Virus record (IMG/VR): IMGVR_UViG_3300049567_000003
Location: 1 to 33,847 of that record
Direction: 5' to 3' (one strand)
Length of the DNA: 33,847 nt
DNA from: a virus
In this document: in pieces, positions 1 to 33,847 of the stretch
Layout: every line of letters starts with the position of its first letter
Position numbering within the stretch: the stretch's first letter is position 1
Made by a program: the position numbers and the translations under genes
The notes under the pieces: model-generated
Databases searched by the model: none
Seen by the model: the letters and a program-made list of their open reading frames with translations, nothing else
Told to the model about the DNA's origin: nothing

Positions 1-4
1 CCCC

Positions 5-49
5 AAAAAGTCCCCGGGGGTCGATTTGAACTAAACTTTTTACCCCCGG
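5..49. repeat. Interleaved inverted repeats at the left edge
   Basis: Two inverted repeats interleave here. AAAAAGT (5-11) is complementary to ACTTTTT (35-41), and CCGGGGGT (14-21) is complementary to ACCCCCGG (42-49). Because the two pairings cross, the transcript could form a pseudoknot or alternate between two hairpins. The element lies just upstream of the terminase-like small gene and the HNH gene, where cos sites or physical genome ends are often found. That role is inference only, since whether the window begins at a genome end is unknown. Confidence 0.5.
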
Positions 50-85
50 AAGTGGGTCTGATCTAGCCGGAAGGGAGTTGATACC

Positions 86-451
86 GTGCCTAGACGTGCA
101 ACAAGTGAACCAGATCCTCGGCCCGGTCGCCCCCGCCCAGCAAGGTCTCCTGAAGAGATGGAGAACCGACTGATTTCTCTGGCGACAGAGCTTGCCGAGA
201 AGCAGTTGAGAGAAGGAACAGCTTCGGCTCAGGTGATCAGTCAGCTACTGAAGCTTGGTTCCTCTCGAGAGAGACTTGAGCAACAGAAGATCGACTACGA
301 GAACCAATTGACCAAGGTGAAGATGGAAGCATTGGCGAATCAGCAGAAGACTGACGAGATGTACAAGAAGGCTCTCGACGCCATGCGTTCGTATTCTGGT
401 CAAGATCCAGTCGACTGGGACGACAGCTACATGAATGACTTCGATGATTAG
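86..451 (+). CDS. Putative terminase small subunit
   Basis: A 121-residue protein starting at GTG, with a good ribosome-binding site (AAGGGAG, 71-77). The N-terminus is Pro/Arg-rich and likely disordered (residues 1-22). A helical segment follows (about 24-110) with the pattern LAEKQLREGTASAQVI and a coiled-coil-like stretch around 60-90. The C-terminus is acidic. I recall this pattern in small phage proteins annotated as terminase small subunits next to HNH or terminase genes. The family would bind packaging-site DNA and guide the large terminase. The next gene overlaps its 3' end by 17 nt, implying coupled translation. The large terminase is 5.5 kb downstream, which is unusual, so the assignment is moderate. 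Confidence 0.55.
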   Translation: MPRRATSEPDPRPGRPRPARSPEEMENRLISLATELAEKQLREGTASAQVISQLLKLGSSRERLEQQKIDYENQLTKVKMEALANQQKTDEMYKKALDAMRSYSGQDPVDWDDSYMNDFDD

Positions 452-851
452 GACCTACACCGAACTCATGCGACTCGAAACGTTTGCTGAACGTTTTCAC
501 TATCTCACTCTTAGAGGTCGAGTTGGTGATTCGACATTCGGCTTCGATCGATACATGAATCAGAAGTTCTATACATCCGCACAATGGCGCAACGTTCGCT
601 ACAAAGTGATCTCTAGAGATTTAGGACGAGATCTAGCTGTCGAAGGTTATGAGATTCATGAGAGACCCACTATTCATCACATGAATCCAATGACAGTTTC
701 GAATCTTGTTGACGGAGACGAGGAAGTTCTCGATCCCGAGTATTTGATCACCACCACTCATCAGACTCATAACGCCATACACTTTGGCGACCAGAAGTTG
801 CTTAGGCAGCCTCTTGTTGAGAGACGAGCTGGTGACACAAAACTGTGGTAG
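435..851 (+). CDS. HNH endonuclease
   Basis: A 138-residue protein with a clear HNH nuclease core. It has an upstream segment containing W51 (SAQWRNVR), then H81-H82-M-N84-P, and after a spacer L104-I-T-T-T-H109-x-x-H112-N113-x-x-H116. This His-Asn-His arrangement binds one metal and cleaves DNA. It starts inside the end of the preceding gene. ATG 435 is the first start, and ATG 444 is a close alternative. HNH proteins beside terminase genes in cos-type phages are known to help terminase cut at the packaging site, so a packaging role is plausible. A free-standing homing nuclease is the alternative. Confidence 0.85.
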   Translation: MTSMIRTYTELMRLETFAERFHYLTLRGRVGDSTFGFDRYMNQKFYTSAQWRNVRYKVISRDLGRDLAVEGYEIHERPTIHHMNPMTVSNLVDGDEEVLDPEYLITTTHQTHNAIHFGDQKLLRQPLVERRAGDTKLW

Positions 852-912
852 CGAATCTGCGAAACATGGTGTTTTACTTTTGCCTTTGATCAACTCTACG
901 AGAGCTGACAAG

Positions 913-1410
913 ATGCCTGTTCTTTGCCGTCAATCCATCGTGGCACAATGCCTCCGTAGTCAAATGGTCTACCGAGAAGATGATGTGCCGCTGAAGTTCG
1001 AGCCAGTTTCCATCGATCTACATCTCGGCGAAGTCTTGCTAGAAGATGTGATCTACAAGAAGGGAATGATTCTTCTCAAGCCAGGTGTATTTTGTCTAGG
1101 CAGCACAATAGAGCTTTTCAACATGCCTCCAAATGTTGTAGGGTTTATTGTTGGGAAGAGTACGATTGCTCGAGAAGGCATCCAGATTGAAGCTGCAGGT
1201 CTTGTGGATCCAGGTTTCGCTGGACATGTCACTCTAGAGCTCAAGAATCTTCATCATTCAGAGCACATCACTCTGATTCCCGGCCAACCTATCGGCCAGG
1301 TTTATTTTCAGTATCTTGATGAGCCGTCGGATGCTCTCTACGGTTACGAGAATGGAAACCATTACCAGAATCAGAGGGGCGTAACTCCTTCTTATCGGAA
1401 GAAGAATTAA
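913..1410 (+). CDS. dcd: dCTP deaminase
   Basis: A 165-residue protein of the trimeric dCTP deaminase/dUTPase fold. Visible motifs are PVSIDLHLG (31-39), GKSTIAREGI (81-90), GLVDPGFAGHVTLEL (96-110, with E109 at the catalytic glutamate position) and a C-terminal HYQNQRGVTPS (150-160). It would convert dCTP to dUTP, feeding dTMP synthesis with the adjacent ThyX. An upstream in-frame start at 784 would run back into the HNH gene. ATG 913 is preferred because the conserved fold begins right after it and GAGAG (900-904) can act as a weak ribosome-binding site. No separate dUTPase is seen in the window, so a bifunctional deaminase-dUTPase is possible but untested. Confidence 0.88.
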   Translation: MPVLCRQSIVAQCLRSQMVYREDDVPLKFEPVSIDLHLGEVLLEDVIYKKGMILLKPGVFCLGSTIELFNMPPNVVGFIVGKSTIAREGIQIEAAGLVDPGFAGHVTLELKNLHHSEHITLIPGQPIGQVYFQYLDEPSDALYGYENGNHYQNQRGVTPSYRKKN

Positions 1411-1412
1411 AC

Positions 1413-2084
1413 ATGTTCGTGAAGCTCATCGCACAAACTATCCTGGTGGACTATATCCCTGGCTACAAGCCGAAGCTCGAACAAGATTCTCCTCCGGTAG
1501 ATGCAGATGAACTCGGTGAGATGGCTGGTCGTCTTTGTTATTTGTCTTGGGATCGACGCAATCCTGAGACCGCATCGAACAAGGGCTATCTTCAGAATAT
1601 TCTGAAGCAGCAGCATTTCTCCGTCGTGGAACATTCGAGTGCTTCTTTCTACATCGAAGGGGTAACCCGAGCTTTCCTTCTGGAACTCGAACGTCATCGC
1701 CACCTGTCTTATTCTGTTGTGAGTCAGCGGTATGTTGATGGAGACGAATTCCATTTCGTCATGCATCCAGAGCTTGCAAAATTGAGCGATAGCCTCAAGG
1801 AGAAAATCGAAGCGCTTGACGATCGATCTCACCTTCTGTATCGAGAAATCGTTGCAGAACTTGAGAGTTTGGGTGATGGTCGCAAGGTAGCTCGTGGTGC
1901 TGCTCGAACAGTTCTCCCCGAGGGAACCGAAACTAGAATTCTCGTCACTGGAAATCTTCGAGCTTGGCGAGAGATTCTTTGGAAGCGTCTTTCTCCGACA
2001 GCAGATCGTGAGATCTGCGACATCTCGAAGCTCATCGTCGACGAGCTGAAGAAGATCGCACCGAATACTTTTCAGGACTTCTAG
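1413..2084 (+). CDS. thyX: Flavin-dependent thymidylate synthase ThyX
   Basis: A 223-residue protein of normal length for ThyX. The diagnostic motif RHRxxSxxxxSxR is intact at residues 94-106 (RHRHLSYSVVSQR) and is followed by a YVDGDEFHF segment. Upstream, the HFSVVEHSSASFYIEGVTRAF block matches the flavin- and dUMP-binding helix region of the family. It makes dTMP from dUMP using FAD, NADPH and methylenetetrahydrofolate. It begins 2 nt after the dCTP deaminase stop, so the two are probably co-translated and form a dCTP to dTMP route. The 59 nt after it hold no gene. Confidence 0.93.
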   Translation: MFVKLIAQTILVDYIPGYKPKLEQDSPPVDADELGEMAGRLCYLSWDRRNPETASNKGYLQNILKQQHFSVVEHSSASFYIEGVTRAFLLELERHRHLSYSVVSQRYVDGDEFHFVMHPELAKLSDSLKEKIEALDDRSHLLYREIVAELESLGDGRKVARGAARTVLPEGTETRILVTGNLRAWREILWKRLSPTADREICDISKLIVDELKKIAPNTFQDF

Positions 2085-2143
2085 TATTTAACTAGTACAA
2101 ATAGGTAAAATACGCAGATGTCTTTGAACAGAAAGGAAAGAAC

Positions 2144-2935
2144 ATGCGTTCCAAGAACATGCAGGTGCTCACCGATCAGGTCAAGAAGCTTCGTCCGGAC
2201 ATGGTGATCTACGGCATCGGGGACAAGAAGCACCAGCAGGAAGTTTCCGGCCACAACGAGGATGACACCCCCAATGTTCGTGCCGAAGACCAGGATGCTG
2301 ACAACATCCCCGAGCATCGAGCGCTGGACTTCATGCTCAGCGACAAGTTCAGCGAGACCGACGCCAATCATCTGGTCGCCGATCTGGTGAATGAGCCTGA
2401 GAACCGAGCTCGACTTCTCTACGTCATCCACGACGGCAAGGAGTGGTCTCGTTCCAATGGTTGGGAGGTTAAGCCTTATAAGGGCGAAAACCCTCACACC
2501 GACCACGTTCACGCCTCAGGTAAGGCTACGGATGATGACAACGAGACTCCATGGCAACTGCCTCGTCTTTCCAGCGCCAAGCCTTCGTCGTCCGATGAAG
2601 ACACCAAGTCGTCCGACGACAAGCTTGTAGTGGATGGCGTTCTCGGTCCGAAGACTATTGCCAAGTGGCAGAAGGTCATCGGTAGTCACGTCGTCGACGG
2701 AAAGATCTCCGAGGATAGCCTTCTTGTTGAGAAGGTTCAGGATCGACTGCGTCAGACTGTCGATCGTCATCTGGTTGTTGACGGTGATGGTAACAGTTTC
2801 GACACCAACGTTTATCGGAAGACGATCGCTGCGCTTCAGCGCTATCTCGGAACTCCGGTCGACGGAATCATCAGTACTCCGAAGTCTCTGGTCATCGAAG
2901 CTCTTCAGCGACGGCTGAACCAGAACCGTTTCTAG
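2144..2935 (+). CDS. Endolysin: M15-type peptidase plus peptidoglycan-binding domain
   Basis: A 263-residue protein. The N-terminal half looks like an M15/VanY-type zinc peptidase. Probable ligands are H37, D62 (in HRALDF) and the HTDHVHAS block at 118-125, whose His/Asp spacing is typical of actinophage endolysins that cut peptide cross-links. A Ser/Asp-rich linker (about 126-165) leads to peptidoglycan-binding repeats (about 166-263) with VDGVLGPKTIAKWQ and LGTPVDGIIS motifs. There is no signal peptide, so release presumably depends on a holin. The start is fixed by AAAGGA (2132-2138). It is 24 kb from the holin-like gene, an uncommon separation. A structural cell-wall hydrolase is the alternative. 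Confidence 0.85.
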   Translation: MRSKNMQVLTDQVKKLRPDMVIYGIGDKKHQQEVSGHNEDDTPNVRAEDQDADNIPEHRALDFMLSDKFSETDANHLVADLVNEPENRARLLYVIHDGKEWSRSNGWEVKPYKGENPHTDHVHASGKATDDDNETPWQLPRLSSAKPSSSDEDTKSSDDKLVVDGVLGPKTIAKWQKVIGSHVVDGKISEDSLLVEKVQDRLRQTVDRHLVVDGDGNSFDTNVYRKTIAALQRYLGTPVDGIISTPKSLVIEALQRRLNQNRF

Positions 2936-2959
2936 TCAAAATGGGAGGAGTCTTCCCAA

Positions 2960-3346
2960 ATGGAGCAGAGCATCCTCACTAGCACAAAGAAGATTCTTGG
3001 GATGGATGCCTCGTACACAGCATTTGACCAAGACATTCTTACCTACATCAACTCGGCCTTCTCTACGCTCAATCAACTGGGCATAGGTCCAGTGAATGGG
3101 TATACGATCGAGGATGCCACTTCTGTTTGGTCGGACTTTATCGGAGCCGACTCTCGACTAAGTTCGGTTAAGAACTATGTCTACCTCTCAGTTCGGCTAA
3201 TCTTCGATCCTCCAGCTACTTCTTTTGCTATCGAAGCGTTCAACAAGCAAAAGAATGAACTCGAATGGCGACTAAATGCTTACCGAGAGGGAACGCAGTG
3301 GGTTGATCCTAATCCGACACCCACTCCACCCGATCCCTGTTGGTGA
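2960..3346 (+). CDS. Head-tail connector-like protein (gp6-like)
   Basis: A 128-residue protein. The pattern is a short helix with ILTSTKKILG, then YTAFDQDILTYINSAFSTL, a QLGIGP turn and a helix ending LIFDPP, with a charged C-terminus and a Pro-rich tail (PNPTPTPPDP). This matches small all-helical proteins annotated in siphoviruses as head-to-tail connectors or gp6-like adaptors, which join the portal ring to the neck. The ribosome-binding site GGAGGAG (2944-2950) supports the ATG at 2960. It sits upstream of the terminase rather than after the capsid gene, so the exact joining role is inferred. Confidence 0.6.
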   Translation: MEQSILTSTKKILGMDASYTAFDQDILTYINSAFSTLNQLGIGPVNGYTIEDATSVWSDFIGADSRLSSVKNYVYLSVRLIFDPPATSFAIEAFNKQKNELEWRLNAYREGTQWVDPNPTPTPPDPCW

Positions 3347-3362
3347 AAGAAAGGAGGTGCAA

Positions 3363-4613
3363 GTGGATAGCACAGATCTCAGTTCGAGTTTGGCTATCGT
3401 GGCGATTCCTTCTCAGGAAGATTATGTTTGGAACATCTCCAGCGAGAAGGTTCCTCACATGACACTGCTCTTCCTTGGCGATCAGTCAAAGAATTCGAAC
3501 ATTGGACACATTGTCGATTTCGTAGAGCACGTTGCGAACACTTCGATGAATCGCTTCGGTCTCAGTGTTGATCGACGTGGTCTTCTCGGACCAAAAGATG
3601 CTGACGTACTGTTCTTTGAGAATGATTACTGTACTAAGATGGTCAATCAAGCTAGAGGTGATCTTCTCAAAGATCCGTACATCAAGACTGCTTACGATTC
3701 TGTCGAGCAGTATCCATCTTGGACTCCACATCTCACGCTGGGGTATCCTGAAACTCCTGCAAAGCCGGACGAAAGGGATTATCCAGGATTCAACTGGGTT
3801 AATTTCGATCGTATCGCTGTTTGGACTGGGGACTACGAGGGCCCTACGTTCGATCTCAAAAAGAACGATGTTCTGGAGATGAGCGATAAGCTCGGAAAAT
3901 TCCTTGAGCATCACGGGGTCAAAGGAATGAAGTGGGGTGTACGACAGAAAGATGATTCTGGAACCAACAAACTTCAAACCTCCACAGTTCAAGTTGATCC
4001 GTCTTTAGCCAAATCTACTCAGGTTGCTGGCATCAGAGTTGCTTCTTTAATGGGCGAACGTTATGGTTTCGATATTAGAGAGATCAAATCGATCCCACTA
4101 GATCATCCAGAACACGATCTGGGTCTCATGGGTTATGTGGAAAACACTCCCGGCAGAACGGGTAACACCGTTTATGCTAATCGAGCGGATATTCGCAAAA
4201 CTCTGAAAGATGCAGAGAAGGCCGGTTGGTTCGCTAATGATTGCGGAACTCCGGAGGCATTTTTTACCCATGAATCGGCACATGCTCTCTTTCATGCTGA
4301 GCAAAAAGTGACAACCGGGTTTCTGGGTGGGGTAAAGACTGTTGGTGGAAACATAAAAGCCCGTGATAAGGCTCTTGAAGCCGCAGCCAAAGAGGCTAAC
4401 AAAGCTGGAATTCCGAATCACTTGTTTGCAACAAACGTTTCTGGATATGCCAGGGCGGATGGTAGTCGACAAGAAACAGAAGCGGAATTATTTGCCCAGT
4501 ATCATTGGAGTCCAAATCCGCCGAAGTTCGTAAAAGTTTGGGGCGAGACACTCCATAAAGAATTAGGTGTCGATAGTACTCCATTCAGAGAAAAGGTGGT
4601 GATGAATGTCTAG
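3363..4613 (+). CDS. Tagged multidomain protein: 2H phosphoesterase + GVKGMKWG motif + HEXXH metallopeptidase
   Basis: A 416-residue protein. Residues about 8-155 look like a LigT/2H phosphoesterase, with the two hallmark HxT motifs at H32-M-T34 and H123-L-T125, about 90 residues apart. Residues 183-194 carry HHGVKGMKWGVR, shared with two neighbouring genes. The C-terminal domain (about 210-416) has H303-E304-S-A-H307 and a downstream ETEAELFAQ (371-379) that could give the glutamate ligand, so it resembles a zinc metallopeptidase. The start is GTG 3363, set by AAGGAGGT (3351-3358); in-frame codons upstream lie in the preceding gene. The architecture recalls phage polyvalent proteins injected with the genome; delivery is inference. 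It overlaps the next gene by 8 nt. Confidence 0.78.
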   Translation: MDSTDLSSSLAIVAIPSQEDYVWNISSEKVPHMTLLFLGDQSKNSNIGHIVDFVEHVANTSMNRFGLSVDRRGLLGPKDADVLFFENDYCTKMVNQARGDLLKDPYIKTAYDSVEQYPSWTPHLTLGYPETPAKPDERDYPGFNWVNFDRIAVWTGDYEGPTFDLKKNDVLEMSDKLGKFLEHHGVKGMKWGVRQKDDSGTNKLQTSTVQVDPSLAKSTQVAGIRVASLMGERYGFDIREIKSIPLDHPEHDLGLMGYVENTPGRTGNTVYANRADIRKTLKDAEKAGWFANDCGTPEAFFTHESAHALFHAEQKVTTGFLGGVKTVGGNIKARDKALEAAAKEANKAGIPNHLFATNVSGYARADGSRQETEAELFAQYHWSPNPPKFVKVWGETLHKELGVDSTPFREKVVMNV

Positions 4614-5634
4614 AACTCCTGGACTGATCGTCCCGTCTGCATATTCCTCCGAAGAGGAATTTCTGAAGGATCTTCATCGACGAAGCAAGGCGGCGGGGTT
4701 TACTATGCTTAATATTTCTGACACCGATGAGAATGTGGTCGAACACTTCCTTGAACATCATGGTGTCAAGGGGATGAAGTGGGGTGTTCGTCGAGATCGA
4801 GGGCACGAAGGTCAGCGAGCAAAGACATCCAAAATTGCTAGGCTCGATCGAAAGTTCGAAAAGCGAGCTAGCACTTTCGGTACAGAGTTGACGCTCTACA
4901 GTCATGCTGCTCGCAGGATGAACGAGTTCGAGATCGATCGAATCAATCGGAAGCCTGAATACCGAAACGCGAATCTCAACAAGGACACGCCTACTTCTCG
5001 GAAGTATGAGAAGGAGATGTCTGACGCGTTTATGAAGCATCTCAAAGAAGCTGCAGCTGAAGTCGGAACGAATGCTTCGGGAACGAAGAAGTACGATATT
5101 CGAGTTCGGCCTGATGGCGCTTGGGAAGTTTCAGTTGTCGATGTGAAACATGCCGACGGATCTTTCGTTGTGAATGTGACTCGTGATGAAACAGGTCATA
5201 TTACTTCGCTTTCGATCGACGATAATTCGCTAATGGTGTTCTCGCCTCGAGACATTGTAGACGTCATGGGTCAATCTGATGAAGCTGTGTCAGACTTCTT
5301 GATCCATTTCGGCGTCAAGGGAATGCATTGGGGAATTCGTCGAAAGCGTTCTTCAGAACACGACTCGGAGGACGCAAAGGCCGCATCCGAAGCAGCCAAG
5401 AAGGTCAAGAAGCACGGAACGAGTTCTCTGACCAACAAGGAACTCCAACAACTGGTGAATCGAATGAATCTTGAACAGCAGTTCAATCGACTCACTCCCG
5501 ATTCAAAGGGTAAGGCTGCGGCGAAATTTGCCAAAGACCTTCTCGTCGATGTCGGCAAGGAGCAAGCGAAGAATCTTGCTCGCCAAGAAACTGCCAAGCT
5601 GGTAGCGAAAGTTCTCGCTACTTCGGTGAAGTAA
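4606..5634 (+). CDS. Double GVKGMKWG-motif protein
   Basis: A 342-residue protein with two copies of the tag motif: HHGVKGMKWGVR at 51-62 and HFGVKGMHWGIR at 234-245. Between them is a charged helical stretch (about 75-155) and a predicted beta-rich module (about 160-210, with YDIRVRPDGAWEVSVVDV). After the second copy comes a Lys/Ala-rich segment and a helical tail (about 275-342) with LTNKELQQLVNRMNLEQQF, a pattern I recall at the ends of other phage proteins carrying this tag. No catalytic motif is recognised. It may be a fusion or duplication of two tag-bearing proteins. Its position in the head gene cluster suggests a virion or assembly role. Function unknown. Confidence 0.8.
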   Translation: MSRTPGLIVPSAYSSEEEFLKDLHRRSKAAGFTMLNISDTDENVVEHFLEHHGVKGMKWGVRRDRGHEGQRAKTSKIARLDRKFEKRASTFGTELTLYSHAARRMNEFEIDRINRKPEYRNANLNKDTPTSRKYEKEMSDAFMKHLKEAAAEVGTNASGTKKYDIRVRPDGAWEVSVVDVKHADGSFVVNVTRDETGHITSLSIDDNSLMVFSPRDIVDVMGQSDEAVSDFLIHFGVKGMHWGIRRKRSSEHDSEDAKAASEAAKKVKKHGTSSLTNKELQQLVNRMNLEQQFNRLTPDSKGKAAAKFAKDLLVDVGKEQAKNLARQETAKLVAKVLATSVK

Positions 5635-5647
5635 AGAAGGGGCTCAA

Positions 5648-5932
5648 ATGGATCCGCAGCAGCATAAGGCTCTTCTCGCCTACGAGAACAAGAAGGTTCC
5701 GGATGGCGACTACGCGTCCAAGCCGGCAGTTCCGGCCACGACCGTGACGGTCACGAACTCGTTCGGCCGTCCGATGTGGGTCGAGATCACGGGCGGCACT
5801 GTCACCGCGGTCAAGGTAGACGGCGTGACCATTGGTGCTCGCACCAGTGGTATGTTCATCGTTCGCCCCGACAGCACGATCGCCTGGGTTGGCTCCGCTG
5901 CTCCGACGTGGCAGTGGTTCCCGCTTAGCTAA
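5648..5932 (+). CDS. Small beta-rich protein, possible capsid decoration or virion protein
   Basis: A 94-residue protein. A short charged N-terminus (1-28) is followed by a beta-sandwich-like pattern: TVTVTNSFGRPMWVEITGG, TVTAVKVDGV, TSGMFIVRPDSTIAWV and a closing APTWQWFPL. Such modules occur in phage decoration and fibre proteins. The codons are almost all C- or G-ending, like the capsid and tail tube genes and unlike the flanking tagged gene and terminase. This suggests high expression and an abundant virion component. It starts 13 nt after the previous stop, with AAAGAAGGGG (5634-5643) upstream. The decoration role is inferred; no family is firmly recognised. Confidence 0.72.
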   Translation: MDPQQHKALLAYENKKVPDGDYASKPAVPATTVTVTNSFGRPMWVEITGGTVTAVKVDGVTIGARTSGMFIVRPDSTIAWVGSAAPTWQWFPLS

Positions 5933-5952
5933 GTAAGAAGGGAGGGTTGGCG

Positions 5953-7695
5953 ATGGCACTATCGAATACGGCTACTCCAGTTTACTACGGGCAATTCAGG
6001 GACGCAGTACTCCGGGGGGAGATTCCCGTTAACCGGGAAATTTCAGCTGAGATGAACCGTATCGATGCGCTCATCGCCAACCCGAACATCTACTATGATG
6101 ATGAAGCGGTTGAAGGCTGGATTCGCTACTGCGAAAACGAACTGACTTTGACCGATGGTAGCGATCTCCATATGTTACCAACATTCAAGCTATGGGGAGA
6201 ACAAATCTTTGGGTGGTACTACTTCATCAAGAGAAGTGTGTATCAGCCATCGAAAGATAATCACGGCGGACATTACGTCAAGAAAACTATTAAGAAGCGT
6301 CTCACAACAAAACAATACTTGATCGTTGCTCGTGGTGCAGCCAAGTCGATGTATGCGGAGATGATTCAGAGCTACTTTCTGAATGTAGACACCTCCACTA
6401 CACATCAGATTACGACTGCTCCAACAATGAAGCAAGCTGAAGAGGTTATGTCGCCCTTCAGAACTGCGATCACAAGAGCCAAGGGACCTCTTTTTCAGTT
6501 CTTGACAGCAGGCTCTCTCCAAAACACTACCGGATCGAGAGCTCTTCGCCAGAAATTGGTTCCAACCAAGAAAGGTATTGAGAACTTCCTCACCGGTTCT
6601 CTTCTTGAAGTTCGACCTATGTCGATCGCAAAGCTGCAAGGGCTTCGACCTAAGGTGTCGACGATCGATGAATGGTTGTCTGGGGATCTTAGAGAAGATG
6701 TAGTCGGGGCTGTCGAGCAGGGTGCGTCCAAACTCGACGACTATTTGATCGTCGCAATCAGCTCAGAAGGGACCGTTCGTAACGGTTCGGGCGATACGAT
6801 CAAAATGGAACTCGCCAGCATTTTGAAAGGTGAGTACTCAGCTCCTCACATTTCGATTTGGCACTACAAACTCGACGACATCACCGAAGTTGCCAATCCT
6901 GAGATGTGGGTAAAGGCTCAGCCGAACATTGGCAAGACTGTAAGTTACGAGACCTATCAACTAGATGTCGAGAGAGCCGAAAAGGCTCCTGCATCTCGGA
7001 ATGACATTCTTGCCAAGCGGTTCGGAATCCCGATGGAAGGCTACACGTACTTCTTTACTTATGAAGAAACGAAGCCACATCGAACTAGAAGTTTCTGGCA
7101 GATGCCTTGCGCTCTTGGCGCCGACCTTTCGCAGGGTGACGACTTCTGTGCATTCACTTTCCTTTTTCCCCTTCGAAAAGGCTTTGGCGTAAAGACTCGA
7201 AGTTACATCACGTCACTAACCTTGATGAAACTGCCTGGTGCTATGCGCACCAAGTATGAAGAATTCATTCAAGAAGGAAGTCTTCATGTACTAGATGGAA
7301 CAATTCTAGACATGATGGAAGTTTATGACGATCTCGATGCTTTTATTCAGAGCGAAGAGTATGATGTTCGAGCTCTTGGATTTGACCCCTACAATGCCAA
7401 GGAATTCGTGGCTCGTTGGGAAACCGAGAATGGTCCATATGGGATTGAGAAAGTGATTCAAGGAGCGAAGACTGAGTCCGTTCCACTCGGAGAATTGAAG
7501 ATTCTGAGCGAAGAGCGACTGCTCATATTCGATCAAGCACTAATGTCTTTCGCCATGGGCAATGCCATTACTCTTGAAGATACCAACGGCAACCGAAAGC
7601 TCCTTAAGAAGCGATACGACGAAAAGATCGACAACGTATCAGCGCTAATGGATGCCTATATCGCTTACAAGGCCAACAAGGAGGCGTTCGAGTGA
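5953..7695 (+). CDS. terL: Terminase large subunit
   Basis: A 580-residue packaging motor. The ATPase half shows a Walker A-like VARGAAKS (R127-S132) and a Walker B TIDEW with D239-E240. The nuclease half shows acidic residues expected of the RNase H-like domain: D391 (ALGADLSQGDD), D478 (GFDPYN) and D560/D567 (KIDNVSALMDAY). It would cut concatemeric DNA and pump it through the portal. ATG 5953 is chosen over TTG 5947 because GGAGG (5941-5945) gives 7-nt spacing. Its end overlaps the next gene's GTG start by 4 nt. It lies 5.5 kb from the candidate small subunit, with tagged proteins between and directly after. Confidence 0.93.
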   Translation: MALSNTATPVYYGQFRDAVLRGEIPVNREISAEMNRIDALIANPNIYYDDEAVEGWIRYCENELTLTDGSDLHMLPTFKLWGEQIFGWYYFIKRSVYQPSKDNHGGHYVKKTIKKRLTTKQYLIVARGAAKSMYAEMIQSYFLNVDTSTTHQITTAPTMKQAEEVMSPFRTAITRAKGPLFQFLTAGSLQNTTGSRALRQKLVPTKKGIENFLTGSLLEVRPMSIAKLQGLRPKVSTIDEWLSGDLREDVVGAVEQGASKLDDYLIVAISSEGTVRNGSGDTIKMELASILKGEYSAPHISIWHYKLDDITEVANPEMWVKAQPNIGKTVSYETYQLDVERAEKAPASRNDILAKRFGIPMEGYTYFFTYEETKPHRTRSFWQMPCALGADLSQGDDFCAFTFLFPLRKGFGVKTRSYITSLTLMKLPGAMRTKYEEFIQEGSLHVLDGTILDMMEVYDDLDAFIQSEEYDVRALGFDPYNAKEFVARWETENGPYGIEKVIQGAKTESVPLGELKILSEERLLIFDQALMSFAMGNAITLEDTNGNRKLLKKRYDEKIDNVSALMDAYIAYKANKEAFE

Positions 7696-8453
7696 TTCTC
7701 GGAGAAGAGACAAAACCTTCACTCGAAAACCTTGTACACTTCGGTGTAAAGGGCATGAAGTGGGGCGTCCGAAAAGAAGAGCAATCTACATCCCCTGGTA
7801 CTTCGGATCATGTAGTCAAAAAGGGTACGGAAATTCACAACATTTCCGGAGATACACCTCGAGATATTTCTGGGCATGTCTATGCGAGCTATCTTAAAAA
7901 GGATAATGCAAATTATCGAGGCTCTTATAGCCAAATGCTCAAGTATTTCATGGGTGCGAAAAAGACGTACGACAACGTTTTTGAGGCGAAACAAGACATT
8001 AAATTGCCTTCTGAAAAGAAGGCAGTTGACACATTTAAAAAGCTCTATGATTCTGATCGAGAGAACATTTCTCGAGCAATGGCTAAGGCTAAGGTCGATT
8101 CTACTTTCATGCTTGCTCTCGGTCGAAAGATGGGGATCAAAGTAGAGGATAAGCAATTCCAAAAGTACAGAAACCTTGGGAAGAAAGCTTTAGCTCAAAA
8201 AGGTTTTATGGACTTCCAACAATCTCTGGCAATTTCGGATTACAATCGAAGCAAATATTTCGGAAGTCTTCTGAAACAGGGCTATACGGGAATGATCGAT
8301 TCCAATGACGTGAAACAATGGGGAAGCGACAGACCTCTAATCATATTCAAGGGCGACAAGAGTCTGAAGCGAAAAGCAACCATTGAGTTGTCAGAGAGAG
8401 ATATCGATCAAGCACTGAAAGAATACAAAGAGCTATCGAAGGAAAGGGGGTGA
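7692..8453 (+). CDS. GVKGMKWG-tagged protein with a candidate toxin/effector domain
   Basis: A 253-residue protein. The tag HFGVKGMKWGVR is near the N-terminus (16-27). The rest is one lysine-rich domain: IHNISGDTPRDISGHVYASY near 48-67, then DNANYRG, a helical middle, and GYTGMIDSNDV followed by RPLIIFKG near the end. I recall similar N- and C-terminal patterns in uncharacterised phage proteins, and they loosely resemble ADP-ribosyltransferase-like folds, but I cannot confirm catalytic residues. GTG 7692 overlaps the terminase stop and follows AAGGAGG (7678-7684). It sits between terminase and portal, a usual place for MuF-type cargo. Function unproven. Confidence 0.75.
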   Translation: MILGEETKPSLENLVHFGVKGMKWGVRKEEQSTSPGTSDHVVKKGTEIHNISGDTPRDISGHVYASYLKKDNANYRGSYSQMLKYFMGAKKTYDNVFEAKQDIKLPSEKKAVDTFKKLYDSDRENISRAMAKAKVDSTFMLALGRKMGIKVEDKQFQKYRNLGKKALAQKGFMDFQQSLAISDYNRSKYFGSLLKQGYTGMIDSNDVKQWGSDRPLIIFKGDKSLKRKATIELSERDIDQALKEYKELSKERG

Positions 8454-8456
8454 CAC

Positions 8457-9791
8457 ATGGCAATATTCGGTTCCCGGATGAAGCATGCCTGGAATGCCTT
8501 CTTCAATCTGAATCAAGCTCAGGAATTTGAAGGCCGCGGCGAAGTAGTTTCATATGGCGGTCGAGCTCCAGACAGGACTCGACTAAGATATGTAAATGAA
8601 AAGACGATCATTGGTTCTATTTACACCCGATTGGCTGTAGATACGTCAATGGTCGATATTCGTCACGTCCGAACAGATGATGAAGATCGATATATTACAG
8701 ACATTGACAGCGGCCTAAACACCTGTCTGACTCTAGAGCCGAACATCGATCAGGATTATCGTCATTTCTTCCGAGACATTGCTACTACCATGTTCGACAA
8801 GGGTGTAGCCGCAATTGTCCCAGTGGATACGACAGATAACCCGTCGATTACAGGCGCATTCGACATCAAGTCTATGCGAGTTGGTTATGTAGTCGGCTGG
8901 TATCCGTATCATGTTCGTGTCGATCTCTACAATGAGCGAAACGGACGTAGAGAACAGATTACTCTCGAGAAGAAATTCGTTGCTCTTGTAGAGAATCCTT
9001 TCTACTCGGTAATGAATGAGCCCAATTCAACGCTCCAAAGGCTTATTCGAAAGCTTAATCTGCTAGACACAGTAGACGAGCAGTCAAGCTCAGGCAAGCT
9101 TGATCTGATTATTCAGCTTCCTTACGTTATCAAGTCTGAGGCTCGGCGTGAGCAGGCTAAGCAGCGTAGGGCTGATATTGAGAATCAGCTTAAGGGTACT
9201 CAATACGGTATTGCTTATACAGATGGTACCGAAAAGATTACTCAGCTGAACAGGCCGGCAGAGAACAATCTTTTGAAGCAGGTTGAATATTTGACTGCGC
9301 TGCTTTACAGCCAACTCGGCTTGACTCAAGAGATTATGAACGGTACTGCTGACGAAAAGACCATGCTCAACTACAACAGTCGAACCATTGGTCCAATCAT
9401 CGATGCCATTACGGCGGCTATGAAGCGCAGTTTCTTGACAAAGACTGCTCGTTCTCAGAACCAGTCCATTATGGCCTTCAGGAACCCGTTCAAGTTGGTG
9501 CCGATCAACGAAATGGCTGACATCGTCGACAAGTTTGTTCGTAACGAGGTCTTCTCAGCGAATGAGCTTCGACAGGGTATGGGTGTTAAACCGTTCAATG
9601 ATCCAAAGGCAGACCAGCTTAGGAATCCGAACATGCCTCAGCCAGATCCTAATGCTGTTGCCCCAACTTCTCCTGTCGAAGATCCTACAGTTGTTGAAGA
9701 CGCTGCGGTTCAAGCTGGAATTGATGAGATGAATAAACAGATAGAGGGCATGTTTACTCAGCTGGGAGTTGATGAAAGTGCTTTCTCCTAG
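8457..9791 (+). CDS. Portal protein
   Basis: A 444-residue protein, the expected size for an HK97-like portal. Supporting features are its position after the terminase, an N-terminal RTRLRYVNEKTIIGSIYTRLA segment typical of portal wing regions, a mixed alpha/beta middle, and a stem/crown-like helical region with NLLKQVEYLTALLYSQLGLTQEIMNG and an FRNPFKLVP turn. The C-terminus is Pro-rich and acidic (about 395-444). Twelve copies would form the DNA channel at one capsid vertex. AAAGGGGG (8441-8448) precedes ATG 8457. Its last codons overlap the following coiled-coil gene. Confidence 0.88.
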   Translation: MAIFGSRMKHAWNAFFNLNQAQEFEGRGEVVSYGGRAPDRTRLRYVNEKTIIGSIYTRLAVDTSMVDIRHVRTDDEDRYITDIDSGLNTCLTLEPNIDQDYRHFFRDIATTMFDKGVAAIVPVDTTDNPSITGAFDIKSMRVGYVVGWYPYHVRVDLYNERNGRREQITLEKKFVALVENPFYSVMNEPNSTLQRLIRKLNLLDTVDEQSSSGKLDLIIQLPYVIKSEARREQAKQRRADIENQLKGTQYGIAYTDGTEKITQLNRPAENNLLKQVEYLTALLYSQLGLTQEIMNGTADEKTMLNYNSRTIGPIIDAITAAMKRSFLTKTARSQNQSIMAFRNPFKLVPINEMADIVDKFVRNEVFSANELRQGMGVKPFNDPKADQLRNPNMPQPDPNAVAPTSPVEDPTVVEDAAVQAGIDEMNKQIEGMFTQLGVDESAFS

Positions 9792-10374
9792 CGAATTCAT
9801 CGAGTCGGTCTTATCTCATCAAAACTATGACCCGGTAAGAGCTCATGAGTACTATCTAAGGACTCGAGATCTAAAAGGTCGTGCGCCAGTTAAGCTTCCG
9901 CCTCCAGTGATTCGAAAGTCTGGTGTCACTAAACCAACAGCTATTCGTCATCCGGCAATAGTCAAGCCTAAGCCAACAAAGAAAGTTGTGAAGACGGCCG
10001 AACAGCGTCGGAAAGAGATTGAAGCTCAAGTTTCAGCTCTGAAGTCCCGTCTCGAAACTCTTCGCAACATCCTTTCTGAGTTGGTGAAGCAAGCTCAAGC
10101 TCGGAGTGGAGCGACTCCTGCGGATTCGAAGAAAACAGCCTCGAATTCGAAGTTGACTTCTGCTCAAAAGAAGGCTGCGTCTGACGCAGCCAAAAAGTAC
10201 TACGAAAAACACAAGAACGACAAGCAAAGTCCTTCCGAGCAACTCAAAACTCTTCAAACTCAGGTCAAGAACATGGAGACGAAGATTGCTGAGATGAGGA
10301 AGAAGCTTGCCGATTCCAAGCGAGTCGCTGCTCCTAAGACTGGCTCCGTCGGAGTCAGAAACCTGAAACGATAA
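9772..10374 (+). CDS. Coiled-coil head protein, possible scaffold
   Basis: A 200-residue basic protein. The N-terminal motif YDPVRAHEYYLRTRDLKGR (19-37) recurs in phage proteins downstream of portals. It is followed by a Pro/Lys-rich linker and two long heptad-like helices (about 76-108 and 153-181) separated by a Ser/Ala/Lys-rich spacer. This layout and the position between portal and protease-capsid gene suit an assembly scaffold. No delta-domain sequence identity is claimed. Starts at TTG 9769, ATG 9772 and GTG 9778 are all possible; GGAG at 9764-9767 is slightly close to ATG 9772. It overlaps the portal gene by 20 nt. Confidence 0.62.
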   Translation: MKVLSPSEFIESVLSHQNYDPVRAHEYYLRTRDLKGRAPVKLPPPVIRKSGVTKPTAIRHPAIVKPKPTKKVVKTAEQRRKEIEAQVSALKSRLETLRNILSELVKQAQARSGATPADSKKTASNSKLTSAQKKAASDAAKKYYEKHKNDKQSPSEQLKTLQTQVKNMETKIAEMRKKLADSKRVAAPKTGSVGVRNLKR

Positions 10375-10392
10375 GGAAGGAGAACAGCCAAA

Positions 10393-12447
10393 ATGGGAGA
10401 AGCTGATTTCAGCGGCTATGCCACTAAGGCTGGGCTCAAGTGCTCCGACGGTCGAACCATCATGCCGGATGCTTTCAAGCACATGGACGGCATGGAGGTT
10501 CCTCTAGTCTGGCAGCACGGCCACGACAGTCCTGAAAACGTTCTCGGCCACGCAGTTCTTGAAGCTCGTGATGGCCACCTCTACGCCTATGGATACTTCA
10601 ACGACACCCCCAACGGCGAGTACGCCAAGAAGCTGGTCCAGCACAAGGACGTCAAGAGCCTCTCGATCTATGCAAACCAGCTGGTCGAGAAGGTTATCGG
10701 GGGTGGGAAGAGCGTTTTCCACGGCATGATTCGAGAACTGAGTCTGGTTCTCGCTGGAGCCAATCCAGGAGCTTTGATTGACAATGTGAACATGGCGCAT
10801 GGCGCTCTGATTCAGACGGTCAGTCTTGCTCATGGTGATGGCGTCTACACGGATCTCGAGGATGATTTCATCATCTACCCGAACTACGAGATCGAGATTG
10901 CTCACGCTGACTCGACGCCTACGGAGAACAAGTCCAAGACCGCTCAGGAAATTTACGACTCGCTTACTGAAGAGCAGCGCGCTGTTGTGAATTACATGAT
11001 TGGTCAGGCTCTAGAAGTTGGACAGAGTTCGGCTGCTCATTCGGACGACTCGTCCGTTGAAGAGGAAGACACCCAGACGGACGACGAGTCCGACAGCAAG
11101 GTCGCCGAGGAGATCCTCAGCCACCAGGAAGGAAATGAAACGATGACCAACGTGTTTGATAAGGCTGCAGAGAACAAGGGTGGCACCGGGGTTCTCAAGC
11201 ACTCTTACACTGCAGACGACATCCAGACTCTGATGCGGGAAGCTCCGAAGTTCGGCAAGCTGAGTGACGCTGTCCAGAACTATGCCATCAAGCACGGTAT
11301 CGACGACATCGAGATCCTGTTCCCGGATGCGCAGACCATCGACAACATGCCGCAGTTCAACAAGCGGCGTACCGAGTGGGTGACGGGCGTTCTCAACACG
11401 GTTCGTCACAGCCCGTTCTCTCGGGTCAAGACCATTGTTGCCGACATCACCCAGGCCGAGGCTCGGGCGAAGGGTTACATCAAGGGGACCTACAAGATCG
11501 AGGAGTGGTTCGGTCTCACCAAGCGGACGACTGACCCGACCACGATCTACAAGAAGCAGAAGCTCGACCGCGATGATGTTCTGGACATCACGTCGTTCGA
11601 TGTCATCGCTTGGGTCAAGCAGGAGATGCGGATCCAGCTGGAGGAGGAGATCGCTCGCGCCATTCTCCTCGGCGACGGTCGTCAGGTGACTGACGATGAC
11701 AAGATCACGGACCCCGCTGGCGCTCCGGCTGGTGACGGTATCCGCTCAATCTACAACGACCACGAGCTGTTCGTCACCACGGTCAACGTGAACGTCGACG
11801 ACGCCAATTCCTCGTACGACGAGGTTGTGGACGCGGTTATGGACGGCATGGAGTACTACAAGGGGACGGGCACCCCGACGTTCTACACCACGATCCGGAA
11901 CCTGAACAAGTTCCTCAAGGCGAAGGACACGGTCGGCCGTCGTCTGTACGCGAACAAGCAGGATGTCGCTGCGGCTCTGGGTGTCGACCAGATCGTTACG
12001 GTCGAGCCGATGAACGAGTACCCGGGCCTGATCGGTATCATCGTCAACCTCGACGACTACACCGTTGGTGCTGACAAGGGCGGCGAGGTCTCCACCTTCG
12101 AGGACTTCGACCTGGACTACAACCAGCAGAAGTACCTGATCGAGACTCGCCTTTCGGGTGGTCTGACCAAGATCAAGTCTGCGATCGTCGTCAAGGCGGT
12201 TGGCGCCACCGACGTGCTGCTGTCCGACCCGACCGTCCCGACCTACAACGACGTTACGTTCGTGGCCACGATCCCGACGATGACTCACGTCACCTACAAG
12301 AACGCGGACACGGGTGCGACTCTGAGCGCTGGTGCTCAGTCGCCTCTGTCTGTCGGTGCGGTTCTCAACATCCAGGCGATCGCGGACGCGGGGTACTACT
12401 TCGCGAATGACGCGAACACTCTTTGGTCGTTCCGGCACCGCCCCTGA
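10393..12447 (+). CDS. Fused prohead protease and HK97-fold major capsid protein
   Basis: A 684-residue fusion. Residues 1-150 are an HK97-type (S78-like) prohead protease: WQHGHDSP with H42, the KSLSIY serine S91 and the following RELSLVLAGANPGALI block. Residues about 185-250 are acidic and scaffold-like. From M251 the sequence is a major capsid protein (FSRVKTIVADITQAEARAKGY, an E-loop-like region, and a P-domain with FYTTIRNLNKFLKAKD). Residues about 615-684 form an extra C-terminal domain resembling the end of the tail tube protein. GGAAGGAG (10375-10382) precedes the start. An internal strong site likely also makes free capsid protein. Codon use is highly GC-ending, as expected for the most abundant protein. 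Confidence 0.92.
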   Translation: MGEADFSGYATKAGLKCSDGRTIMPDAFKHMDGMEVPLVWQHGHDSPENVLGHAVLEARDGHLYAYGYFNDTPNGEYAKKLVQHKDVKSLSIYANQLVEKVIGGGKSVFHGMIRELSLVLAGANPGALIDNVNMAHGALIQTVSLAHGDGVYTDLEDDFIIYPNYEIEIAHADSTPTENKSKTAQEIYDSLTEEQRAVVNYMIGQALEVGQSSAAHSDDSSVEEEDTQTDDESDSKVAEEILSHQEGNETMTNVFDKAAENKGGTGVLKHSYTADDIQTLMREAPKFGKLSDAVQNYAIKHGIDDIEILFPDAQTIDNMPQFNKRRTEWVTGVLNTVRHSPFSRVKTIVADITQAEARAKGYIKGTYKIEEWFGLTKRTTDPTTIYKKQKLDRDDVLDITSFDVIAWVKQEMRIQLEEEIARAILLGDGRQVTDDDKITDPAGAPAGDGIRSIYNDHELFVTTVNVNVDDANSSYDEVVDAVMDGMEYYKGTGTPTFYTTIRNLNKFLKAKDTVGRRLYANKQDVAAALGVDQIVTVEPMNEYPGLIGIIVNLDDYTVGADKGGEVSTFEDFDLDYNQQKYLIETRLSGGLTKIKSAIVVKAVGATDVLLSDPTVPTYNDVTFVATIPTMTHVTYKNADTGATLSAGAQSPLSVGAVLNIQAIADAGYYFANDANTLWSFRHRP
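11126..11145 (+). promoter_or_regulatory. Internal ribosome-binding site and start for free major capsid protein
   Basis: Inside the protease-capsid gene, AGGAAGGA (11126-11133) lies 9 nt before an in-frame ATG (11143-11145). Initiation there would yield a 434-residue protein beginning MTNVFDKAAE, exactly where capsid-like sequence begins after the acidic linker. The spacing matches the best start sites in this window. Seen: the site and frame. Inferred: that it is used to produce excess free capsid subunits over the fusion. Confidence 0.7.
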
Positions 12448-12462
12448 TAGGCGGTAACACCA

Positions 12463-12789
12463 ATGGCGAAGTTCTACGGCGCCATCGGATTCGGTCATGC
12501 TGTTGAAACTGCACCTGGCGTTTACGAAGATGTCATTACCGAAAGAACATATTACGGCGATGTTATTCGTAATTCGAGGCAACTTCAGGAAGTCGGCAAT
12601 GTCAATCCCGATATTGCCGTGCAGAATTCCATCAGCATTGTCGCAGACGCATATGCAACGGAGAACTTCATTGCCATGAGGTACATCAGTTGGACGGGGG
12701 TGTTGTGGACAGTTCAATCTGTCGAAGTGCAGCGCCCCCGTCTACTGTTGAGGTTGGGAGGTGTCTATAATGGGAAAACCGCGAGTTGA
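12463..12789 (+). CDS. Head-tail joining (head closure) protein
   Basis: A 108-residue protein. The pattern MAKFYGAIGFG, TAPGVYEDVITERTYYGDV, then QNSISIVADAYATENFIAMRYISWTG and a C-terminal VEVQRPRLLLRLGGVYNG matches small beta-rich neck or closure proteins of siphoviruses that follow the capsid gene and seal the connector. It lies 15 nt after the capsid gene. The next gene starts within its last codons. Family resemblance is from memory; no catalytic residues are expected. Confidence 0.72.
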   Translation: MAKFYGAIGFGHAVETAPGVYEDVITERTYYGDVIRNSRQLQEVGNVNPDIAVQNSISIVADAYATENFIAMRYISWTGVLWTVQSVEVQRPRLLLRLGGVYNGKTAS

Positions 12790-13078
12790 GTTGCAGACAC
12801 TTCTTGAGTCTGTTCTTGGTTCGGATCAGGTATATTTCCAGCCACCTCCCAACATCACAATGAAGTACCCCTGTATCGTCTACAAGCGAGACAACGCTTC
12901 AACGGAATTCGCTGGCGACAAGCCTTATCTCTATACCAAGAGATATCAGGTGACCGTTATCGACCAAAATCCGGATAGTACGATTCCGGACAAGGTTGCT
13001 GCCCTTCCGATGACCATTTTCAATCGGGCCTTTGCGGCGGGAAATCTCAATCACGACGTATTTGTCGTTTATTTCTGA
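12770..13078 (+). CDS. Tail terminator protein
   Basis: A 102-residue protein with the typical tail terminator layout: an N-terminal helix (RVELQTLLESVLG), FQPPPNITMKYPCIVYKRD, then YQVTVIDQNPDSTIPDKVAAL and a hydrophobic end (HDVFVVYF). It would cap the tail tube and dock it to the head. ATG 12770 is preferred to GTG 12761 because GGGAGGT (12756-12762) is correctly spaced for the ATG. It overlaps the previous gene by 20 nt and precedes the tail tube gene, the usual order. Confidence 0.78.
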   Translation: MGKPRVELQTLLESVLGSDQVYFQPPPNITMKYPCIVYKRDNASTEFAGDKPYLYTKRYQVTVIDQNPDSTIPDKVAALPMTIFNRAFAAGNLNHDVFVVYF

Positions 13079-13086
13079 GGAGAACC

Positions 13087-13959
13087 ATGACCCAGCTCGC
13101 CTGGGACCAGGTCGGCCAGCGTTTCTTCGAGACGGGCGTCGACCGCGGGGTCCTTTACATTCCCAACAGCTCCGGCGTTTACAACATCGGCTACGCCTGG
13201 AACGGCCTGGTAACGGTGACTGAGTCTCCGTCCGGTGCTGAGGCCAACCCGCAGTACGCCGACAACATCAAGTACCTGAATCTCCTTTCCTACGAGGAGT
13301 TCGGTGGCACTATCGAGGCGTTCACCTATCCGACTCAGTTCGGTCAGTGTGATGGCACGGCTTCTCCGGTGGCCGGCGTGTCTGGTGGTCAGCAGGACCG
13401 AAAGATGTTCGGCCTTTCGTACCGCACCAAGCTCGGTAACGACACTGATGGTCCGGACCACGGCTACAAGCTGCACCTGATCTGGGGTGCCCTGGCGGCT
13501 CCTTCGGAGAAGGCTCACACCACCATGAACGACTCGCCGGAGGCACTGACCTTCAGCTGGGACTTCACGACCACTCCGGTTCCGTGGGCTGGTCACAAGC
13601 CTACGGCCAGCTTCGAGATCGTATCCAACACGGTCGACTCGACGGCTCTGACCAATCTCGAGAACTTCTTGTACGGCACGGTCGGTACTGACCCGTCTCT
13701 GCCTCTTCCGGCGGATGTCGTCGCGCTGTTCTCGGGCTCGGTTGTCGGTGTCGCTCCCGGTGTTCCGACCTACGACGCTGGTACGGACATCATCACGATT
13801 CCGTCGACCACGGGTGTTCAGTACTACGTCGATGGCGTGGCTGTCACGTCCGGTGCTTTCGGTCCGATCACCTCGTCCAAGGTGGTGACGGCTTCTCCGA
13901 AGTCGGGTTACTACTTCACTCAGCCTTCGGTCGACCGCTGGCTCATCACGTTCGCCTGA
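13087..13959 (+). CDS. Major tail tube protein with extra C-terminal domain
   Basis: A 290-residue protein. The tube part (1 to about 218) begins AWDQVGQRFFETGVDRGVLY and includes YAWNGLVTVTESPSGAE, IEAFTYPTQF and a conserved DHGYKLHLIW block, all repeated in a paralogue at 14547. Residues about 224-290 form an added domain ending SGYYFTQPSVDRWLITF, resembling the end of the capsid fusion (AGYYFANDANTLWSF). Codon choice is strongly GC-ending, like the capsid gene, which fits an abundant virion protein. A site AGGAG overlaps the tail terminator stop just upstream. It would polymerise in rings around the tape measure. Confidence 0.88.
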   Translation: MTQLAWDQVGQRFFETGVDRGVLYIPNSSGVYNIGYAWNGLVTVTESPSGAEANPQYADNIKYLNLLSYEEFGGTIEAFTYPTQFGQCDGTASPVAGVSGGQQDRKMFGLSYRTKLGNDTDGPDHGYKLHLIWGALAAPSEKAHTTMNDSPEALTFSWDFTTTPVPWAGHKPTASFEIVSNTVDSTALTNLENFLYGTVGTDPSLPLPADVVALFSGSVVGVAPGVPTYDAGTDIITIPSTTGVQYYVDGVAVTSGAFGPITSSKVVTASPKSGYYFTQPSVDRWLITFA

Positions 13960-13977
13960 TAGAAAGGAGGCCAGAGA

Positions 13978-14523
13978 ATGCTTACAATCGAAGTTCCAAC
14001 CATCGAGGGATTCGATGAGAGGACACAAACTTTTGTCGAGATTCCCGGTTGCAGCTTGGAGCTGGAGCATTCTCTGGTCTCTCTGTCAAAATGGGAGTCA
14101 AAATTTTGTAAGGCCTTTTTGGGCAGAGAACAGAAGACTGTAGAAGAAGCACTTTTCTACGTAGAATGCATGACTCTCTCTCAAAATTTCCCCGCGGGGA
14201 TTTTCGACAGACTCTCTGCAAAGAACTTTGAACAGATCAATGAGTATATCAACAGGAAGATGACCGCTACCAAGTTTTTCGACGATGGAAAGAAGAACAT
14301 TAATCGAGAAACAGTCACTTCTGAGTTGATTTACTACTGGATGTTTGCTCTTCAGATCCCTATCGAAGCTGAGACTTGGCATTTGAATCGATTGTTGACT
14401 TTGATTCAAGTTTCGAATCTAAAGAACAGTCCTCCAAAGAAGAATCAGCGTGGGACGTCCACGGCTGCAGAACGAAAAGCTTTGAATGAAGCTCGTCGAA
14501 AGCAATACAATACGTCAGGCTGA
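13978..14523 (+). CDS. Tail assembly chaperone
   Basis: A 181-residue protein of the gpG-like tail assembly chaperone type. It has LSKWESKFCKAFLG (36-49), a helical YVECMT region, INEYINRKMTATKFF, then a conserved TSELIYYWMFALQIPIEAE and WHLNRLLTLI (around 134-143), and a basic tail ending LNEARRKQYNTSG. It would bind the tape measure protein during tail assembly and leave the finished virion. AAAGGAGG (13962-13970) precedes it. Many phages extend this gene by a programmed frameshift. Here only 23 nt separate its stop from the next gene and no extension frame is visible. Confidence 0.82.
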   Translation: MLTIEVPTIEGFDERTQTFVEIPGCSLELEHSLVSLSKWESKFCKAFLGREQKTVEEALFYVECMTLSQNFPAGIFDRLSAKNFEQINEYINRKMTATKFFDDGKKNINRETVTSELIYYWMFALQIPIEAETWHLNRLLTLIQVSNLKNSPPKKNQRGTSTAAERKALNEARRKQYNTSG

Positions 14524-14546
14524 CCCGGAAGAAAGGATGGAAAGCG

Positions 14547-15335
14547 ATGCGACTCGTCTGGGACCGGGTTGGCGAACGGTTCTTTGAAACTGGCATCAGT
14601 AATGGTGTTCTGTACCCGACTACGGGTGACGGAGTTGCTTGGAACGGCCTTATTTCAGTCACTGAATCTCCAAGCGGCGGAGACCCCCAGCCGTTTTATC
14701 TTGATGGATACAAGTATCAGAACCGAGCTGCTCCAGAAGAGTATGAAGCGACCATTGAGGCATTTACCTATCCAGACGCCTTCGAAGTTTGTATGGGAAA
14801 TGCAATTCTTTCTCCAGGTCTATTCATAACTCAACAGAGGAAGAAGTCTTTTGGTCTCTGCTACAAGACAGCACTTGGTAACGACTCAGATGGTCGAGAT
14901 CACGGATACAAGATTCATCTAGTCTACAATGCTCTAGCTTCTCCATCACAAAAAGCTTATAAGTCGGTAAGTGATTCGCCAGAAGCGATTAATTTTAGTT
15001 GGTCGATCACTACAAAACCGATTAAAGTGACTGGACATAAGGCAACTTCACATATGATCGTCGATTCCACAAAGGTTTCTCCTCCTCTTCTTGCGAATTT
15101 GGAGGATATTCTTTACGGAAGTGAAAGTAGCTCACCAAGACTTCCTCTACCCGCCGAGGTAGCAAGTATATTCAGCGGTTGGCCTACATTGTATGTGACA
15201 GACAATGGTGACGGTACGTTCACTGTATCCGGTCCTGACGATGTTGTCAGCACGCTCGATCCATACACCTTTAAGATCGTGTCTAGTACAGCCGTTGACA
15301 ATGGCGACGGGTCCTTCAACGTCACTTCGTACTGA
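14547..15335 (+). CDS. Second tail tube-like protein (paralogue)
   Basis: A 262-residue paralogue of the tail tube protein at 13087. Shared blocks in order are RLVWDRVGERFFETGISNGVLY, AWNGLISVTESPSGG, EATIEAFTYPDAF, GNDSDGRDHGYKIHLVYNAL and SFSW-like strands, ending LPLPAEVASIFSG. Its C-terminal addition (about 212-262) differs from the first copy: a NGDGTFTVSG and NGDGSFNV strand pattern. Codons are far less GC-biased than in the first copy, so it is probably a minor component such as a specialised tube segment near the tip or head. A good site (AAAGGATGG, 14532-14540) precedes it. Confidence 0.82.
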   Translation: MRLVWDRVGERFFETGISNGVLYPTTGDGVAWNGLISVTESPSGGDPQPFYLDGYKYQNRAAPEEYEATIEAFTYPDAFEVCMGNAILSPGLFITQQRKKSFGLCYKTALGNDSDGRDHGYKIHLVYNALASPSQKAYKSVSDSPEAINFSWSITTKPIKVTGHKATSHMIVDSTKVSPPLLANLEDILYGSESSSPRLPLPAEVASIFSGWPTLYVTDNGDGTFTVSGPDDVVSTLDPYTFKIVSSTAVDNGDGSFNVTSY

Positions 15336-15349
15336 GAAAGGAGGCAATC

Positions 15350-16882
15350 ATGACGACGGTAACCGCTCTCACCGCTGCTGCATCCATGCAGCCAGTTCGA
15401 GTCATCACAGGAAGCGAAACTCGCCCGGCCAATCCAGGTGCAGTTTTGTGGATTGGTGGCGCTTCACAACCGGTTCACATGCAAGCTGGCGATATTTGGT
15501 TTCGAGCTGCACCTACCGGACCGACTCCGCCTGAGTTCGTGACTACCTCGATGAACGTCATCACTCAGGGTGCGGCGTTTTCACAGACTCTCGTTCTCAA
15601 CGGTACTTCTCCGTTCACGTTCAGCATTTCGGCGGGCTCTCTGCCGGCAGGCTTGTCACTCAACACAACTACTGGCGTTATCACTGGTACCCCAACGGCT
15701 TCTGGTGCATATTCATTCACAGTTCACGCTGTGAATGCTGTCGGTAGTGCTTCTCAGGGATTCTCTGGAACGGTGACGAGTTCGGCCGTGGCTCCAGACA
15801 TCACAACCACGGTGCTGAGTTCTCTTACTCAAGGTACGGCCTTTACTCAGACTCTGAGTGTGATTGGTACGGGCCCCATTACCTGGACAATCTCCGCCGG
15901 CACTATCCCTGCTGGTTTGACTCTGAATTCGAGTACAGGCGTGATCTCTGGTACGCCTACTGGATCCGGAGCATATTCTTTTGCTGTGACGGCTACGAAT
16001 GGTGTTGGCTCCGATTCACAGACATATTCGGGGACGATTGCTACTGGCGGCACGGCACCGAATATTACAACGACTTCGCTTGGAACCCTTACGACGGGTA
16101 TTTCGTTCTCGTTGACTCTGGCTCGGACTGGATCTACCCCGATCACCTGGGGTATTTCAACTGGAACTCTTCCGGCGGGCCTTTCTCTGAACTCGACAAG
16201 CGGTGTTATTTCTGGTACGCCTACTACGGCTGGTGCATACTCCTTCACTGTCTCGGCAACGAACGCTTTCGGCGCCGATACTCAAGCTTATTCCGGAACT
16301 GTTGCTGCTGGTACTGGTACGGACGTATATTCGATCTTCAATGCCACTGTCCCCGCCTCTACGACGGCGTTCTCGGATGCTGAAGTTGGCGCCTGGATGA
16401 CTGAGCAGTTCTATCAGTCGCCCAGTCTTGGCGCTCTTCCCTCTGGATCGAAGATCATCGGCGTTCGTTTGTACATTCCAAGTGGTTCTGCCAACATTGG
16501 TCAGTTCTGGTATGGAGCTCTTATCCGGAGTCCCTCTGGAGCATATCCTGGAATTGGAAGCTTCCCATACAGCTCCTACAACTCGAACGGAACAAAGAAG
16601 TCTGGCGGTACTCTTGCCGCCGGATGGAACGAGCTTCTGTTTGACGCTGAATGGGACATGGTTCCTGCCGGAGGCACTTGGTGTATCGGAGTTCAGATCG
16701 GCGATGGTTCTCGCTACGAATACAACGCCACCTATACGACCGCTGTCACTCAGAACCCTGAAGGAAAGAACTTCTTCCTCAGCGAGGCTTCCGGTACGGG
16801 CATTAACCGAACCTTCTACAAGGATTCGGTCTCATCCGCAAGGTGGTATGGCATCGACTGTCTGGTTCGTATTCCGTCGTGA
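15350..16882 (+). CDS. Minor tail protein with three Ig-like repeats and a DUF4082-like C-terminus
   Basis: A 510-residue protein. After an N-terminal segment (1-58) come three tandem He_PIG-type Ig-like repeats (about 61-145, 149-233 and 237-320). Each has LPAGL or IPAGL, LN then TGVISGTPT or a close variant, and GAYSFTV then N. The C-terminal 185 residues (about 325-510) contain DVYSIFNATVPA, KIIGVRLYIPSGSANIG and WCIGVQIGDGSRY, resembling DUF4082, a beta-sandwich found in secreted bacterial proteins. It probably forms a tail spike or surface adhesin. AAAGGAGG (15336-15344) precedes it, and it ends in a 4-nt overlap with the next gene. Confidence 0.72.
   Translation: MTTVTALTAAASMQPVRVITGSETRPANPGAVLWIGGASQPVHMQAGDIWFRAAPTGPTPPEFVTTSMNVITQGAAFSQTLVLNGTSPFTFSISAGSLPAGLSLNTTTGVITGTPTASGAYSFTVHAVNAVGSASQGFSGTVTSSAVAPDITTTVLSSLTQGTAFTQTLSVIGTGPITWTISAGTIPAGLTLNSSTGVISGTPTGSGAYSFAVTATNGVGSDSQTYSGTIATGGTAPNITTTSLGTLTTGISFSLTLARTGSTPITWGISTGTLPAGLSLNSTSGVISGTPTTAGAYSFTVSATNAFGADTQAYSGTVAAGTGTDVYSIFNATVPASTTAFSDAEVGAWMTEQFYQSPSLGALPSGSKIIGVRLYIPSGSANIGQFWYGALIRSPSGAYPGIGSFPYSSYNSNGTKKSGGTLAAGWNELLFDAEWDMVPAGGTWCIGVQIGDGSRYEYNATYTTAVTQNPEGKNFFLSEASGTGINRTFYKDSVSSARWYGIDCLVRIPS
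15530..16310 (+). repeat. Three tandem repeats encoding Ig-like domains
   Basis: Three copies of an approximately 85-codon unit lie in tandem in the minor tail protein gene. Each encodes a T[ST] edge strand, a PITW/PFTF strand, the PAGLSLN-type turn, GVI[ST]GTP and GAYSF, with the best conserved piece about 45 codons. Copies 2 and 3 are most alike (TGVISGTPT or SGVISGTPT). Such arrays are prone to change copy number by recombination. Confidence 0.7.
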
Positions 16883-18528
16883 GCATAAACATCGTTGCGG
16901 AAAACGCCTTGGCCGGCACTTGGACCTTCGATCAAATGCATACGGCCACACCAACTGGCGACACTTCCGTACCGGGATTTGCTCGAAAGATCAGTTATAA
17001 CGTGGGTGAGACGGTCGAGTTCTGCGTTCATGGGAGCTCGACCTCCATTCAGATTTTCCGAGCAGGTTGGTATGGCGGCGTCGGGTTTCGTCGAGTAACA
17101 ACAATCACGAACACTCCTGCAACTCAGTCTGATGGAGCTGCTATATCCGGTGGATATGGTGGAACTACTATGACTGCTTGGACCACAACTGCAACTTGGA
17201 CAATTCCAGTCGATGCAGTCAGTGGAATGTATCTTGCTCTAGTTCGTAATGCTGGCGACACAGACGGATTCTATATTTCGTTCGTGGTAAGGGATGATGC
17301 TGCAGTAGCAGATATCGTTTACAAGACTAGCGATACGACTTGGGGTGCAGCTTACAACCACTGGGGAACCTTGTCGTCTATGAATGGCAAGAACCTTTAT
17401 GGGTCGGGCACTGGTGTTGGAAACATCATGGATCGAGCCACGGTGGTTTCATACCACAGGCCCGTTCTAACTCGAGGGGCAGTTGTTCAGACATTTTGGT
17501 GGGCTTGCGAGCTCCCGCTGATCCGTTTCCTTGAACGAAACGGATATTCCGTTAAGTACATCTCCTCTGTTGACCTCGACAAGAATGGGGTCAATATGCT
17601 TAACGGAAAGGCGTCTATATTCTTGTCCTCTGGGCATGACGAATATTGGACGACTAACATGCGGAACGCAGTAGAATCTTGGCGAGATGTCTCCGGAGGC
17701 CATTCCATATTTATGTCTGGTAATGAAGTCTTCTGGCGAGCTCGCTTTGAGTACGTCGGTGACGAGGCTAGGCTGTGGTGCTACAAGGACACTATGCCCG
17801 GGCCTACGGATGCTCCCACCCATGTTGCGGGTACTCCGTTTGATCCAGTCGAGTGGACAGGTACTTGGAAAGATACTCGCTGGCCAGATCGTAAGCCCGA
17901 GTGGCTTGTGACGGGTACAGACTTTGGAATGAATGGCGTATTTGATTACGACGCAAACGTTCCTAAGAATCCTTACGGAGGCCTCAAGGTTTGGGGCGGT
18001 TCAGCTCTCGTTGATAACGACATTATCTTGACAAGCGCAATCGGATTTGAAGCGGATCACACACATCCTACTCAACCCGAAGGTTCATATTCCATCTTGG
18101 CATCCTACACAAGAGTTGCCGATGGTGGACTTTCTGATGCGAATGGTCAGAATTACAATGTCTCTGGAAATATTCGGTGGGGCATCGTAGCTCAACGATT
18201 TACATCAGGCGCTTTGACTATCGGATTTGGAACTTGTCAGTGGAGTTGGACTCTCGACAACACTCATGATCGAGGCACAACAATCACATCGCAAAACGCT
18301 CAAATCTTCACAGTGAATCTACTGAATGATTTGGGTGCAGCTCCGCATACGCTGATGAGCGGAATCATTCTCCAGCCTAGAAACTCTCTTGACGATTATG
18401 GACGAATTCCGGTGGTTACTCCGCCGCCTCCAGAAACCGCCAAATTCTATCTGGAGGACGGCACTGAAGTGACGCCTTATATTCTCCTTGTTACGGGAGA
18501 ACTCGTGCCTTTGGAGGTCCACACCTAA
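16879..18528 (+). CDS. N,N-dimethylformamidase beta-subunit-like tail-associated protein
   Basis: A 549-residue protein. An N-terminal beta domain carries SIQIFRAGWYGGVGFRRV and IPVDAVSGMYLALVRN. The central part (about 140-400) carries TTWGAAYNHWG, SSGHDEYWTTNMRNA (H253, E255, Y256) and MSGNEVFWRARFE (N282, F285, W286), which match the C-terminal domain of N,N-dimethylformamidase beta-subunit-like proteins (PF20254 type). The C-terminus is Pro-rich with a short beta tail. Bacterial homologues often also carry DUF4082, here placed in the upstream gene. GTG 16879 overlaps that gene's stop. An enzymatic or sugar/glycan-related role in the tail is possible; whether it is active is unknown. Confidence 0.72.
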   Translation: MSINIVAENALAGTWTFDQMHTATPTGDTSVPGFARKISYNVGETVEFCVHGSSTSIQIFRAGWYGGVGFRRVTTITNTPATQSDGAAISGGYGGTTMTAWTTTATWTIPVDAVSGMYLALVRNAGDTDGFYISFVVRDDAAVADIVYKTSDTTWGAAYNHWGTLSSMNGKNLYGSGTGVGNIMDRATVVSYHRPVLTRGAVVQTFWWACELPLIRFLERNGYSVKYISSVDLDKNGVNMLNGKASIFLSSGHDEYWTTNMRNAVESWRDVSGGHSIFMSGNEVFWRARFEYVGDEARLWCYKDTMPGPTDAPTHVAGTPFDPVEWTGTWKDTRWPDRKPEWLVTGTDFGMNGVFDYDANVPKNPYGGLKVWGGSALVDNDIILTSAIGFEADHTHPTQPEGSYSILASYTRVADGGLSDANGQNYNVSGNIRWGIVAQRFTSGALTIGFGTCQWSWTLDNTHDRGTTITSQNAQIFTVNLLNDLGAAPHTLMSGIILQPRNSLDDYGRIPVVTPPPPETAKFYLEDGTEVTPYILLVTGELVPLEVHT

Positions 18529-18539
18529 GAGAGGATGGC

Positions 18540-18917
18540 ATGATTTCGTTCGCAACGAGCGGTTCTTTCGATCGAACGGAAGCCTCCCTGAAGAAGATGC
18601 TCTCAGGGGATATCTTCAGTGGGTTGGATGCACTGGCTCGAGAAGGTGTGATCGCTCTAGCAACAGCGACACCGATGGAAACAGGATTGGGCGCGGCCTC
18701 TTGGGATTACGTTATTGAGCGTTCCCAGGGGTCGTGCACAATCACTTGGACTAACTCCGATGTAGAGAATGGCTTCCCTGTAGTAATTATGCTGCAGTAT
18801 GGATACGGCACCGGTACTGGTGGTTACGTTCAAGGACGGGACTTCATCAATCCCGCAATCAAGCCCATATTTGACCAAATAGCGGATAAAGTGTGGAAGG
18901 CGGTGACCTCAGCATGA
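18540..18917 (+). CDS. HK97 gp10-like head-tail joining / neck protein
   Basis: A 125-residue protein with a pattern seen in gp10-like tail-completion or neck proteins: an N-terminal helix (DRTEASLKKML), GVIALATATPMETGLGAASW, ITWTNSDVENG, then VIMLQYGYGTGTGGYVQGRDFINPAIKPIFDQIADKVWKAV. Such proteins join head and tail. Normally they sit between the connector and tail terminator genes; here the gene is about 5.5 kb further on, directly before the tape measure. GAGAGGATGG (18529-18538) precedes it. Its stop overlaps the tape measure start (ATGA). Confidence 0.7.
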   Translation: MISFATSGSFDRTEASLKKMLSGDIFSGLDALAREGVIALATATPMETGLGAASWDYVIERSQGSCTITWTNSDVENGFPVVIMLQYGYGTGTGGYVQGRDFINPAIKPIFDQIADKVWKAVTSA

Positions 18918-21900
18918 GTAGCAGCGTTGAAAACAAAGTGTTGGCTATGCACTTCGACAACAAGCAGTTCGAAGAAGGCATTAAAGAAACGCTTGCGTCA
19001 CTCGATACCCTGAATAAGGGTCTAAAGCTTGAGGACGCCACCAAGGGCCTGACCACTCTTGGTTCGGCAGCCAAGAGTTTCACTCTTGGTAACATTGCCA
19101 GCGCAGTCGACTCTATTGCGGACAAGTTCCGAACAATGTCGATTATTGCAATTACTGCTCTGACGAACATCGTTAACAAAGCAGTAAACGCTGGCGAACA
19201 ATTGGTCAAATCGCTGACTGTTGATCCGATCAAGGCGGGTCTGGACGAGTACGAGACGAATCTCAACTCGATTCAGACTATCTTGGCCAACACACAGCAC
19301 GAAGGGGCCAAGCTCAAGGATGTTACGGATGCCCTCAACATCCTTAACACCTACTCCGATAAGACCATCTACAACTTCAGTGAGATGGCTCGGAACATTG
19401 GTACCTTCACTGCGGCTGGCGTAACACTCAAGGTCGCTACAGAGGCGATCAAGGGTATCGCTAACCTTGCTGCAGTATCGGGTTCCAACGCTCAGCAGGC
19501 TTCAACCGCTATGTACCAGCTTTCCCAGGCCCTTGCCGCTGGCAAGGTCACCTTGATGGACTGGAACTCGGTTGTAAACGCTGGTATGGGCGGCAAGGTC
19601 TTCCAAGATGCTCTTATGGAAACTGCCCGAATCCACGGTGTAGCCATCGACAAGATGGTCAAGGACGCGGGAAGCTTCCGTAACACTCTCGAGAACGGTT
19701 GGCTCACGGGCCAGATTCTTACTGAGACCCTTAGCAAGTTCACTGGTGACTTGACTGCGGCTCAACTCAAGACCATGGGCTACAATAGTAAGCAAATTGC
19801 CCAAATCCTCAAAATGGGACAAGTTGCTCAAGATGCAGCAACCAAGGTCAAAACTGTTTCGCAGCTCATTAGCACTCTTCAGGAAGCTGCTGGCTCTGGA
19901 TGGGCTCAGACTTGGCAAATCATCTTCGGTGACTTCGATGAAGCGAAGACGCTGTTTACAGATGTCAATAATGTCCTCGGTAGCTTTATTTCAGCTTCTG
20001 CGAATGCTCGAAACAGTGTTCTAAAGGACTGGAAAGAGCTTGGTGGACGTACTGCGCTCATCGATGCCATCTCGAATGCATTCCATGCTCTGATTGACAT
20101 TATTCGTCCGATCAAGGAAGCATTCCGAGAGATTTTCCCAGCCACCACAGGCAAGCAACTCTATGATCTAACCGTGGCACTCAAGAATTTCACTGCGGGT
20201 TTGAGGATTGGTTACACGACCGCCGAAAATCTAAAGAGAACATTCGCGGGTGTTTTCGCGATCTTTGGCATTGGCGTTGACATTTTCAAGGAAGTGGTTA
20301 AGACCCTATTCCATCTCTTCGGAGTGGCCACAGAGGGGTCTGGAAGCTTCCTTGAGATCACTGCCAACATCGGTGATTTCTTCGTTAGACTTCGTCAAGG
20401 AATCCAAGAAGGTCAAGGACTAGTCATATTTTTCGAGCGGCTTGGAAATGCCATAGCCGTTCCGATTATGTGGATTAAGTCGCTTACTTCTGCCATCGCA
20501 GGTTTGTTTGGCAAGCTCAATGCTTTCTCAGCAGCAGATGATGTTCTTGGGTTTCTCGCCAAGCTAGAACCGATTACTCGCCTTGGTGATTTGATTGCAG
20601 TAGCTTGGGATGCTGTTGCGAATGTTTTGGGCAGAGTCTGGGATGCATTCTATCCTTTGGCACAGAAGTTTGGTGCTTTCTTTGCTCAGCTCGGATCATT
20701 GGTAACGGGTGCATTCGGTGATATTGATTACAAGAACATTCTTGCGACGATCAACACTGGTCTGTTCGCTGCACTAGTTGTGGCAATCAAGGGATTCCTT
20801 GGCAAATTCAAGGGCCTCGGACACAACGGTGTTCTTTCGTCCATTAAGGAATCCTTCGAAGAGCTCACTGGAACACTCAAAACGATGCAGACCACACTTC
20901 GTGCTGCAACTCTTCTTGAGATTGCTCTTGCTGTGGCAGCACTTACTGTTTCCGTGTCGGCTCTGTCTAAGATCGACTCTGATGGGCTTACTCGAGCTCT
21001 GACCGCTATGACGGTTATGTTCACACAGCTCTTCACGTCGATGGCTATTCTGGACAAGAGTTCTTCCGGTTTCACCGCCGCAGCTAAGATGCCCTTCTTG
21101 ACTGCTTCGATGATTCTTCTTGCTGCTGCCGTCGATATTCTTGCATCAGCTGTAAAGAAGCTCGCCGATCTGGATTGGAATCAGCTTTCTCGTGGCCTGA
21201 CTGGGATGACGGTAATCATCGGAGTCCTCGTAGCTGCGATGAAGTTGATGCCTGAGGGTGCTGGACTTCTTAATTCAGCCACAAGTATGGTTATATTGTC
21301 TGCAGCTGTGAAGATTCTTGCTTCAGCAGTCAAAGATCTTTCCGGCCTTTCCTGGGAGGAACTCGCTAAGGGTTTGACCGGAGTTGCTGGAGTTCTTACT
21401 GCTTTGGCGCTATTCGCTAAGTTCAATGAGGCGAATTCAGGTGGAATCGCACAAGGTGCGGGAATTGTCCTACTTGCGGTTGGAATTAAGATTCTAGCCA
21501 GCGCCATGAAGGATCTCGGTGGTCTTTCTTGGATGGAGATAGCAAAGGGCATCACATCGATGGCTGCTGCTCTAGCTATCATCGGTGTAGCCTTGGACGC
21601 CATTCCTCCAAGTAGCGTTATATCCGCAGCAGGCGTGCTTATTGCTGCCGCGTCACTTGGCTTGATCGCAGATGCTCTTCAGAAGATGGGCGGAATGTCG
21701 TGGAGTGACATCGGGGCTGGTCTCACAGCTCTCGCTGGAGCTCTTGTTCTCATTGGCACTGCTATATCTTTGATCCCTCCCACAGCACCTCTTTCTGCAG
21801 CCGGCATTCTTATCGTTGCTCTTGCTCTTGGCATGATTAGCGATGCACTCAAGAAGATGGGCGGAATGTCGTGGAGTGAGATCGGAAAGGGTCTCGTCAC

Positions 21901-23341
21901 TTTAGCTGGTGCTTTGGCTATCATCACCGCAGCAATGGTTGGGATGACAGAAGCTCTCCCAGGTGCAGCAGCTCTTCTTGTGGTTGCTGCTGCTCTTGCG
22001 ATTATTACCCCGGTGCTTCTAACTCTGGGTAAAATGTCCTGGGAAGAGATAGTCAAGGGATTGGCTACGCTAGCCGGCGTATTCGTTGTTCTTGGAGTTG
22101 CAGGTGCTCTTCTAACGCCTGTTATTCCTACTTTGCTTGGTCTTGGCGTTGCCATTACTTTGCTTGGTGCTGGAATGGCTTTGGCGGGTGTAGGTGTTCT
22201 GGCCTTCTCCGCCGGCTTGACTGCTCTTAGCATATCTGGCGCAGCCGGAGCCGCTGCTCTAGTCGCCATTGTTTCGGCAATGGTCGGTCTTATTCCCATG
22301 GTAATGGAACAGATCGGTCTTGGCGTTATCGCTTTTGCTAAGGTTATTGCTACGGCTGGCCCAGCCATTACCGGAGCGATGACTACGGTCATTCTTGCGT
22401 TGATCACAGCCATTGAAGTCTTGATTCCGAAGATTGTCGAAGTTCTTCTCAAACTTCTAACGATGTTTGTTCAGACGTTGTACAAGTATCTTCCGACAAT
22501 TCAAGATACAGGCCTTAAGCTTCTTATCGCTCTTCTGAATGGTATTGCGAACAATATTGGTGGTGTGGTAACCGCGGTTACCAACATCATCGTAGCGTTC
22601 ATTAATGCTCTTGGTAGGAATCTCCCAAGAATCGTTCAGGCAGGCGTAGACCTGATCATCAACTTCATCAATGGTCTAACCAAGGCGATTAACGATAACG
22701 CAGACCGAATGGGCAAGGCCGGCGGAGATCTTGCGGCAGCCATTGTCAAGGGCATGATCAAGGGCCTTGCTGCTGGTGGTGGAGAGATTGCTAAGGAAGC
22801 AAAGAATGTAGCAAAGCGAGCTCTCGATGCGGCTAAGGACTTCCTCGGCATTCACTCGCCTTCCAAGGCGTTTGAAGAGGTCGGTGAATTCTCGGACAAG
22901 GGTCTTGCTGGCGGCCTCGACAAGTATTCTCATATTGTAGGCAAGGCAGCTGAAGGCGTAGGTTCTAATGCTCTGAATACTCTTGCCAGCACGTTGTCAA
23001 ACGTGTCCAAGGTAGTCAGCGAGAAGAACTTCGATCTCCAACCGACGATTACGCCAGTTCTTGATCTGTCCAGTGTAAAGGCAACAGCAAGTAAGCTCGG
23101 ATCTATTCTTCAAGCAACTCCGATCGATGTGTCGACAAGCGCGACCATTGCTCAGAACACAGCGTCTTCGTTCTCTTCTCCCTCAGATCGACCTGGAGAG
23201 GACACGGGTGGTTCGTCGAATGGGACTAACCTCTCGTTCACACAGAACAACTACTCGCCTAAGGCACTGTCTGAAGCAGAGATCTATCGTCAGACAAAGA
23301 ATCAACTCTCTAAGGTGAAGGAGGTTGTCGCAGCGGCATGA
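18914..23341 (+). CDS. Tape measure protein
   Basis: A 1475-residue protein, the longest in the window. The N-terminal half contains NEDEYE-like GLDEYETNLNSIQTILANT and AVSGSNAQQASTAMYQLSQALAAGKVTLMDWN, the usual tape measure signature. A hydrophobic middle holds tandem 57-residue repeats. Near the C-terminus is FLGIHSPSKAFEEVGEFSDKGLAGGL, also typical. It sets tail length; at about 0.15 nm per residue the tail would be near 220 nm. ATG 18914 overlaps the previous stop; GTG 18893 is a weaker alternative. No lysozyme or peptidase motif was spotted. Confidence 0.95.
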   Translation: MSSSVENKVLAMHFDNKQFEEGIKETLASLDTLNKGLKLEDATKGLTTLGSAAKSFTLGNIASAVDSIADKFRTMSIIAITALTNIVNKAVNAGEQLVKSLTVDPIKAGLDEYETNLNSIQTILANTQHEGAKLKDVTDALNILNTYSDKTIYNFSEMARNIGTFTAAGVTLKVATEAIKGIANLAAVSGSNAQQASTAMYQLSQALAAGKVTLMDWNSVVNAGMGGKVFQDALMETARIHGVAIDKMVKDAGSFRNTLENGWLTGQILTETLSKFTGDLTAAQLKTMGYNSKQIAQILKMGQVAQDAATKVKTVSQLISTLQEAAGSGWAQTWQIIFGDFDEAKTLFTDVNNVLGSFISASANARNSVLKDWKELGGRTALIDAISNAFHALIDIIRPIKEAFREIFPATTGKQLYDLTVALKNFTAGLRIGYTTAENLKRTFAGVFAIFGIGVDIFKEVVKTLFHLFGVATEGSGSFLEITANIGDFFVRLRQGIQEGQGLVIFFERLGNAIAVPIMWIKSLTSAIAGLFGKLNAFSAADDVLGFLAKLEPITRLGDLIAVAWDAVANVLGRVWDAFYPLAQKFGAFFAQLGSLVTGAFGDIDYKNILATINTGLFAALVVAIKGFLGKFKGLGHNGVLSSIKESFEELTGTLKTMQTTLRAATLLEIALAVAALTVSVSALSKIDSDGLTRALTAMTVMFTQLFTSMAILDKSSSGFTAAAKMPFLTASMILLAAAVDILASAVKKLADLDWNQLSRGLTGMTVIIGVLVAAMKLMPEGAGLLNSATSMVILSAAVKILASAVKDLSGLSWEELAKGLTGVAGVLTALALFAKFNEANSGGIAQGAGIVLLAVGIKILASAMKDLGGLSWMEIAKGITSMAAALAIIGVALDAIPPSSVISAAGVLIAAASLGLIADALQKMGGMSWSDIGAGLTALAGALVLIGTAISLIPPTAPLSAAGILIVALALGMISDALKKMGGMSWSEIGKGLVTLAGALAIITAAMVGMTEALPGAAALLVVAAALAIITPVLLTLGKMSWEEIVKGLATLAGVFVVLGVAGALLTPVIPTLLGLGVAITLLGAGMALAGVGVLAFSAGLTALSISGAAGAAALVAIVSAMVGLIPMVMEQIGLGVIAFAKVIATAGPAITGAMTTVILALITAIEVLIPKIVEVLLKLLTMFVQTLYKYLPTIQDTGLKLLIALLNGIANNIGGVVTAVTNIIVAFINALGRNLPRIVQAGVDLIINFINGLTKAINDNADRMGKAGGDLAAAIVKGMIKGLAAGGGEIAKEAKNVAKRALDAAKDFLGIHSPSKAFEEVGEFSDKGLAGGLDKYSHIVGKAAEGVGSNALNTLASTLSNVSKVVSEKNFDLQPTITPVLDLSSVKATASKLGSILQATPIDVSTSATIAQNTASSFSSPSDRPGEDTGGSSNGTNLSFTQNNYSPKALSEAEIYRQTKNQLSKVKEVVAAA
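20960..22100 (+). repeat. Tandem 57-codon repeats in the tape measure gene
   Basis: About seven successive units encode a DWNQL, SWEEL, SWMEI, SWSDI, SWSEI or SWEEI helix start followed by GL and an Ala/Leu-rich transmembrane-like helix pair. Spacing is about 57-58 residues. Two units share a 28-nt identical stretch (21681-21708 and 21852-21879), exactly 171 nt apart, which points to recent duplication or conversion. The hydrophobic repeats could enter the host membrane during DNA delivery. Confidence 0.75.
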
Positions 23342-24165
23342 TAGACAAAATTGAAGTACGGACGCCATCGGGAACTCTCCTCACCTTTTTGCTTGAGGAT
23401 CCAGACACAGGATACGTAATCAAGAGTGTAGATGGTCTTGGGCCCACCAAGGCTACGATTGTTTCTTCTCCTTATGCAAAGGTAGCTGGTTCTCAATATC
23501 AGTCTTCGCATCGAGAGTCTAGAAACATTCTTATCAAGATCAAGCTTGATCCCGATTATGTAACAGATAGTATGTTGGCTCTGAGAACAAGACTATATTC
23601 GTTCTTCATGTCCGGACAAGCTGTAAGTCTTCGTCTTTTCCGAGACGATGGACTAATTGTAGACATCGATGGTCACGTTGAATCTTGTGAACCGGACATA
23701 TTCTCGATCGATCCTACAATGGATATCTCAATCATCAACACTTTGCCCGACTTCATTGATACCACTCCGGTGGTTGTAAGCGGAAATACTGTGTCTACTT
23801 CGACCATGACCACGCTTGCATATCCTTCGAATGGTGCAGTGGAGTCGGGCATTGAGTTGGTTCTAAATGTGAATCGGACCCTCACCGAGTTCACCATATA
23901 TCATCAACCGGCTGACGGAGTGGTTCGTTCATTTGATTTCGCATATAACCTCGTAAGCGGCGATATTGTGAAAATCACCACGAATGTTTCACAAAAGGCA
24001 GTTAAGCTTGTCCGATCTGGCGTGGAAACGAAAATCCTCTCGGCGAAGTCTCCTCAATCAACATGGATCACGTTGCAGCCGGGCGACAATCTGTTCCGTG
24101 TCTACGCTGTAGGTGCGGCTATTCCCTATACTCTCACTTACACAGAGCGTTACGGAGGCTTGTAA
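23338..24165 (+). CDS. Distal tail protein
   Basis: A 275-residue protein directly after the tape measure, where the distal tail (Dit-like) protein is expected. The N-terminal part has DGLGPTKATIVSSPYAKVAGSQYQ and SRNILIKIKLDPDY, typical of the Siphovirus tail family. A beta-rich C-terminal half (about 130-275) follows with TSTMTTLAYPSNGAVESGIE. It would form the ring joining tube and tip. ATG 23338 overlaps the tape measure stop by 4 nt (ATGA), and the next gene overlaps its TAA by 1 nt, so all three are coupled. Confidence 0.82.
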   Translation: MIDKIEVRTPSGTLLTFLLEDPDTGYVIKSVDGLGPTKATIVSSPYAKVAGSQYQSSHRESRNILIKIKLDPDYVTDSMLALRTRLYSFFMSGQAVSLRLFRDDGLIVDIDGHVESCEPDIFSIDPTMDISIINTLPDFIDTTPVVVSGNTVSTSTMTTLAYPSNGAVESGIELVLNVNRTLTEFTIYHQPADGVVRSFDFAYNLVSGDIVKITTNVSQKAVKLVRSGVETKILSAKSPQSTWITLQPGDNLFRVYAVGAAIPYTLTYTERYGGL

Positions 24166-25340
24166 TGGAGGTGTTTATCCTCGACAATTTTTATCGTCGT
24201 CAAAGTGTGATTGAGACTTTCGAGTCGTTTATTTGGACTGAGCGTTTCAGTGCTTATGGAGACTTCGAACTTCACATGTATTCTACTTTGGAGAATCGTT
24301 CTCTTCTCTCGGCTGGTACAAAAATCGCACATAGCGAGACGTACCGAGTCATGACGGTGCAAACTGTCGAGAACACCACCGACGATCAGGGCAAAGCAAT
24401 GCTTAAGATCACCGGGACGTCTCTCGAGAAGATTCTTGATAATAGAGTCGCTCGAGGGACTCTCGGTGATCTTACAACCACTCCAAAGTGGTCGTTGACA
24501 GGCCTCCCTAAGGCCATTGCTCAACAAATGTTTCATGATATTTGCGTAACAGGAATTCTTGATGCCGGAGACATCATCCCTGGCATTAATGAAAGCAGCA
24601 TATTTCCGGTCGACACTATTGCTGCACCTTCGGATTCAGTTACGTACGAACCCGAGTTGACGACGCTATATTTGGCCATGAAGAATCTCTGCGACATTTA
24701 TAGCATGGGGTTCCGACTTGTCAGAGATGGCGATACAAGTCAACTATATTTCGACATCTACATGGGTAGCGATCGAACCACCGGCCAGACCACCCTCCCG
24801 GCCGTTGTGTTCAGCCCTGGACTTGACAATCTAAAGAACACTACCGAGATCACCACAACAGCCCTCTACAAGAATGTAGCTTATGTGTTCTCTCCAGTGG
24901 GTCACGAAATTGTGTACGCATTGGATGTGGATCCAGCTGTTGAAGGTTTCGATCGTCAAATTCTTGTGGTTAAGGCAGATGACATTACAGACACTACTCC
25001 GTCTGTAGCATCTGCCAAGATGATCCAGAGGGGTAAGGACGAGCTCTCCAAGGCTCGAAAACTCTTTGCCTTCGATGGTGAAATCAGCCAGTCGATTCAG
25101 TATAAGTACGGGGTCGACTATAATCTCGGAGATCTCGTAGAGCTCCAGAACGAAGATGGTGTGACCACGAATGTTCAGGTAACTGAGCAGATCTTCGTAT
25201 CTGATTCTGAAGGCGAACGGTCATATCCTACGTTGACTGTTTACCGATACATCACGCCTGGTTCTTGGGCTGGCTGGGATTACAACAAGGAATGGGACGA
25301 TTACGATTCAAGTTCTACTACTTGGTCGGAGCAACCTTAG
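24165..25340 (+). CDS. Siphovirus ReqiPepy6 Gp37-like tail protein
   Basis: A 391-residue protein. Its beginning (FILDNFYRRQSVIETFESFIWTERF, then GDFELHM), the LKITGTSLEKILDNRVARGT block, YLAMKNLCDIYSMGFRLV and the closing YNLGDLVELQNEDGVTTNVQVTEQ region follow the Gp37-like family named from Rhodococcus phage ReqiPepy6. It probably forms the tail-tip hub. The start ATG 24165 shares its A with the previous stop (TAATG), with GGAGG at 24154-24158. An in-frame start further upstream would run into the distal tail gene. Confidence 0.82.
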   Translation: MEVFILDNFYRRQSVIETFESFIWTERFSAYGDFELHMYSTLENRSLLSAGTKIAHSETYRVMTVQTVENTTDDQGKAMLKITGTSLEKILDNRVARGTLGDLTTTPKWSLTGLPKAIAQQMFHDICVTGILDAGDIIPGINESSIFPVDTIAAPSDSVTYEPELTTLYLAMKNLCDIYSMGFRLVRDGDTSQLYFDIYMGSDRTTGQTTLPAVVFSPGLDNLKNTTEITTTALYKNVAYVFSPVGHEIVYALDVDPAVEGFDRQILVVKADDITDTTPSVASAKMIQRGKDELSKARKLFAFDGEISQSIQYKYGVDYNLGDLVELQNEDGVTTNVQVTEQIFVSDSEGERSYPTLTVYRYITPGSWAGWDYNKEWDDYDSSSTTWSEQP

Positions 25341-25355
25341 CGAAGGAGGTTTGAA

Positions 25356-25595
25356 ATGGCCATTGGAGATGATGCTCAGGCGGCAGGATTCCCCATTGTC
25401 CCCGATACGGGCGAAGAAGGCCGAGTTCGCTGGGGCGCTCGGGAAATCAATCGTACTCGAGACGAGCTAGCGCAGATCAAGGCTCTAATTCCAATTGGTA
25501 AGTCTGGTTATCGAACCGCTACAGGTATCAGTTCTGGAACTGGCGATCCTACCGGTGGAGTCGATGGCGATATTTACTTCAAGATCGTGGCGTAG
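25356..25595 (+). CDS. Small tail protein of unknown function
   Basis: A 79-residue protein between the Gp37-like and fibre genes. It has an acidic N-terminus, RVRWGAREINRTRDELAQIKALI (a probable short helix), and a Gly-rich end SSGTGDPTGGVDGDIYFKIV, similar in style to trimerisation or hinge segments of phage fibres. It starts 15 nt after the previous stop, with AGGAGG (25344-25349). Probably a tail-tip or fibre partner; no family is firmly recognised. Confidence 0.7.
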   Translation: MAIGDDAQAAGFPIVPDTGEEGRVRWGAREINRTRDELAQIKALIPIGKSGYRTATGISSGTGDPTGGVDGDIYFKIVA

Positions 25596-25603
25596 GTGAC
25601 ATC

Positions 25604-26590
25604 ATGACCGACTACCTAAAGGCCACAGGTAGCACAGGCACCATGATGATCCGTGACGACGGCCTTACAGTCTCTTTCTGGCTTAAGGCCGGCTCGACCA
25701 CGTTCAATCACAATCTGCCATGGGGATACGTGGTAGCGGGTGTTACAAGCCCCACTCTTGAATTCGACTTTGTGAGTGGTGGCGCATGGCAGATGCTCAA
25801 ATCTTGGAATCTGACAGCCACTCAGACTGTCACCTTCAAGATCTATGATTCGGGTACGACTGGTCTTGGTGGTCCTACCACCTTCAGTCAGCTTATTACT
25901 CGAACCACAGTTCCTTCAGCTCCAAGCACACCAATCTTGTCAAATGCTACTGCAACGACCATCGACGCCAAATTTACCGATGGAGCAACCGGCGGTTTAG
26001 CAATTGATCAAAGACAGCTTGGTTGGAGCACGTCTATTGTCGGCCCTACGTCGACGATGGCATCCGACGGAACAGACACGATTACGGGCCTGACAGCAGG
26101 TACGACATATCACGTCTGGGCTCGCACTCACAACGCAAACGGTTGGAGTGCTTGGTCTGGATATTCGACGATAACAACCCCAAAGGTTCCTTATCCTCCG
26201 GATATTCCTTCCGCCACAAACATTGGTCCGGTATCCGTCACTGTAGTATGGACACCACCATCGGCTGGAGATGGCGGATCGCCAATCACAGCGTACGAGG
26301 TCTCTTACGGGACCGACCCCCTCGTACATGCGGCAAGCGTGACGGGAACATCCCCCCTAACTGTAACAGGTCTACAACCAGGCACAAGGTACTACTTCTG
26401 GGTTAGAGCTCAGAATGCGGTCGGATGGAGTGCATATTCTGCTCCGGTCGTTGCTACCACGATCGCCGGAGTTCGACTCAAGGTGGGCGCTGAGTGGAAG
26501 ATTGCTATCCCCTATGTAAACGTAGGCGGAGTTTGGAAGCTAGCGCAGCCTTTCGTTCGATATCTAGGCGTCTGGAAAGGGACCGTCTAA
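25604..26590 (+). CDS. Minor tail / fibre protein with two fibronectin type III domains
   Basis: A 328-residue protein. The N-terminal 100 residues are beta-rich. Two fibronectin type III domains follow: about 105-197 (with TGLTAGTTYHVWARTHNANGW) and 199-289 (with VVWTPPSAGDGGSPITAYEV and LQPGTRYYFWVRAQNAVGW). The C-terminal tail repeats an Trp-Lys pattern (AEWKIAIPYV, GVWKLAQPFV, GVWKGTV) seen at the ends of phage fibre proteins. It likely makes surface contact with the host. The start is 8 nt after the previous stop. Confidence 0.8.
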   Translation: MTDYLKATGSTGTMMIRDDGLTVSFWLKAGSTTFNHNLPWGYVVAGVTSPTLEFDFVSGGAWQMLKSWNLTATQTVTFKIYDSGTTGLGGPTTFSQLITRTTVPSAPSTPILSNATATTIDAKFTDGATGGLAIDQRQLGWSTSIVGPTSTMASDGTDTITGLTAGTTYHVWARTHNANGWSAWSGYSTITTPKVPYPPDIPSATNIGPVSVTVVWTPPSAGDGGSPITAYEVSYGTDPLVHAASVTGTSPLTVTGLQPGTRYYFWVRAQNAVGWSAYSAPVVATTIAGVRLKVGAEWKIAIPYVNVGGVWKLAQPFVRYLGVWKGTV

Positions 26591-26606
26591 TCCGAAGGAA
26601 TTATTC

Positions 26607-26993
26607 GTGGATACTTGGTGGCAGATTTTGCTGACTGCTGTGGTCACCGTTACCGCTTCATCAGGGTTTTGGACTTACGTAAATCGTAAGGACGAACGGA
26701 AGACCATGAACGACAAGCTCGTTATGGGTCTCGCATACGACAAGATCATCGGAATGGGCATGAGCTATATCGAGCGAGGCTGGATCACCAAGGATGAATA
26801 CGAGGACTACCGAAAGTACCTCTATGAGCCGTACAAGGCTCTCGGCGGAAACGGGGTGACTGAGAGGATTATGGGTGAAGTCACCAATCTTCCTCTACTA
26901 CCTCGTAGCAAATATGCGTCAGTCATTCAAGCTGCAAAGTCGAACACTGACGTTCCAGTACCACACGTTTCTGCCGAAGAGTTGAATGTCTAG
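26607..26993 (+). CDS. Membrane-anchored small protein of the lysis region
   Basis: A 128-residue protein with one N-terminal transmembrane segment (about 6-22) and a cytoplasm-like domain with YDKIIGMGMSYIERGWITKDEYEDYRKYLYEPYKALGGNG, a pattern I recall beside phage holins. GTG 26607 is supported by GAAGGA (26594-26599). It precedes the holin-like gene by 13 nt. A second holin or holin regulator is possible; a structural role is the alternative. Confidence 0.65.
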   Translation: MDTWWQILLTAVVTVTASSGFWTYVNRKDERKTMNDKLVMGLAYDKIIGMGMSYIERGWITKDEYEDYRKYLYEPYKALGGNGVTERIMGEVTNLPLLPRSKYASVIQAAKSNTDVPVPHVSAEELNV

Positions 26994-27006
26994 AAAGGAT
27001 ATTTAG

Positions 27007-27354
27007 ATGTTGTTCAACGATCGCGTCTACAAGATTCTCAAGGAAATCGCCCTGGTGTGGCTTCCTGGTCTTGGTGCGGCATATTTCACGATCGCTTCGA
27101 TCTGGCATCTCCCTGCGGCAGAGCAGGTTGTCGGTACGATTACGGCGATTGACACTTTCATGGGCTTGATTCTCAAGGCTTCTACGGCATCGTACAACAA
27201 GAGTGACCTGAAGTATGATGGAAATCTTCAGATCGTCGATACCGAAGATGGCTCTCAGCTCCGGTTCGGGAATCTGGATCGAAAGGCTCTGGAAAAGGAA
27301 TCGGTCACACTCAAGATGGTTACGAATTCGGACACTGCTCAGCCGGTTTCGTGA
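27007..27354 (+). CDS. Holin, r1t-like
   Basis: A 115-residue protein with two hydrophobic segments (about 16-33 and 40-58), the second carrying LPAAEQVVGTITAIDTFMGLIL, close to the r1t-type holin pattern. The C-terminal half is polar. It would open the membrane at the end of infection. AAAGGA (26994-26999) precedes it. The endolysin is not adjacent but at 2144-2935. Confidence 0.72.
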   Translation: MLFNDRVYKILKEIALVWLPGLGAAYFTIASIWHLPAAEQVVGTITAIDTFMGLILKASTASYNKSDLKYDGNLQIVDTEDGSQLRFGNLDRKALEKESVTLKMVTNSDTAQPVS

Positions 27355-27357
27355 CCT

Positions 27358-27381
27358 CGCGGGGTAAACAATGCGTATAAT
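27358..27381 (+). promoter_or_regulatory. Promoter-like element, copy 1
   Basis: TCGC, 4 nt, TAAACA, 5 nt, TATAAT (27376-27381), followed by GAGACCCC. It lies in the 52-nt gap between the holin gene and the coiled-coil gene at 27407. It shares exact spacing with four other copies. No canonical TTGACA -35 box is seen. Confidence 0.75.
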
Positions 27382-27406
27382 GAGACCCCATATTTAGGAG
27401 GACGCA

Positions 27407-27913
27407 ATGTTTGCCCTAAACTCTATCGAAGAACCCACCAGCCTCATCGAGCGAATCAACTCCCTGATCGTGAAGCTGGCCGGTGTTGCTGAAGGAAGCC
27501 AAGAATACACGGATATGGTGGCTCAGCTTATCCAGCTCTACAAAGCACTGGAACTCGACATCAACGTCAAGACGAAGATGCTCGACACCTACGGAAAGCA
27601 GAACGAAATCGAATCCCGAATCGCTCAGCTCGAACTTGAAACCGAACTCAAGCAGTCCATCGCGGACCGCGACATGCGAGTGAAGGAATTGGAACTCGAA
27701 CTGAAGATTAAGGAATCCGACGTAACTGTTGACCTCCGTAAGGTCGAGACCGAACTCAAGACGAAAGAAATCGAGGACCGCCGCCGCGTGAGCCCGGACA
27801 CTGTAGCCGCCATCGCCGCGAACGTCGTTGGAATCCTGCTCATCATCGGCCACGAACGAATCAACGTTGTGACCTCGAAGGCTTTGGGATTCATCCCGAA
27901 GGTTTTCCGCTGA
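27407..27913 (+). CDS. Coiled-coil protein with a C-terminal hydrophobic segment
   Basis: A 168-residue protein. A long heptad-like coiled coil (about 45-130) rich in Glu, Lys and Leu is followed by a probable transmembrane segment (about 134-150, AAIAANVVGILLII) and SKALGFIPKVFR. It is probably membrane-tethered and oligomeric. It starts 6 nt after AGGAGG (27396-27401) and is downstream of promoter copy 1. It is followed by a terminator-like hairpin. Function unknown; a spanin-like or regulatory role is conceivable. Confidence 0.75.
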   Translation: MFALNSIEEPTSLIERINSLIVKLAGVAEGSQEYTDMVAQLIQLYKALELDINVKTKMLDTYGKQNEIESRIAQLELETELKQSIADRDMRVKELELELKIKESDVTVDLRKVETELKTKEIEDRRRVSPDTVAAIAANVVGILLIIGHERINVVTSKALGFIPKVFR

Positions 27914-27941
27914 CAAGCCAAAACTAAACATAGTCTGAACG

Positions 27942-27985
27942 AGAGGGCATGTGAGAAGAACATATCTTGCATGCCCTCTTAGTTT
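27942..27985 (+). terminator. Terminator-like hairpin
   Basis: A perfect 10-bp stem: AGAGGGCATG (27942-27951) and CATGCCCTCT (27970-27979), with an 18-nt loop that can pair further (AAGA/TCTT). It is followed by TAGTTTC. It closes the coiled-coil gene cassette just before promoter copy 2. The T-tract is short, so termination efficiency is uncertain. Confidence 0.7.
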
Positions 27986-28009
27986 CGCAAAATTTACAAG
28001 GGGTATAAT
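27986..28009 (+). promoter_or_regulatory. Promoter-like element, copy 2
   Basis: TCGC, 4 nt, TTTACA, 5 nt, TATAAT (28004-28009), followed by GAAACCCC. It sits 6 nt after the preceding terminator-like hairpin and 24 nt before the small gene at 28034. Confidence 0.78.
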
Positions 28010-28033
28010 GAAACCCCTATCTAAGGAGACATC

Positions 28034-28210
28034 ATGAAGAAGTTCGTCGACAACCTCAAGCGCAACGCGCAGGAGAACCCCGTCCAGACCCTCATCGTCG
28101 CCGCACTTGTGCTTACCGCTATGGCCAAGTTCGTCGAATCTGCAGGTCACGCCGCCGGTTCCCGCGCCTACGCCCGTCAGGTCGACCATCGAATCAACCG
28201 TACCCGATAG
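28034..28210 (+). CDS. Small membrane protein (58 residues)
   Basis: A 58-residue protein beginning MKKFVDNLKRNAQENP. A basic N-terminus is followed by a hydrophobic helix (about 18-32) and a Gly/Ala-rich helix, then a basic end (QVDHRINRTR). AAGGAG (28023-28028) and promoter copy 2 lie upstream and a terminator-like hairpin follows, so this is a self-contained cassette. Codons are strongly GC-ending, suggesting high expression. No known family is recognised. Confidence 0.72.
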   Translation: MKKFVDNLKRNAQENPVQTLIVAALVLTAMAKFVESAGHAAGSRAYARQVDHRINRTR

Positions 28211-28220
28211 AACTCAAACC

Positions 28221-28245
28221 AGAGCCCCACAAGGGCTTTAGGTTT
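28221..28245 (+). terminator. Terminator-like hairpin
   Basis: AGAGCCC (28221-28227) pairs with GGGCTTT (28233-28239) over a 5-nt loop, and TTTT occurs shortly after (28243-28246). It follows the 58-residue gene and immediately precedes promoter copy 3. Confidence 0.65.
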
Positions 28246-28246
28246 T

Positions 28247-28270
28247 CGCGATATTTACAACCCCTATAAT
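28247..28270 (+). promoter_or_regulatory. Promoter-like element, copy 3
   Basis: TCGC, 4 nt, TTTACA, 5 nt, TATAAT (28265-28270). Downstream differs from the other copies (GAAGAGGAC rather than GARACCCC), and no protein-coding start follows before copy 4, so it may drive a non-coding RNA. Confidence 0.72.
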
Positions 28271-28371
28271 GAAGAGGACGGAAGGAATTTCCAGTTCAAC
28301 CCTGGAGACTCTTCTCGCAAATCCTACATCGGATTTAAAAAATTCCCCGGTGGGCCTTTCGATAAAAGCCT
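28271..28371 (+). ncRNA. Candidate small structured RNA with a T-arm-like hairpin
   Basis: No ATG-led gene occurs between promoter copies 3 and 4. The expected transcript has a closing stem GAAGAG (28271-28276) with CTCTTC (28309-28314). Inside is a perfect 5-bp hairpin TCCAG-TTCAACC-CTGGA (28290-28306) whose 7-nt loop matches the tRNA T-loop consensus. Then comes AAATCC/GGATTT (28319-28324, 28331-28336). There is no room for D and anticodon arms, so it is not a tRNA; it could be a tRNA-like or other regulatory RNA. Confidence 0.45.
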
Positions 28372-28395
28372 CGCAAGATTTACAGGGCCTATAAT
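28372..28395 (+). promoter_or_regulatory. Promoter-like element, copy 4
   Basis: TCGC, 4 nt, TTTACA, 5 nt, TATAAT (28390-28395), followed by GAAACCCC. It is 27 nt before the small gene at 28423. Confidence 0.78.
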
Positions 28396-28422
28396 GAAAC
28401 CCCCTACGAAAGGACCCCCATC

Positions 28423-28575
28423 ATGGACAAGACCGCCGAGACCATCGTCGTCACCGCCGCCAAGATCGTCATCGTCGTCGGAGTGAGCGTCATCGCCACT
28501 CGCGTCGTCGGTAAGATCGCGGACCGCGCTGCGAAGAAGGCCGCCGAGAAGGACCAGATCGAGACCGCCAAGTAG
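28423..28575 (+). CDS. Small membrane protein (50 residues)
   Basis: A 50-residue protein beginning MDKTAETIVV. A single hydrophobic helix rich in Val and Ile (about 8-29) is followed by a charged Lys/Ala/Glu helix (about 31-50). GAAAGGA (28408-28414) and promoter copy 4 lie upstream, and a terminator follows its stop by 13 nt. Codons are almost all C/G-ending. It resembles the other tiny membrane proteins here in plan, but homology is unclear. Function unknown. Confidence 0.7.
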   Translation: MDKTAETIVVTAAKIVIVVGVSVIATRVVGKIADRAAKKAAEKDQIETAK

Positions 28576-28588
28576 ACCACTCAACCAT

Positions 28589-28619
28589 AAGACCCTAACA
28601 AGGTCTTTTGGTTTTTTTC
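28589..28619 (+). terminator. Rho-independent terminator
   Basis: AAGACC (28589-28594) pairs with GGTCTT (28602-28607) over a 7-nt loop, followed by TTGGTTTTTTT. The T-run is the strongest in the region. It closes the cassette of the 50-residue membrane protein. Confidence 0.78.
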
Positions 28620-28626
28620 TTATGCT

Positions 28627-28693
28627 CCCTCACTGGATCAAAGACGGCATTCCTTTTAGAGAACTGGAGGGGGTGTTCGAGATCCAGTGAGGG
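28627..28693. repeat. 13-bp perfect inverted repeat with 41-nt spacer
   Basis: CCCTCACTGGATC (28627-28639) is perfectly complementary to GATCCAGTGAGGG (28681-28693). Inside the spacer, ACTGGA (28663-28668) can also pair with TCCAGT (28683-28688), so two alternative hairpins compete for the same right arm. The right arm ends 1 nt before a TATAAT (28695-28700). It may be an operator or a switching RNA element. The tRNA-like GTTCGA in the spacer does not build a T stem. Confidence 0.6.
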
Positions 28694-28694
28694 T

Positions 28695-28700
28695 TATAAT
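28695..28700 (+). promoter_or_regulatory. Possible -10 box of a different promoter type
   Basis: A perfect TATAAT lies 26 nt before the start at 28727, directly after the inverted repeat. The upstream TCGC and TWWACA boxes of the recurrent element are absent, so this would be a distinct, perhaps operator-controlled promoter. Confidence 0.45.
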
Positions 28701-28726
28701 TATCCACCTCTCCGAAGGAGAAAGAA

Positions 28727-28900
28727 ATGCTGAAGCTCGTGACATTCGTTTTCTATCCCTTCCTTTGGGGTTGGAACGAGATCTGCGAACAGGTACGCGA
28801 GTACAAGCTCGAGCGTGCGAAGTGCAAGCGCGAAGACGACGACATGTTCACGAAGTGGGTCATCGAGAAGAAGACCCAAGCAACACCTCTGTTTCGATAA
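28727..28900 (+). CDS. Small protein with aromatic N-terminal hydrophobic segment (57 residues)
   Basis: A 57-residue protein beginning MLKLVTFVFYPFLWGW, an aromatic hydrophobic anchor (about 3-17), followed by a charged helix with EQVREYKLERAKCKRED and a basic end. GAAGGAG (28714-28720) supports the ATG. It is followed 25 nt later by the next small membrane gene. It probably lies at the membrane; function unknown. Confidence 0.65.
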   Translation: MLKLVTFVFYPFLWGWNEICEQVREYKLERAKCKREDDDMFTKWVIEKKTQATPLFR

Positions 28901-28925
28901 AGACGATATTTAGAAAGGACATCCA

Positions 28926-29105
28926 ATGTCACCTCTAGGCTGGATCGTTGTTGCGCTCGGTGCATGGTTCGGCATCGCATTCATCCTTCTGGGGGTATGG
29001 ATGGGTTTGACGAATTATCACATTCGTAAGAACAGCAAGGGCCTCGACACTCATACTTCCGCAACATTCCAGGAGCTCCAGGATGGATTTTCGGCAACTG
29101 TCTAA
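28926..29105 (+). CDS. Small membrane protein (59 residues)
   Basis: A 59-residue protein beginning MSPLGWIVVALGAWFG. One strong transmembrane segment (about 5-28) is followed by a basic YHIRKN stretch and a polar tail. GAAAGGA (28913-28919) supports the ATG. Its last 23 nt overlap the DUF6353-like gene at 29083, so the two are probably translated together. Function unknown. Confidence 0.65.
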   Translation: MSPLGWIVVALGAWFGIAFILLGVWMGLTNYHIRKNSKGLDTHTSATFQELQDGFSATV

Positions 29106-29847
29106 TCAGGCTCAGCGTTTTCTAGTAGAGAATTCGCCGGCCATCCTCACGGGAATCGGAGTTGCGGGAACTCTGACAACCGCTTATCTCACAGGTCGAG
29201 CCACCTTCAAGGCGGCCGAGATCATCAACCAGAAGAATCTCGAGAAAGATATCTCAGATCTGTACATGCCGCCAAAGGAGAAGCTCAAGCTAGTTTGGCG
29301 TTTGTATGTTCCCGCCGCCGGGACCGCTGCACTTACGATCGCTGCGATCATCTACGCCAATCGAATCTCGGACAAGCGAGCAGCGGCTTTGGCGGCCGCA
29401 TACGCATTTTCTCAAACGACCTTCGAAGAATACAAGGACAAGGTCATCGAGAAGATGGGTCCGAAGAAGGAAGAACTCGTTCGGGCGGAGATCGACCAGG
29501 AACGATTCAACGAGGTGTCCGCGGATAAGAACGTGGTCATCATCGGCAAGGGAGACGTCCTTTGCTTCGAAACGTTCACTGGTCGGATTTTCATGAGTGA
29601 CATGGAAACCCTTCGTAAGGCCATGAATGACATCAATCTCGAAATCATCAATGGTGTCTATGCATCGTTGACTGATTTCTATCATCTGGTCGGTCTCCCT
29701 TCGACTGGCGTTTCAGATGATCTCGGATGGAACACTGATCATCCACTCAAGCTGAATTTCACAACGATTCTGTCGGATGACAATCGTCCTTGTCTTGCCT
29801 TCAGTTACAACATCCATCCGGTCAAGGATTACAACCAGTTCAACTAG
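29083..29847 (+). CDS. DUF6353-like membrane protein
   Basis: A 254-residue protein. Two transmembrane segments (about 17-38 and 71-92, the second YVPAAGTAALTIAAIIYAN) flank a short loop. The rest is soluble: a charged middle and a C-terminal domain (about 191-254) with GVYASLTDFYHLVGLP, then LGW and LKLNFTT. This C-terminal pattern recurs in the proteins at 31408 and 32722. The overall plan matches DUF6353 phage proteins as I recall them. AGGAG (29071-29075) precedes it. Role unknown; probably acts at the host membrane. Confidence 0.68.
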   Translation: MDFRQLSNQAQRFLVENSPAILTGIGVAGTLTTAYLTGRATFKAAEIINQKNLEKDISDLYMPPKEKLKLVWRLYVPAAGTAALTIAAIIYANRISDKRAAALAAAYAFSQTTFEEYKDKVIEKMGPKKEELVRAEIDQERFNEVSADKNVVIIGKGDVLCFETFTGRIFMSDMETLRKAMNDINLEIINGVYASLTDFYHLVGLPSTGVSDDLGWNTDHPLKLNFTTILSDDNRPCLAFSYNIHPVKDYNQFN

Positions 29848-29906
29848 TACGTGCATATCCTGTTTAACCCTTTTGTCAAAGACACCCAAAATGAAAGGTA
29901 AAAAAA

Positions 29907-30098
29907 ATGAGCGAGATCATCACGGACGCCGTCGAGGTCGCCGAGAGCACCGGTCTGAGCCCCAAGAAGAAGCTCGTCATCGCAGCCTCCGTTGTTCTGG
30001 TCAGCGCCAGCCTGGCCCTGGTCGCTCTTCGAGCCCGGTCCAAGAAGAAGTCCGAGATCGTCGTCGAGGTCGTGGAAGACTCGACCCCCAACGCCTGA
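29907..30098 (+). CDS. Small membrane protein (63 residues)
   Basis: A 63-residue protein beginning MSEIITDAVEVAEST. A basic KKKL stretch precedes one transmembrane helix (about 23-41, VIAASVVLVSASLALVAL), then ARSKKKSEI and an acidic tail. Codons are strongly GC-ending. It follows the DUF6353-like gene by 59 nt that contain no clear terminator. The gap holds TTTAAC, 5 nt, TGTCAA, then GACACCC, at most a degenerate relative of the recurrent promoter. Function unknown. Confidence 0.7.
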   Translation: MSEIITDAVEVAESTGLSPKKKLVIAASVVLVSASLALVALRARSKKKSEIVVEVVEDSTPNA

Positions 30099-30150
30099 TA
30101 TAACTTCATTTCACCCCGCAAAATTCCGAAATTAGTTTGAAGGGTTATTC

Positions 30151-30693
30151 ATGCTCAGCGAGACCATCAAGTACACCGACTTCAACGGTGTCGAGCAGAC
30201 GGACACATTTCATTTCCACCTCTCCAAGGCGGAGATCGCCGAGCTGCATCTCATCTACGGCGAGGACAATGATTACAAGGCGTATCTGACCAAGATCGTC
30301 AAGGCCAACGACGGTAAGGCGATCGTCGAGCACTTCAAGAAGATCATTCGGGACTCGGTCGGGAAGAAGTCCGAGGACGGGAAGCGATTCATCAAGTCCG
30401 ACGCGATCGCCGACGATTTCATGCAGTCGGCAGCATACGACGAGTTCTTCCTGAAGCTTTTCAAGGAGCCCGACTACATGATCACGTTCATCACGGGTCT
30501 CTTCCCGAAGGATATTCAGGAACAGATTCAGGTGGAAGAAATCAAGAGTCTTCCTGGTGCGGACGTCGAGGAGGACACCCGTCCGGCTTGGATTCGGGAG
30601 AATCGTGATCCGACCAAGGCCGAACTTATCGGGATGACTTCAGCTCAGATGGCTGACGCGATGCGTCGACGAGTCATGAACGATTCGAAGTAA
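30151..30693 (+). CDS. Tail assembly chaperone-like protein (displaced)
   Basis: A 180-residue protein. It begins MLSETIKYTDFNGVEQTDTFHFHLSKAE and continues with EHFKKIIRDSVGKKSEDGKRFIKSD, DDFMQSAAYDEFFLKLF and FITGLFPKDIQEQ. I recall this order in siphovirus tail-module proteins annotated as tail assembly chaperones. Here it lies about 12 kb past the tape measure start, among small membrane genes, so its role is uncertain. GAAGGG (30140-30145) precedes ATG 30151. It may act in tail assembly despite its position, or have been recruited to another job. Confidence 0.55.
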   Translation: MLSETIKYTDFNGVEQTDTFHFHLSKAEIAELHLIYGEDNDYKAYLTKIVKANDGKAIVEHFKKIIRDSVGKKSEDGKRFIKSDAIADDFMQSAAYDEFFLKLFKEPDYMITFITGLFPKDIQEQIQVEEIKSLPGADVEEDTRPAWIRENRDPTKAELIGMTSAQMADAMRRRVMNDSK

Positions 30694-30750
30694 TAGCACA
30701 GGGATGAAGGGGATCGGCAAGGGCGCTTCTGGGGAATGTAATTATCGTGT

Positions 30751-30787
30751 CCTCTTCCGGGTGCTGATCTTAAACGACCGCCGCGGC
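30751..30787. repeat. Imperfect direct repeat, copy A
   Basis: A 37-nt segment containing CCGGGTGCTGATCTT and AAACGACCGCC, repeated at 30883-30919 with about three quarters identity by eye. Confidence 0.55.
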
Positions 30788-30882
30788 AAGCCTCAGACAA
30801 GAGGGGTGCCCTTCATCTAAGCAAGACGAGATTGGGTGGGAATCAGCAGGTTGGGTTCTGTGGTTGGGGGTCTCCCGCGGAG

Positions 30883-30919
30883 CCCTCTCCGGATGCTGAA
30901 TTTCAAACGACAGCCGAGC
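30883..30919. repeat. Imperfect direct repeat, copy B
   Basis: The second copy contains CCGGATGCTGAATTT and CAAACGACAGCC. It lies 132 nt after the first and leads into the three-way hairpin that precedes promoter copy 5. Confidence 0.55.
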
Positions 30920-30983
30920 ATCGATGATATTCGATAGGGCACTATGCGAATGCTCTCGATAAAAAATTGCGCCCCTCACTCGT

Positions 30984-31007
30984 CGCGAAGTAAACAACGC
31001 CTATAAC
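30984..31007 (+). promoter_or_regulatory. Promoter-like element, copy 5
   Basis: TCGC, 4 nt, TAAACA, 5 nt, TATAAC (31002-31007), followed by GAGACCCC. It is 26 nt before the gene at 31034 and 3 kb from the other copies, with identical internal spacing. Confidence 0.75.
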
Positions 31008-31033
31008 GAGACCCCATATGAAAGGAAACTTAA

Positions 31034-31345
31034 ATGGACATCGAAGAAGCTGAAACCAAGAAGATGACCGCTCGCGAATACGCGAAGCTCGGCGTCGGAC
31101 TCGTTGTCGGTTCAAGTGCATTCTTCGTCGTCAGCTCAATCGTCAAGGACAACGTCAACCCGGAAACCCTGCCCCAGAAGGCAAAGGCAGCCGTGGGAAC
31201 GTTCATCATTGCCACGATTGTTGCTGACGCCGCAAGCAGGCACACGGACCGAATGATCGACAAAGTCGCCGACTCGTGGAATAACGCGAGCAAGAAATTC
31301 AAGGATCAGCAGAAGAAGATCCAGACCGAAGCAACCGAATCATAA
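31034..31345 (+). CDS. Small membrane protein (103 residues)
   Basis: A 103-residue protein. A charged N-terminus (AREYAKLG) is followed by two hydrophobic segments (about 18-38 and 53-68) and a basic coiled C-terminus rich in Lys and Gln. AAAGGA (31021-31026) and promoter copy 5 lie upstream, and a terminator hairpin follows 15 nt after the stop, again a self-contained cassette. Function unknown. Confidence 0.72.
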   Translation: MDIEEAETKKMTAREYAKLGVGLVVGSSAFFVVSSIVKDNVNPETLPQKAKAAVGTFIIATIVADAASRHTDRMIDKVADSWNNASKKFKDQQKKIQTEATES

Positions 31346-31360
31346 ACCTCTCATAACTAG

Positions 31361-31387
31361 AGCCCGTAATACACGGGCTTTTAGTTT
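31361..31387 (+). terminator. Rho-independent terminator
   Basis: AGCCCGT (31361-31367) pairs perfectly with ACGGGCT (31373-31379) over a 5-nt loop, followed by TTTAGTTTT. It closes the 103-residue membrane protein cassette. Confidence 0.8.
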
Positions 31388-31407
31388 TCTCTCCGGAACG
31401 AGGAAAT

Positions 31408-32067
31408 ATGGAAGACTACCCCGCAAACAACGCCGCCTCGCGGGCTCCGAAGCCGGAAGCGCCTGAATTGAAGAAGGTGGACGAGAAGAAGATCGAGGTC
31501 GTTGTCACCGGAGGGGTTTCTCGTCGTAAGAAGCCGTTGTCGAAGCGATTCACAGAGATGTTCTTTGGCGACACCTTGAAGAGCGCGGCCAAGTACGTTT
31601 TCGAAACTGTTCTTTTGCCGGCGACTAAGGACGCAATCGCAGACATGTTGTCTTCTGGAACCGAGAGAATCCTGTATGGAGATTCTCGGTCGCCAAGTCG
31701 TCGTGCTGGACTCCGCTCTGGAAGGAATTCCAGCGATCCAGTAAGCTACAATCGCTTTCACCCAAGTTCTCAGCAGGCTTATCGACGGGAAGATCCTCGT
31801 CAGGCTCGCAATGTTCGAGACTCCCACGATTTCGATGACATCATTCTAGCCACGCGTCCCGAGGCCGAGATTGTCATCGGAAAGATGTTCGACATGATCG
31901 GTAAGTACGAGCAGGCCTCGATCGCGGATCTCTATCAGATGCTGGGGATCACTCCGAAGTATACGGACGAGCGATGGGGTTGGACTGACTTCCGAGGTGC
32001 CGGCGTGCAGCGAATCAATGGCGGAGGCTATTTGCTCGATCTTCCTCGACCGATTCCTTTGGACTAA
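31408..32067 (+). CDS. Protein sharing its C-terminal domain with the DUF6353-like pair
   Basis: A 219-residue protein. The N-terminus is charged and probably disordered (1-45, with KKVDEKKIEVVVTGG). A helical segment with KSAAKYVFETVLLPATKDAIADML (about 54-80) may associate with the membrane. A basic Ser/Arg-rich linker (about 90-135) leads to a C-terminal domain (about 140-219) with ASIADLYQMLGI, WGW and GGGYLLDLPRPI, matching the ends of the proteins at 29083 and 32722. GAGGAAA (31400-31405) precedes the start. Function unknown. Confidence 0.7.
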   Translation: MEDYPANNAASRAPKPEAPELKKVDEKKIEVVVTGGVSRRKKPLSKRFTEMFFGDTLKSAAKYVFETVLLPATKDAIADMLSSGTERILYGDSRSPSRRAGLRSGRNSSDPVSYNRFHPSSQQAYRREDPRQARNVRDSHDFDDIILATRPEAEIVIGKMFDMIGKYEQASIADLYQMLGITPKYTDERWGWTDFRGAGVQRINGGGYLLDLPRPIPLD

Positions 32068-32069
32068 CC

Positions 32070-32297
32070 ATGAATGTTGGTAGTAACGAAGAACTTGATC
32101 GACTCCAAGCTATCGAGGTTGCTGTGGTCGATACTTATAGAGAGTTGATGGATGGCTCTCATGCTGGATGTTGCTATAACGATCTACGGCGGTTGTTCCG
32201 AATCGCAGTTCCAACCATTCGAGATCTGTGTTTTCACCTAGGGTCCGATGGAAAAGAGATGACCAAAGTCATCATCAATAAATATCATGAACAGTAG
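32070..32297 (+). CDS. Hypothetical protein (75 residues)
   Basis: A 75-residue acidic protein beginning 2 nt after the previous stop, with LDRLQAIEVAVVDTYRELM and a helical C-terminal part. No strong ribosome-binding site is seen, so translation may be coupled to the upstream gene. Two adjacent Cys (CC at 38-39) are present. No family is recognised. Confidence 0.5.
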   Translation: MNVGSNEELDRLQAIEVAVVDTYRELMDGSHAGCCYNDLRRLFRIAVPTIRDLCFHLGSDGKEMTKVIINKYHEQ

Positions 32298-32329
32298 CAT
32301 AACGAATCCTCTCTGGATTAGGAACTCCA

Positions 32330-32575
32330 ATGGCCGGAAGCTATTCGCATGCGGTTACGGACACAGGACAACTCCGTAATATTCATTTCATGGGTATCGC
32401 TGCCGAGAATCTTGGCGATGCTTATGAGACGATCGAAGAAATGTACGGGATGATCTGGCTCTTGGCCCATGGCGATCCGTATCTTGTTGAGATAGCTCGC
32501 CAAAGCTATGAGCTTGGGATCTCATCGTATTCTCCAGGAAGACAAGATCCAAACGAAAAACCAGTCGAAGAATAA
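32330..32575 (+). CDS. Hypothetical helical phage protein (81 residues)
   Basis: An 81-residue protein. The pattern SYSHAVTDTGQLRN, then AENLGDAYETIEEMYGMIWLLAHGDP and ARQSYELG recurs in small uncharacterised phage proteins. It is mostly helical, with a polar C-terminal tail. TAGGAAC (32319-32325) is a weak ribosome-binding site. It follows the 75-residue gene by 32 nt. Function unknown. Confidence 0.65.
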   Translation: MAGSYSHAVTDTGQLRNIHFMGIAAENLGDAYETIEEMYGMIWLLAHGDPYLVEIARQSYELGISSYSPGRQDPNEKPVEE

Positions 32576-32581
32576 CGGTAA

Positions 32582-32719
32582 ATGAAACCCCTCCAACTCC
32601 GTGAAAAACTGATCTCGGTATATCCGAAATCGGAGCGTTGGCGCAAACGCGTCAATAAGATGACCGACAAGCAAGTATTGGCCGTCCTGTTCAGGATGCG
32701 TCTAGAAGGAAAGGTTTAG
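32582..32719 (+). CDS. Small basic protein (45 residues)
   Basis: A 45-residue protein beginning MKPLQLREKL, with KSERWRKRVNKM and DKQVLAVLFRMRLEGK. This W-basic-M and QVLAV pattern is common in tiny uncharacterised phage proteins. It fills the gap between two genes and ends 2 nt before the next ATG. The ribosome-binding site is weak. Role unknown. Confidence 0.6.
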   Translation: MKPLQLREKLISVYPKSERWRKRVNKMTDKQVLAVLFRMRLEGKV

Positions 32720-32721
32720 TA

Positions 32722-33627
32722 ATGAGTCTCAAGTCTATTGCAAATGCTCTGACGAGCAAGGTCGGACTCAAGTCCCTTGTAGTTCAGAAGCACACTCCCG
32801 CCATTCTGTTCGGTGCCGGCGTGGTCGGTGTGGTGGCCACTGTCGTCCTGGCCAGTCGGGCAACTCTCAAGCTCGAAAGTGTCATCGATCTGGCTCAGGC
32901 CGATCTGGCTGACGTCGAGAAGGCCAAGGCTCTCGAAGATCCTCGTTACACCGAGACCGATCGTCAGCGAGACATGGCGATGATCTACGCCAAGGCGACG
33001 ACCAAGATCGTTCGGCTGTATGCTCCGGCGGTCATCGTGGGCACGATTTCGATCGGTGCTCTGACGGGCGCTCACGTGATTCTGAATCGTCGGAATGCCG
33101 CTCTCACGGCTGCTTACGCCATCGTCGACAAGGGCTTCCGTGCCTATCGCGAGCGAGTCGTGGGTGAGCTGGGCGAGGAGAAGGATCTGGAGTTCTTGTA
33201 CGGAACTCGTGAGCGAGAGATTGTCGAGGAGACCGAGACGGGTCCGGTGGTCAAGACCATCAAGGAGATCGACCCGCAGGGCTTCTCGATGTACGCGCGC
33301 TTCTTCGATGAGACCAATGTGAACTGGAATCGTCAGCAGAGCTTCAACCAAATCTTCCTGCGCTGCCAGCAGAACTACGCAAACGATCTACTCAAGAGTC
33401 GAGGCTATGTCTTCCTGAACGATGTCTACGACATGCTCGGGATGGAGCGTACGAAGGCCGGCCAGATCGTAGGTTGGGTTCTCGACGGCGGCAACAGCGA
33501 CAACTACATCGACTTCGGCATCTTCACTCGTGGCAACCCGCACGACTCGATGCGTTTCGTGGTCGGCGAAGAGCGATCCATCCGTCTCGACTTCAATGTC
33601 GACGGGAATATTCTCGATTTGATCTAG
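32722..33627 (+). CDS. DUF6353-like membrane protein, second copy
   Basis: A 301-residue protein. Two transmembrane segments (about 26-46, AILFGAGVVGVVATVVLA, and 94-117, YAPAVIVGTISIGALTGAHV) are separated by a polar loop rich in Asp/Glu. The soluble remainder has ALTAAYAIVDKGFRAYRERV and a C-terminal domain with GYVFLNDVYDMLGM (228-241), GW and SIRLDFNVDGNI. The plan matches the protein at 29083. AAGGAAAGG (32707-32715) precedes the start. Codons are more GC-ending than in the genes just upstream. Confidence 0.7.
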   Translation: MSLKSIANALTSKVGLKSLVVQKHTPAILFGAGVVGVVATVVLASRATLKLESVIDLAQADLADVEKAKALEDPRYTETDRQRDMAMIYAKATTKIVRLYAPAVIVGTISIGALTGAHVILNRRNAALTAAYAIVDKGFRAYRERVVGELGEEKDLEFLYGTREREIVEETETGPVVKTIKEIDPQGFSMYARFFDETNVNWNRQQSFNQIFLRCQQNYANDLLKSRGYVFLNDVYDMLGMERTKAGQIVGWVLDGGNSDNYIDFGIFTRGNPHDSMRFVVGEERSIRLDFNVDGNILDLI

Positions 33628-33639
33628 AAAGGCAATATC

Positions 33640-33847
33640 ATGGACAAGAAGGTTCTGATCTTGGGTGGGGTGGGAGTTTCTCTCATCTCGACGGCGGCTG
33701 GAGCTGTCGGAGGGTACTACTATGCCAAGAAGAAGCTGTGGAACGAATTCTCGAACCGTCTCGAAGAGGAGGTCGAGAGCACCAAGAAGTTCTACAACAC
33801 GTTGACCAAGAGGGAGTTCCGTACTCCGGGAGAGGCTCTGAGGGAGC
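33640..33847 (+). CDS. Membrane-anchored protein, partial at the window end
   Basis: The first 69 residues of a protein that continues beyond the window. The N-terminus MDKKVLILGG is followed by one transmembrane helix (about 5-25) and a YYYAKKKLWNEF stretch, then a charged segment with EEEVESTKKFYN and FRTPGEAL. GAAAGG (33627-33632) supports the start, 12 nt after the DUF6353-like gene. It fits the series of small membrane proteins in this region. Confidence 0.7.
   Translation, partial: MDKKVLILGGVGVSLISTAAGAVGGYYYAKKKLWNEFSNRLEEEVESTKKFYNTLTKREFRTPGEALRE

Follow-up and report, generated by a model that had tools for sequence, protein, structure and literature searches.

The window analysed here, the whole 33,847-nt stretch of an IMG/VR virus record, carries at its right-hand side a short sequence element, TCGC-N4-TWWACA-N5-TATAAY, that matches at exactly five sites, every one of them on the plus strand and intergenic, the first beginning 2 nt past the stop of a holin gene (27354). 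A sequence-only reading of this DNA had reported five copies with invariant internal spacing, which the exact matches bear out; its five sites are right, with each coordinate one base too high. As it had also described, GARACCCC directly follows the box in four of the five copies, and GA follows it in all five. The box itself is TATAAT in four copies and TATAAC in one, which matches the sigma-70 -10 hexamer. Small genes follow copies 1, 2, 4 and 5 (Table 1), in keeping with the earlier description of a promoter-like element repeated ahead of small genes. Downstream of copy 3 we found no gene with a ribosome-binding site; the candidate RNA given there is listed as tentative because, when compared with shuffled sequences, its drawn fold forms and yet is no more stable than the shuffles (z -0.06). 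Rfam returned no match at E <= 1 over 26500-33847, a tRNA scan of the window found zero tRNAs, and a search for relatives of the window's 510-aa tail protein found none.

Table 1. Element copies, genes and putative RNA features between 27357 and 31391 of the window.
Feature	Position	Strand	Description
Copy 1	27357..27381	+	TCGC 27357-27360, TAAACA 27365-27370, TATAAT 27376-27381; inferred start G27382
Small gene 1	27407..27913	+	phrog_5818; start codon at +26; 168 aa with a coiled coil and a hydrophobic stretch at the C terminus
Hairpin GAGGGCATG...CATGCCCTC with T-rich tail	27943..27984	+	Probable terminator separating unit 1 from copy 2, read from the sequence
Copy 2	27985..28009	+	TCGC, TTTACA, TATAAT; inferred start G28010
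Small gene 2	28034..28210	+	phrog_18827; start codon at +25; 58 aa with a single hydrophobic segment
Hairpin AGCCC...GGGCT with T-rich tail	28223..28245	+	Probable terminator abutting copy 3, read from the sequence
Copy 3	28246..28270	+	TCGC, TTTACA, TATAAT; inferred start G28271
Candidate small non-coding RNA (tentative)	28271..28314	+	GAAGAG...CTCTTC closing stem with a 7-nt-loop hairpin within
Copy 4	28371..28395	+	TCGC, TTTACA, TATAAT; inferred start G28396
Small gene 3	28423..28575	+	Start codon at +28; 50 aa with a single, strongly hydrophobic segment
Intrinsic-terminator-like hairpin with T tail	28589..28616	+	3' of small gene 3
Copy 5	30983..31007	+	TCGC, TAAACA, TATAAC; inferred start G31008
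Small gene 4	31034..31345	+	phrog_7539; start codon at +27; 103 aa with hydrophobic segments
Intrinsic-terminator-like hairpin with T tail	31359..31391	+	3' of small gene 4

Dinucleotide shuffling of the window produced no copy of the element in 100 shuffles, a scan allowing up to 3 mismatches found no additional copies, and when the box was loosened to TATRRY the remaining near matches in the window all had 3 mismatches. Across the whole of IMG/VR the pattern with a spacer of 5 (plus GA) gave at least 120 matches, commonly with several copies per contig, versus only 4 for a spacer of 6. The sequence and spacing of the element are therefore far from chance.

The element is common to a whole phage lineage. 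A nucleotide search against named phages gave a single weak match, to Pherobrine, and this pointed to the literature on Gordonia Cluster DJ, in which a 50-bp (43-bp) intergenic motif present in five copies in phages Vardy and Conley was called a set of sigma-70 promoters, with TATAAT, small membrane-protein genes and terminators noted in the motif region (PMC9671010, PMC10868162). That motif is the same element as the window's, alike in sequence and spacing, intergenic, and situated past the tail genes, where the small genes lie; the reports concern one cluster, and leave the fixed upstream boxes across lineages, the start position and the polymerase discussed below unremarked. When we rescanned Vardy it had 8 copies with up to 2 mismatches, and the Pherobrine stretch had 13 with up to 3. 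In remoter phages the spacing is kept and the box is altered, to TATAGT in 1706 and CTTTAT in FP_oengus (both as read from listed copies) and to TATGGT in Camille; the versions from 1706, P078 and FP_oengus were recovered without the motif as input. A scan of bacterial genomes found the element on 10 metagenome-bin contigs, mostly from Firmicutes.

Several features adjoining the copies bear on where transcription would begin. The 5' ends of adjacent tRNAs lie at +4, +5, +5 and +9, and at +2 in FP_oengus, counting from the base directly after the box; a Shine-Dalgarno sequence begins at +1 to +6 in 19 of 241 gene copies; and at non-coding copies the pairing of bases +1 to +6 with their own 3' arm came to 11.05, versus 9.40 (sd 0.20) with swapped arms, while in a family of homologous RNAs pair changes are preserved in the stem. 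Because tRNA 5' ends, Shine-Dalgarno sites and paired RNA 5' ends all need it, these predicted features indicate a start at about +1, on the purine (G or A) directly after TATAAT. All 87 copies from nine named phages have a purine at this base; in the same set +7, the start expected of sigma-70, is C in 53%. The RNA stems of L111 and L025 would reach back into TATAAT, which a +1 start does not explain. From this start we infer that TCGC lies at -25 to -22, WWWACA at -17 to -12 and TATAAT at -6 to -1, so that the earlier placement of TCGC near -31 and TWWACA near -20 is probably wrong, and TATAAT appears to be the base pairs adjoining the start and not a sigma-70 -10 box.

The most serious alternative is that TATAAT serves as an ordinary -10 box for the host RNA polymerase and its main sigma factor, that a phage activator at TCGC...WWWACA replaces the -35 contact in the manner of T4 MotA, and that transcription starts about 7 nt past TATAAT. 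TATAAT is the sigma-70 consensus, and the authors describing Vardy and Conley took it as such (PMC9671010, PMC10868162). We also found no sigma-70-type pair (TTGACA-like, 16-18 bp upstream of the -10) on the plus strand in 26900-31500, which agrees with the sequence-only view that this is not a TTGACA promoter, and the conserved boxes sit where an activator could bind. However, a start at +7 would truncate the acceptor stems of 4 of the 5 adjacent tRNAs, delete the Shine-Dalgarno sequence of 19 units and remove the 5' arms of the non-coding RNAs; as judged from these predicted features, transcription would not start some 6-8 nt past the box, as sigma-70 requires. The boxes CTTTAT and TATAGT in the listed copies of FP_oengus and 1706 also fit such a reading poorly, and we consider it unlikely. 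If a phage polymerase reads the element, the agreement of TATAAT with the sigma-70 -10 consensus in the majority of members is a coincidence that still needs explanation.

The strongest candidate for reading the element is a polymerase that these phages encode themselves, a protein of family phrog_4291 annotated either as 'RNA-dependent RNA polymerase' or as 'HTH DNA-binding protein'. ADFDGD, which carries the catalytic DxDGD motif, occurs in all proteins read (4 from named phages and 20 from contigs), and the three aspartates and the glycine of the motif are invariant in alignments A1 and A2. Solved structures searched by sequence, using Circum gp98 and an alignment as queries, gave no polymerase match; only fold comparison revealed one. 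An alignment-based AlphaFold model (pLDDT 80; the single-sequence model, at pLDDT 39, was unusable) had as its best Foldseek matches QDE-1 (E 2e-11) and related RNA polymerases, among them that of a phage, P74-26 gp62 (E 2e-8), with a global TM of about 0.3. We regard phrog_4291 as a predicted single-chain two-barrel (double-psi beta-barrel, DPBB) RNA polymerase of QDE-1-like fold. It has helix-turn-helix (HTH) domains at both ends and is the sole lineage-wide protein in which an HTH was recognised, which weighs further against host polymerase aided by a separate activator. The earlier suggestion of a phage-specific factor thus stands, while its choice of an activator or an unusual sigma contact is probably wrong. 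Another possible reader, 1706 orf47 ('positive regulator of sigma'), was dropped, as it matched no PHROG and gave nothing in Pfam below E 0.1.

Element and polymerase occur together whichever of the two is taken as the starting point. Of the 60 motif contigs that are 28.9 kb or longer, 44 encode phrog_4291, versus 0 of 40 controls (contigs retrieved with scrambled or mis-spaced patterns), as do 31 of the 32 motif contigs of at least 42 kb. Conversely, 24 of 28 contigs chosen by polymerase similarity alone, blind to the motif, carry between 2 and 22 copies when at most 1 mismatch is allowed, versus none of 22 controls having two; the backward pattern is found in none of the polymerase-chosen contigs. 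Since the contigs are related, Fisher values for these counts overstate the significance. There are two exceptions: a 61-kb polymerase contig (G105) with a single degenerate copy only, and a 46-kb motif contig (G022) that shows no polymerase. The window, a 33.8-kb fragment that ends within the small-gene region, does not include the polymerase gene, which in complete relatives such as Circum lies near the right genome end; its capsid-protease belongs to a lineage whose named members encode the phrog_4291 polymerase, and the counts for the main genera are identical. Because motif, polymerase and capsid-protease are inherited together, co-occurrence alone cannot name the reader.

Taking these lines together, each copy of the element is probably a promoter for the lineage-encoded single-chain two-barrel RNA polymerase phrog_4291. 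The polymerase itself would read the element, its HTH domains probably contacting TCGC and WWWACA, which lie about one helical turn apart; TATAAT would be the region of melting and start, with the RNA beginning at the next base, G or A. Each promoter would drive a short unit consisting of a small membrane-protein gene, a tRNA or a small structured RNA, and an intrinsic terminator would often close the unit. More speculatively, the polymerase may enter with the virion and carry out early transcription of the small-gene region; the sole hint of this comes from the 1706 homologue, which carries the annotation of a structural protein. The full picture, in which an HTH-bearing polymerase reads a bipartite element, starts after a TATAAT-like box without a sigma factor, enters with the virion and fires many one-gene units (for membrane peptides, tRNAs and small structured RNAs of a new class) in phages from those of Lactococcus and Faecalibacterium to those of Arthrobacter, Gordonia and Streptomyces, is put forward tentatively.

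Alternatively, the phage polymerase could be involved while a separate, sigma-like phage cofactor mainly recognises the promoter. An 85-aa protein, phrog_4303, is conserved beside the polymerase in Circum, Pherobrine, Pepy6, 1706 and FP_oengus, and whether the phage polymerase YonO needs additional factors was left open in its publication (PMC5467207). However, no DNA-binding domain was recognised in phrog_4303, whereas the polymerase has an HTH at both ends, and we judge the division of labour decidedly unlikely. That the element acts at the RNA or translation level like Cluster K start-associated sequences, its promoter look being incidental, is very improbable: its end is most often 24-26 nt ahead of a start codon, but some copies precede tRNAs and small RNAs without start codons, conservation drops off past +4, and T-rich terminator-like sequence lies upstream of 168 of 387 copies.

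The proposed promoter for phrog_4291 can be set beside several known systems. T7-type promoters have TATA directly ahead of the start G and are read by a polymerase of unrelated fold; the element is like them in its TATA before a G start and its purine-rich first transcribed stretch, a resemblance that is functional at most. Among two-barrel phage polymerases, the single-chain enzymes gp96 and gp64 of P23-45 have their own promoter motifs with experimentally mapped starts, and there, as here, part of the case for linking motif to polymerase comes from which relatives have or lack them (PMC10770324). One of the solved structures nearest to the phrog_4291 model is that of P74-26 gp62, which is homologous to gp64; in P23-45, however, the motifs are AT-rich and GC-rich, the host belongs to another phylum and the proteins are others. 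Non-virion polymerase promoters, TATG in phiKZ (with G the start) and AACA-N6-T-A/G in AR9 (with the last base the start), likewise have conserved bases abutting a purine start (PMC5312081), but these two-barrel enzymes are multi-subunit, the AR9 promoters lie in uracil DNA, and letters and spacing differ. YonO of the Bacillus prophage SPbeta, like the phrog_4291 candidate a phage single-chain two-barrel polymerase, transcribes a single late operon; the 2017 paper on it left the promoter sequence open (PMC5467207). The sequence-only reading had drawn its comparison with mycobacteriophage start-associated elements. The SAS and ESAS of Cluster K and EF phages are, like the element, repeated conserved sequences ahead of small phage genes, but they lie at the ribosome-binding site (PMC3203893, PMC7302621), whereas the element lies upstream of the entire leader and serves units of tRNAs and small RNAs as well; identity with them was rejected on position.

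The element supplies a precise candidate promoter, with natural variants, for a polymerase found in about 250 sequenced phage records, many of them from phages that infect easily grown teaching-laboratory hosts. It also cautions against annotating TATAAT in these phages as a sigma-70 -10 box. Reading each copy as a phrog_4291 promoter would account for the gaps and runs of tiny genes in these genomes and flags unannotated small RNAs, and the polymerase-promoter pairs are possible orthogonal tools for Actinobacteria and Firmicutes.

A pattern scan of the window bore out the proposal, made from the sequence alone, of a five-copy promoter-like element: TCGC-N4-TWWACA-N5-TATAAY matched exactly five times, all on the plus strand, each site lying one base below the position first assigned to it, with the continuation GARACCCC present in four copies and GA directly 3' of the element in all five. 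No copy appeared in 100 shuffles of the window, nor did the window hold a sixth with up to three mismatches. The record (33,847 bases, one whole IMG/VR record, classed linear) has the gene content of a tailed phage, and all five copies sit between small genes 3' of the holin gene. Four precede genes of 168, 58, 50 and 103 amino acids, all with hydrophobic stretches, whose start codons lie 24 to 27 nt past the end of TATAAT; no gene follows copy 3. The 289 nt leading up to copy 5 contain no clear gene; they show an outer stem GATGAAGGG...CCCTTCATC plus other hairpins and match nothing in Rfam, and their second half folds only mildly better than shuffles. The phrog_4282 gene, whose homologue in Arthrobacter phage Circum matches tail assembly chaperone family PF23803, is placed among these small genes, away from the tape measure gene, and two paralogous membrane proteins (phrog_2152), a pair kept in the lineage, have Circum homologues matching DUF6353.

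Features of the window and of fetched loci (L numbers)
Feature	Location	Sequence
Terminase	5947	window
Portal	8457	window
Capsid-protease	10393	window
Tape measure	18893	window
Holin	27007	window
Element copies 1-5	27357, 27985, 28246, 28371, 30983	window
phrog_2152 pair	29083-29847, 32722-33627	window
phrog_4282	30151-30693	window
Stretch without clear gene	30694-30982	window
Structured RNA family	2139	L010
Structured RNA family	(-)	L022
Structured RNA family	(-)	L042
Structured RNA family	3817	L095
Structured RNA family	(-)	L101
Structured RNA family	(-)	L105
Structured RNA family	16297	L128 (Pepy6)
Pepy6 gp040	13885-14250	L128
Element copy at gp040	13902	L128
phrog_4291 (examples)	5656-8331	L133
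phrog_4291 (examples)	3284-5980	L132
phrog_4303	8343-8600	L133

Across IMG/VR, the element followed by GA occurs in at least 120 stretches; among the matches listed, a single contig has as many as six copies and GC content ranges from 0.30 to 0.58. Scrambling the pattern (14 fixed bases) likewise gave at least 120 stretches, as chance predicts, with just one contig holding two copies among the matches listed, and a spacer of six in place of five gave four matches in the whole collection. The fetched loci contain 388 distinct copies; behind 323 of them stands a start codon that has a ribosome-binding site (most commonly 24 to 26 nt past TATAAT), and behind 65 there is none. The element is the '50-bp motif' described five times in Gordonia phage Vardy (PMC9671010), where our rescan found eight copies, and five times, over 43 bases, in Conley (PMC10868162), both read as a sigma-70 -10 sequence. 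An array of small membrane-protein genes in this region had already been remarked on in Arthrobacter phages of Clusters AM and AU and in the Rhodococcus phages Pepy6 and Poco6 (PMC5513430). The annotated start of Pepy6 gp040 overlaps an element copy, and translation probably begins at the ATG that follows the copy. In the open-access literature searched, we found no link between the motif and a polymerase.

Sequence features point to transcription starting at the base directly after TATAAT (+1). For tRNAs that follow the element immediately, the 5' end is predicted at +4, +5, +5 and +9, and at +2 in Faecalibacterium phage FP_oengus; were transcription to begin near +7, as from a sigma-70 promoter, four of these five tRNAs would lose part of the acceptor stem. 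Shine-Dalgarno sequences begin at +1 to +6 in 19/241 gene copies (e.g. TATAAT followed by AGGAGGTGAACTATG). In gene-less copies, bases +1 to +6 pair better with their own arm, located immediately 5' of the T-run, than with arms exchanged between copies (mean 11.05 versus 9.40; 300 swaps, sd 0.20), and in one homologous RNA family this outer stem persists although its sequence changes (GAGAAGA/TCTTCTC, GAGAAAA/TTTTCTC, GAAAGAG/CTCTTTT). Position +1 is G or A in 87/87 copies from nine named phages, and +7 is C in half of these copies. Against this start, the closing RNA stem in two loci, L111 (-) and L025, would run on through TATAAT (with ATTATA on the 3' side), as though the unit ended in an inverted counterpart of the promoter.

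A conserved structured small-RNA family lies directly 3' of the element, with the core GACACGAA-GYGT-GG...CC...CGAGTTTTCGTTGGACCGT and compensated changes in 9/15 predicted pairs; in those of its loci compared with Rfam, nothing matched besides a tRNA in Pepy6. A second RNA recurs behind the element in L026, L087 and L102 (GAGAGGACGTTATGAGG...CTGAAAACTGCAGATACTTCGG..ACCATGCG..CTCT).

The letters of the element shift with lineage while its geometry stays constant. A gapped-word search, run without the motif as input, recovered eleven copies in Lactococcus phage 1706 (TTTTACA-N5-TATAGT), nine among the matches listed in P078 (mostly TTTTACA-N5-TATAAT) and twelve in FP_oengus (RCGC-GAAA-AWNCA-N5-CTTTAT-G, register unchanged), whose polymerase is 45% identical to that of Circum. 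TATAGT and TATAAT are mixed in Streptomyces phage Rima, and Microbacterium phage Camille carries both TATGGT and TATGAT. As a sigma-70 box CTTTAT is poor, and a box that drifts while an exact 25-base geometry holds is not expected of sequences that a host polymerase requires. The sequence-only reading was right to see a phage-specific promoter; its placement of TCGC near -31 and TWWACA near -20, and its phage activator or unusual sigma contact, are probably wrong given the tRNA, Shine-Dalgarno and stem evidence and the drifting box.

The candidate reader is phrog_4291, which is not encoded in the window and is most probably a single-chain RNA polymerase that uses DNA as template. Four distant relatives (Circum, Gordonia Pherobrine, Pepy6 and 1706) encode it as proteins of 891 to 1029 aa, all carrying the two-barrel polymerase catalytic motif ADFDGD, under labels ranging from RNA-dependent RNA polymerase and HTH (DNA-binding) protein to structural protein; 'hypothetical' is also used among named phages. 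Pfam places helix-turn-helix domains near both ends and a weak RdRP match mid-protein; the best match of an alignment-based AlphaFold model (pLDDT 80) is QDE-1 (E 2e-11), followed by maize RDR2 and by P74-26 gp62, which is homologous to the non-virion RNA polymerase of P23-45, and after these by cellular polymerase large subunits. A protein search found it in 250 named-phage records (Arthrobacter 95, Gordonia 55, Streptomyces 54, Lactococcus 13, others). The non-structural proteins common to Circum, Pherobrine, Pepy6, 1706 and FP_oengus include a DNA polymerase, a helicase, nucleases, a protein for single-strand binding or annealing, membrane proteins of the DUF6353 type and a few unknowns, and among the common proteins only phrog_4291 shows a helix-turn-helix. 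The 85-aa phrog_4303, encoded beside it in five distant phages, is a possible cofactor.

Element and polymerase co-occur in both directions. Among contigs with the motif that are 28.9 kb or longer, 44/60 encode phrog_4291 (counting two short contig-edge matches, G043 and G093, and leaving out a weak one in G018), as do 31/32 of at least 42 kb and 0/40 control contigs. Conversely, 24/28 polymerase contigs hold at least two copies at no more than one mismatch, all but one copy on a single strand and none of the backward pattern, and 2/22 controls hold one copy each. The good-sized exception is G105 (61 kb), which clearly encodes the polymerase and has one degenerate copy; its promoter may differ. 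The capsid-protease tracks the element equally well (33/33 motif contigs, one weakly, versus 0/11), with counts equal to those of the polymerase in the main genera of named phages; association alone therefore marks lineage, not mechanism.

We consider it likely that the elements are promoters of the phage's own polymerase, starting at +1. The enzyme would bind TCGC (-25 to -22) and WWWACA (-17 to -12), which are separated by roughly one helical turn, probably via its helix-turn-helix domains, melt TATAAT (-6 to -1) and initiate at a purine, giving short transcription units often closed by intrinsic terminators; T-rich sequence lies 5' of 168/387 copies. The sole hint that it enters with the virion is that orf75 of 1706 is labelled 'structural protein'. 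The study of YonO left that enzyme's promoter open (PMC5467207). Promoters of the phiKZ and AR9 two-barrel enzymes abut a purine start (PMC5312081) and P23-45 has motif-specific single-chain enzymes (PMC10770324).
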